The translations under genes and the position numbers were made by a program. Below the pieces are notes generated by a model. The model saw only the letters and a program-made list of their open reading frames with translations. It did not search any database and had not been told where the DNA came from. A stretch of DNA of 44,179 nucleotides from contig JADGNY010000049.1 of the NCBI GenBank assembly GCA_017883235.1, positions 1 through 44,179 on the forward strand, in the 5' to 3' direction. Below are positions 1 to 44,179 of this stretch, piece by piece (the stretch's first letter is position 1; the number at the start of each line of letters is the position of its first letter). The DNA comes from Thermoanaerobaculia bacterium (GTDB taxonomy: Bacteria; Acidobacteriota; Thermoanaerobaculia; Gp7-AA8).

Positions 1-98
1 GCACAGACAAGAGTGTCTGTGCCACATTGGATCCGGCGAAGACTCCACACTTCAGCAAATACCGACGGGCAATGTGGCACAGACACTCTTGTCTGTGC
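1..98. repeat. REP-like paired palindrome
   Basis: Positions 1-28 and 71-98 are perfect inverted copies of each other across a 42-base spacer. Each arm is also a hairpin on its own, with a 9-base stem (GCACAGACA / TGTCTGTGC) around AGAG. This two-level symmetry is typical of REP/BIME-type intergenic elements. The left edge is cut by the window start, so the full element may be longer. Confidence 0.85.
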
Positions 99-117
99 CG
101 TGCGGCGAAGCCGCGCG

Positions 118-135
118 TGACGCGTTAACGCGTCA
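118..135. repeat. 18-base perfect palindrome
   Basis: TGACGCGTTAACGCGTCA is a perfect self-complementary dyad just past the stop of the DUF3224 gene. A small GCGGC-GAA-GCCGC hairpin lies immediately before it (about 101-115). It could be the tail of the REP-like element, a bidirectional terminator stem (no T-run is seen), or a protein-binding dyad. Its role is unknown. Confidence 0.6.
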
Positions 136-162
136 TGTCGTGACAGCACCAAGCTTACGTCC

Positions 163-570
163 TCACTGCGATTCCGGAAGGCTGAAGTCGAAGTTGTAGT
201 GATGCTCATTGCCTTCGATGACGATCTCCAGTGTGCCGGTCAGACCGGCGAGCTGCCCGGTCCCGGAATCGGGCACTACGCGGATGATCATCGAGAGCTC
301 GCCACCCCGCCTCATGGTGCCGCTGTGGACGAGGGAGAATGATCCTTTCCTGCCGTTCAGCGAACCGCTGAAGCGCTCGATGGCGACCGCGGCCGCTGAT
401 CCTTCCATCGTGCCATTCACGGTCATCATCTCGCCCTGACTCGTCCCTTCGAGATCGCCGCGGTACTGTTTGTCGAGGGTGAAGCGCGGAAAGGAAGGAC
501 GATCCCCCTTGCTCTCATCCGGGATGGGTTCCACCTTCACCTCGAATGTTCCGGTTGCGCGATGCGACAT
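163..570 (-). CDS. DUF3224 family protein
   Basis: A 135-residue cytoplasmic protein that fits the DUF3224 family, a small beta-rich fold of unknown function (allene-oxide-cyclase-like barrel in family descriptions). Family signatures are visible: an opening ATGTFEVK, the central GDLEGTSQGEM and VAIERFSGSLNGRKGSF, then VVPDSGTGQLAGL and a C-terminal HHYNFDFSLPE. I place the start at the ATG at 570 because a purine-rich GGAGAAAGG sits just upstream; the frame stays open to 615 but the extra 15 residues do not look like the family. No signal peptide. It is divergent to a decayed AraC-type fragment, a pairing that makes sense if the regulator once controlled it (inference). Confidence 0.85.
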   Translation of the reverse strand: MSHRATGTFEVKVEPIPDESKGDRPSFPRFTLDKQYRGDLEGTSQGEMMTVNGTMEGSAAAVAIERFSGSLNGRKGSFSLVHSGTMRRGGELSMIIRVVPDSGTGQLAGLTGTLEIVIEGNEHHYNFDFSLPESQ

Positions 571-615
571 GTGTCCACCTTTCTCCTGTGCCGCCGGGTC
601 TCCAACGCTCGACAA

Positions 616-772
616 GGCCAGCGGGACCCCTCGACACAGCGGCGGAGCAGCGAGTGACGCGATTCTGGCCCTCGGACGATCTGGCGCCGTTCGTCGAGCA
701 CTACTGGATCGTCAGGTGGGACGTCGCTGAGCCCCAGATCGCCGAAACGCTGCCGCACCCTTCGGTACACAC
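616..772 (+). pseudogene. Remnant of AraC-type regulator N-terminus (DUF6597-like)
   Basis: One open frame reads FWPSDDLAPFVEHYWIVRWD followed by ETLPHPSVH, which is the conserved opening of AraC-family regulators carrying the DUF6597 ligand-binding domain. Those proteins are usually about 250-280 residues; here homology stops after about 45 residues at the VH, and the frame ends at 800 with unrelated sequence. No convincing start codon or ribosome site precedes it. I read it as a dead fragment left by deletion. The adjoining DUF3224 gene on the other strand appears intact. Confidence 0.65.
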
Positions 773-793
773 GCGACTTTCCGCCGAAAAATG

Positions 794-824
794 TGACTGA
801 CCGCCTTACGTCCAGCGATATACT
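794..824 (+). promoter_or_regulatory. Possible sigma70-like promoter for the TonB receptor gene
   Basis: A TATACT hexamer at 819-824 lies about 50 bases before the receptor start codon, with a TGACTG-like element at 794-799 about 19 bases before it. The -10 match is fair and the -35 match and spacing are poor, so this is tentative. Confidence 0.3.
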
Positions 825-874
825 ACCCGCCCCTTGGAAAACTAACGCGCAACCATCGATTAAGGAGACTTCTC

Positions 875-3649
875 ATGTTCGGTTACCGCCGCGCTCTCTC
901 CCTCGCATGCCTCTTCCTTTTTCTGCCCGCCATCGTTTTCGCCGACGGTTCGCAACTCGGGACGATCACCGGCAAGGTCGTCGACCAGACCGGCGCGGTG
1001 CTCCCCGGTGCGACGATCGAAGTGACGAATACGGAGAAGGGGACGACGCGCACCGACGTCTCCGACTCGCTGGGGCTCTACAACATTGCCCTGCTCCAGC
1101 CCGGTCCATACCGGGTCACGGTGTCACTCGAAGGCTTCGATCGATTCGTCGCGCAGAACACGGTCGTGCAGGTCAACAAGACCACCACGGTCGATGTGAC
1201 GCTGAAGCTAAGCCGCGCTGCAGAGACGATCACGGTCCAGGGCAGTGTGCCCGTCATCGACAAGACCAACGCCTCGCAGACGACGACACTCGAGAGCGCG
1301 CTGACGCAACAGCTTCCGACGCCTCGTAACTATCAGAATCTCGCGCTTGCAACTCCCGGCGCCGTTCTTCCGGGCGGCGCGAACGCGAACCCGAACTTCC
1401 ACGGCGGCCTGCTCTCCGACAACCAGTTCCTGTTCGACGGCATCGATACCACCGATCCGACGACGGGCGGCTTCGGACAGAACTTCACGTTCGAGGCCAT
1501 CCAGGAAGTGCAGGTGACGACGTCTGCCGCGTCCGCCGACTACGGCCGGGCCATCGGCGGCATCATCAATGTCGTCACCAAGAGCGGCACGAACGAGTTC
1601 AAGGGGTCGGTCAAGGACATTCTGACGAACGACAACTGGAACGATCAGAACAAGGGCGCGAACCCGGTTTCCGGCGCCACGTTCGCGCGCACGAAGCTCG
1701 ACACAATCATCCCGGTCTACTCCGCGACCTTCGGCGGACCGATCTGGCGTGACCACGCCTGGTTCTTCGGTGCTTACGAGACCGACAAGACCACCTCGGC
1801 ACAGCGGCAGACGGTCGACCCGAATCATCCGCAGAACTTCGTTTCGGTTCCGGAAGACAAGTTCTACGACGCCAAGGGAACCTGGCAGATCACGCCGTCG
1901 AACCTGCTCGTGCTCAAGGCCAATTCCTCGCCGACGAACAACATCGCCGTCGACCGGCACAACGGCGGCATCAACGCCATCCCACGTTTCGCCGGCGACC
2001 TCGGCGCCATGAACATACAGGACCAGGCCAGCCGCTCGAAGGCGCTCCAGTATTCGGGCGTGCCCGCGAACGACGTCGCCCTCGAAGGCGGCTTGGCCAC
2101 GTCGCTCATCCACATCGGGTTCCGGCCGTTCGTCGCCGACACGCCGGTCCATCAGGACCTTCGCAACGGCTTGTTCTACAACGGTCCGTCGATCGTCGGC
2201 TTCCTCGAGCGAGCGCGTGAGCAGGCAAATGTCGCGAGCACGTATTACCGCACGTTAGGCGGTCAGACGCACAACTTCAAGGCCGGCATCGACTACCAGA
2301 ACCTGCGATCGTCGGTCGATCAGCGATTTGGCGGAAACCAGCTCTTCGTCGACAAGTCGTACGACATCACCACCGGTACCGGCGTTCCGTTCCAGCGCCG
2401 CGACTACGATCCGCCGGTGGAATCGACGTCGCACGGCAAGAACAGCGCCATCTATGCACTCGACAAGTTCAGCGTTGGCGCCCATCTGAACCTCGACCTC
2501 GGCTTCCGGGCCGAGAAGCAGACCGGCAAGAGCGACCTCGGCACAAACGTCGTCGATACCAACACCATCTCGCCGCGGTTGTCCGGAACATACGACCTGC
2601 GCGGCGACAGCAAGACCCTCGCGGTGGCGTCGTATGGCCGCTTCTATCAGGACGTCCTGCAGAGCTTCGACGATGCGTTCGCCGGCGTGCCCCAGAAGAC
2701 GAACTACAACCTCTTCACCTTCGACCCAGCCACCGGCCAGTTTACGCAGACCGGACGCGTGCAGTTCGGCGGCAACGCCACTCGCGTCGACAACCTCAAG
2801 CCGACGTACATCGACGAAGTGACGCTCGGCGTGGAGCAGCAGATCGGGCGCACGCTGGGCGTCGGCCTCCGAGGCATCCATCGCAAGTGGAACGACCTCA
2901 TCGACGACGTTTTCGAGTACCAAGGCAGCACTCCGATCCGCACGTTCGTCAATCTGCCGAATGCCAAGCGGACGTACACGGCCCTCGAGGCCACGTTCGA
3001 CAAACGGTTCAGCTCCGACTGGGCCGCGAATGTGTCGTACGTGTGGTCGCAGACCAAAGGCAATCAATTCGCGACAATCAACTCCGACCTCGGCAACTAC
3101 GCGAACGAGAACTGCAAGTCCTCCAATGACACGTCGATCGGCAACAATGGGGTGATCAACTGCGGCGTAGCGGTCAACACCAATCGCAACGGTTTCGCGC
3201 CGTTCGATCGGCCGAGTGTTTTCCATGCCCTTGCGTCGTACAAGTTGCCGGTCAAGGCCGTGAACCTGACCGTGTCACCGGCGCTGCTCGTCGAATCGGG
3301 CGACACCTACCAGAAGCAGGGGTCGCTCAGCGTTCTGGCGCCGTCCGGCGCGGCGAACGGCAGCACGGTGACGTACTACTACAGCGGTGCCGGATCGAGC
3401 CGTTTGCCGACGATCTATGAACTCGACTTCGCCACCGAGGCGACGTTCCCGGTGTCGAGGTTCGAGATGGGGTTGAAGGCCGAAGTGTTCAATGTCACGA
3501 ACACGCAAAAGCAGATCCAGGCGAACTCGGTTGGCTGGTGCGCGGCGGCCGGCTGCACCTCGCTGCAGCAGCAATACGGCATCGGCACCTCGCGCAACGC
3601 CTTCCAGAACCCGCGCAACTACAGGATCACCGCGCTGTTGCGGTTCTAA
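875..3649 (+). CDS. Oar-like TonB-dependent outer-membrane receptor
   Basis: A 924-residue outer-membrane protein expected to import a large or scarce substrate with TonB energy. Residues 1-23 are a signal peptide. Residues about 28-110 form a carboxypeptidase-regulatory-like beta sandwich (GTITGKVVDQTGAVLPGATI, then GLYNIALLQPGPYRVTV). A plug domain follows (DNQFLFDGIDTTDP, YGRAIGGIINVVTKSGTNEF), then a long beta-barrel ending in Phe (YRITALLRF), as outer-membrane barrels do. This layout is the expanded Oar-like class common in Acidobacteriota. The ATG at 875 has AAGGAG 8 bases upstream. It stands alone, with a terminator-like hairpin behind it. Substrate cannot be told from sequence; no surface lipoprotein partner is adjacent. 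Confidence 0.93.
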   Translation: MFGYRRALSLACLFLFLPAIVFADGSQLGTITGKVVDQTGAVLPGATIEVTNTEKGTTRTDVSDSLGLYNIALLQPGPYRVTVSLEGFDRFVAQNTVVQVNKTTTVDVTLKLSRAAETITVQGSVPVIDKTNASQTTTLESALTQQLPTPRNYQNLALATPGAVLPGGANANPNFHGGLLSDNQFLFDGIDTTDPTTGGFGQNFTFEAIQEVQVTTSAASADYGRAIGGIINVVTKSGTNEFKGSVKDILTNDNWNDQNKGANPVSGATFARTKLDTIIPVYSATFGGPIWRDHAWFFGAYETDKTTSAQRQTVDPNHPQNFVSVPEDKFYDAKGTWQITPSNLLVLKANSSPTNNIAVDRHNGGINAIPRFAGDLGAMNIQDQASRSKALQYSGVPANDVALEGGLATSLIHIGFRPFVADTPVHQDLRNGLFYNGPSIVGFLERAREQANVASTYYRTLGGQTHNFKAGIDYQNLRSSVDQRFGGNQLFVDKSYDITTGTGVPFQRRDYDPPVESTSHGKNSAIYALDKFSVGAHLNLDLGFRAEKQTGKSDLGTNVVDTNTISPRLSGTYDLRGDSKTLAVASYGRFYQDVLQSFDDAFAGVPQKTNYNLFTFDPATGQFTQTGRVQFGGNATRVDNLKPTYIDEVTLGVEQQIGRTLGVGLRGIHRKWNDLIDDVFEYQGSTPIRTFVNLPNAKRTYTALEATFDKRFSSDWAANVSYVWSQTKGNQFATINSDLGNYANENCKSSNDTSIGNNGVINCGVAVNTNRNGFAPFDRPSVFHALASYKLPVKAVNLTVSPALLVESGDTYQKQGSLSVLAPSGAANGSTVTYYYSGAGSSRLPTIYELDFATEATFPVSRFEMGLKAEVFNVTNTQKQIQANSVGWCAAAGCTSLQQQYGIGTSRNAFQNPRNYRITALLRF

Positions 3650-3660
3650 CGCTTTTCAGT

Positions 3661-3694
3661 GGAGCGGCGGCCGCCCCCGGCCGCCGTTCCTTTT
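3661..3694 (+). terminator. Rho-independent-type terminator after the TonB receptor
   Basis: A 12-base stem (3661-3672 with 3679-3690, one G-T pair) around a six-base C-rich loop is followed by TTTT. It begins 12 bases after the receptor stop codon. The stem is very stable but the T-run is short. Confidence 0.7.
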
Positions 3695-3834
3695 GCTCCC
3701 GTATTCAGTTCTGACGGCGTGACGAAGCGCCTCTCCATCGCGCTTACATCCTGCCCCAATTCGTGGCACTTTCATAAAACGGAATATCAGCGCGGGATAC
3801 TTTCCTTCTTCGAGCAAAGAGCGGGAGGACCTCG

Positions 3835-6303
3835 TTGAACCTTCAGATGGATGTGCGTGCCCATCAGCGAAACGTCGGAGCCAGCCAGGGCCGATGGTTG
3901 CGCAGGTTCAGCTTGCTGGCGTTTGTAGTGATGACGCTTGCCGCAACGCAGGCGGGAGCGGCACAGTGGGTTTCGGCGTGGACCGTCGCTCATAGCGATC
4001 GGCTAACGACTCCTGCGATGAGTGGTACCAGCGTCCGGATGATCGTCAGGCCGACGGTTTCCGGCAACGCGGTACGGATCAAGATCGAGAACACGTTCGG
4101 TCAATCCCCGGTCGTGTTTTCGGCCGCCTCAATCGGTCAGGTGCAGTCCGGTGCGGCCGAGGTGCCCGGGTCCAACACGCGACTCAGCTTCAACGGACAG
4201 GCCGGCCTCACCCTTGCGCCTGGGGCTGGGGCGTACAGTGATCCGGTCGCGTTCGCGATGCAGACATTCGCGCTGTATGCCATCACTCTCGACGTGACGT
4301 TGGCGTCGGACATCAGCGCCCACGCGCTCGGACTCACGACCAATTACATGGCTACGGGCGCGCATGCCGCCGACCCCAGCGCGAATGCCTTTTCGCCCGT
4401 TCCGAACAATGATCACGGCACCGGTGAAGGTCCCACGTTCCCGTTCTACTGGGTGGCCGCTCTCGATGTGCAGTCTTCGTCAACCGTTGGTACCATCGTG
4501 ATTCTCGGCGATTCGATCTCCGACGGCGAGTGCAGCACGCGATCGAACAACGGTGCCGGGAGCGGCGTCGTGACGCCGGATGTCTACAATCGCTGGACAG
4601 ACCTGATTGCGGCGCGTCTGGCCGTCCTGCCGCCAGGTCAATCGAAGGCGGTCGCCGATGAGGGAATCGCCGGCAACAGGGTCGTCAGCGGCGGCACCGG
4701 TCCAACGGCGCTCTCCCGGCTGAATCGTGACGTGCTTGGCCGGTCGGGTGCGACGCTGGTCATCCTCTTCGAAGGAACAAACGACATAGCGAACGGCGCG
4801 TCCGCCGCGACGGTCATCGCCGGGGACCAGCAGATCATCACCAGCGTTCATGCAGCGGGCCTGCAGATCGCCGGCGCGACGATCATTCCACGCGGCGGCG
4901 ATGGTTTCTGGACCAACGCCATGGAACAGGAGCGTCTGGCGCTGAACGACTGGATCCGCCACCAGTCGAGCTTCGATGCTCTCGTCGACTTCGATGCGCT
5001 GATGCAGGGGCCGGTCAATTCGACAACAGGTGCCGTGACCATCAACCCGGCGTGGAGGTGCTTCGACGGCGTCCACCCCAATGCCGCCGGATATGCGGCG
5101 ATGGCTGCGTTCGTGGATCTGATCCTGCTGCAGAAGCCCAGTTTGGCGAGCACTCCAGCCTCGCTGACCTGGGTTCCCGGCTCGACCGTCAAGCTCGAAC
5201 AGTTCATCGGCGACACGGACTATCAGACCAAGGCGCCGACACTCAGCCTGACGAACACCCGCTATAAGGTTGTTGGGACCGACCTCGGCTACTCGTTCGA
5301 GCACAGGAACCAGCTCGTCTTCCTCTTCGGCGACACCGTCGGCTTCGGCGCCGGCGACACGATGGCCTCGATCACGAGCGGGGAGCCGGAGAGCGGTCTC
5401 ACCCTCAACTTCTTCACAAAGAGCGACCACTCGACGCTCCTCGTTCAGCCGCCCGGCGTGGCCATGGGAGCGTTCGAGGTCCCCGACTCCGGGATCAGCA
5501 TCGCAGACAAGGCATACGTCGTCTGCAAGACCAACCATTCAGCCGACGACAACAACCCGACCGATACCTCGATCCTCACGCGCTTCGACGATGTCGCAAA
5601 TACGTTCACCGTCCTGCGCACGATATCGCGGCTCCCCGGCGGGAAGTTCACCGAGATGGCGCTCCATGAAGTGCCGGCCGGTTTCGTTGGCACTCAGCCG
5701 GCGATCGTCATGTGGGGGGCGGGCATCTATCGGAAGAGTGATGTCTACCTTGCCACCGTCCCGGCGAACGCCTTCGAGACCGGGACTGGAACGCGGTACT
5801 TCGCGGGTCTCACGGCGGGCCAGCCGGTGTGGACCGACCAGGAGCAAGCCGCCGTGCCCGTGGCGCTCGACGGCACGGTCGGCAACGTCTCCGTGACCTA
5901 TGCCTCAGGCGTCGGACTCTGGCTCATGACCTACGACAGCCGCGCGCCGTCGACGAAAGGGATCGTCTTCCGCTACGCATCCGCGCCATGGGGCCCGTGG
6001 AGCGACCCAACGGTAATCTTCGACCCCAAACGTGACGGCGGTCTCGGACACTTCATCCACGACCCGAACATCGTCCCTGACGATGGTCTCGACGGGCCCA
6101 CCATCGGAAGCGCCGACCCGCATACGACTGAGGGTGGAGACTACGCGCCGTACGTCCTGGAACGCTTCACGAAGACCGATGGGGCCACGCTGACGATCTA
6201 CTACGTCATGTCGACGTGGAACCCCTACACGGTCATCCTCATGCGCTCGACGTTCACGATCGGCCCAGCGGCCCCGGGCCGCCGGCGCGCGGCACGCCAT
6301 TGA
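3835..6303 (+). CDS. Secreted GDSL/SGNH esterase fused to DUF4185-like domain
   Basis: An 822-residue secreted enzyme. A basic N-terminus and hydrophobic stretch (about residues 20-42, ending GAA) look like a signal peptide. The SGNH hydrolase half has block I GDS (Ser227), a GNRV block, block III GTND (Asn316) and the catalytic DGVHP (Asp411, His414), so it is probably an active carbohydrate or lipid esterase. From about residue 455 a second domain runs to the end and resembles DUF4185/five-bladed glycosidase-like folds (LFGDTVGF, WLMTYDS, WGPWSDPTVIF, YYVMSTWNPY). The start is a TTG at 3835, favoured by GGGAGGA five bases upstream. The fusion suggests binding or trimming of a polysaccharide followed by deacylation, which is inference. 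Confidence 0.88.
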   Translation: MNLQMDVRAHQRNVGASQGRWLRRFSLLAFVVMTLAATQAGAAQWVSAWTVAHSDRLTTPAMSGTSVRMIVRPTVSGNAVRIKIENTFGQSPVVFSAASIGQVQSGAAEVPGSNTRLSFNGQAGLTLAPGAGAYSDPVAFAMQTFALYAITLDVTLASDISAHALGLTTNYMATGAHAADPSANAFSPVPNNDHGTGEGPTFPFYWVAALDVQSSSTVGTIVILGDSISDGECSTRSNNGAGSGVVTPDVYNRWTDLIAARLAVLPPGQSKAVADEGIAGNRVVSGGTGPTALSRLNRDVLGRSGATLVILFEGTNDIANGASAATVIAGDQQIITSVHAAGLQIAGATIIPRGGDGFWTNAMEQERLALNDWIRHQSSFDALVDFDALMQGPVNSTTGAVTINPAWRCFDGVHPNAAGYAAMAAFVDLILLQKPSLASTPASLTWVPGSTVKLEQFIGDTDYQTKAPTLSLTNTRYKVVGTDLGYSFEHRNQLVFLFGDTVGFGAGDTMASITSGEPESGLTLNFFTKSDHSTLLVQPPGVAMGAFEVPDSGISIADKAYVVCKTNHSADDNNPTDTSILTRFDDVANTFTVLRTISRLPGGKFTEMALHEVPAGFVGTQPAIVMWGAGIYRKSDVYLATVPANAFETGTGTRYFAGLTAGQPVWTDQEQAAVPVALDGTVGNVSVTYASGVGLWLMTYDSRAPSTKGIVFRYASAPWGPWSDPTVIFDPKRDGGLGHFIHDPNIVPDDGLDGPTIGSADPHTTEGGDYAPYVLERFTKTDGATLTIYYVMSTWNPYTVILMRSTFTIGPAAPGRRRAARH

Positions 6304-6418
6304 AAGAACTTCGGGACACGAAACAGCGATCCAAAGCAACCAACGAACGGCCAATGTCCTGTCGGGATTGAATTCGAGGGTGGATGAGGCCAGCGGAATG
6401 TAAGAGGCCGCTGTCGTT

Positions 6419-6652
6419 AGCCGCCGCGGAGCGGCGATATCTACGTAGCCCAGTGCGTGAGCACTGGATTAGTGGATTGCATATTCAAGAGCCGCGGAGC
6501 GGCGGCATCTCGGCGGGAAAGGTTCCGCGCCTATGTCGAGCTTTACGCGAATGGTGACATCTGGGAATGTCGCCGCACGCGGCTGACCATCATGCGGCTC
6601 GAGATCCCAATGCTTACGCATTGGGCTACGTAGATGACGCCGCTCCGCGGCT
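6419..6652. repeat. Inverted REP-like element with three GC-rich palindromes
   Basis: The left block (6419-6467) and right block (6607-6652) are imperfect inverted copies: both contain GCCGCGGAGCGGCG, then ATCTACGTAGCCCA, then a small TGCGT(G/A)AGCA hairpin. A third copy of the GC-rich palindrome sits at 6491-6505. The roughly 140 bases between hold no convincing gene. It occupies most of the 6304-6672 gap. It looks like a non-autonomous, dispersed intergenic element. Confidence 0.75.
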
Positions 6653-6672
6653 TTTCAGAGGTCTTCCGATCT

Positions 6673-7087
6673 AACAGGATCAGCAAGTGGAGAATCTTGG
6701 GGCGTGCTGGAAACGGTCACGGACAGCTTCGGTCGCGATCCCGATCTGGCCTTCCTTCTTCTCTTCGAAGGACGTCGCGTGCGCGGCGAGTCCTCGGAGA
6801 TCGTCCTGTCGCAGGGCTTCATCGAATTCGCGAACCTGATCCGCCTGCTGATTCAGAGAGGCAAGAAAGACGGCACCTTCCGCGTGGAGCTGAGCGACGA
6901 AGCGATGGCCTCTGCCATCCTGGGCGCCACCGAAGGAATGATCCGCGACCGCCTCATGGCCCAACGTGCCGGCAAAGCCGATCCCTTTTCAGTCGCCGAG
7001 ATCCGCTCCATCTTCCTGGCATTTCTTACGGGCCTGCACCAGCCAGGGGGGGCGGGCTCCTCGTCGGGTGCGGCGGCATCCGACTGA
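6673..7087 (+). pseudogene. TetR-type regulator, C-terminal fragment lacking the DNA-binding domain
   Basis: The open frame gives about 135 residues that resemble the ligand-binding half of a TetR-family repressor (LLLFEGRRVRGES, then ATEGMIRDRLMAQRAGK). TetR proteins are usually near 200 residues and start with a helix-turn-helix, which is absent. Homology-like sequence begins right after 6672, where the upstream repeat ends, so the 5' half is lost. A GTG at 6704 would allow translation of 127 residues, but no ribosome site is clear. Either the gene was cut by the repeat element or the contig is wrongly joined here; see the findings. Confidence 0.55.
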
Positions 7088-7460
7088 GGAGCGCGCGGGC
7101 CCGTTCGCGCTGCATGCCGGCCCGTACCTTAGCAGTGTCGCGCGTTCGTTCGATAGAATCGTGGCCGTGAAGACGCACGACGGGTTGCAAAGAACAACTG
7201 CTCGCCTTTGCCGCGCGCGCGCAATAGGAGTATGTCCAGGCCCGCGCCGCGCTCTCCCCGCTGCTCTCGAACCAGGCTACCTTCATTAAAGAGCAGCCGT
7301 TAATGCGCGAAAACGTTCAGGCAGCGCGTGACCGCCCGCCCTCGGCCGGATCGCGCGAACAAACATGCCGCGGATTCCGGGTTGGGGATTCTTCGGTCGC
7401 TCAGAATGACAGGTTGAATGACAGGGCTCCGCCCCCCCCCCACCGCACTACCATTGCCCC
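7088..7460. other. Gap without a supported gene
   Basis: I see no convincing coding sequence here. A dispersed-repeat fragment (GATTCTTCGGTCGCTCAGAATGACA-like, about 7388-7412) resembles the repeat family at 9600-9950. A run of ten C lies at about 7431-7441, close to the following start codon. Confidence 0.5.
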
Positions 7461-9392
7461 GTGCGCGTCCGATCTGTCGTCGCCGGCTTGCTGTGGTGCG
7501 TGCTTGCTCTGCACGTCATCGCGCAGGAGCCGCGTCCCTTGCGATTGTCCGCGGCGACCTTCGATCGTTCCGGTCAGGTCGCTCTCGACTATGCGTGGCG
7601 GTACGGGCCGGGAGACGGGCCGGGACGCGAATCGATCGCGTACGACGACTCGCGCTGGATTCCCGTCAAGCCGGCTCTCGCTTCCGGGGACCTCTCGCCC
7701 GGCAACTGGAGCGGCGTCGGCTGGTTTCGCAGGCACGTGCTCGTCAGTCCCGATCTGCAATCGAAGACGCTGGCGTTGCGGCTGGCGGCGCCCGGGTCCG
7801 CGCGCGTCTACCTCGACGGACGGCTGGTAATGACCATCGGCCAGGCGGACAACGCGCCGCCGGAGATCCAGAGCTTGCGCAGGGACGCGGCGATGATCCG
7901 CCTCAACGGATCGTCTCATCTGCTGGCCGTGCGCTACGTCTATCCGCGCGGAACGCCCCGCGCGGCCCAGGGGATCGGGTTTGTTCTTTCGCTCGCGGAC
8001 CGGCCTGCCGCGAACGAAGTCGCGCATCCCGAGTGGCCGGTGGCGGTGCGCGGCGCCGTGATCGCGCTGCCGATCTTTCTGGCCCTGCTGCATCTGACGC
8101 TGTTCGGGTTCAATCCCCGGGCGCGGGAAAACCTCTTCTACGCGCTGGAGATGCTCACCTTCGCTGGCATCGTCCTGCGCGAATATCGCGACGTCCTGCT
8201 CCCCACCGCGGCCCAGCGCGCCATCGCCGAGCGCGCCAGCAACGCCTTGCCGGTCATGGCCATCCTCTTCGGAGCGTTGACGTACTACGAACTGCGCACC
8301 CGTCCCTGGCCGAAATCGTGGCGCGCCTTCGTCGCCGCGGGGCTCGTTCTGTACGGCGCCTCGCACTTCGACAGCCGCCTCCTCGACTACGGCTGGATGG
8401 TCTACTTCTTCGCGCTGATCGTCGAGATCATTCGTCTCGAGCGCGGCAAGACCATCGTCAAGCGTGAGGGAACGCGTTTCTATCTCATCAGTTTCGCCAT
8501 CTTCGGCATCACCGTCGTGCTCCAGATCCTGGTCAACTTCGGCGTGCTGGAATCCGTGGCCGGGGTACGCGAGGTCTACGTCTTCGGGATCCTGGCCTCG
8601 GCCATCGGCATGTCGCTCTTCCTTGCGCGCACGCTCGGCCAGTCGCGCATTCACGAAGCCGAGAGCCGGAGGAAGACGGAGGAGCTCACGCAAGCGCGCG
8701 ACCTGCAGCTTTCGATGCTTCCCCGCGAGATGCCCGTCATGGCCGGCCTCGATATCGCCGCCGCGACGCAGCCGGCCGCCGAGGTCGGAGGCGACTATTA
8801 CGACGTCCGGCCGGCGGGGGAGGACTCGCTCCTGTTCGCTTTCGGCGACGCCACCGGACATGGATTGGCATCCGGGATCGTCGTCACCGCGGCCAAGGCG
8901 CTGTTCACCTCACTCACGCCGTTGGAATCGCCCGGAATCCTGCTGGCGCAGTGTGACCGGGCCATGGCCGGGATGCATCTCCAAACACTTCGCATGTGCC
9001 TTTCTCTAGCCGTCGTTTCGACGCGCTCCATCACCGTGGCCTCGGCAGCGATGCCGCCGCTGCTCGTTTTCCGCGCCGCGACCGGAGAGATCGAAGAGAT
9101 CGGCGCCGGAGGACTGCCGCTGGGCACCCGGATGCCGTCGCCGCCGCAGGAACAGTCGGCCACGCTCGCGGACGGAGACACGGTGCTGTTCGCCAGCGAC
9201 GGATTCGCCGAGTTGAGCAACGCCGCCGGCCGGCAGCTCGGCTACGACGGCGCCACCGCGGCCTTCCGCCGCTGCGCTCAGGCGCCAACCGCGAGCGAGG
9301 TGATCGAGCGTCTTCTCGCGGAAGCGTCCCACTACCGCGGCGCACATCCGCAGGGCGATGACATTACGTTCGTGGTGGTGAAGGTGAATTGA
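7461..9392 (+). CDS. Membrane-anchored SpoIIE/PP2C-type serine phosphatase
   Basis: A 643-residue sensor phosphatase. It has a signal peptide (1-21), a periplasmic beta-sandwich region (about 25-190, GVGWFRRHVLV), seven or so transmembrane helices (about 195-395), a short coiled linker (about 400-425) and a SpoIIE phosphatase domain (about 425-640). Metal-binding motifs are intact: GGDYYD (Asp445, Asp448), FGDATGHG (Asp463) and GDD (633-634). Such enzymes dephosphorylate anti-anti-sigma factors in partner-switching pathways; no STAS or RsbW-type partner is in the window. The start is a GTG at 7461 with no clear ribosome site, and the frame opens just upstream, so it may be slightly off. The gene is isolated between repeat-rich gaps. 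Confidence 0.88.
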   Translation: MRVRSVVAGLLWCVLALHVIAQEPRPLRLSAATFDRSGQVALDYAWRYGPGDGPGRESIAYDDSRWIPVKPALASGDLSPGNWSGVGWFRRHVLVSPDLQSKTLALRLAAPGSARVYLDGRLVMTIGQADNAPPEIQSLRRDAAMIRLNGSSHLLAVRYVYPRGTPRAAQGIGFVLSLADRPAANEVAHPEWPVAVRGAVIALPIFLALLHLTLFGFNPRARENLFYALEMLTFAGIVLREYRDVLLPTAAQRAIAERASNALPVMAILFGALTYYELRTRPWPKSWRAFVAAGLVLYGASHFDSRLLDYGWMVYFFALIVEIIRLERGKTIVKREGTRFYLISFAIFGITVVLQILVNFGVLESVAGVREVYVFGILASAIGMSLFLARTLGQSRIHEAESRRKTEELTQARDLQLSMLPREMPVMAGLDIAAATQPAAEVGGDYYDVRPAGEDSLLFAFGDATGHGLASGIVVTAAKALFTSLTPLESPGILLAQCDRAMAGMHLQTLRMCLSLAVVSTRSITVASAAMPPLLVFRAATGEIEEIGAGGLPLGTRMPSPPQEQSATLADGDTVLFASDGFAELSNAAGRQLGYDGATAAFRRCAQAPTASEVIERLLAEASHYRGAHPQGDDITFVVVKVN

Positions 9393-9530
9393 AGGCAGAA
9401 GGCAGAAGGCGGAAGGCAGAAGGCAGAAGGCAGAAGGCAGAAGGCGGAAGGGAGAAGGCGGAAGGGAGAAGGCGGAGGGGAGAAGGCAGAAGGCGGAAGG
9501 CGGAAGGCAGAAGGCGGAAGGCAGAAGGTA
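9393..9530 (+). repeat. GGCAGAA/GGCGGAA heptamer tandem repeat
   Basis: About twenty copies of a 7-base purine unit (GGCAGAA, GGCGGAA, GGGAGAA) begin directly after the phosphatase stop codon. The strand is almost pure purine, so H-DNA or slippage is possible. A pyrimidine-rich inverted counterpart lies at about 9965-10010. Confidence 0.9.
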
Positions 9531-10013
9531 TCTTCTGGTTTTTGGTCCTGTCAGCATAGAAATCAGGAGTGGAGGATGCTGCGCTGAGCTCCACTTCACT
9601 GTCATCGTGAGAGGTTGTGAAAAACCTCTGTTGCCCAACGGCCCAATTGTCATCCTGAGAGGTTGTGAAAGAATTCGGTCCCACAACCGAACAATTGTCA
9701 TCCGGAGCCGCTGAGCGAGCGTAGCGAGCGAAGTGCGGCGGAGGACGGCGAAGGATCTCAAGATGCGCGGCATGGGGCAGAAGCGCAGATGGGGTTTGTC
9801 GTTGATCTTCCTCAAACCACAGTTTCGCTCCTGCCCCAGGTGCTGCCACTGGAGATCCTTCGCCGTCCTGCGCCGCTCCTCGCTCGCTACGCTCGCTCAG
9901 CGGCGGAGCCTGCCCTGAGCGCAGCCGAAGGGGCAGGCTCAGGATGACAAATTGAGCGGTTCTAGTTTTCCGCCTTCTGCCTTCTGCCCTCTGCCTCCCG
10001 CCTTCCGTCCCCC
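9531..10013. repeat. Nested inverted-repeat region
   Basis: The main stem pairs 9705-9759 with 9852-9906 with few mismatches (core CGAGCGTAGCGAGCG), with a loop of about 92 bases. Direct copies of TGAGAGGTTGTGAAA occur at about 9608 and 9657. Motifs of the TCATCCTGAG/CTCAGGATGA type occur at both ends. The right edge (about 9965-10013) is rich in CCTTCTG, complementary to the purine repeat at 9393. No gene is supported here; overlapping frames translate only the repeats. Confidence 0.8.
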
Positions 10014-10066
10014 CCTCCCGTGACCTTTTTGTCACCGCCCTCGTCTCACCAATGGAGGGACGAAGA

Positions 10067-10213
10067 ATGCGCGACCGACGGGAAATCAGAACCATCGACG
10101 ACGAGCGTGAGCGGTACCACCGGGCTGGCGCGGCACGGCATCCGAATTCGCCGAGCAGTTCGGGACTGATCCAACCACGTTGTCCCTCGGGTTTCTGCAG
10201 CACAGCGGAATGA
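10067..10213 (+). CDS. Possible 48-residue ORF, unrecognised
   Basis: An ATG at 10067 has GGAGGGA nine bases upstream and opens a 48-residue frame beginning MRDRREIRTIDDERERYH. The good ribosome site and charged start resemble the beginning of a real protein, but the second half is not protein-like. It may be the stub of a gene cut off about 70-100 bases in. I do not recognise it, and coding status is doubtful. Confidence 0.2.
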   Translation: MRDRREIRTIDDERERYHRAGAARHPNSPSSSGLIQPRCPSGFCSTAE

Positions 10214-10276
10214 AGGCGGAGGGATGGCTTCCTCCCCGCTGATCGCGCCCGCCTGTTCCCGCTGCTTCCTCCCTCG

Positions 10277-12346
10277 TCACCGCGCGTGCATCTTCTCTAC
10301 ATCCCAATCCTTTCCGGTGCCGTGGCAGGTGGCGCAGGCTTCGGATAGCGTCGTTCCGCCGAAGGTGGTGGTGTTGAGCCAGGCGTGGGCGGCGGCGTCG
10401 CTGTTGTCGTGGCAGCCGAGGCAGGCGGCGGTGGCGGGACCGTGCGGTGAGAAGTAGTCGCGCGGAGTGTTGACCGACGCGATGCCGGTCTGCAACGGCA
10501 GCGTGTAGGCGCCGGCCGCGTGACACTTCTGGCAGTTGCGGCGATCACCCGGGAAGCGGACCCAATTGAAATTGCTCGCGCTGCCGCTGCCGCCGTAGAT
10601 CGTCCAGTCCTGCGTCAGATTCTCGCCGGTATGAATGCGATGGATGTGGCGCTGGAAGGAAATCGCCTCCGGCGCGCCAGCCGATGCCGGGCGTCCCGCC
10701 GAGTCGTTGTTCGTCGGGTTGTGGCAGATCACGCATTCCTCGGTGTTCCTGCGGTTTCCACCGTGAAGGGCGAGCGTCTCGTGGCACTGGTTGCAATTCG
10801 TCACCACCACGGCCGTCCGGCGCGGCGCCACCGGACCGGTGACGGCGACATATTGGATCGGGTTGAAGGCCGCCTCGCGCACAACGATATCGGCCTTGCC
10901 GTCGCCGCGCTTCAGATTGACGTTGCGGGAGACGTCGGCGCCGATCGTCCATGTGCCGGTCGCGTCGGCCGGAAGACCGGCCGAGAACGTGTAGCTCGTC
11001 GTCCCCGCCGTGGCGTTGTACACGCCGGGAGTCGTTCCGCTGGCCAGGCCGCTCTCGCGCGAGAACGTCGAGTAGCTCTTCGTTGGTCCGCCGAGGATGG
11101 GCGCGAACGTGGCCAGCTTGGTGCCATCGACGGGCGTGCCGTCGCCGTTCTTGATCGCGAAAACCGCGGTCGGCTTCTTGCCTGCGCCGGCATTTGTGAC
11201 GCTCGTGATCGTGGCCGTCAGGCCCGTGAGCTGTTTCGATTTCAACGGATTGATATGCGCTCCCTGGACGGAGGCGTCGAATTCGCCGCCCGTGGCGGCG
11301 TGGCAGCTCGCGCACGCCTTGTCGTCGGCCTGCGCGCCGGCCGGATGGTTTGCGCCGGTGGTGAAATTCACGTCGTCGTGGCACGAGCCGCAGACGTCGC
11401 GGGTCGGCCGCGTGTACCAGACGTCGGCCTCGGCAGCTTTCGGGTCGTGGCAGGTGGTGCAGTTGCGGATGTCCTGGGGAAAGGCGACCGTCGACCAGTC
11501 GCTGCCGGCCACGTATGGTTTGCCGGCCTTGACGCTGGGAAGGGAGCTACCCATGTGAATTTTGTGGAAGAAGACCTTGCCGTTGAACGTGTTGCCGCTG
11601 GTGGCGTCGACCGTGTTCTCGACCGTGTGACACATCATGCAGAGTTTGACTTCGCGGCGGTTGCCGCCGTGCTCGGCGAGAGGGTCATGGCAGCGATTGC
11701 AGGCCACCGCGACGTTGGTCATGCTCCACACCGGCGCGGGCGTGCCGCCGTCCGGCCGAAAGTCCTTGAAGACGTTGTCGGCGAAGTAGTCCTTGCCGAT
11801 GACATCCAGAAGCGTCCGCTTCGCGTATCCGCCGAGGGTCAGCGTCTTGGTGACGTCGAGGCTGGCCGGCATGGCCGTGGCGAAGGTGTACTTGTAGTGG
11901 CCGACCTCGAGGTTGGTCCATGTGCCGCCGGTGTCGACCCACGGTGTGGTCACGCCGTTGCTGGTCCGCGTGGTGAACGAGTGGTAGTAGCGCGTATCGG
12001 CGTTCCACTGCCCGAGGACGAAGGCCGGGGCGATCGGACCGGGGGTCACACTCCCCAGGCGGTCGAGAGGCTGATCGAATTGATCGGTGAGATTGATCTC
12101 GACGACCGGCTTCTGGCCGGGGGCGACGTTGGTCACCGCCAGCAGCGTGAGCTTCACCCCCGGACGGAGGTAGGCGATGCTGGCGTCGCTCAGATAGGCC
12201 TCGATCTGATTCGGCTGGAAGGCCGGCGCTTTCGACGGGGCAGGCGGCGCGGCGGCGCGATGGCGGGCGCTATCGCCGGCCGCAAGCGGCAGGGCCAGTG
12301 TTCCGGCCGCGGCGAGAATGATGAGCATGCGTAATCTGAATTGCAT
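10277..12346 (-). CDS. OmcA/MtrC-type decaheme c-type cytochrome
   Basis: A 689-residue exported cytochrome with ten CxxCH heme sites: CNRCH, CMMCH, CTTCH, CGSCH, CASCH in the first half and CNQCH, CVICH, CQKCH, CLGCH, CATCH in the second. Five plus five hemes with beta-rich segments before each group is the OmcA/MtrC plan, a family that can carry electrons across or outside the cell envelope to minerals or other acceptors. The signal peptide (about 1-23) has no lipobox, so it is not an obvious lipoprotein, unlike Shewanella MtrC. The ATG at 12344-12346 has GGAGG upstream. It is the last gene of the operon, 18 bases after the tetraheme gene. No MtrA/MtrB-type porin is in the window. Confidence 0.92.
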   Translation of the reverse strand: MQFRLRMLIILAAAGTLALPLAAGDSARHRAAAPPAPSKAPAFQPNQIEAYLSDASIAYLRPGVKLTLLAVTNVAPGQKPVVEINLTDQFDQPLDRLGSVTPGPIAPAFVLGQWNADTRYYHSFTTRTSNGVTTPWVDTGGTWTNLEVGHYKYTFATAMPASLDVTKTLTLGGYAKRTLLDVIGKDYFADNVFKDFRPDGGTPAPVWSMTNVAVACNRCHDPLAEHGGNRREVKLCMMCHTVENTVDATSGNTFNGKVFFHKIHMGSSLPSVKAGKPYVAGSDWSTVAFPQDIRNCTTCHDPKAAEADVWYTRPTRDVCGSCHDDVNFTTGANHPAGAQADDKACASCHAATGGEFDASVQGAHINPLKSKQLTGLTATITSVTNAGAGKKPTAVFAIKNGDGTPVDGTKLATFAPILGGPTKSYSTFSRESGLASGTTPGVYNATAGTTSYTFSAGLPADATGTWTIGADVSRNVNLKRGDGKADIVVREAAFNPIQYVAVTGPVAPRRTAVVVTNCNQCHETLALHGGNRRNTEECVICHNPTNNDSAGRPASAGAPEAISFQRHIHRIHTGENLTQDWTIYGGSGSASNFNWVRFPGDRRNCQKCHAAGAYTLPLQTGIASVNTPRDYFSPHGPATAACLGCHDNSDAAAHAWLNTTTFGGTTLSEACATCHGTGKDWDVEKMHAR

Positions 12347-12364
12347 AGCGTACCTCCATCAGTG

Positions 12365-13579
12365 TCAGGGTTTGGTTTTCGCGGCCGGCCTCGCGGCAGG
12401 CTGCTGCCACTCATTGCTCACGAAGCGGATCAGAGCGGCCAGCTCGTCGGCGGAGAATCGCGGCCAGGGGATCTGCCGGTCGTTCATTCGGACCGACATC
12501 GCGGAGGCGTGGTTCCACATGCGGCGGGCGATCTCTTCTTTCGATTGTCCGGCGGTGATGCGCGACAGGGGAGGGCCGATGCCCCCCTCGCCGCGCGGGC
12601 CGTGGCACGACGAGCAGCGCTTCTCGCGATAGACGGTCAGGCCTTGATCGGCCGAGGCATTGTCGGCGTCGTAGCGCGAGACGAAGAGGTAGGCGAACAC
12701 GTCGGCCAGTTCTTCGTCGTGGAAGACCGGCGTGGACATTCCCATCGACTGCATCGCGCCGGACATGGCCGGCCAGTGGTTCCACATGCGGCCGGCGAGC
12801 TGGGTCACGCTGCCCTGGAGCTCGGCGCGGCCGAGGTCCGGGCCGATCGAGCCGCCGCGGCCGAAGACGGCGTGGCAGCGTGAGCATCCTTTGCTTACGA
12901 AGGTCTGTTTTCCTTTGATCGGATCGCCGGCCGATTTGAACGTGCGCGGGGCGCGCCGTTGTCCCTGCCCACGCACGTAGGCGAAGAGATCGAGAATCTC
13001 GTTGCCGCGGAAGGTCGGCACTTCCAGATTGCGCGTGTGCATCATGGCCACCATGGCCGGGCCGTGATTCCAGAGGCGCTGCGCCAGCTGCAGCGGCGGC
13101 GTGCCGCGCGGGAAGGCGTCGAGGCGCGGCCCGGTCCGTCCCCCCTCCTTGCCGATGGCGTGACACTCGATGCAATGCTTCTCGGCAAACAGCGACTTGC
13201 CGCTCTTGGCATCGCCCGGCTCGTCGAAGTAATTGAGGAAGTAGAGGAAGGCCAGAAGGTCTGACAGCTCCGTCCCTTCGAACTGAGGGCGGATCAGGCG
13301 CAACTCCTTCATCTTCTCGTCCATGGTCTGGGCGTGGTTCCACATCGCCGCGACGATTTCGTAGAAGGAGCCTTTGACCGAGCTGCGTCCCAGATCGGGG
13401 CCGATCCTTCCGCCGGCGCCGCGGACGGCGTGACACTCGACGCACTTCTTCGAGACGAACAGCAACTGCCCGCGCGCCGGATCGCCGATGATCCCCGCGG
13501 CGTGGGCCGTGGCGGCGGCCAGAAGGAGGGCGGTGAGGATGACGGCCAGCGCCCCTCGCTCTCGTGGTGCACTACTCAT
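12365..13579 (-). CDS. Tetraheme cytochrome c made of four tandem monoheme modules
   Basis: A 404-residue exported protein with a signal peptide (about 1-28) and four class-I-like cytochrome c modules of about 90-95 residues, with heme sites CVECH, CIECH, CSRCH and CSSCH. Each module repeats the same plan: GxxLFxxKxCxxCH, a Gly-rich GGxxGPxL, a helix with (M/L)WNH and a closing helix before FAY or FLYFL. The modules plainly arose by internal duplication. It overlaps the upstream NrfD-like gene by eight bases, so translation is probably coupled. It is a likely periplasmic electron wire between the quinol-oxidising complex and the decaheme protein (inference from gene order). Confidence 0.9.
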   Translation of the reverse strand: MSSAPRERGALAVILTALLLAAATAHAAGIIGDPARGQLLFVSKKCVECHAVRGAGGRIGPDLGRSSVKGSFYEIVAAMWNHAQTMDEKMKELRLIRPQFEGTELSDLLAFLYFLNYFDEPGDAKSGKSLFAEKHCIECHAIGKEGGRTGPRLDAFPRGTPPLQLAQRLWNHGPAMVAMMHTRNLEVPTFRGNEILDLFAYVRGQGQRRAPRTFKSAGDPIKGKQTFVSKGCSRCHAVFGRGGSIGPDLGRAELQGSVTQLAGRMWNHWPAMSGAMQSMGMSTPVFHDEELADVFAYLFVSRYDADNASADQGLTVYREKRCSSCHGPRGEGGIGPPLSRITAGQSKEEIARRMWNHASAMSVRMNDRQIPWPRFSADELAALIRFVSNEWQQPAARPAAKTKP

Positions 13580-14903
13580 GGGTTGCCTCCGGCAGATAGC
13601 TGAGCACCCGCGAGGTCACCTCACTCACCGAGTGCTCGCGTCCTTCGCGGATCTCCCAGATCGACACGATGGGGAAGAACTTGGTGAAGGTGGCGTACAG
13701 GAGGATGAACATGCTGACGAAGGCCGCGAAGAGCGACCATTCCACCCACGAGGGGACGTAGGAGGGGGCGGCCATGGGGATGCGCGGACTGGAGAGGCTG
13801 GGAACCACGATGAGGAATCGCTCCAGCCACATGCCGATCTGCACGGAAACCGATGCCGCCACCGTCCCCCAGACCCGCGTGCGCGTCCGCCGGTTTGCCA
13901 GCAGCGAGAACGGTACGATGAAGCAGGTCACCACCATCGTCCAGAAGAGCGGCGAGAACTTCCCCTGCGTCTTGGAGAGGAAGACCACCATGTGCATCGG
14001 CTCGCCGCCATAGTACGTGGTCAGGAACTCGGCGAAGGTGAAGTAGAACCAGAGCAGGCTCATCACCAGGAGGAGCAGGCCAAGGTTGTTGAAGTGAATC
14101 GGCTTGAGGTACTCCTCGAGGTGGTAGGCCTTCCGGATGATGGCCATGGCGATGATGATGGCGGCGATGCCGGAGAAGATGGCCCCCACCACGAAGTACG
14201 GACCGAAGATGGTCGAGTGCCACATCGGCTGAACGGTCATGGCGAAGACCCACGAGACCACCGTGTGCACGCTCACTGCGATGGGGATGACGATGACCGC
14301 CATGATGGCGATGGAGCGGTCGAGAAGGCGGCGCTGCCGGTCCGATCCGGTCCACCCGAGCGCCAGAGGGCGATACAACCATCGCCGCGACGGCATGCGG
14401 TCGCGCAGGATGGCGATATCGGGGATCAGCGGCAGAAAGAGATAGATCGTGCTGGCGGTGAGATAGGTGGCCACCGAGGTCACGTCCCACAGCAGCGGGG
14501 AGGTGAAATTGCCGAAGCGGAGAACGTTGAACACGCGGTCCGGGCGCCCGAGGTCGAGGATTACGCAGGCCATGCCGAAGAAGAGCACCAGCACGGTGAT
14601 CACCTCGGCGGCGCGGGTGATGGACCGCCGCCACTCCGCGTGCGCCAGACGGAGGATGGCCGAGATGAGCGTGCCGGCGTGGCTGATGCCGATGAAGAAG
14701 ACGAAGTTGGTGATGTAGAGGCCCCAGAAGACCGGCGAGTTCAGGCCGGTCACGCTCAGGCCGCGGCGAAGCTGCGTCCACCAGGCGAACGCTCCCCAGA
14801 GGCCGATCGCCAGGAGCGTTCCGATGAAGATCCAGAAGCGCGGCTGCGTGGTCTCGATCGGGGCGAGAAGCCGGCTGTCGTCGTTGCCCTCAAACGTCTC
14901 CAC
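13572..14903 (-). CDS. NrfD/PsrC/ActC-like quinol-interacting membrane subunit
   Basis: A 443-residue integral membrane protein with about ten transmembrane helices, matching the 10-TM ActC type of the NrfD family. This subunit binds the quinone/quinol pool and passes electrons to the ferredoxin-like subunit. Family-typical stretches include FFIGISHAGTLISAILRL in helix 2 and MWLERFLIVVPSL in helix 9. The start is a GTG at 14903, chosen because AAGGAG lies seven bases upstream; it overlaps the ferredoxin gene by 14 bases. Its neighbours (ferredoxin, molybdopterin-type subunit, ActA-like pentaheme) fit a Psr- or alternative-complex-III-like assembly. Confidence 0.92.
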   Translation of the reverse strand: METFEGNDDSRLLAPIETTQPRFWIFIGTLLAIGLWGAFAWWTQLRRGLSVTGLNSPVFWGLYITNFVFFIGISHAGTLISAILRLAHAEWRRSITRAAEVITVLVLFFGMACVILDLGRPDRVFNVLRFGNFTSPLLWDVTSVATYLTASTIYLFLPLIPDIAILRDRMPSRRWLYRPLALGWTGSDRQRRLLDRSIAIMAVIVIPIAVSVHTVVSWVFAMTVQPMWHSTIFGPYFVVGAIFSGIAAIIIAMAIIRKAYHLEEYLKPIHFNNLGLLLLVMSLLWFYFTFAEFLTTYYGGEPMHMVVFLSKTQGKFSPLFWTMVVTCFIVPFSLLANRRTRTRVWGTVAASVSVQIGMWLERFLIVVPSLSSPRIPMAAPSYVPSWVEWSLFAAFVSMFILLYATFTKFFPIVSIWEIREGREHSVSEVTSRVLSYLPEATHE

Positions 14904-15591
14904 CGGATTCTCCTTTCGAGAGGTAGATCACTTTCGGTTTGGTTCCCAGCTCTTCGAGGAGCCGGAATGCACGCGGGCCGGCGGCCAGCCGCGCCACCAC
15001 GCTTCGGGGGTCGTCGAGATCGCCGAAGAACATGGCCTCGGCCGGACAGCTCTCCACGCAGGCCGGCAGGTAGTCGCCGTCGCGGAGCGTCCGATCCTCC
15101 ATCCGCGCCTGATCGCGCGCACGCTGCAGGCGGTGATGGCAGAACGAGCATTTCTCCACCACGCCGCGCGGCCGCACCGAGACGTCGGGGCTGAGACCGT
15201 CCTGCATCGGCTGCGGCCACTCCGGTTTTTTCCAGTTGAATTGCCGGACGGTGTACGGACAGGCGGTCGTGCAGTAGCGGCAGCCGATGCAGCGCGCATA
15301 GATCTGCCCGACCAGTCCCTCATGGCCGATGACGGTGGCCGTGGCGGGACAGACCTTCACGCACGGGGGCCGCTCGCAATGCATGCAGGGAATGGGGACG
15401 AGGCGGAGGGAAGGGCGGGTGCCGTGCTCACCCTCGCGGAAGGGAGCGAGACGGATCCAGGAGATGCCGCGGCCACGCTCGGAATCGGCCTGGTCCACGG
15501 GCGGGATGTTGTTCTCCACCTGGCAAGCCACGACGCAGGCCTGGCAAGCGGTGCAGCGGTCGAGATCGATCACCATGCCCCAGCGCGTCAT
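14890..15591 (-). CDS. Four-cluster ferredoxin-like electron-transfer subunit
   Basis: A 233-residue PsrB/HybA/NrfC-type subunit. Sixteen Cys form four cluster sites: CTACQACVVAC (about 13-23), CMHCERPPCVKVC, CIGCRYCTTAC and a split CSFC...CVESC pair, enough for four [4Fe-4S] clusters. It should pass electrons between the NrfD-like membrane subunit and the molybdopterin-type subunit. No signal peptide; export would have to ride on the Tat signal of its partner. In canonical alternative complex III this domain is fused to the MopB domain in ActB; here it is a separate gene three bases after the MopB stop, as in Psr-type enzymes. Confidence 0.93.
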   Translation of the reverse strand: MTRWGMVIDLDRCTACQACVVACQVENNIPPVDQADSERGRGISWIRLAPFREGEHGTRPSLRLVPIPCMHCERPPCVKVCPATATVIGHEGLVGQIYARCIGCRYCTTACPYTVRQFNWKKPEWPQPMQDGLSPDVSVRPRGVVEKCSFCHHRLQRARDQARMEDRTLRDGDYLPACVESCPAEAMFFGDLDDPRSVVARLAAGPRAFRLLEELGTKPKVIYLSKGESGGDV

Positions 15592-15594
15592 GGC

Positions 15595-17958
15595 TCAGCT
15601 CCTCTTCCCTGGGCGGTCACCGGTGGGCGAGGCCTCGCTGACCAGGACCGTCGCCGCGGCGAAGTCGGGGAGCGACGAGATCGGCTCGCGCACGCCGTCG
15701 AGAAGCCGCAGCGGATTTTCCCCGACGCCCTCGGCCCAGCGGCCGCCGCCGCGTTTACCGAGACCGACCGGAATGGCTACCGCTCCGGCAACGACGCGCT
15801 CCGTGACGCGCGCGCGCACCACGATCGCCTCGTGCGCCGAGGCGACGCGCATCCAACTGCCGTTGCGCAGGTGCAGCGCCGACGCGGTGTCGGGATGAAC
15901 CTCGCCCCACGTCTCCCAACGCTCCTCGAGCCCCGGATCGAGCAGCGCCTGCAGGAAGGGCAGCTCAGCTCCCGTTCCGCCGGCGATGGGGAGCGGCTCG
16001 AAGAGGATCAGCGCTGCTCCGCCGGTGACGGCCGGGGAGGCGCCGGCAATCTGCTGCACCAGGTCGGGACGGAAATCGAAGCGGCCGGAGGGAGTACGCA
16101 GGACGCGGCTCCAGTCGCCGTGATCGTAGAACGGATCCCACCATCCCCCCGTCTCGCCGGTCCGTTTCCACAGCTCGTCAGCGCTGGTGTAGCCGGGCGC
16201 CCACCACCCCGATCCTTCCATCATCCGCACCCATGCGGCGTCGAACGGTGTGCCAACGATGGCGCCGCGCCGTGCTTCGAACAGACGGTCGATCTCGGCG
16301 CGGCTCAGGGCGGCCACGTCCTGCCACGGCAGCGCGCGTTGCAGTCCGGTGCGGCGGGCGAGGTCAAGGAAGACGTCAGCCGGCGCGCGCGTGTCGTAGA
16401 GCGGCTTCGACACTGCCGGCGATGCCACGCTGACGCTGGCAAAGGCCACCGACGGAGGAGAGGTCTGGACGTTCCAGGTCTCGAGGAAGTGAGGCTCGGG
16501 GAGTATCCAGTCCGAGCGAAGGGCGGTGTCGTTGGCGATGGTGGCGAAGGTCACCACCAGCGGTACGCGATCGAGCGCCGCGGTGAACGCATCGTGCGAC
16601 GCGGTGGCATAGAGTGGGTCGGTTCCGAGGATGAAGAGCACCTCGGCGGGATACGGCTCCCTGCTGCTCAACGCGCGCGCGAGCTGCTCGGGGTCGCCGC
16701 TGAGCAGCGACTCGCTGCCGGCGCCGTCGAGGCGCGGCTGGCGGCGGCCTGCCGCGGCCACGGGGTCGGGAGCATCGGCGGGCCAGGCGTCGATGGCCAC
16801 CTCGTCGGCGATGAGCACCCCTCCGGCGCGGTCGATGTTGCCGATCAGCGCGTTGAGGAGATGCACGGCCAGGTGGTCGGCCAGACGTCCGCCGAGTAGC
16901 GGGCCCTTATGCGGGGGAAGCACCAGCCCTTTCCGCGCGCCGGCCAGCTCGCGCGCCACCCGCAGGATGACGTTGACCGAGACGCCGCTTTCCGCGGCCA
17001 CTCGCTCGAGCGAGAAATGGTTCCCGAGGATGGCGCGCAGCCCGCCGCCGGGGCCGTCCTCGAAGCCGGTGCCCCGCTCGGCCACGAACTCGCGGTCGTA
17101 GAGGCCCTCCTGGACGATGGCGGCGGCGATGCCGAGCGCAAAGGTGGCGTGGGTGAGCGGCCGGATCGGGATCCACTCGTCGGCCGACGCGGCTGTGATG
17201 GAGAGCCGCGGATCGACATGAATGAGTTTGCCGCGCTGCGCGGTGTGGGTCTGGCGGAAATCGCCGTAGGCGCGCATGGAGTAGACCGGAGCGGGAGACG
17301 CCTCCAGAAACTCCGAGCCGAGGGAGAGGATGTAGTCGGCGCCGCGGATGTCGGGCGCGGGCGTCGCGCGCACGCCCTGCGTCAGGAACAGCGCCATCGC
17401 GCCGGCCTCGTTGCCGCGGTCGAAGGCGATGTCGTTCGGCGATCCGAACGCGGCCAGGAATTGCCGTGCCGCGCGCGTGCCGATGTCGCGGTCGCCGCCG
17501 CGAAGCAGGACCACGGACTCGGGGCGTTGCTCGTCGCGAATCGAGCGCAGCCGGCTGGCAATCTCCGCCAGAGCGGCTTCCCACGTGGCCGGACGGAACG
17601 AGCGCAGCGAGCCGCGCGGCCCCACACGCCGCAGCGGTACGCGGAGCCGGTCGGGGTGGTAAAGCGCCTGAAGCGCGGCCTGCCCCTTCGGACAGAGGCG
17701 GCCGCCGCTGATGGGATGGAGCGGATTTCCTTCGACTTTGACGATGCGGTCGCCGATGCGCCGCGCACGGACGCCGCATCCCCCCGGGCAGGCGGTGCAG
17801 ACCGACAGAACGAACTGTTCCGGCCCGCGCGGCGGATAGAGCGGCTGGTTCGACGTGGCCAGGGCGTCGGCAAAGATGCGGCCCCCGGTTCCGCCCACTG
17901 CCGCGCCGGCGGCCGCTCCCGCCATCAGACCGATGAATTTACGTCGGGCGATTTTCAC
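15595..17958 (-). CDS. Tat-exported molybdopterin-oxidoreductase-type subunit (MopB family)
   Basis: A 787-residue protein of the DMSO-reductase superfamily. A Tat signal (RRKFIG at 5-10, then an Ala/Gly-rich stretch) places it outside the membrane. An N-terminal [4Fe-4S] site is intact: Cys54, Cys57, Cys61 and Cys89. Later blocks resemble pterin-binding regions (DYILSLGSEF, LFILGTDPLYATAS, TDWILPEPHFLETW-like). Where PsrA/NapA-type enzymes place the Mo-ligating Cys or Ser, the sequence reads DRGNEAG (180-186), with neither residue. It may use another ligand or be a structural, ActB-like subunit. The GTG start at 17958 has AAGGAG eight bases upstream. Substrate is not assignable; the neighbours argue for quinol oxidation rather than a soluble substrate. 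Confidence 0.88.
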   Translation of the reverse strand: MKIARRKFIGLMAGAAAGAAVGGTGGRIFADALATSNQPLYPPRGPEQFVLSVCTACPGGCGVRARRIGDRIVKVEGNPLHPISGGRLCPKGQAALQALYHPDRLRVPLRRVGPRGSLRSFRPATWEAALAEIASRLRSIRDEQRPESVVLLRGGDRDIGTRAARQFLAAFGSPNDIAFDRGNEAGAMALFLTQGVRATPAPDIRGADYILSLGSEFLEASPAPVYSMRAYGDFRQTHTAQRGKLIHVDPRLSITAASADEWIPIRPLTHATFALGIAAAIVQEGLYDREFVAERGTGFEDGPGGGLRAILGNHFSLERVAAESGVSVNVILRVARELAGARKGLVLPPHKGPLLGGRLADHLAVHLLNALIGNIDRAGGVLIADEVAIDAWPADAPDPVAAAGRRQPRLDGAGSESLLSGDPEQLARALSSREPYPAEVLFILGTDPLYATASHDAFTAALDRVPLVVTFATIANDTALRSDWILPEPHFLETWNVQTSPPSVAFASVSVASPAVSKPLYDTRAPADVFLDLARRTGLQRALPWQDVAALSRAEIDRLFEARRGAIVGTPFDAAWVRMMEGSGWWAPGYTSADELWKRTGETGGWWDPFYDHGDWSRVLRTPSGRFDFRPDLVQQIAGASPAVTGGAALILFEPLPIAGGTGAELPFLQALLDPGLEERWETWGEVHPDTASALHLRNGSWMRVASAHEAIVVRARVTERVVAGAVAIPVGLGKRGGGRWAEGVGENPLRLLDGVREPISSLPDFAAATVLVSEASPTGDRPGKRS

Positions 17959-17971
17959 GGCATCGTCTCCT

Positions 17972-18508
17972 TTATCGATGACATGTCGTGCAATCGACCG
18001 ACACGTTCCTCTGTTCGTGGCACGCGATGCAGTCCGCCATCTTCAGCCGCTTCACGCTCCTGGGCGGCGAGGTGGTCAGGGCGATGCTGCCGTGGCAGGT
18101 CTCACAGCGAATGTGCGCCTTCATGACGTGCCGCCGGTGCGAGTAGAAGATGTGCGACGGCTGGCGGAAGAGGCTGTTCCAGACCAGAGGGCGCCCCTCT
18201 TTGAGAAGCCGCACCAGTTTTGCCTCCTCGGAGCTCTTTCCCTGCGGCTCGGAGTGGCATGTCGAGCAGACGTCCGCAGCGGGCAGCCCGGAGAACGTTT
18301 CGGTCTCATAGAACTGGTGGCAGGTCGAGCAACCGAGCTGGTTCTCCACCACGTGCTTTCGATGATTGAACGCGATCGGCTGATCGACCGACGGAGAGCG
18401 AAGGCCGCCCGTGACGAATCCGATGGCTGCCGCCGCGCAGAACATCACCGCGAATGCCGCGATGGCCAGCCGCCGGTCAGGTGCGCCGTCTCGGTCAGGG
18501 GAGGTCAT
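17972..18508 (-). CDS. ActA-like pentaheme cytochrome c
   Basis: A 178-residue cytochrome with an N-terminal membrane anchor (about 13-35) and five CxxCH sites: CSTCH, CSTCH, CETCH, CIACH and CTTCH. The pattern of QPIAFNHRKHV before the first heme and FYSHRRHVMKAHIRCETCHG in the middle is that of ActA, the pentaheme subunit of alternative complex III; extra His residues in these motifs can serve as distal heme ligands. It starts at the ATG at 18508, four bases after the monoheme cytochrome stop, and lies directly before the MopB gene. This is the strongest single hint that the complex is ACIII-like rather than a plain Psr enzyme. Confidence 0.9.
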   Translation of the reverse strand: MTSPDRDGAPDRRLAIAAFAVMFCAAAAIGFVTGGLRSPSVDQPIAFNHRKHVVENQLGCSTCHQFYETETFSGLPAADVCSTCHSEPQGKSSEEAKLVRLLKEGRPLVWNSLFRQPSHIFYSHRRHVMKAHIRCETCHGSIALTTSPPRSVKRLKMADCIACHEQRNVSVDCTTCHR

Positions 18509-18511
18509 AGG

Positions 18512-18838
18512 TCACTTCGTGGCGAAGCCGCGCACGAGCTTGATCAGCTCGCCGACCTGCGCCGCCGAGAGCTTCGTGCCGAATTCCGGCATCTTTCCCT
18601 TGCCGGCCGTCACGGTTTTCAAGAGGTCGGCATCGCTCAGCTTCTGAACCTCGGCCGAGCCGAGCGCCTTCGCGCCGATCTTCTTGCCCATCGGCGTGTT
18701 GCCGCTGCCGTCGGCGCCGTGGCACGGAGCGCAGCGGCTCTTGAAGATGGCCGCGGCATCGTCAGCCAGGCAGAGCGCGGGGAGGGAGACGAGGAGCAAC
18801 AGGGCGATGAACAGGGTGGTGAACGAACGAGTCTTCAT
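18512..18838 (-). CDS. Monoheme class I cytochrome c
   Basis: A 108-residue exported cytochrome with a signal peptide (about 1-24, ending CLADD) and one heme site, CAPCHG, followed by a Met-containing KGKMPEF that supplies the sixth ligand. This is the small soluble or anchored cytochrome c6/c553-like type. The true start is the ATG at 18838 with GGAG upstream; a longer frame extends to 19192 but only translates the preceding gene out of frame. Its ATG overlaps the stop of the preceding small gene (ATGA). It is a likely electron acceptor or shuttle of the complex, similar in role to ActE (inference). Confidence 0.92.
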   Translation of the reverse strand: MKTRSFTTLFIALLLLVSLPALCLADDAAAIFKSRCAPCHGADGSGNTPMGKKIGAKALGSAEVQKLSDADLLKTVTAGKGKMPEFGTKLSAAQVGELIKLVRGFATK

Positions 18839-19176
18839 GGAGTTCTCCTTTCGCCCTCGGCGGGCGACGTCGCGGACGATTCGTGTGCCAGTGTTTTCGC
18901 AATCACCTGATGGAGGGATGAGAGAAGCGCCAGCGGCGGCTTGCCCGCTGATTGCCAGGCCGAGGCGGTGAGATAGATCGTCAGCGCGACGTCGTCGACC
19001 TTGGCCTGGTCGCCAGCCGATTCGCCGTTCTCGAGCACCTCGCGCACGCGCAGATAAAGGGCGCCGAGCAGGTCGTTGTCGAGCTGGCGGACGCCGATCC
19101 AGCCGCGGAGGTCTTCTTCGGCCGCCCGGATCAACCGGCGCGCCATCGCGTCCAGTGCCTTGGTTGGTTGTGTCAT
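18835..19176 (-). CDS. Small helical protein heading the cytochrome operon, unrecognised
   Basis: A 113-residue protein, probably all helical and cytoplasmic, with no Cys and no signal peptide. I do not recognise the family. I start it at the ATG at 19176 because this lies about 25 bases downstream of a good sigma54 promoter; the frame is open to 19272, but that would place the start upstream of the promoter. It is the first gene of the operon and is coupled to the cytochrome by an ATGA overlap. It could be an assembly or regulatory factor, which is only a guess from position. Confidence 0.7.
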   Translation of the reverse strand: MTQPTKALDAMARRLIRAAEEDLRGWIGVRQLDNDLLGALYLRVREVLENGESAGDQAKVDDVALTIYLTASAWQSAGKPPLALLSSLHQVIAKTLAHESSATSPAEGERRTP

Positions 19177-19200
19177 GAAACGATCTCGCCACTCTACTTG

Positions 19201-19216
19201 CGCAAGGGCAGTGCCG
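19201..19216 (-). promoter_or_regulatory. Sigma54 (-24/-12) promoter of the cytochrome operon
   Basis: Read on the minus strand the site is CGGCACTGCCCTTGCG. The GG (-24) and GC (-12) have the required 10-base spacing and match the consensus GGCAC-N5-TTGC. Transcription would start near 19190, about 15 bases before the ATG of the first operon gene. The response regulator gene next to it carries the sigma54-contact motif GAFTGA. Confidence 0.85.
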
Positions 19217-19255
19217 CGGTGCCGGCTCAATCGTTTCAATACTTTAGTGATTGGA

Positions 19256-19275
19256 GTCTTGCAGGATTGCAAGAC
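19256..19275. promoter_or_regulatory. Palindromic upstream activator site
   Basis: GTCTTGCAGGATTGCAAGAC is a perfect 8+4+8 dyad centred about 50 bases upstream of the -24 element, near -75 from the predicted start. Bacterial enhancer-binding proteins bind such dyads. The likely ligand is the adjacent sigma54 response regulator (inference). It lies between the regulator's stop codon and the operon promoter. Confidence 0.7.
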
Positions 19276-19318
19276 CTCCGGGCGGGAGATTCGTGCACTT
19301 CCGCCAGTGCTGCGGCGG

Positions 19319-20662
19319 CTACATCTCCAGCTCTTTCATCCGCCGATAGAGCGTCGAGGCGTCGATGCCGAGACGGCGTGCGGCCTGTTCGCGGTTGCCG
19401 CCGGCGACGAGAAGCACGTGCCGGATGTGCTCCCGCTCGTAGGCGCGAACGGCGCTGCGGAGATCATCCGAGGTCTGCGCGGTGAAGGCTTCTCCTGAAA
19501 TCTCCCGCGGGAGATCTCCGACGTCGATCTGTTCGCTCTCGGCGAGCAGCACGGCCCGTTCGAGCACGTTGACCAGCTCGCGGACGTTGCCGCGCCACCG
19601 CGCGCTCATCAGCGCGCGCATGGCTGCGTTGGTCACGCCGGTGATGCGGCGGTTCAACCGGGTGACCAGCCGGCCGAGAAGGTGCTCGACCAGGAGTGGG
19701 ATGTCGTCGCGCCGGTCGCGCAGCGGCGGCAGCTCGATCTGCACCACCGAGATGCGGAAGAAAAGGTCCTCGCGGAAGCGCTTCTCCTCGATCTCCCGCA
19801 GCGGGTCGCGGTTGGTGGCGGCGATGAGACGGACGCTGGTGCGCGTCGGGCGCGTGGCGCCGACGCGGTAGAACTCCTGCTGGTCGATGGCCCGCAACAG
19901 CTTCGGCTGCAGCTCGGCCGGCAACTCGCAGATCTCGTCGAGGAACAGCGTGCCGCCGCCGGCCAGCTCGAAGTAGCCCGGCTTGTCGCGATGCGCGCCG
20001 GTGAAGGCGCCGCGCACGTGGCCGAACAACTCGCTTTCCATCAGCTCGCGGGGCAACGCCGCGCAATTGACGGCGATGAACGGCGCGTGATCGTCGCTGC
20101 GGGCGTGATGAAGGGCCCGTGCCACCAGCTCTTTCCCCGTGCCGCTCTCGCCGGTGACGAGGATGCTGCTGCCGGACGGCCCGACGCGCTCGATCAGCTC
20201 GCGCACGGCCCGGATGCCGCGGCTCTCGCCGACGATGGTGGTGCCGGTGACTTGCTCGGAGACATGCCTCCGCAGGTATCGCAGCTCGCGCTGGAGCCGC
20301 CGCTGCTCCACGCAGCGCCCGATTTTCTGAAAGAGATCTTCCGGCAGGACCGGCTTGAGGATGTAGTCGGCCGCGCCGGCGCGGAAGGCGTCGACGGCCG
20401 TTTCCATGGTTGCGTTGGCCGTGATGATGAGCAGCGGCGTGTCGGGGCAGAGGTTGGCCAGACGCGTAATGAGGTCGACGCCGCAGAGGCCGGGCATGAT
20501 GAGATCGCAGAGGATCACGTCGGCCGCTTCCGCGCTGGCGCGCCGGAGAGCCTCCTCGCCATCGGCCGCCGTATCGCAGGCATAGCCCTCCTCGCGCAGG
20601 ATGGCGGCCATGTCCTCGCGAAAGACCGCCTCGTCGTCGATCAGAAGAACGGTTGCCGTCAT
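19319..20662 (-). CDS. Sigma54-dependent response regulator (NtrC family)
   Basis: A 447-residue activator with three parts. The receiver (1-120) has the acidic pair at 9-10, phospho-acceptor Asp53 (LCDLIMPG) and a Lys after ILKP. The AAA+ domain (about 145-380) has Walker A GESGTGKE (about 171-178), GAFTGA (218-223) for sigma54 contact and a Walker B GTLFLDEI. The C-terminal Fis-type helix-turn-helix (about 405-447) reads [21 protein letters not shown] start it at the ATG at 20662, which overlaps the kinase stop (ATGA); the open frame runs to 21133 but only through kinase sequence. With a sigma54 promoter and dyad directly downstream, it very probably activates the cytochrome operon. Confidence 0.93.
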
Positions 20663-22641
20663 GGGTGAGCGCTCCGGGTGGAGGGGACGGCGGCGGCAAC
20701 AGGAAGATTGACGATGAAGCGCGATCCTTCTCCGGGCCGGCTGGAAACATCGATCGACCCGCCGTGCGCGTGTACCAGGCTGTAGCAGATCGACAGCCCC
20801 AGGCCGGTCCCCTCGGCCTTGGTGGTGAAGAACGGCTCGAAGAGCCGCGCGCGCACGCTCTCGTCGATCCCGCTGCCGGTGTCGGTCACCGCGATCCTGA
20901 CCAGTTGTTCGTCGACCGAGGTGGCCACTTCGAGCGTACCGCCGCCGGGCATGGCCTCGATGGCGTTGAGAAGCAGGTTCAAGGTCACCTGGAGCAATTG
21001 GTCGCGCACACCGCGGACCGGCGCGAGCGTCTGCTGCAGCCGCTCGCTGAAGCGGACGTTGGCCGCCCGTCCGTCGAGCTTGACCAGCGAGACCGCCTCG
21101 CTGGCCACGCTGTTCACGTCGATGGTCATCCACCCGTCGCGCGCGCCGTGCGCCAGGTGCGACACGTTCCGGACGATGCGCCCGATCCGATCGATCTGAC
21201 TCTGCAGGACGTCCAGGCTCTGGCGGTGAAACTCGGGATCGTTTCGCCGTTTCATCAACTGCAGCCGGGCGTGGAGCGACGAGAGCGGGTTGCCGATCTC
21301 GTGGGCGATGCCCGCCGCCAACTGACCGAGCACCGCCAGCCGCCCGGCGTGCAGCGCTTCCGCCTCCAGCGCCTTGCGCGCGGTCACCTCCTCCACCACC
21401 GCAACCGCCTGCACCACGCGCCCGTCCGCGTCATGAACCGGCGAGGCGACGCTACGGAAATACCGCAGGTGGCCCCCCGGTGCCGGCACGGTGATCTCGA
21501 TCTCCGACTGTTCCGCCCGCGCCAGGGTCTGCGCGGCGGCGCAGGCGATGCAGTTGCGCGGCTCGCTGTGATCGTGCGGGTACATCGCCCCCACCGCCGG
21601 CGCGGGCCACCCCATCCATCCCGCCAGGCGCAGGTTGACCCATGCCACCTCGCCATCCGCTCCGACGATGGCGATGCCGAGGCCCGCCGCGTCGAGCACC
21701 CCTTCCAGCCGCCTCTGTTCGAGGATTGCCTTCCGCGCGCTCGCTTCGAGGTCCGCCTCGCTCTCGCGCAGCCGCTCGGTGACCAGCGTCGTGAAGTACG
21801 CCGTCAGCAGCATCACGCCCAGAAACGACAGCACGCGCCCGGCCACGAACACAGGGTCGTGTGCGGCGTGATTGATGTGCATGTGCCCGCCGCTCATGGC
21901 CATGCTGTGCGGGAACAGCAGGATCGTGGAGTGCGGAAGGATCTCGAACATCTCGCCGAGAGCGAGGAAGGAGAAGATGGCGCTGCCGAACACCGCCACG
22001 GCAATCGCCTTCCGCTTCGGCAGGAGAATGCTGGCGATGATCACGTGGAAGAGGTAGGCGATCGACAGAGGGTTCTCGATCCCGCCCGAGGCGTTGAGCA
22101 TTCCGGTCAGCACGCCGAGGTCGACCACCGACTGGGCGATGACCTGGCGGTCGAAGTCGAAGCCGCGCTGCAGGGCGTGCAGAAAGAGGAAGTTCGCCAC
22201 CACCAGCACGCCCCAGCAGATCAGCAGTTGCGGCAGGTGCGCGGCCGAGATGATCCCGGTCAGCGGCACGGCGATGACGATGAGGGCCAGGGCGAATCCC
22301 GCCGCCACCCATCGCATCCGGATGAACCACCTCAGATGTTCGGCCTTCCACTGCCGGCTCTCGAGAAAGCCGCCCGCGCCGTCCAGCCGCTGCACGATTG
22401 TGGGGTGCTGGATCAGGTACCACACCGCGAAGCTCGCCAGCAGCAGCGATGCGCTGATTCCGCGAAGCATGTGCAGCAGGTAGAGCGATTGCGTCCCCAA
22501 CCGCGGAATGAGGACGTACGTTTCCAGTAACTGGTACCCGCCGAAGAACGCTGAAAGCCCGGCGCCCCCGAAGAGCAGCAGTGACGGAATGTCCGCCGCG
22601 CGCCGCGCAACGGCTCCTCGCTCATCAGGACGAAGGCCCAT
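20659..22641 (-). CDS. Multi-TM PAS histidine kinase paired with the sigma54 regulator
   Basis: A 660-residue sensor kinase. The N-terminal half (about 20-290) has roughly eight transmembrane helices, with a His/Met-rich loop at 245-261 (HSMAMSGGHMHINHAAH). A PAS domain (about 310-425) contains a CIAC pair at 364-367. The kinase core has HisKA with phospho-acceptor His447 (GIAHEIGNPLSSL) and a HATPase with N, G1 (DTGSGID) and G2 (GTGLGLSI) boxes. The likely start is the ATG at 22641 with GAGG upstream; a TTG three bases earlier is possible. It is translationally coupled to the regulator. The His/Met loop and Cys pair hint at metal, heme or redox sensing, but the signal is unknown. Confidence 0.92.
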   Translation of the reverse strand: MGLRPDERGAVARRAADIPSLLLFGGAGLSAFFGGYQLLETYVLIPRLGTQSLYLLHMLRGISASLLLASFAVWYLIQHPTIVQRLDGAGGFLESRQWKAEHLRWFIRMRWVAAGFALALIVIAVPLTGIISAAHLPQLLICWGVLVVANFLFLHALQRGFDFDRQVIAQSVVDLGVLTGMLNASGGIENPLSIAYLFHVIIASILLPKRKAIAVAVFGSAIFSFLALGEMFEILPHSTILLFPHSMAMSGGHMHINHAAHDPVFVAGRVLSFLGVMLLTAYFTTLVTERLRESEADLEASARKAILEQRRLEGVLDAAGLGIAIVGADGEVAWVNLRLAGWMGWPAPAVGAMYPHDHSEPRNCIACAAAQTLARAEQSEIEITVPAPGGHLRYFRSVASPVHDADGRVVQAVAVVEEVTARKALEAEALHAGRLAVLGQLAAGIAHEIGNPLSSLHARLQLMKRRNDPEFHRQSLDVLQSQIDRIGRIVRNVSHLAHGARDGWMTIDVNSVASEAVSLVKLDGRAANVRFSERLQQTLAPVRGVRDQLLQVTLNLLLNAIEAMPGGGTLEVATSVDEQLVRIAVTDTGSGIDESVRARLFEPFFTTKAEGTGLGLSICYSLVHAHGGSIDVSSRPGEGSRFIVNLPVAAAVPSTRSAHP

Positions 22642-22990
22642 CAATACCTCGCGTTTCCGGCGACTCTATGCGAACAGAGAGGCGTGTCCGCGCGCACCCA
22701 TCACGAGGGGATGTGTGAGGGATCACATCGGGGGCGGCGTAAGCGGAGCCGCGCGCCGCCCGCCGGACCCCCAGGCGGTGGACTCTGTTAGCGCCGTGAG
22801 AGGGCAACAACCGACTGGCGGAGGGAAGACGTATTCTGTTCCCAACTGATTGGGTGGCTGGTGCGGATCGACTCTCCGGCACCGCTCAAAGAAAACGACG
22901 GGAACTGCACGAGGTCGGATCCTCTCTCGCGCCGGATAGAAGTCTGTTCACTCGCGTCAACACGATCCTCTTTGTTGACACGAGCGCCCA
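22642..22990. other. Intergenic region before the first STAND gene
   Basis: No gene is supported here. GTCAACA (22956-22962) and TGTTGAC (22973-22979) form a 7-base inverted repeat with a 10-base spacer; the right half overlaps a TTGACA hexamer at 22975-22980. No good -10 is visible at the usual distance. This could be an operator over the promoter of the STAND gene; it is tentative. Confidence 0.4.
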
Positions 22991-25900
22991 ATGGGCGGCC
23001 CCATTCACCTTGGGACTAAGATGAGCGGGAGAGTTGCACTCGTGAGCTTCAACCGCACCATTCGTCTCTTCGTCAGCTCGACCTTCAGCGATCTCAAGGC
23101 CGAGCGCAACGCCTTGCAGGAAAAGGTCTTCCCTCTGCTCAAGCAGCTTTGCCTAACCAGAGGTTTCCGTTTTCAGGCTATTGATCTGCGCTGGGGTATC
23201 AGTGAGGAAGCCGGGCGCGACAACAAGACCATGCGCATCTGCCTGCGTGAGCTGCGCCGCTGCCAGCAGGACCGTCCCAAGCCCAACTTCCTCATCCTGC
23301 TCGGCGACCGCTACGGCTGGCGGCCCTTGCCGGAGATCATCCCCGCGGCGCTGTTCGGGAAACTGGCTGCTAAACTCCAATCCGCCCATCCCGACGCGGC
23401 CCAACTCCTCCAGCAGTGCTATCGCCTCGACGAAAACGCGGTGCCGCCCGTCGCTGAACTTCAACCCCGGGGCGACGACGAAAGCTGGCCGGAGAAAGTC
23501 GAGAAGCCGCTCCTCGCGGCACTCGAACAGGCCGTGCAGACCCTCGGGCTGGACGTGGAAAAGGAAGGCGTGACCATCGGCGTTTCGGCGACCGAGCAGG
23601 AGATCATCGAGGGCGCACTGAAAGTCCCCGACGCCGCCGGCCATGTCCGCGCCTTCTTCCGCACGATCGACGGTCTGCCGAACGACCCGCCACCCAAGGA
23701 TTACGTGGACCTCGGTGACCCACAGGCCAAGCCACGCCTTGTGGCGTTGAAGGATCGCATCCAAGGCCACATCGGCGAGAAGAGCGTGTGCCGTTACCGA
23801 GTTCCCTGGCGCGGTAACGGAATCGACGCCGGCGATCTGAAGGAGTTCTGCGAGCAAGCCTGGAAACAGTTGAGCGAGGTCGTGGAACAACAGATCGCCA
23901 CGCTTTCGAAGGTTCCGGCCGACGAATTGGAAGAACAGGCGCACCATCACTTCGGCGAGGAACGCTGCCGTCGTTTTGTAGGACGCCGCGAACCGTTGGA
24001 GCGCATTGCCGCTTACCTGCACCAGGGGTCGGGCGAACCATTGGCTGTGATCGGCCCGTCCGGTTCCGGCAAGTCCGCCTTGATGGCCAGGGCCGTGGAA
24101 GCGGCTGGGGAGGAGAGGTCCAAAACCCAGATCATCGCCCGTTACATCGGCGCAACACCGGCCTCGTCTGACCTCATTCAATTGCTCCGCAACGTGGTTG
24201 GGGAAATCCGCCGGCGCTATCCGGCGCCGGTGGCAACGGAACCCCAGTCCGGTGAGGGTGGCAAAGCGAAGCCCGGCGATGCCGAAATCCCCTTCGAATT
24301 CAACCCGCTGCTCAACGCGTTTCACGAAGCCTTGCAGCGGCCGGCGGCCGGCCAGCCGCTGTGGATCTTCCTCGATGCCCTCGATCAGTTGACGGGAAGC
24401 CATCAGGCCCACACTCTGAACTGGCTGCCAGCGAAGCTCTCCGAGCACGTCCGCCTCGTCGTGTCGGCCGCGTTGCCGCAGGTGGGGGGTCGCGCTCCGG
24501 ACTCTTCCGACCCTCGCCCTGCGATCATGGCCGCGCTCACGTCGCGGCTGGACGCCGGGCAGCGCGTCATGCTTGCTCCGCTGACCGCCGCCGACGGCGA
24601 GCAGATGCTCACGAATTGGCTGGCTGACGCCAACCGCATGCTTCAGCCGGCACAGCGCAACGCCATTCTCGAAACCTTCCAAGTCGAAGGCAGTCCCCTC
24701 TGGCTCCGCACGGCCGCGGAAGAAGGGGCGCGCCTGGCCTCATGGCGACCCGTGCCCTCGCTCCTATCCACCCCACCGGGACTTCTGGGACAGGTGCTGG
24801 ACCGCCTGTCGCGGGAAGAAGAGCATGGTGGCAGACTCGTGTCCCGCACGCTGAGTTACCTGGCCTGCGCTCGGCACGGCCTGGCCGAGGACGAGATTCT
24901 TGACATCTTGAGCGCCGATCTCGAAGTCATGGAAGACTTCCGGCGACGCTCACCCAACTCGCCCAAGACGAACAGCCTTCCGTTATCGGTGTGGGTGCGG
25001 CTGCACGGCGACCTCGCCTTCTACTTCGCCGAACACCAGGCCCAGGAGGCCAGCCTGCTCGGGTTCTACCACCGGAGCTTCCTGGAGGCAGTGACGGCGC
25101 ATTGCCTGGCCGCTCGTGAAGATCGCCGGTTGCGGCATCAGCATCTGGCCGACTGGTTCGGGAAGCAGGCCTGGTCCCTCGCTCCGGCGAGCGAAGATCC
25201 CGGTCTGCCACCTCGGGAAGCCAGGATCGAGGATCCGCCCAACGCCCGCAAAGCCAGCGAATTTCCCTGGCAGCTATACAAGACCGCCGACGAATCCGAC
25301 CCGGAACGCAATCAGGAAGCTGTCTGGCAGCCCATCGCCGACGCGCTCTGCGACATCTTGCTCGTGGAAGCCAAGGTCCGTTCAGGGCTGGTACTTGAGC
25401 TGCAGGAGGACTACCGCTTGGCGCTGGATGCACTGCCGGAAATGGGGACGGAGGTGAACGAGCGGCAGGAAGGCGAAGCGCGGATTAGGCGGTGGACCGC
25501 TGACATCATTGCCTATGCTCGAATGTGGAGCGAACGCCGTGATCGCTTGACGCGAGGCGAGCCGGTCCCCGAACCCGAGCCGGCATTGCCTGAGCCGGTT
25601 TCCGCCGTTCGTATGTGGACCGAAGAGGAGATTGAGGCCGAATGCCGGCGGCTCAGCGAACAGCCCACTCGGCTCGACCGCCTGCGCGCCTTCGCCGGGT
25701 TTGCGACTTCCGAGTGCCATGTGCTGCTCGAGTTTGGCCAGCGGGAAGACTTTGTGATCCAGCACGCCTTCAACCACATGCCAGGTGGCCCTGTCCATGC
25801 CGCAGCCGCTGAGGAGATTGCCGCTCTCCACTGCCCGCTGCTGCTCCGCCGCTGGCCGGCCGAGGCGCGTCCGAATCCCATACCGGCCCTGCTGCGCACC

Positions 25901-27808
25901 TTGAAGGGGCACAGCGATTCTGTCAAGAGCGTGAGCGTGACACCGGACGGGCGGCGGGCGGTGTCGGCGGGGGGGTGGGACTTGACGCTGCGGGTGTGGG
26001 ATCTGGAGACGGGTGCGTGCCTGCGCACTTTGGAAGAGCACAGCAATAGCGTGAGCATGACACCGGATGGGCGGCGGGCGGTATCGGCGAGTCACGACTT
26101 CAGCCTGCGGGTGTGGGATCTGGAGACCGGCGCGTGCCTCCGCACCTTGAAAGGGCACAGCGTTTTTGTCGAGAGCGTAAGCGTGACACCGGACGGGCGG
26201 CGATCGGTGTCGGCGAGTAGCGACAAGACGATGCGGGTGTGGGATCTGGAGAACGGAACCTGTCTGCGAATCCTCGAAGGCCACAACACTCCGGTCAAGT
26301 GCGTAAGTCTGACGCCCGATGGCCGGCGCGCAGTCTCGGGGAGCGGGGACTACCAGCGTGGTGACAACGTTTTGCGGGTCTGGGACCTGGAGAGCGGGGT
26401 CTGCCTGCGCACGATCGAGAATCCCAATGACCCTGTCCGTTGCGTGAGAGTGACGTCGGATGGCCGGCGCGCGGTCTCGGGGAGTGGCGCCGTGCTGCGG
26501 GTCTGGGACCTGGAGAACGGGACCTGCCTGCGCACCTTGGAAGGGCACACCAGCGGGGTCGAGAGCGTGACCGTGACGCCGGACGGACAGCGCGCGGTGT
26601 CGGGGAGTCTCGACCATACTCTTCGCGTCTGGGACCTGGAGAGCGGGACCTGCCTACGCACCTTGGAAGGGCACAGCGATGACGTCAGGAGTGTGAGCGT
26701 GACGCCGGACGGGCGGCGCGCGGTGTCGGCGAGTGACGACCAGACGTTACGGGTGTGGGATCTGGAGAGGGGCGCGGGCCGACCCCGTTCCGAATCGGTG
26801 AGCGCGCGGCTGCCCTGTCTGAGTGTGACACCTGACGGGCTACGTGCTATCTCGGGGCACCATGAGAAACTGCGGGTCTGGGATTTGGAGAGCGGCGCCT
26901 GCCTGCGCACGCTCAAGACAATCAGCAGCAATTCCTCAATCAGTTGCGTGAGTATGTTGCCCGACGGCCTGCGCGCGGTTTCGAGTGATGGGTGGGATAT
27001 TCGGCTCTGGGACCTGGAGAGCGGCGCCTGTGTCCGGACTCTCCCTGTCCCTGGGGAGGGCGACGGGGCGAGGTGCGTCTGTGTGACGCCAGACGGCAGG
27101 CGCGCGGTTTCCGGTGGCGGGGGATGCAGCCTGCGGGTCTGGGACCTGGAGAGCGGAACCTGCCTCCGCACCCTCGAGGGCAGCCATAACTATGTTGAGT
27201 ACTTGAGTGTGACGCCCGACGGCGGGCGGGTGGTGTCGGCAGGAGGCTATGGTCAGCCACTGCGGGTCTGGAATCTGGAGAGCGGGGCCTGCATCCGCAG
27301 CCTTGAAGGCCACAGAACCGGCGTCAAGAGCGTGGGCATGAGCTCCGACGGTCGACGTGTAGTCTCAGGAGGCTTCGACAAGACCCTGAGGGTCTGGGAC
27401 CTCGAAACTGGCGCTTGTCTACACACTCTGGAAGGCCATCTTGACACGGTCTGGTGCATGGGTGTGACACCCGATGGCCGTTATGCGGTTTCGGGGAGCG
27501 AGGACAAGAGCCTGCGAGTCTGGGACCTGGAGAGTGGTGCTTGCATGTCTACCCTCGAAGGCCACGGTAGCAGAGTCAGTTGCCTGAGCGTGACGCCTGA
27601 CAGTCGGCGCGCGGTCTCGACCGGCGACGATGCGACTGTTCGGGTGTGGGACCTGGAGAGCGGAACCTGCGTGGCCCTCTTCCTCGCTTCTGCAGCGATT
27701 CAGTCTGTTGCCCTGTCTCCATCCACGACTTCGGTTATCTGCGGAACGACTACCGGAGAAGTCATCTTCCTGGAGCTGCACGGCACCGAGTTGGGCTCTC
27801 CAGTTTGA
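22991..27808 (+). CDS. DUF4062-STAND NTPase with 14 WD40 repeats (STAND 1)
   Basis: A 1605-residue cytoplasmic protein in four parts. DUF4062 covers about residues 20-240 (IRLFVSSTFSDLKAERN, DLRWGI, LGDRYGWRPLP, SATEQEI). A STAND-type P-loop NTPase follows, with Walker A GPSGSGKSAL (355-364) and Walker B LWIFLDALDQL. A helical region and a conserved linker precede the WD40 array (about 966-1595), with 14 canonical repeats and one degenerate last blade. The plan is that of animal NWD1-like proteins and of bacterial STAND sensors, where repeats detect a ligand and the N-terminal domain acts as effector (general knowledge; the effector role of DUF4062 is inference). The start is uncertain: ATGs at 22991 and 23021 and a GTG at 23042 are all possible and none has a strong ribosome site. 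Confidence 0.88.
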   Translation: MGGPIHLGTKMSGRVALVSFNRTIRLFVSSTFSDLKAERNALQEKVFPLLKQLCLTRGFRFQAIDLRWGISEEAGRDNKTMRICLRELRRCQQDRPKPNFLILLGDRYGWRPLPEIIPAALFGKLAAKLQSAHPDAAQLLQQCYRLDENAVPPVAELQPRGDDESWPEKVEKPLLAALEQAVQTLGLDVEKEGVTIGVSATEQEIIEGALKVPDAAGHVRAFFRTIDGLPNDPPPKDYVDLGDPQAKPRLVALKDRIQGHIGEKSVCRYRVPWRGNGIDAGDLKEFCEQAWKQLSEVVEQQIATLSKVPADELEEQAHHHFGEERCRRFVGRREPLERIAAYLHQGSGEPLAVIGPSGSGKSALMARAVEAAGEERSKTQIIARYIGATPASSDLIQLLRNVVGEIRRRYPAPVATEPQSGEGGKAKPGDAEIPFEFNPLLNAFHEALQRPAAGQPLWIFLDALDQLTGSHQAHTLNWLPAKLSEHVRLVVSAALPQVGGRAPDSSDPRPAIMAALTSRLDAGQRVMLAPLTAADGEQMLTNWLADANRMLQPAQRNAILETFQVEGSPLWLRTAAEEGARLASWRPVPSLLSTPPGLLGQVLDRLSREEEHGGRLVSRTLSYLACARHGLAEDEILDILSADLEVMEDFRRRSPNSPKTNSLPLSVWVRLHGDLAFYFAEHQAQEASLLGFYHRSFLEAVTAHCLAAREDRRLRHQHLADWFGKQAWSLAPASEDPGLPPREARIEDPPNARKASEFPWQLYKTADESDPERNQEAVWQPIADALCDILLVEAKVRSGLVLELQEDYRLALDALPEMGTEVNERQEGEARIRRWTADIIAYARMWSERRDRLTRGEPVPEPEPALPEPVSAVRMWTEEEIEAECRRLSEQPTRLDRLRAFAGFATSECHVLLEFGQREDFVIQHAFNHMPGGPVHAAAAEEIAALHCPLLLRRWPAEARPNPIPALLRTLKGHSDSVKSVSVTPDGRRAVSAGGWDLTLRVWDLETGACLRTLEEHSNSVSMTPDGRRAVSASHDFSLRVWDLETGACLRTLKGHSVFVESVSVTPDGRRSVSASSDKTMRVWDLENGTCLRILEGHNTPVKCVSLTPDGRRAVSGSGDYQRGDNVLRVWDLESGVCLRTIENPNDPVRCVRVTSDGRRAVSGSGAVLRVWDLENGTCLRTLEGHTSGVESVTVTPDGQRAVSGSLDHTLRVWDLESGTCLRTLEGHSDDVRSVSVTPDGRRAVSASDDQTLRVWDLERGAGRPRSESVSARLPCLSVTPDGLRAISGHHEKLRVWDLESGACLRTLKTISSNSSISCVSMLPDGLRAVSSDGWDIRLWDLESGACVRTLPVPGEGDGARCVCVTPDGRRAVSGGGGCSLRVWDLESGTCLRTLEGSHNYVEYLSVTPDGGRVVSAGGYGQPLRVWNLESGACIRSLEGHRTGVKSVGMSSDGRRVVSGGFDKTLRVWDLETGACLHTLEGHLDTVWCMGVTPDGRYAVSGSEDKSLRVWDLESGACMSTLEGHGSRVSCLSVTPDSRRAVSTGDDATVRVWDLESGTCVALFLASAAIQSVALSPSTTSVICGTTTGEVIFLELHGTELGSPV
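25889..27700 (+). repeat. WD40-coding tandem array, about 126-base unit (STAND 1)
   Basis: Fourteen units encode variants of VTPDGRRAVSGS and LRVWDLESGACLRTLEG. The framework is very uniform even in the DNA, while the loop just before VxxVxVTPDG and the turn after AVSGS vary between units. Unit length also varies by small insertions (for example the QRG insertion near 26352). Uniform framework with variable loops suggests recent duplication and exchange between units. Confidence 0.9.
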
Positions 27809-27933
27809 ACAACCATGCCCTGTTCTTCGATATCCCTGGAGAAGGATTCGGCAGATGAACGAGATGACGAGCAATACCCTCAATTCGCAGCACAGAATGC
27901 AGCGCGCCACAATCGGCAATCTCAGGAGAGAAC

Positions 27934-29091
27934 ATGGAACGGCTCCCTATCATCATCCCGACGCCCTCAGGATACGAGCTGGCGCGCCTGCTCGAGAAGC
28001 ATCTGCGCGAGAACTACCTCCCCAAGCGCGGCATCACTGCAGCACCGGGGGAGCTCTGGGCGACGACGGACGTCACGATCTTCGCGGACACGGACTGCAT
28101 GGTCGAGATCAAGGAGCACATCCGCGGCGCGGACGTCTACATCATCTGCGACGTCGAGAGCAGCGCCACCCCGCTGCCGCGCTTCGCGGACCAAGCGCAT
28201 CAGAGCCACAAGATTCATCTCGGGATCAAGAAGTACAACGTGACGCACGACGGCAAGCCGCTCGCGCTCAAGCCGCGCAAGGTCAGCCTGGCACGCCACT
28301 TCGACATCCTCCTCTCGACGATCGAGGCCGCCAGAAACGCGGTGAAAGAGGCCGGGCGCATCACCGCCGTGCTGCCGTTCTTCCCGAGCAGCAGGCAGGA
28401 CCGCAGAGGGGGCAGGAGAAGCCTCGACCTGAAGCGTCGCGTCATGATGATCGAGGCGTGCGGGTGCGACCACGTCCTCACCCTCGACATCCATAACGAA
28501 TCGACCGAGCTGGCGTTCGGGGTGCACACTGGGTTCGACTCGCTCTTCTCCGCCCACACGATCATCAATCACTTGCGCAGGACGCGCGACCTTGCCAACA
28601 CGTACATCGTCGCCCCTGATGCCGGGGCGTTCAAGCGCAACCGCATCTATGCAGAAGAGCTCGGCGTGCCGGTGAGCTTCCTCTACAAGTACCGCGACCA
28701 GAATCAGCCCAATGTCCTGCGGGGCGTGATGGGCTTTGGCGGCAACGCCAAGGACCTGCGCGGCAAGGACGTCGTGATCGTCGATGACATGATCGACACA
28801 GGCGGGACGCTGATCGAGGCGGCCACATTCCTGCACAGCAAGGGCGTCGAGCACGTGACGGCGATCGCGAGCCATGCGATCCTTAGCCCCCCCGCGATCG
28901 AGCGCCTCGGCAGGGCAGTGAAAGAGGGCATGCTGCGCGACCTCGTCGTCACGAACAGCATCGCGCACCCGAAGGCGACCACCGGGCAGCCCTGGCTCCT
29001 GTTCGTCGATATCAGTAAGTACTTCGCAAAAGCGATCGACTGCCTCAACCAGGGCGCGTCGCTGTCTGAACTGCTGACGGAGACGGGATGA
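27934..29091 (+). CDS. Divergent, long PRPP-synthetase-like pyrophosphokinase
   Basis: A 385-residue member of the ribose-phosphate pyrophosphokinase family, which normally makes PRPP from ribose 5-phosphate and ATP. The PRPP-binding loop VVIVDDMIDTGGT is intact (Asp284 region), as are DIHNE (His187), the SRQDR block and a KYR that matches the catalytic flexible loop. It is about 70 residues longer than the usual enzyme, with an altered N-terminus (IIIPTPSGYELARLLEKHL instead of the common Asn-rich ATP-site opening) and an insertion GGRRSLDLKRR after SRQDR. The ATG at 27934 has AGGAGA upstream. It follows STAND 1 by 125 bases on the same strand. It may be an extended housekeeping-type isoform or an enzyme acting on another ribosyl phosphate; sequence alone cannot decide. 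Confidence 0.85.
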   Translation: MERLPIIIPTPSGYELARLLEKHLRENYLPKRGITAAPGELWATTDVTIFADTDCMVEIKEHIRGADVYIICDVESSATPLPRFADQAHQSHKIHLGIKKYNVTHDGKPLALKPRKVSLARHFDILLSTIEAARNAVKEAGRITAVLPFFPSSRQDRRGGRRSLDLKRRVMMIEACGCDHVLTLDIHNESTELAFGVHTGFDSLFSAHTIINHLRRTRDLANTYIVAPDAGAFKRNRIYAEELGVPVSFLYKYRDQNQPNVLRGVMGFGGNAKDLRGKDVVIVDDMIDTGGTLIEAATFLHSKGVEHVTAIASHAILSPPAIERLGRAVKEGMLRDLVVTNSIAHPKATTGQPWLLFVDISKYFAKAIDCLNQGASLSELLTETG

Positions 29092-29118
29092 GTCGAGTAT
29101 CAAATGGAGAATCGTGTG

Positions 29119-29532
29119 ATGACCTTCCTTCGAAGAATGTCCGGGACGAAGGGGTCCGCCAACGAACAGTCCACCGGGAAAACATGTCCTTCCTGCGGTC
29201 AGAGCAATCCCCTGCAAGGGAAAGCTGGATGCTCTGATCAGGAATATACCAGCGATGGCGGGGAAGATACCGTCCAATGCTGCATGGACCTCGATTTGGA
29301 CCTCGCACGTCAACCGGACAGCGTGAAGGTCACGTTGAGCGTCTTCCTCGACGGCAAACTGCAAGGCTCTCAAGTCTTCAGTATGCCGGGGCCTCACAAG
29401 TTCTGGGCGGTGGATTGCATCGTGGGTGTGAAGGCCAAGGAGTATTTCAATCTCGGCCCCTTTAACGACGACGGCGCCGCCCATGCGCTGGCCGACGCGC
29501 TCAACCGTCTGAATACGCTGTTACCACGATGA
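29119..29532 (+). CDS. Small protein with an N-terminal CxxC knuckle, unrecognised
   Basis: About 137 residues. A CPSCGQ knuckle near residue 23 and further Cys residues at about 37 and 54-55 could bind zinc. The second half is a compact alpha/beta stretch (KVTLSVFLDGKLQGSQVF, then FWAVDCIVGVKAKEYF). I do not recognise the family. The ATG at 29119 is preferred because GGAGA lies eight bases upstream; an in-frame ATG at 29104 would add five residues. It begins 27 bases after the PRPP-synthetase-like gene and is probably co-transcribed with it. Confidence 0.6.
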   Translation: MTFLRRMSGTKGSANEQSTGKTCPSCGQSNPLQGKAGCSDQEYTSDGGEDTVQCCMDLDLDLARQPDSVKVTLSVFLDGKLQGSQVFSMPGPHKFWAVDCIVGVKAKEYFNLGPFNDDGAAHALADALNRLNTLLPR

Positions 29533-29744
29533 ATTCCGGGGACCTCGCCGGCGATGACCAGCAAGGCTGAACACGCCGCAGTTCCGTGTTGAGGCTGGCC
29601 CACTCGGAGACCGCGGCCATGAGCTTCCCGGTCACGCGGAAGGATCACTTCGAATCGCTCGCCTGACTCGTGGTTCTTGCCCCCAACATTCCGCGTGACT
29701 CTCCTGGCGCCTACGCTTCTCACTTCCATTCCGGCTCCTCGCGA

Positions 29745-29960
29745 CCGGCGGCATGGATCCCGAGCCACGTGGCGCCAAGACCGCGGCTCTTCTCGCGGCT
29801 GGCTCGGGCCGAGTCTCAGCCGGATATCTGCAACGGCTTGGCGTGCTGCATGGGAAAGCTCTCGCACCTCGGTGTGAGCGACTCTCCGAAGCGGTCGACG
29901 CTCGCCTACGCCGATGTTCATCGGCGGACGGGGCCTGTTCGAGGAGTATGCTCTGGGTGA
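29745..29960 (+). mobile_element. IS4-family transposase remnant
   Basis: One frame reads RLARAESQPDICNGLACC and then GKLSHLGVSDSPKRSTLAYA, which matches the early part of DDE transposases of the IS4 group. Around 29920 the family-like reading shifts frame (GLFEEYAL is in the next frame). Only about 70 of the usual 350-400 residues remain, with no terminal repeats seen. It fills the middle of the 29533-30048 gap; nothing else is supported there. Confidence 0.65.
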
Positions 29961-30048
29961 CCATGGGAATATCTCGCACAACCGCCCTCTCAGAGCCGCT
30001 GTTCTTGCTCACCGAGCCGGGCTCGCCGGACGATCTTGGTCAGCAGTG

Positions 30049-32454
30049 ATGTCCTGCACATTCGAAACAAACAGTGATGCCACCATCGTAGGCTCCAAGG
30101 CAGCCAATCTGGCACTTCTGTCTTTTGTGCCTGGCATCCGCATCCCACGCTATTTTGTTGTATCTACGACAGCATTTGACCGAGCCAACGAACGCAACGG
30201 GGAGAGGCTCAAACAGCTCGAGAGTCTTTCCGCCGAGAGTGCGAATATCTCTCGATTAGGGGAGGATATCCGAAACGAAATCATAATGGGCGAGCTGCCT
30301 ATTGAACTCGTTGAGGAGATAGCAGGCGCCTACAGGGAGTTCAGTCGGCAAGAGGGCGGGGAGAGCGCCCTGGTGTCCGTTCGCAGCTCCGCCACTGCGG
30401 AAGATGGCGCCGATGCATCGTTCGCCGGGCAGTATGCCACTCTCTTGAACATCCGCGGCGAGTCCTCTCTGATGGAGGCCGTTCGTCGGGTCTGGGCATC
30501 CACTTTCTCCCCCCGGGCCGTCCTCTATCGGAAGCGAAACAACTACCCGCTGGGAGCGACCAGGATGGCCGTCATCATCCAGAGAATGGTCGATGCGCAG
30601 TCGGCAGGTACGATCTATACCGTCGACCCGGAAACAGGCGCGTCGATGATCTGCATCAACGTCGTACCCGGCCTGGGGGTTGCGGAAGTCTCAGGAGAAA
30701 TGACACCGACGTCGTGGATTGTCGATCCCCGCACGATGACGATCATCAAAAGGCGAAGGGGACTGGAACGGGCCCGCTTTCCCACCGATCGCGGTGCACT
30801 ACTGGAGCTGGCCGGGCAGGCTGAGCGCATCAGCTCGTTTTTCCGTGACAGATTGAGGATTCCGTTTCTGGAAGCGGAGTTTGCGTGCGATCACGGTGGA
30901 CGGCTCTTCTTCACCCAGGTTCGGCCGGAGACAGCCTGGAGCAAAGGGAGGGCAAGCCTCACTGCGGTCGATCTGGGCAAGGCAACGCATCTGCTCCGGA
31001 TCTTCCAGGGAGGAATGACCGGGAGCCCGGGAGTGGCATGCGGCTTCCTGCGAGTGGTAAGCAGCATTGAAGAGGCGGAGGCCGCTGCTCGAGCCGGAGA
31101 TATCCTCGTTGCTCCCAACACCACCAACATCTGGGAAAGGGTCTTCGCCAGGATCGGCGGCATAGTGACGGAGATCGGCGGTACCGGCAGCCATACGGCC
31201 GTGGTCATGCGAGAGATCGGCAAACCGGCGCTGGTGGGTGCAGGAGAGTCGATGCGGTCCCTCGAGGAGTATGCGGATTTGCCGGTGACGTTGGATGCCA
31301 CCCAGAGAATCGTCTTTGCCGGTCGAGAAGCTGCCGGAATGGTGCATCGGTTGGAAACCGTGACACCGGCTTACGGTACGGCGGACTGCCAATCAGAGGA
31401 AGAATCCTGGAAGGAGGCCGCATCCCTTCCGGGACGGACGGAAACGGATTCCGCCGGCCGGCGCTGGATCTGCAAACCGGAATATCCGATCTGCCGGTTC
31501 ATGCAGTCAGTCTATTTGGAATCCCACCTCTGGATGAGCAGAAAGCTTCGGTCGCCGATCAAGAACGAGATCCATCGAAATACTCACCGGGTTTTGTTCC
31601 GGGACTTGTTCCAGTGGCGCTGGCGGTTGCGACAGATGACGTTGGCAGACCTTGAAACTCTGCAGCAGGAAAGGGAACTGGCAGTTGCCGACTATCTGGA
31701 CGCTTGCAGAAGTTTCGACCTCCGGCGAGCCAGGGCCGCGGCCTGGCTGATGAGCTATATAAGGTTGAATGCCTTTATCGGCTTGGGATTCGATATCCAC
31801 AAGGTCACGGAAGGCCTGTTGGAGGAGGTTCTGGCGCAACGGAAGATTGTGGAGCCGTATTACAGTCAGATCCGTGCGGCGCAGATGGAGCTCGGCGAGA
31901 CGGAAAGCAGCCGCTGCACCAGGTCTCTGAACCGGCTTGTGGAGGAGGCGAGTGGAAACGACAATTTGATCGAGGCGCTTGGCGCAGCCAGGGATCTGCA
32001 GAACGACGCACCCTTGAGAACCGCTGATTGTGTGAGCTTCCATGGACACCTTGAAAGCCACGCCTATTCTTACAAGGTCACCCCAATCGCCGAGATCGAC
32101 CTGTGCGGGTGCACGGCCGTCCTTGCCGTTGTGGTGGAGATCCTGCGCCTTGTGGAGGCCGGCCGGCCGACTCTCGTATCGCCCGAAAAACGTTTTGCCG
32201 ATACCTCTGTGGAGTTCTTCCCGTTCGACCCGAATCTGAAAGGAATTCACCGTCTCGCCCTGGCCGCGGAGAAAGCGCGTCAGGATGCGCATCATTTGAG
32301 AGTGCGTGGCCATTGGTTGATCCGGGAGAAACTGGAGCGGTTGGCCGAATTTCTTGTCATGGAAGGCACGATCGGGAGAGTCGCCGAAGTCTTCGAGCAA
32401 TCGCCCGCCTGGTTGTTGCAGCAGGTGTCGCAGTTCGAGACCAAGAGAATGTGA
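30049..32454 (+). CDS. PEP-synthase-like ATP-grasp/phosphohistidine protein with a novel C-terminus
   Basis: An 801-residue cytoplasmic protein. Residues about 1-310 are the PEP-synthase/PPDK ATP-grasp domain (VGSKAANLALLSF, VRSSATAEDGADASFAGQ, FFTQVRPE). Residues about 325-430 are the swivelling phosphohistidine domain; GGTGSHTAVVMRE supplies catalytic His382. PEP synthase and PPDK follow this with a PEP/pyruvate TIM barrel, but here the last 370 residues are mostly helical and not recognised. Rifampin phosphotransferase uses the same two domains on a drug, though in the order ATP-substrate-His. It may therefore phosphorylate an unknown small molecule. The start at the ATG at 30049 fits the family; the frame is open to 29914 through transposase debris, and no strong ribosome site is seen. 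Confidence 0.85.
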   Translation: MSCTFETNSDATIVGSKAANLALLSFVPGIRIPRYFVVSTTAFDRANERNGERLKQLESLSAESANISRLGEDIRNEIIMGELPIELVEEIAGAYREFSRQEGGESALVSVRSSATAEDGADASFAGQYATLLNIRGESSLMEAVRRVWASTFSPRAVLYRKRNNYPLGATRMAVIIQRMVDAQSAGTIYTVDPETGASMICINVVPGLGVAEVSGEMTPTSWIVDPRTMTIIKRRRGLERARFPTDRGALLELAGQAERISSFFRDRLRIPFLEAEFACDHGGRLFFTQVRPETAWSKGRASLTAVDLGKATHLLRIFQGGMTGSPGVACGFLRVVSSIEEAEAAARAGDILVAPNTTNIWERVFARIGGIVTEIGGTGSHTAVVMREIGKPALVGAGESMRSLEEYADLPVTLDATQRIVFAGREAAGMVHRLETVTPAYGTADCQSEEESWKEAASLPGRTETDSAGRRWICKPEYPICRFMQSVYLESHLWMSRKLRSPIKNEIHRNTHRVLFRDLFQWRWRLRQMTLADLETLQQERELAVADYLDACRSFDLRRARAAAWLMSYIRLNAFIGLGFDIHKVTEGLLEEVLAQRKIVEPYYSQIRAAQMELGETESSRCTRSLNRLVEEASGNDNLIEALGAARDLQNDAPLRTADCVSFHGHLESHAYSYKVTPIAEIDLCGCTAVLAVVVEILRLVEAGRPTLVSPEKRFADTSVEFFPFDPNLKGIHRLALAAEKARQDAHHLRVRGHWLIREKLERLAEFLVMEGTIGRVAEVFEQSPAWLLQQVSQFETKRM

Positions 32455-32585
32455 AGCCGTTAGGCGCCGTCAGCCGAAGCGTGAGCTGCCTCCGTTCCAC
32501 CAGCCAGGCATGAGATCCTGGTCTTCGATATCGCTCCACTGTTGCGCAAAGTGGCGCGGCGACGAATCGGCTAAGGAGCTGACCT

Positions 32586-33029
32586 ATGGACAAGCCGCAC
32601 ACACCATCCAGTGTCCCTATCGACAGGGTGATCCTCTCCGAAGGGGATCCGCTCGAGGCCAGGATCTTCACAACCTTGTTCCGGTACGACGGGTCGAACG
32701 ATCACCGCCGTGAAGAGGAGTGGGTTCATGTGATCGAAGACAAGGAGGGCAGGTGCTTTCCCAACGTCCCGACCTCGAGCGAGTGGGAGACGACCTACGA
32801 GGGCGCCGTGCTCAGGTGTCGCCGCGATCCGAAGGACACGAGGTCCTCGACGTGGGAGCTGCGTGTCCGGCGCGACGTGGCCCCAGTTTACGTGCACATG
32901 TTGAGCATCAATGAGTACTACTGTGATGACGCCACCTGGGATGACGGTATCAACGAAAGGAGGAAGTACGTCTACGCCGTCAGGGTCGATGTCGGAGCGC
33001 TAAGTGGTGATGCGCACCTGAACGTATGA
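32586..33029 (+). CDS. Acidic small protein, unrecognised
   Basis: A 147-residue soluble protein with many Asp, Glu and Arg residues, no signal peptide and no membrane segment. The middle (TWELRVRRDVAPVYVHMLS) suggests a beta-rich fold. I do not recognise it. The ATG at 32586 has AAGGAG ten bases upstream, which supports it as a real gene. It sits between the phosphotransferase-like gene and STAND 2 on the same strand, but gaps of 131 and 224 bases make a single operon uncertain. Confidence 0.6.
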   Translation: MDKPHTPSSVPIDRVILSEGDPLEARIFTTLFRYDGSNDHRREEEWVHVIEDKEGRCFPNVPTSSEWETTYEGAVLRCRRDPKDTRSSTWELRVRRDVAPVYVHMLSINEYYCDDATWDDGINERRKYVYAVRVDVGALSGDAHLNV

Positions 33030-33253
33030 TTGCGTGGCGCGCCAGCTCCATAAAACGCGACGCTTCGGACGGCGAGGATTCCGCCGCCCTCGAATCCCAC
33101 GCCGCGCTTCTCAGCAATGCAGACTGCCGCCAGCAGCACGGACGGCAGGCTGCGCGTCACGCCTGTCGGCCCGGCCCGGTGGTCTTCCGATGTCATGCTC
33201 CGATACAATGACGCGCCGCAGGTCGTGCTCGCCCCGCCGTGAAGGAGTGACCC

Positions 33254-36200
33254 ATGCCGACGCCGGAGAAACAGGTTCGCGTCTTCGTGTCGTCCACCTT
33301 CCGCGACATGCACGCCGAGCGGGATCATCTCGTCACGGTCGTCTTCCCCGAGCTGCGCGAACGCATCGAGATGCTGGGGCTGGAGTTCTTCGACGTGGAC
33401 CTGCGCTGGGGCGTGCCGGAGAAAGACGTCAACGGCGAGACCGCCAACTCCTGGGAATACTGCCGGCAGTGGATCGACCGAGTGGAGCCGCTGTTCGTGT
33501 GCATCCTCGGACAGCGCTACGGCTGGGTTCCGAAGATGGAGGATTTCAAGGACAAGGCGGACAGAGCACGGCAGGCGTCGGCGCCCCGCTCCATTACCGA
33601 TCTGGAGGTGCGGCACGCCGTGCTCAAAGATCGCCGGAAACAGCGCAGCTATTTCTACCTGCGCAAGACGCCTGTGCCCGCCTTATCGCCCGATGCGACG
33701 GCCGAAGAACGGAAAGCCCATGAGGACTTCGTCGATCCGCCGGGGCTACTCGAGCAACTCAAGGCGCTAAAGACCGAGATCGGGCAGTGCGGACGGCCCG
33801 TGCGTAGCTACGCATGCCGGTGGACCGGTCAGAGCTTCAATGACCTCGATTCCTTTGGGCGGCTTGTGCTTGACGATTTCTGGTCCGGCGTGCTGCGCGA
33901 CTCGCGCTATGTGAGCAAGGAGGTGTGGCGGCAGGCGCTTGGCGCCGATCCCGACACCGATCCGCGCTACACCGACGAATCGCATCCGGTACCGCAGGAG
34001 CTTGGCGGAAAGATCGTCGCCCTTGCCCGGCCCGCGCCGGCGTCGCCCCTGGACGAGGAGCTGCAACAGATGGAGGCGTTTGGCACCTCACGCCTGAAAT
34101 GGTTTCAGGGGCGAGACCGCGAGCTGGAAACGCTCACAGTTTTTCTCCGCTCCACCGATGAGAACGCACCCCGTCTTGCTGTCGCCGCCTCTGTGCCCGG
34201 CCAGGGCAAATCTGCGCTCTTGGCGTACCTGCACAAACAACTCAAGTCCTCACCGCACTTTGTCATCACGCATTTCGTCGGGGCTACGGAACGTTCAGCG
34301 ACGGCCCACGCGCTCGTTGAGCGGCTGCTGGGCGAGCTTGACCGTAGCGGAATCACGTGGCCGTCGGAGCAGCAGGAAGAAGGGCAGGAACCGAAACGGG
34401 ACTTCAACAGCCTCTGCCTCCGGCTCGCGCAGCGGCTCGGCGGCTACGCGGGCGAACGCCGCATCGTGATCCTGCTCGACGCGCTCAACCAGCTTACCGA
34501 CAGGCACGACCTGCAATGGCTGCCCACCCGGCTCGGGCCGAGTGTGCGCGTGATCGTCAGTTGCGTCGAGGATGCCGCAGCGAAGCCGGACAGTCCCGAA
34601 CAACGCGTGCTGCACGCGCTCGCCTCGCGCCAACCCTCGCCACTCCGAGTGGCGCTTGGGCCGCTGACGGAGGACGACGTGCGCACGATCGTCGTCGCGT
34701 ATCTCAAGGAATACTGCCATGAGCTCGACGGCGAGCATCTGGACACGCTGTGCGCGATCACCCAAGCGCGCAACCCACTCTACCTGCTGGTGATGCTGAA
34801 CGAGCTCCGTACGCTCGGCGGCAATGATCTGAACCGCATCGTACCCGCGCTGATCACCTCGATGCCTCAGGATCACCCTGACACCGTAAGCCTGTTCCGG
34901 TGGGTGTTGCAGCGGCTGGAAGTCTTCGGTCCGGAGGCGGTCCGGTGGTGGTGCCTGTATCTGGCCCATGGCCGCATCGGTATGGCCAGCCACGAACTGG
35001 CCGACCTGCTCGGCCGCAAGCTCGGCGCGGACGCTGTGCGCGCCGCGCTACGCATCGAGCGCGGCCTGCGCCGCTACCTCCAGCGCCGCGGCCGGCAACT
35101 CGACTTCTTCCACGGCCAACTCCGCCAAGCCGTGTTCGAGCAATACGGCCCGCAGGCAGGGGCGGCCAATGTGCACGCGGACATCGCCACCTACTTCCGC
35201 GTCCTCGCCGACCCGGCGGGAGACCAGAGCTGGAAAGGCGACAACCCGCGGCCGTTTCTCGAAGTGGCTTTCCATCTGGCCGGTGCTCAACGCATGGATG
35301 AATTGTGCCGGACTCTGTGCGACCTCGGGTTCATCGAGGCGCGGTGCGTGGTGGGCCAGGTCTTCGAGTTGGTCGCTGACTACCGGCTGGCGCAGGAGAG
35401 CCTCCCGGAGACGCAGGTGGACTTGCGCGAGGAACGCGCCCGCGAGGAACGCGCGAGGCGGTGGACGGCGGAGATTGTCGGGTATGCCCGACAGTGGAGC
35501 GACCGTCGTGACCGGTTGGCAAGAGGAGCAGCCGTGACGGAATCGGAGCCGAGGCTGCCGGAGACGGTGCCAACTTGCGAGATGTGGAGCGAGGAGAGGA
35601 TTCAGGCGGAGTGCGAGCGGACCACCCTGACGCCCACGCGGCGGGATCGCCTGGAGGCATTCGCCGGATTCGTTAGTGGGCAATGCTATCCGCTGCTGGA
35701 GTTTGGCAAGCGCCCCGGTTTCGTGGCGCAGCACGCGTTCAATCAGGCGCCCGCCGGTCCGGTACACGAGGCAGCGATGTCCCGGTTGCCCGCCCCGCCC
35801 ATCGCCTATGTGCTTCGCCGCTGGGCAGCCGGCGCAACATTCAACCCCAAAGCCGCCTGCCTGCGCACGCTGGAAGGCCACAGCGACTGCGTCAATGACG
35901 TGAGTGTTACTCCGGATGGGCGCCGCGCGGCCTCGGGGAGTGCGGACCATACGCTGCGGGTGTGGGATCTGGAGAGCGGGGCCTGCCTGCGCACGCTGGA
36001 GGACCAAGGGACGTATGTCTGGGGCGTGAGTGTGACGCCGGACGTGCTGCGCGCGGTGTCGTGGAGTAGGGTCAAGACGCTTCATGTTTGGGACCTGGAG
36101 AGCGGGGCCTGCCTGCGCTTTCTGGGAGTGTATGGCGACAATGTCATAAGCGGGAGTGTGACGCCGGACGGGCGGCGCGCGGTCTTGGGGAGCGCTGACA

Positions 36201-38152
36201 ATTTGGTGCGGGTGTGGGACCTGGAGAGCAGGGCCCCGATGCGCGAGCTGGAAGGACACAGCAATGCGGTCAACAGCGTGAGTGTGACGCCCGATGGGCG
36301 ACGCGCAGTCTCGGGAAGCGCTGACAATACGTTGCGGGTATGGGACCTGGAGAGCGGAAGCTGTCTGCGGGTCTTGGGAGGGCATTCTGATAGCGTCAGA
36401 AGCGTGAGCTTGACACCGGACGGGCAGCGCGCGGTCTCCGGGAGTGGACAATACGATGGGAAGGACAACACGCTTCGGGTATGGGACCTGGAGAGCGGGG
36501 CCTGCCTGCGCACACTGGAAGGGCATAGCAAAACAGTCAATTGCGTGACTGTGACTCCTGATGGGCGGCGCGCGGTCTCGGGCAGTGATGACGATTCGCT
36601 TCGGGTGTGGGACCTGGAGAGCGGGGTCTGCCTGCGCACGCTGGAAGGAAATGGCAGCGTTAACTGCATGAGTGTGACGCCCGACGGGCGGCGCGCGATC
36701 GCTGGGAGTGACCGTACGCTTCGGGTGTGGGACCTGGAAAGCGGGATCTGTCTGCGCAGGGAAGGCCACAGCGACTCTGTCATGAACGTGAGTGTGACGC
36801 CGGACGGGCGGTGGGCGATCTCGGGCAGTTTGGACCGGACGCTTCGGGTGTGGGACCTGGAGAGCGAGGTCTGCGTGCGCACGCTGGAAGGGCACAGCCG
36901 CGACATCTCGTGCTTGAGTGTAACGCCGGACGGGCGGCGCGCGATCTCGGGGAGTCTGGACCGGACGCTTCGCGTGTGGGACCTGGCGAGTGGGGCCTGC
37001 CTGCGCACGCTGGAAGGACATCGCGGCAGGGTCCAGTGCGCGAGCGTAACGCCGGACGGGCGGCGCGCGGTGTCCGGGGGTGTGGGTGTGGACTACGATG
37101 TGTCGGACAAGACGGTGCGGGTGTGGAATCTGGAGACAGGGGCCTGCCTGCGCGCGCTGGTAGGACACATCCGCGACGTTTGGTGCGTGAGTGCGATGCC
37201 GGACGGGCGGCGCGCGATCTCGGGCAGTTTGGACCGGACGCTTCGGGTGTGGGACCTGGAGAGTGGGGCCTGCCTACGTACGCTGGTAGGACATACCGAC
37301 ACTGTCACAAGCGTGAATGTGACACCGGATGGACGGCGCGCGGTCTCGGGGAGTGGGGACCACACGCTGCGGGTCTGGGACCTGGAGAGTGGAGCCTGTC
37401 TACGAACGCTGGAAGGACATTTCGGTTATGTCAACTGCGTGGATGTGACGCCGGACGGACGCCGCGCGGTCTCCGTGGATCAGAACTTCATGACGAGCCA
37501 CAACACGGTGCGAGTGTGGAACGTGGAGAGCGGGGCCTGCCTGCACACGCTGGAGGGACATGGCGGCTATGTCAACAGCGTGACTGTGACGCCGGACGGG
37601 CAGCGCGCAATCTTAGGGAGTGAGGACTATACGCTGCGGGTGTGGGACCTGGAGAGCGGGGCCTGCCTGGGTGTCTTTCTTGCGGCCGCGTCCGTGGGCG
37701 CGATCGCAAGTCATTCCGGAACGCTGGTAGCCGGACTCAGCACCGGTGACGTGGTGTTCGCGGAAATGTGGAATCTCTCGCTCAGTTCCGCCATCCTCAC
37801 CGCAGCCAATCCCGAACAGGCGCGCTGTCCCATGTGCGGTCAGGAATTTGCGCCGCCGCCCGCCGTCGTGACGGCCATTCGTGACGCTGACGCTCCGGGC
37901 TTGCTTTCCCACTGCCCGCATTGCCGGCACCCGCTCCAGTTCAACCCGTTCTTCGCCGCTGCGGACGACTATGCGGAGGTGCTCCGTCGCGGCTTGGACC
38001 ACTCCCGCCGCGAGAAAGGACCCGAGCACGAGGAGACTCTGGCCCACCTAGCCGCCCTCGCCGCGCACTTCGAACAAATGGGCCAACCCGAAGCCGCCCG
38101 CCCCTTCGCTGAAGAGCACGCATGTCTCGCTGCCCTGATTGCTGACCGGTAG
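33254..38152 (+). CDS. DUF4062-STAND NTPase with 14 WD40 repeats and zinc ribbon (STAND 2)
   Basis: A 1632-residue cytoplasmic protein. DUF4062 is at about 8-150 (VRVFVSSTFRDMHAERDHL, DLRWGV, LGQRYGWVPK, TDLEVRHAVL, YFYLRK). The NTPase has a modified Walker A, SVPGQGKS at 313-320 (Ser where the first Gly is usual), and Walker B RIVILLDALNQL. A linker homologous to that of STAND 1 follows, then 14 WD40 repeats and a degenerate blade (about 868-1510). The tail has a zinc ribbon (Cys1525, Cys1528, Cys1554, Cys1557) and a short TPR-like helix pair, both absent from STAND 1. The ATG at 33254 has GAAGGAG upstream. Likely a ligand-sensing signalling ATPase; an immune role is inference. Confidence 0.9.
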   Translation: MPTPEKQVRVFVSSTFRDMHAERDHLVTVVFPELRERIEMLGLEFFDVDLRWGVPEKDVNGETANSWEYCRQWIDRVEPLFVCILGQRYGWVPKMEDFKDKADRARQASAPRSITDLEVRHAVLKDRRKQRSYFYLRKTPVPALSPDATAEERKAHEDFVDPPGLLEQLKALKTEIGQCGRPVRSYACRWTGQSFNDLDSFGRLVLDDFWSGVLRDSRYVSKEVWRQALGADPDTDPRYTDESHPVPQELGGKIVALARPAPASPLDEELQQMEAFGTSRLKWFQGRDRELETLTVFLRSTDENAPRLAVAASVPGQGKSALLAYLHKQLKSSPHFVITHFVGATERSATAHALVERLLGELDRSGITWPSEQQEEGQEPKRDFNSLCLRLAQRLGGYAGERRIVILLDALNQLTDRHDLQWLPTRLGPSVRVIVSCVEDAAAKPDSPEQRVLHALASRQPSPLRVALGPLTEDDVRTIVVAYLKEYCHELDGEHLDTLCAITQARNPLYLLVMLNELRTLGGNDLNRIVPALITSMPQDHPDTVSLFRWVLQRLEVFGPEAVRWWCLYLAHGRIGMASHELADLLGRKLGADAVRAALRIERGLRRYLQRRGRQLDFFHGQLRQAVFEQYGPQAGAANVHADIATYFRVLADPAGDQSWKGDNPRPFLEVAFHLAGAQRMDELCRTLCDLGFIEARCVVGQVFELVADYRLAQESLPETQVDLREERAREERARRWTAEIVGYARQWSDRRDRLARGAAVTESEPRLPETVPTCEMWSEERIQAECERTTLTPTRRDRLEAFAGFVSGQCYPLLEFGKRPGFVAQHAFNQAPAGPVHEAAMSRLPAPPIAYVLRRWAAGATFNPKAACLRTLEGHSDCVNDVSVTPDGRRAASGSADHTLRVWDLESGACLRTLEDQGTYVWGVSVTPDVLRAVSWSRVKTLHVWDLESGACLRFLGVYGDNVISGSVTPDGRRAVLGSADNLVRVWDLESRAPMRELEGHSNAVNSVSVTPDGRRAVSGSADNTLRVWDLESGSCLRVLGGHSDSVRSVSLTPDGQRAVSGSGQYDGKDNTLRVWDLESGACLRTLEGHSKTVNCVTVTPDGRRAVSGSDDDSLRVWDLESGVCLRTLEGNGSVNCMSVTPDGRRAIAGSDRTLRVWDLESGICLRREGHSDSVMNVSVTPDGRWAISGSLDRTLRVWDLESEVCVRTLEGHSRDISCLSVTPDGRRAISGSLDRTLRVWDLASGACLRTLEGHRGRVQCASVTPDGRRAVSGGVGVDYDVSDKTVRVWNLETGACLRALVGHIRDVWCVSAMPDGRRAISGSLDRTLRVWDLESGACLRTLVGHTDTVTSVNVTPDGRRAVSGSGDHTLRVWDLESGACLRTLEGHFGYVNCVDVTPDGRRAVSVDQNFMTSHNTVRVWNVESGACLHTLEGHGGYVNSVTVTPDGQRAILGSEDYTLRVWDLESGACLGVFLAAASVGAIASHSGTLVAGLSTGDVVFAEMWNLSLSSAILTAANPEQARCPMCGQEFAPPPAVVTAIRDADAPGLLSHCPHCRHPLQFNPFFAAADDYAEVLRRGLDHSRREKGPEHEETLAHLAALAAHFEQMGQPEAARPFAEEHACLAALIADR
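35855..37680 (+). repeat. WD40-coding tandem array (STAND 2)
   Basis: Fourteen units of about 126 bases. The segment coding LRVWDLESGACLRTLEG is nearly identical in most units and also to the units of STAND 1. Three units that share SGSLDRTLRVWDL (near 36830, 36950 and 37225) are almost base-for-base alike, pointing to very recent duplication or gene conversion. Units with inserted loops lie near 36450, 37080 and 37490. Confidence 0.92.
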
Positions 38153-38180
38153 GAAGCGCAACAGCAATGGTCGCGCTTCG

Positions 38181-38831
38181 TCAGTGTCTCGTGTCGGGCG
38201 GATTCAGGCGTTCGTTGAAGACTCCGAGAAGCCTATTGTCCTTCAGCTCTTCGCTCACTTCGTCGAGTACCTTGCGGGCTGCCTCCAGGGCGCTGTTCTC
38301 GGCCTGGCTGTAGCACCCGTGGCCGCGGTGTCGGATCAGGTATCCGAGGGCGACGGCTCCGTCATCGCGAATCCTCGGTTCCGAAGCAAGAAGAGCTTGG
38401 ATGATCACCTCGATCGAGTAGCTGACCGGCACGCCATGGCCGTTGATGAATGCGAACAAGTCAGTGACATCGTCTCTGTCATAGGCATCGTTTCTGACCT
38501 CACCAATCGCATGCTCCAGAGCCGAGACTTCGATGAAAAGGCCGACCTGGCCAATCTGCTCGTACAGCTCCCATTGCCGGTGCCGGTAAGAAATGTAGTC
38601 TTTCGCCAAGTCGATCAGAATGTCTCCGTCGATTCTCGCCGGCAGCATCGTCTTGGGACACCCAAGACGATGCTGCCGATAGACACCGTGGGCGCAATCG
38701 ATGAGCCAGTCTGTCGTGGCCGCAGAAGAAAGCAGCAGATGCTCCTTCCCCAGTCGATAGAGGCGAGGGTCTTGGAGCAGGAGAGGCTTGAGCGCCTTCC
38801 ATGAGTCTCGGCATCGGTCCTTGGTCGCCAA
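38181..38831 (-). CDS. Unrecognised 216-residue protein
   Basis: A soluble, mostly helical protein of about 216 residues with no signal peptide. I do not recognise the family. Notable stretches are WLIDCAHGVYRQHRL, YISYRHRQWELYEQIGQVG and a late IRHRGHGCYSQAENSALEAA. A long open frame on the opposite strand (38139-38804) is taken as a shadow because it lacks a good ribosome site. The start is unusual: AGGAGG lies six bases before an in-frame ATC and 15 bases before the TTG used here. It is convergent with STAND 2, with only 28 bases between stop codons. Confidence 0.6.
   Translation of the reverse strand: MATKDRCRDSWKALKPLLLQDPRLYRLGKEHLLLSSAATTDWLIDCAHGVYRQHRLGCPKTMLPARIDGDILIDLAKDYISYRHRQWELYEQIGQVGLFIEVSALEHAIGEVRNDAYDRDDVTDLFAFINGHGVPVSYSIEVIIQALLASEPRIRDDGAVALGYLIRHRGHGCYSQAENSALEAARKVLDEVSEELKDNRLLGVFNERLNPPDTRH
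38640..38678. repeat. 18-base perfect inverted repeat inside a gene
   Basis: The arms 38640-38657 and 38661-38678 are perfect complements (CGGCAGCATCGTCTTGGG in the left arm) with a three-base ACA loop. It lies within the 38181-38831 gene and codes there for RLGCPKTMLPA. No T-run follows. It is the strongest short hairpin seen in the right half of the window. Confidence 0.9.
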
Positions 38832-39000
38832 AACGAGGATCTGTCACCTCCTGACTGACTCCATTGTGGGCGAACCGGCCTTATGTCACAACAGCTCCGT
38901 TGGCCCTCGAGGCCCCGTCACTTCCTCGCCTGCCGCCCCGCCCACCTCCCCAACCCTCGAACCTCAAACGCGATTGGATGAGTGCCTTCACCTTGACCCT

Positions 39001-39258
39001 TCACGCCTCACCACCGCCATAGCAAGTTCTCTCAGCCTCTTCGATGCAGATGGGCAGGACCTTGCCCTCGGCCGCCTCTTCGTCCGTCACGCCCCAGCGC
39101 AGGTCCACCTCGCCCCAGGTGACCCCGCGCGCTTCGCAGAGCCGGCGGAGTTGTGGGAAGACGAACTTCACCAGGTAATCCCGCTCCGCGTGCATGTCGC
39201 GGAAGGTGGACGAAATGAAGACGCGGATGACACGGTCTTGCTGGCTCGGCATGGACAT
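39001..39258 (-). pseudogene. Truncated copy of the STAND 3 N-terminus (DUF4062 fragment)
   Basis: The first about 71 residues are the same as the start of the intact gene ending at 41398 (SQQDRVIRVFISSTFRDM, DLRWGVTDEEA, EGKVLPIC). After PIC the reading leaves the family and stops 13 residues later. The NTPase and repeat parts are missing. The upstream DNA is also copied, so the fragment probably keeps the parent promoter and could make an 85-residue partial DUF4062 peptide. Confidence 0.85.
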
Positions 39259-39404
39259 GGTGCGCAGACGGGCTCCTCGATTCCTTGATTCAGCGGTGAG
39301 GCGGCGTCAGTGGTTTCCCCTGCGCAGATGATTGTAGAGCGCCTCGAGTGCGTCGTAGCCGCTCACGGTTCACACCTGCGGCGCCAACGGTTTGCGCGAT
39401 CGGC
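39032..39404. repeat. Direct repeat, copy A (about 373 bases)
   Basis: Nearly identical to 43807-44179 in the same orientation, at an offset of 4775 bases. It holds the first about 70 codons of the DUF4062 gene and about 145 bases upstream of it. A 19-codon open frame in the upstream part (39307-39366, minus strand, beginning VSGYDALEALYNHLRR) is kept in both copies. Confidence 0.9.
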
Positions 39405-39524
39405 GCCGGGAGCCGCTTGACCCTTGCTCGCCGGGCTGTCGGAAAAGACGATCTTCGTTGCCGCCGACGCCTGGGAAGTCGGGATAGTCGCCACGCACAA
39501 CCAGCAGGTCAGAACAATCAGTAG

Positions 39525-40253
39525 CGTCAGAGCTCCTCCTCTCGCGCGAGCCAGTTCATCGCAACGAGAAGAGAGGCTCTGACCCCCGAACGCTTGAACC
39601 GCCTCAACCTCGAGGGGACGACGCCCGAGAGCACGGACCCGATCGGCACGGGCACGTGTTATCCCTTCAGACCTCAGACTTCGGCCTGGTTGGCGTTCAC
39701 TCCCGCCGCTACGGACACATACCAGTTTTCCCTGTGCGGTTCGCGAACCTCGGCCGCGCTCGAGGGCTACACAGGAAATTCCTGGGGTCCCTATACCTTC
39801 GTAGCCGGTCTCTGTGTTACACAAACCACGATCGCGAACAATTGCGCGACAGCGCCGAATGCAGCGACGACGCTCACCGCCGACACGACCTACCGGCTGA
39901 TGTTGACGAACTATTTCAGCCGCGACCTTGGCCCCATGACCATCTCGATCTCTCGCGGCGCATTCTCGCCCGTCGCAACGACCATAAGCCCCGTAGCCGG
40001 ACCCACGGCCGGCAACACCGTCGTCACCATCACCGGCTCAGGGTTCGGCAACGGTACGACCGTCAAGATCGGCGGCGCGAACGCATCGTCGGTCCAGGTG
40101 CTCTCCCCGTTTGTTCTAGCCGCGACGACCGGCGCACATCCCAACGGAATCGTCGACGTCGCCGTTACCACCGGCGCCGGAACGAGCACCCTTGGCAACG
40201 CCTTCACCCACGTCGCCGGGTCTCGCCGCAGACCAACAGGGCACTCGCACTAG
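39525..40253 (+). pseudogene. Broken secreted protein with PPC-like and IPT/TIG domains
   Basis: The frame reads a pre-peptidase-C-like domain (WLAFTPAATDTYQFSLCG, then YRLMLTNYF) followed by one IPT/TIG Ig-like domain (ISPVAGPTAGNTVVTITGSG, then GNAFTHV). Such domains occur in long surface or secreted proteins. The frame opens after a TAG at 39522 with no credible start or signal peptide; a TTG at 39594 is the first possible start. It ends shortly after one IPT domain. I take it as a fragment, moved or cut during rearrangement. Confidence 0.6.
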
Positions 40254-40284
40254 CCTTGGCGGGTGGGGGCAGAGCCCTATAACA

Positions 40285-40948
40285 CATCCTCGTTACCGTC
40301 GCCGTCGCCGAAAGCTCTGTCCGATCCACAACGCCCAACAACGAGATCCTTCTTACTGAAAAGCAGACCTCGTCGCTCGCCGATCCACGGATCGCGGCAG
40401 CGCTGGCAGCCAGGGCTGACGGGAACAACGCACGCGCCCGAGGAGCGGTCACAGATCTCTTGAGGAAGCAGCCGGCCAACACCGAAGCGCTGCGCGTGGC
40501 GGTCGATCTGGCATTCGAAGAAAAGGATGATCGCGCACTCGATTCGCTCGCGGCGCGGCTGCTCGGCCGGCTGGTCGAGGAAAAGCAGGAAGAGGAAGCG
40601 AGGAACCTGATTCATGACCTGGCGGGAGTGGGCAGCGATCGACCGCTGCCGCTGTTCCTGGCGCCGGCGGCCATGCTTGTGGAGAAGTGGGGTGACCGGC
40701 GGTGGGCGGTGACCCTCTATCGACGATTGACCTCGGTCGATGCGAACGGACCTCGGGCGGTGTCGTCGCTGGTGAAGCTGGGCACACTGCTTCGAAGGGA
40801 GGGCGACCTCTCCGGTGCCCGCGAAGCGCTTCTCCGCGCGCGATCGCATCAAGCCTGCACCGAGGAGTGGATGCCGAAAATCAACGCCGGGTTGCGCGAG
40901 CTCGGCGACGCCGGCGCCACCCTCGCCGGAGAGAGTCCGTGGAGGTAG
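40285..40948 (+). pseudogene. C-terminal TPR-like fragment of a larger protein
   Basis: After a TAA at about 40282 the frame stays open for about 220 residues of helical, TPR-like sequence (DPRIAAALAARADGNNARAR, WAVTLYRRLTSVDANGPRAV, GDLSGAREALLRARSH). No ATG, GTG or TTG occurs before the TTG at 40460, well inside the homologous-looking part. The shape fits the cytoplasmic tail of a membrane or signalling protein whose front half is lost. The parent family is not certain. Confidence 0.5.
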
Positions 40949-41348
40949 ACACCGGTCGGCCAACACTCCGACCAAGGGCCTCCCGGAGCAAAATCAGATC
41001 TTGCAGGACATTCGACTTCTGCACCGCGATATCCACGTATTGCGAAATCTGGAAAAAGTCGCCACCCAAAGCACTCGTAAATGCGATCACCGGGGCATCG
41101 GTCGAGCGGATGATCTCGGCGATGATATCCAGGCTGTCACGATACCCGCCCCCACCCGGCGGAACATGGGTGATGATGGCTTCATAGGGTCGGCTGGCTC
41201 CGGCCTGCCGGACGAGGTCGACCACGTCCCTCGTCAAGCCGATCACCCCATCGACGTCGTAGTCGGTCTGCAGGTCTCTGAGGATGCGGCGGCGGCAGTC
41301 GCTGTCCGCGCTGTCCTCCCGATCGACGTATAGGATTCTGTCGCGCAT
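40881..41348 (-). CDS. Receiver-like protein lacking the phospho-acceptor Asp
   Basis: A 155-residue protein that starts like a response-regulator receiver (RILYVDRED) and has the later APVIAFTSA and an AVQKSN that could hold the conserved Lys. Where strand 3 should end in Asp it reads AIITHVPPGG, so normal phosphorylation is unlikely. The last about 23 residues are Arg-rich and run antisense through the adjacent TPR fragment, so the original end may be lost. It begins 49 bases after the STAND 3 stop on the same strand and is probably co-transcribed with it, perhaps as a partner or adaptor (inference). Confidence 0.65.
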   Translation of the reverse strand: MRDRILYVDREDSADSDCRRRILRDLQTDYDVDGVIGLTRDVVDLVRQAGASRPYEAIITHVPPGGGGYRDSLDIIAEIIRSTDAPVIAFTSALGGDFFQISQYVDIAVQKSNVLQDLILLREALGRSVGRPVSTSTDSLRRGWRRRRRARATRR

Positions 41349-41397
41349 GCTCGTGGGATTACCAGACCCTCCATCATGGTTTCCTGGATTTGGCGGT

Positions 41398-44031
41398 TTA
41401 GCGCAGGGCGTTCAGGATCGGTGCGATCTGTCCGGCCAGGGCCGCGTAGCCGTGGCTAACGGCGAGCCGATGGGCCTCCTCGGCCAACGGCAAACCTTCC
41501 CGAGCTCGTCCCATTTGTCCGAGCGCCAATGCCTGATTCGCCAGCGAGTACGCCAGACCCTCGACGTTGCCCAACTGCCGGCAAATCCGCTCCTGTTCCT
41601 TGTACAGCGCCATCGCCCCGTCCAGGTCCCCGCGCGCCTTCAAGATGTTCGCCTGGTTCCCGAGGGTCGCTTGCAGCCCGTCCAGATTGCCCAACTGCCG
41701 GCAAATCCGCTCTTCCTCCTTGTGCAGCGCCATCGCCCCGTCCAGGTCCCCGCGATCCTCCAAGATCAACGCCTGGTTTCCTAGGGTCGCTTGCAGCCCG
41801 TCCAGATTGCCCAACTGCCGGCAAATCCGCTCCTGTTCCTTGTGCAGCGCCATCGCCCCGTCCAGGTCCCCGCGCGCATACAAGATCAACGCCTGGTTCC
41901 CGAGGGTCGCTTGCAGGTTGTTCAGGTCACCGATCACCCTGAAATGGTCGACCAGTGACGAGCGAAGGCGGAGATCATCCTCAGGATGGCCGGTGTCGGC
42001 CAGCAGGAGGCTGAACCGCCATAGGTAGTTTTTGTCGGCTTCGGCCTCGGGGTGCTCAATCAGCGAGCGGTGGGCCCCGACCATGCGCAGAGGCGACCCG
42101 GCCTCGATCTGCGTCCAATAGGTTTTGACCTCGAATTGATTACGGTCCCATGCATCCGTGAAGAAGGCGCGGTCGGCCAGCAAGTCGTACAGGCGTTGCC
42201 AGGCGTGGGCTTCAGCGAGTTGCCAGGGCAGTTCGTCGGTCCGGCGAGGGCCAGCGGGCTGGCGCTCGAAGTAGTCGGCAAGCCGGGTGTGGGCCGGCCG
42301 CTGGTGCGACTCGGTGGGCAGGTAAGCGTCGCGGGCAGCCGTGCGCAGGAAGTCCTGGGCGAAGCTCAGCAGCCCGCCGCGGCTGACCAGTGCGTCGGCC
42401 ATGGCGAGGAAGAGCGGCGACCACGCGGCGCGCGGCAGCGGCTGGCCATCGCGGCCCAGGGCGTCGAGCAGCTCGGACTCGGTCAGGCCGCGCCGGGCCG
42501 CCCACAAGAGCGAGAGCGTGTCGCCGACAACCTGGGTGGGCTTGCCGTTGGCGTCTTTACCGTAGTCCTCCTCCCAGCGGACGATCACCTTTTCGTAGAG
42601 CTCGTAGGGCGAGGCGGCTTGCAGGTAGTAATCAAGGCGTTCCTCGAGGCGTTCGTGCTGGCCGAAGAGACGCAGTTCATCCAGCAGCACGCGCAAATAG
42701 AGCGGGTTGCCCGACTGCGGCGCGGCGGCGAGGCGGTCCACCCGCGCGGGGCTGAGGCTGCGGCCGTAGTCGTGCAGAAAGAGGCGAATGAGCTCCTTGC
42801 GCTCGTCCACCGAGAGCGGCTCGACCTTGAACGCGGGCCAGCGGCGTTTCGTGGTTTCGTCCAGCGCGCGGCCCGGAAGGGTGGAGACGATCAGGCGCAC
42901 GTTTTCCGGCAGGACCGGCGGCAGCCAGAGCAGGTCGGGCGCGCCGTCGCGGTCTTCGAGCTGGTTGAGGGCGTCGAGGACGAGGATGACGCGGCCTTTG
43001 GCGGCGGCCATGTGCAGCCAGTTGGGGAACGCGCTGCGCAGGGCGTCGGGTTTTTCGGGGATCTCCTGCGCGAGGCCGAGCCGCTGTTTGAGCTCGCCGA
43101 GGATGCGCCGGAGCATGGCCGCCCAATCGGCGCTCCCGGGCGTGGCGCCGATGTAGTGTTCGAGCACGAAGGCGCCGGGATGCACCTGCCGGTAACGGGC
43201 GGCCCAGTTGGCCAATAGCGCGGACTTGCCAGAGCCGGACTCGCCGAGGATCACCAGCGGCTGGTCGCCGCCGCCATCGGCATGGGCGTCGAGCCGGGCA
43301 AAGGATTCCGGCCGGCCGACATAGACCCGTTCGCGGCTCCGGGCGTAGGCCGCGTGATCGAGCGCCTCGCGTGTGAGCGGGTCGGGCTGGGAGCCCTCGG
43401 GGAAGAGGCGGTCGATCACCGCCGTGAGGTCCGCCAGGACCAGCGCGCCGAGCGCTTCCGGTGTGGGGTAATTCTCCCGCACCGGAAGCCCGCTGGCCCC
43501 GATGAGTTGCTTGAGCTGGCGGAGCTTGCCGGCGCTGGCGGCGTCCTCGCTGAGGAAATCTTCGCGCCGCGCGCCGGGCGGCAGGCGGTCGAGCCAAACC
43601 GGGTCGCGGAAGTAGAAATAAGCGTGGCCGGCCATCGCCGGATTGCGCAGAACGCCGTGGAGGATCTCCAGCTCGGTGACGGACTTGCGCTCGCCGAACT
43701 GTTCGCGGAGCCAGTCCTCCTTTTCAAGCAACTCGGCGGGGATGCTCTGCGGCACCGAGCCATAGCGTTCGCCGAGCAGGCCGATGAAATAGGGCCGGCA
43801 GCGGTTGATCTCTTCCAGGCAGATGGGCAGGACCTTGCCCTCGGCCGCCTCTTCGTCGGTCACGCCCCAGCGCAGGTCCACCTCGCCCCAGGTGACCCCA
43901 CGCGCTTCGCAGAGCCGGCGGAGCTGTGGGAAGACGAACTTCACCAGGTAATCCCGCTCCGCGTGCATGTCGCGGAACGTGGACGAGATGAAGACGCGGA
44001 TGACGCGGTCTTGCTGGCTCGGCATGGACAT
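41398..44031 (-). CDS. DUF4062-STAND NTPase with TPR repeats (STAND 3)
   Basis: An 877-residue cytoplasmic protein. DUF4062 is at about 10-170 (IRVFISSTFRDMHAERDYL, DLRWGVTDEEA, GLLGERYGSVP, VTELEILHGVLR, YFYFRD). The NTPase has a complete Walker A GESGSGKSALL (263-273) and Walker B RVILVLDALNQLED, with a LIVSTLPGR sensor-like strand. The C-terminus carries TPRs of 40 residues, three nearly identical (GDLDGAMALHKEQERICRQL) and a fourth diverged. The ATG at 44031 gives MSMPSQQD; a second ATG lies two codons on. It runs opposite to the other two STAND genes. Its first 70 codons and upstream DNA are duplicated at 39032-39404. Confidence 0.92.
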   Translation of the reverse strand: MSMPSQQDRVIRVFISSTFRDMHAERDYLVKFVFPQLRRLCEARGVTWGEVDLRWGVTDEEAAEGKVLPICLEEINRCRPYFIGLLGERYGSVPQSIPAELLEKEDWLREQFGERKSVTELEILHGVLRNPAMAGHAYFYFRDPVWLDRLPPGARREDFLSEDAASAGKLRQLKQLIGASGLPVRENYPTPEALGALVLADLTAVIDRLFPEGSQPDPLTREALDHAAYARSRERVYVGRPESFARLDAHADGGGDQPLVILGESGSGKSALLANWAARYRQVHPGAFVLEHYIGATPGSADWAAMLRRILGELKQRLGLAQEIPEKPDALRSAFPNWLHMAAAKGRVILVLDALNQLEDRDGAPDLLWLPPVLPENVRLIVSTLPGRALDETTKRRWPAFKVEPLSVDERKELIRLFLHDYGRSLSPARVDRLAAAPQSGNPLYLRVLLDELRLFGQHERLEERLDYYLQAASPYELYEKVIVRWEEDYGKDANGKPTQVVGDTLSLLWAARRGLTESELLDALGRDGQPLPRAAWSPLFLAMADALVSRGGLLSFAQDFLRTAARDAYLPTESHQRPAHTRLADYFERQPAGPRRTDELPWQLAEAHAWQRLYDLLADRAFFTDAWDRNQFEVKTYWTQIEAGSPLRMVGAHRSLIEHPEAEADKNYLWRFSLLLADTGHPEDDLRLRSSLVDHFRVIGDLNNLQATLGNQALILYARGDLDGAMALHKEQERICRQLGNLDGLQATLGNQALILEDRGDLDGAMALHKEEERICRQLGNLDGLQATLGNQANILKARGDLDGAMALYKEQERICRQLGNVEGLAYSLANQALALGQMGRAREGLPLAEEAHRLAVSHGYAALAGQIAPILNALR
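41569..41928 (-). repeat. Three 120-base tandem TPR-coding repeats
   Basis: Units 41569-41688, 41689-41808 and 41809-41928 are nearly identical, each coding one 40-residue TPR. Most differences fall in two patches, near the middle (the KARGD/EDRGD/YARGD position) and in KEQ/KEE. The uniformity implies recent duplication. Confidence 0.93.
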
Positions 44032-44179
44032 GGTGCGCAGACGGGCTCCTCGATTCCTTGATTCAGCGGTGAGGCGGCGTCAGTGGTTTCTCCTGCGCAG
44101 ATGATTGTAGAGCGTCTCGAGTGCGTCATAGCCGCTCACGGTTCATAACCTTGCGGCGGCGACGGTCTTGCGCGATCGG
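43807..44179. repeat. Direct repeat, copy B (runs to the window end)
   Basis: Nearly identical to 39032-39404. It includes the start of the intact STAND 3 gene and its upstream region, with the conserved 19-codon frame at 44080-44139 (minus strand). The match continues to the last base (GCGCGATCGG), so copy B may extend past the window. Confidence 0.9.

What the first reader, a model, noticed from the sequence alone, without database searches (positions are those of the whole stretch)
10277..19176. Split ACIII/Psr-like complex fused by operon to an OmcA/MtrC decaheme cytochrome
Gene order is small protein, monoheme c, ActA-like pentaheme, MopB, four-cluster ferredoxin, NrfD/ActC, tetraheme c, decaheme c; in total 20 heme sites and at least five Fe-S sites. 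Canonical alternative complex III has a fused ActB plus ActD and ActF, all missing here, and no porin for the decaheme protein is present. It suggests a quinol-oxidising complex that sends electrons outward through periplasmic hemes.
Basis: partly seen in the sequence, partly recalled or inferred. Interest (0 to 1): 0.65.

Follow-up and report, generated by a model that had tools for sequence, protein, structure and literature searches.

The report
Quinone complex wired to surface cytochromes
An Acidobacteriota-type genome carries a gene set for a membrane complex that probably moves electrons between the membrane's quinones and a surface cytochrome of the mineral-breathing kind; some relatives carry the same set beside genes for the outer-membrane electron conduit, so it is a candidate for a missing link in how these bacteria exchange electrons with the outside.

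Summary
Eight co-directional genes (window 19272 to 10277, minus strand) encode a small protein, a monoheme c, a QrcA/ActA-like pentaheme c, a split MopB with one Fe-S motif, a four-cluster Fe-S protein, an ActC-like NrfD, a class-I tetraheme c and an OmcA/MtrC decaheme c: 20 CxxCH hemes, five Fe-S sites. It is not Psr (Mo-ligand Cys absent), not canonical ACIII (own genome has one elsewhere, next to an oxidase) and not QrcABCD (all four NCBIfam cut-offs missed). It looks like a further lineage of the ACIII-Qrc clade, marked by the tetraheme c, found in 36 of 56 loci read. The 'missing porin' has two answers: the same genome has an MtrC-MtrA-barrel cluster on another contig, and in two other families (L137, L087) the set follows mtrC-mtrA-barrel genes directly. 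Best reading: a quinone module for Mtr-type extracellular electron transfer, more likely quinol-oxidising, direction unproven. Prior art is close: an ACIII-like cluster with a four-heme ActE was proposed for iron reduction in MBNT15. New, as far as my searches go, is its coupling to MtrCAB-type genes in Acidobacteriota, where a 2022 survey reported no adjacent quinone module.

The parts
20659..22644 (-). sensor histidine kinase (membrane part, PAS, HisKA, HATPase)
   Evidence: Pfam PAS_4, HisKA, HATPase_c; 82% identical copy in the same place in L015
19319..20653 (-). NtrC/AtoC-type response regulator (sigma-54 activator class); start chosen by me inside the longer open frame
   Evidence: NF008469 395 bits, TIGR01818 388 bits, both under cut-off; 83% in L015. 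Strict sigma-54 promoter pattern: no match
18835..19272 (-). small protein, function unknown, TTG start assumed
   Evidence: no Pfam or NCBIfam match; 61% in L014 and 67% in L015 in the same place
18512..18838 (-). monoheme class-I cytochrome c with signal-type N-terminus
   Evidence: Cytochrome_CBB3 47.7 bits; one CxxCH
17972..18508 (-). QrcA/ActA-like pentaheme cytochrome c
   Evidence: NF041781 QrcA 102 bits, cut-off 180; 5 CxxCH
15595..17958 (-). MopB subunit with twin-arginine-type N-terminus and CX2CX3CX27C, no Mo-ligand Cys
   Evidence: NF041783 QrcB 277 bits, cut-off 440; PDB best PsrA 184 bits; Mo-ligand column
14890..15591 (-). ferredoxin-like subunit with ligands for four [4Fe-4S] clusters (QrcC-like)
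   Evidence: NF041782 QrcC 303 bits, cut-off 400; each of the 16 Cys kept in 36 of 36 loci
13572..14903 (-). NrfD-family membrane quinone subunit, ActC-like
   Evidence: PF03916 123 bits; PDB best ActC 6f0k_C 242 bits; QrcD 49 bits, DsrP 128 bits
12365..13579 (-). tetraheme cytochrome c made of four class-I domains, each with WNHxxxM
   Evidence: Cytochrom_C 110 bits, four stretches; motif counts
10277..12346 (-). OmcA/MtrC-family decaheme cytochrome c
   Evidence: TIGR03507 418 bits, cut-off 209.3; MtrF 3pmq_A E 7e-35

Best explanation
The genes encode a periplasm-facing quinone oxidoreductase of the ACIII-Qrc clade with its own electron outlet. Quinone binds in NrfD at the periplasmic side, next to the proximal [4Fe-4S] cluster of the ferredoxin-like subunit. 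Electrons pass through the four clusters to the pentaheme c, then over the class-I tetraheme and monoheme c, and are exchanged with an MtrC-type decaheme cytochrome of an outer-membrane conduit. MopB is a structural subunit with one [4Fe-4S] cluster and no Mo catalysis. In this genome the decaheme protein either completes, or is an alternative outer head for, the MtrA-barrel pair encoded on contig C236. I think the usual direction is quinol oxidation and outward transfer. SHOWN: gene content, conservation, absence of the Mo-ligand Cys, cluster ligands, quinone-site residues, co-location with MtrC and MtrA-type genes in relatives. INFERRED: assembly into one complex, electron path, barrel identity, direction, extracellular acceptor.
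For: Family matches. Order mtrC-mtrA-barrel-mono-penta-MopB-FeS-NrfD-tetra on one strand in L137 (MtrC 494 bits and MtrA 225 bits, both over cut-off; order); the same order in L087 with a five-heme gene inserted and the decaheme cut by the contig end; MtrC, MtrA and barrel-type genes and the set on one contig, opposite strands, in L138. Of 9 sampled genomes with both a strong MopB and an OmcA/MtrC hit, 4 have them within 20 kb; 0.09 expected. Own genome: MtrC-MtrA-barrel cluster on C236. NrfD Ser138 and Tyr150 positions (QrcD numbers) kept in 50 of 50 rows; QrcC Y113 position Tyr in 35 of 36 loci. Own ACIII sits beside a COX1 gene on C170, so oxygen respiration has its own candidate quinol oxidase. 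No dsrA over cut-off and no RuBisCO large subunit, against a sulfate-reduction or Calvin-cycle Fe(II)-oxidation role.
Against: Direction is not fixed by sequence: the related Qrc reduces menaquinone, and ACIII-like clusters in Fe(II) oxidisers are proposed to reduce quinone. An OmcA/MtrC-type decaheme gene was seen in 6 of the 36 five-gene loci (window, L014, L015, L087, L137, L138); the others show other multiheme genes or none in the stretch read, some cut by contig ends. Beside the C236 cluster lie other possible quinol oxidases (a NapC-like hexaheme, and a cytochrome b6-like protein next to an 11-heme one). The barrel proteins match MtrB models weakly or not at all. Four genomes of the same family (G002, G009, G010, G012) carry OmcA/MtrC but no MopB match, so Mtr there does not need this complex.
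Confidence: 0.6

Rival explanations
1. Same complex, opposite direction: electrons from extracellular donors (Fe(II), partner cells) enter through Mtr-type cytochromes and reduce quinone, as Qrc does with cytochrome c3, with protons taken from the cytoplasm.
For: MopB and the Fe-S protein are closest to QrcB and QrcC; TMH2 Asp (QrcD D120 position) in 36 of 36 loci, where three ACIII rows have His; the proximal cluster keeps four Cys, where three ActB rows have Thr. Qrc is predicted to take up electrons in syntrophic sulfate reducers (PMC10553843 passages).
Against: Two residues shown essential in Qrc, QrcD D70 and Y110, are Asn (43 of 50 rows) and Leu or Ile (50 of 50) here (essentiality from PMC13059093 sections 8 and 9). 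No RuBisCO large subunit in this genome; other carbon-fixation pathways were not searched.
Confidence: 0.25
2. A second quinol:cytochrome c oxidoreductase that feeds the class-I tetraheme and monoheme c into an oxygen or nitrogen-oxide reductase; the decaheme protein is a bystander or a sink.
For: The tetraheme and monoheme proteins are class-I (Cytochrom_C/CBB3) domains, the tetraheme with WNHxxxM; such domains usually serve high-potential acceptors (recalled). Two COX1 matches beyond the ACIII-linked one, one of them partial.
Against: No oxidase gene lies among the ten genes of the window unit; a canonical ACIII next to a COX1 gene is present on C170. My maps of relatives mark only likeness to chosen query proteins and heme counts, so oxidase neighbours there were not searched for.
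Confidence: 0.1
3. A working Psr/Arr-type molybdoenzyme with an unrecognised substrate, with unusual cytochromes attached.
For: Fold and sequence of MopB are Psr/Arr-like, and the FS0 cluster motif is kept. One Cys-bearing MopB (L148) branches at the base of the five-gene side of the MopB tree.
Against: The Mo-ligand Cys of PsrA and ArrA is absent in the window and is not replaced by one conserved residue: over 31 five-gene rows the column reads gap 14, Gly 10, Pro 2, Val 2, Trp 1, Ser 1, Tyr 1. The alignment is loose there, and two rows (L144, L145) have a Cys close by, so loss is not proved for every member.
Confidence: 0.05

Closest known systems
ACIII-like cluster 4 of candidate phylum MBNT15 bacterium SHF-111 (PMC9386147, section 17 read)
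   Same: ActABCD-type genes with an ActE-like protein that has four hemes, away from oxidase genes, proposed for iron reduction.
   Different: Described there with ActD; no decaheme or MtrCAB mentioned in that cluster. Sequences not compared here.
QrcABCD (menaquinone reductase of Desulfobacterota)
   Same: Order multiheme c, MopB without Mo catalysis, four-cluster Fe-S protein, NrfD; best NCBIfam match for pentaheme, MopB and Fe-S subunits.
   Different: All four cut-offs missed; MopB keeps a Fe-S motif, whereas QrcB is reported to hold no cofactor (PMC13059093 section 3); QrcD D70 and Y110 not kept; extra tetraheme, monoheme and decaheme c; no dsrA over cut-off.
Alternative complex III (ActABCDEF), including split actB1/actB2 forms of Fe(II) oxidisers
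   Same: Pentaheme c, MopB plus Fe-S, NrfD closest to ActC in the PDB, monoheme c; actB1 of Fe(II) oxidisers has the same CX2CX3CX27C (PMC4643136 passages).
   Different: No ActD or ActF; proximal cluster ligand Cys instead of Thr; Asp instead of His139 and Val or Ile instead of Asp253 of ActC in 36 of 36.
[quoted passage not shown]
   Same: A cluster called similar to a pentaheme/Fe-S/NrfD/ActD set, beside an outer-membrane conduit.
   Different: Exact gene content of that one case not seen by me; sequences not compared.
Known inner-membrane partners of Mtr and related conduits: CymA, CbcL/MtoC/MtrH, ImcH
   Same: Would fill the same place in the chain.
   Different: Other protein families; named as the only three known in a 2018 survey (PMC6295460 passages).

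Membership tests
QrcABCD | each subunit over its NCBIfam equivalog cut-off | tested here: not met
   102/180, 277/440, 303/400, 49/570 bits; 0 of 297 phylum genomes over the QrcB cut-off
QrcABCD | QrcD D70 and Y110 (essential in the enzyme) | tested here: not met
   Asn and Leu in the window; Asp in 1 of 50 and Tyr in 0 of 50 rows, mapped through E. coli HybB D58 and Y99
QrcABCD | QrcD S138, Y150, R358; QrcC Y113 | tested here: met
   50/50, 50/50 (by offset), 50/50; Tyr in 35 of 36. These also occur in the own ACIII rows and in HybB where shown, so they do not single out Qrc
Alternative complex III | ActD and second NrfD-like subunit ActF in the cluster | tested here: not met
   none among the ten genes 10277-22644; own canonical ACIII with two NrfD-type proteins is on C170
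Alternative complex III | NrfD related to ActC | tested here: met
   6f0k_C 242 bits, other ActC chains 214-233 bits; but apart from the ActC rows in the tree
Alternative complex III | quinone-site His139 and Asp253; three-Cys ligand pattern of the proximal cluster | tested here: not met
   Asp, Val/Ile and a fourth Cys in 36 of 36
Psr/Phs/Arr molybdoenzymes | Cys ligand of Mo | tested here: not met
   absent in the window; MopB has only four Cys, all in the Fe-S motif
OmcA/MtrC decaheme cytochromes | over the TIGR03507 cut-off, ten CxxCH | tested here: met
   418 over 209.3 bits; ten motifs
OmcA/MtrC decaheme cytochromes | lipoprotein anchor at the cell surface | tested here: inconclusive
   no lipobox Cys in the first 70-80 residues in the window, L014, L022, L137, L138 or L142, so it does not discriminate; location not testable
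MtrCAB conduit | MtrA and MtrB genes | tested here: inconclusive
   absent in the window unit; on C236 MtrA over cut-off (205/192.2) and a 646-aa protein with no MtrB match but 26% over 622 aa to the barrel candidate of L087
all of these | measured activity and direction | not testable with these tools
   needs bench work

The most novel reading that the evidence does not exclude
A further class of inner-membrane quinone module for Mtr-type extracellular electron transfer, beside CymA, CbcL/MtoC and ImcH: a five-protein, Mo-free, NrfD-based complex with a dedicated class-I tetraheme relay, spread over several Acidobacteriota families and at least two Planctomycetota genomes, able to couple outward transfer to proton movement.
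Probability: 0.4. Interest if true: 0.7.

Novelty: new variant of a known kind. Interest (0 to 1): 0.5.

Why it matters
A 2022 survey of MtrCAB reported that its Acidobacteriia group (5 hits) had no putative inner-membrane quinone oxidoreductase near MtrCAB (PMC8805035, passages). The clusters read here (L137, L087) put a defined quinone module directly beside MtrC- and MtrA-type genes in Acidobacteriota. If right, it names a candidate for the missing step, explains why a decaheme surface-type cytochrome sits in a quinone-complex operon without a porin, and gives a marker to look for in environmental transcripts.

Tried and rejected
Psr-type polysulfide or thiosulfate reductase: rejected on the missing Mo-ligand Cys. 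Canonical Qrc in sulfate respiration: rejected on cut-offs, key residues and no dsrA over cut-off (one weak hit, 40 bits). The window complex as the cell's only quinol:cytochrome c oxidoreductase: rejected, a canonical ACIII lies beside an oxidase gene on C170.

Led nowhere or weak: PDB search with the C236 barrel candidate (one meaningless hit at E 1.1); strict sigma-54 promoter pattern (none; a loose GG-N10-GC pattern matched five places in this G+C-rich DNA, which says nothing); structure of MopB (mean pLDDT 74.7), whose best PDB fold matches are ArrA (TM 0.77) and PsrA (0.72) with no ActB among the 50 listed, which shows the fold only.

Limits and results against. The QrcA and QrcC models also match the own ACIII (ActA 86 bits, ActB Fe-S part 194 bits), there being no act model among the matches, so 'QrcA-like' does not separate Qrc from ACIII; 303 against 194 bits does speak for the Fe-S protein, and 277 against 71 bits for MopB. 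I had no Desulfobacterota Qrc sequences, so Qrc was tested by HMM and by residues mapped through E. coli HybB, not in the trees. Trees are 'quick' (SH-aLRT only) with long branches for ACIII rows; the NrfD tree has few outside families. Four rows (L100, L077, L148, L092) were labelled ACIII by me from gene content; L148 does not behave as ACIII in the residue checks, has a Cys at the Mo-ligand column and falls on the five-gene side of the MopB tree, so its label is probably wrong. The 67 stretches were chosen because they hit MopB or MtrC searches, not at random; 7 duplicates were dropped; the 20 loci counted as lacking the tetraheme gene include L139 (the other half of L138's contig) and L142 (an MtrCAB contig without MopB). 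Of the 36, 30 show all five genes and 6 lack the pentaheme gene in the stretch read; the tetraheme gene follows nrfD in 28 by plain distance and in 6 more whose open frame merely begins early, and lies before mopB in L078 and L084. MopB rows of 650 aa or less were dropped from the MopB counts. The 450-bit threshold was chosen; G187 and G234 are sisters, so the four co-locations are at most three independent ones; only two candidates per genome were scored, so misses are possible, and the weaker hits were mostly not read.

Recalled, not from a call: that class-I c domains are usually high-potential; that PsrA Cys173 is the Mo ligand; names of the motifs used for signal peptides and lipoboxes.
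Full report
What is there. On the minus strand of the window lie eight genes in a row, 19272 to 10277, with short gaps or small overlaps. They encode a small protein of unknown function, a monoheme c, a pentaheme c, MopB, a four-cluster Fe-S protein, an NrfD membrane protein, a tetraheme c and a decaheme c. Heme motifs add up to 1+5+4+10 = 20 and Fe-S sites to five. A histidine kinase and an NtrC-type regulator precede them on the same strand (22644-19319). MopB begins with a twin-arginine-type sequence (MKIARRKFIGL), in keeping with export (sequence).

What the parts are. NCBIfam puts the pentaheme c, MopB and the Fe-S protein closest to QrcA, QrcB and QrcC, but below each cut-off (102/180, 277/440, 303/400 bits); NrfD scores 128 with DsrP and 49 with QrcD. 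As a control, the own genome's ACIII gives 86, 71 and 194 bits with the QrcA, QrcB and QrcC models, so only the MopB and Fe-S matches speak clearly for the Qrc side. Against solved structures NrfD is closest to ActC of alternative complex III (242 bits), and the 8 sequences matched at E 0.01 are all ActC or ActF. MopB is closest to PsrA (184 bits); the ActB chains give 39-65 bits. The decaheme protein is a clear OmcA/MtrC member (418 bits, cut-off 209.3).

The MopB does not look catalytic. In the alignment the Mo-ligand Cys of PsrA and ArrA has no counterpart in the window, whose MopB has only four Cys, all in CX2CX3CX27C. Each Cys of that motif is kept in 31 or 32 of 32 five-gene rows (one row has gaps). 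The predicted fold is the molybdoenzyme fold.

Neither Qrc nor ACIII. I mapped the residues tested in Qrc (PMC13059093, sections 3 and 8 and part 1 of section 9) through E. coli HybB. Of 50 NrfD rows, the Ser138, Tyr150 (by offset) and Arg358 positions are kept in 50, while Asp70 is Asn in 43 (Asp in 1) and Tyr110 is Leu or Ile in 50. Of 36 five-gene loci, all have Asp at the ActC His139 position, all have Val or Ile at the ActC Asp253 position, and all keep the Cys that is Thr in three ActB rows (site names from PMC8076601, section 7). So the quinone-site acid and the proximal cluster look Qrc-like, the two proton-path positions look ActC-like, and the MopB Fe-S motif is like the split ActB1 of Fe(II) oxidisers (PMC4643136 passages).

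A lineage of its own, as far as tested. A profile of seven MopB (A1) hits 114 of 396 sampled genomes of the phylum at E 1e-60; most of the weaker hits were not read. Of 60 non-duplicate stretches chosen from such hits, four were set aside as ACIII, and 36 of the other 56 have the class-I tetraheme c with the Qrc-like genes; in 34 of the 36 it follows nrfD. 33 of the 36 tetraheme proteins show four CxxCH; the other three (L061, L063, L145) show two or three. In the NrfD tree the label 'with tetraheme' needs 3 changes against a shuffled mean of 15.0, in the MopB tree 3 against 14.8. The window sits with L014 and L015 (99 and 100 percent SH-aLRT), then with loci whose records are named Thermoanaerobaculia, Acidobacteria and, one step further, a Planctomycetota MAG. 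PsrA, ArrA and one Cys-bearing MopB fall outside the ACIII-type and five-gene rows (99 percent); another Cys-bearing MopB, L148, falls inside, at the base of the five-gene side.

The link to outer-membrane cytochromes. In the window's family the decaheme gene ends the operon (window, L014, L015). In L137 (family f72) one strand reads HK, RR, MtrC-type decaheme, MtrA-type decaheme, barrel candidate, monoheme, pentaheme, MopB, Fe-S, NrfD, tetraheme; MtrC and MtrA are over their cut-offs (494/209.3 and 225/192.2 bits). L087 (family f58) has the same order with a 398-aa five-heme protein inserted and the decaheme cut by the contig end. L138 has both sets on opposite strands of one contig, and L154 a tetraheme-less set beside a barrel candidate and an MtrA type. 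In all, 6 of the 36 five-gene loci show an OmcA/MtrC-type decaheme. The barrels match PF11854 or TIGR03509 only weakly (L138 E 7e-4 and 0.007; L137 and L022 not at all), so 'MtrB-like' rests on position and on likeness to each other (26% over 622 aa between L022 and L087). Of 26 sampled genomes with a MopB hit of 450 bits or more, 9 also have an OmcA/MtrC hit, and in 4 of these 9 the two lie within 20 kb; 0.09 expected (limits under Tried and rejected).

The same genome. Contig C236 carries a second OmcA/MtrC decaheme (56% identical), an MtrA-type decaheme and a 646-aa barrel candidate, with a NapC-like hexaheme and a cytochrome b6-like protein beside an 11-heme one nearby. Contig C170 carries a canonical ACIII (pentaheme, fused 1008-aa ActB, two NrfD-type proteins) and then oxidase genes. 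There is no dsrA over cut-off and no RuBisCO large subunit. The assembly is given as 100% complete, 1.27% contaminated.

How it most likely works. NrfD exchanges quinone electrons with the Fe-S chain; the pentaheme, tetraheme and monoheme c carry them in the periplasm; an MtrC-type decaheme protein on an MtrA-barrel pair carries them across the outer membrane. Direction is inferred. For outward: ActC-like membrane part, loss of two residues essential for quinone reduction in Qrc, class-I relay, no RuBisCO, recurring Mtr genes. For inward: Qrc-like MopB, Fe-S protein and quinone-site acid.

What is known. An ACIII-like cluster with a four-heme ActE was proposed for iron reduction in MBNT15 (PMC9386147, section 17). 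[quoted passage not shown] A pentaheme predicted as an ACIII subunit was reported as involved in extracellular transfer in Geobacter metallireducens (PMC12285248 passages). Qrc is predicted to pass periplasmic electrons to quinone in syntrophic sulfate reducers (PMC10553843 passages). A survey found no quinone module beside Acidobacteriia MtrCAB, though it did find a periplasmic tetraheme gene next to mtrB there (PMC8805035 passages); I did not compare that gene with the tetraheme here. Other papers seen as passages only: PMC10564751, PMC6295460, PMC5566968, PMC10734462. My searches showed no paper that describes MtrCAB joined to this five-gene set; they cover open PubMed Central text only, and I read passages, not whole papers. 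I therefore file it as a new variant of a known kind.

Noticed in passing
window 22991-27808, 33254-38152, 41398-44031: Three large proteins with the same FVSSTFxDMxAERDxL-type N-terminus, an NTPase-like middle and WD40- or TPR-type repeats at the end (read by eye); they look like STAND-type NTPases clustered on this contig.
   Followed up: no
window 9364-10203: Stretch beside the decaheme gene full of short repeats (SAFCLLPSAFRLLPSAF over and over when translated); probably non-coding repeat DNA.
   Followed up: no
window 20659-22644: The histidine kinase has a CIAC pair (Cys365, Cys368) in its PAS region, which could sense redox state.
   Followed up: no
L022 9876-14451 (own contig C236): NapC-like hexaheme protein and a cytochrome b6-like protein beside an 11-heme one, next to the MtrC-MtrA-barrel cluster: other candidate quinone modules in the same genome.
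   Followed up: partly
L146 14573-19000, L149 13501-18668: Five-gene sets followed by a protein that begins like the cytochrome b6-like one of L022, an 11-heme, a 4-heme and a further multiheme gene: perhaps two kinds of quinone module side by side.
   Followed up: no
L056 1279-4708 and 15502-21872: Five-gene set embedded among 4-, 5-, 8-, 12- and 13-heme cytochrome genes, perhaps a conduit type other than MtrCAB.
   Followed up: no
L153 5438-7932: MopB reads as two overlapping open frames here, a break or a sequencing error; left as it is.
   Followed up: no
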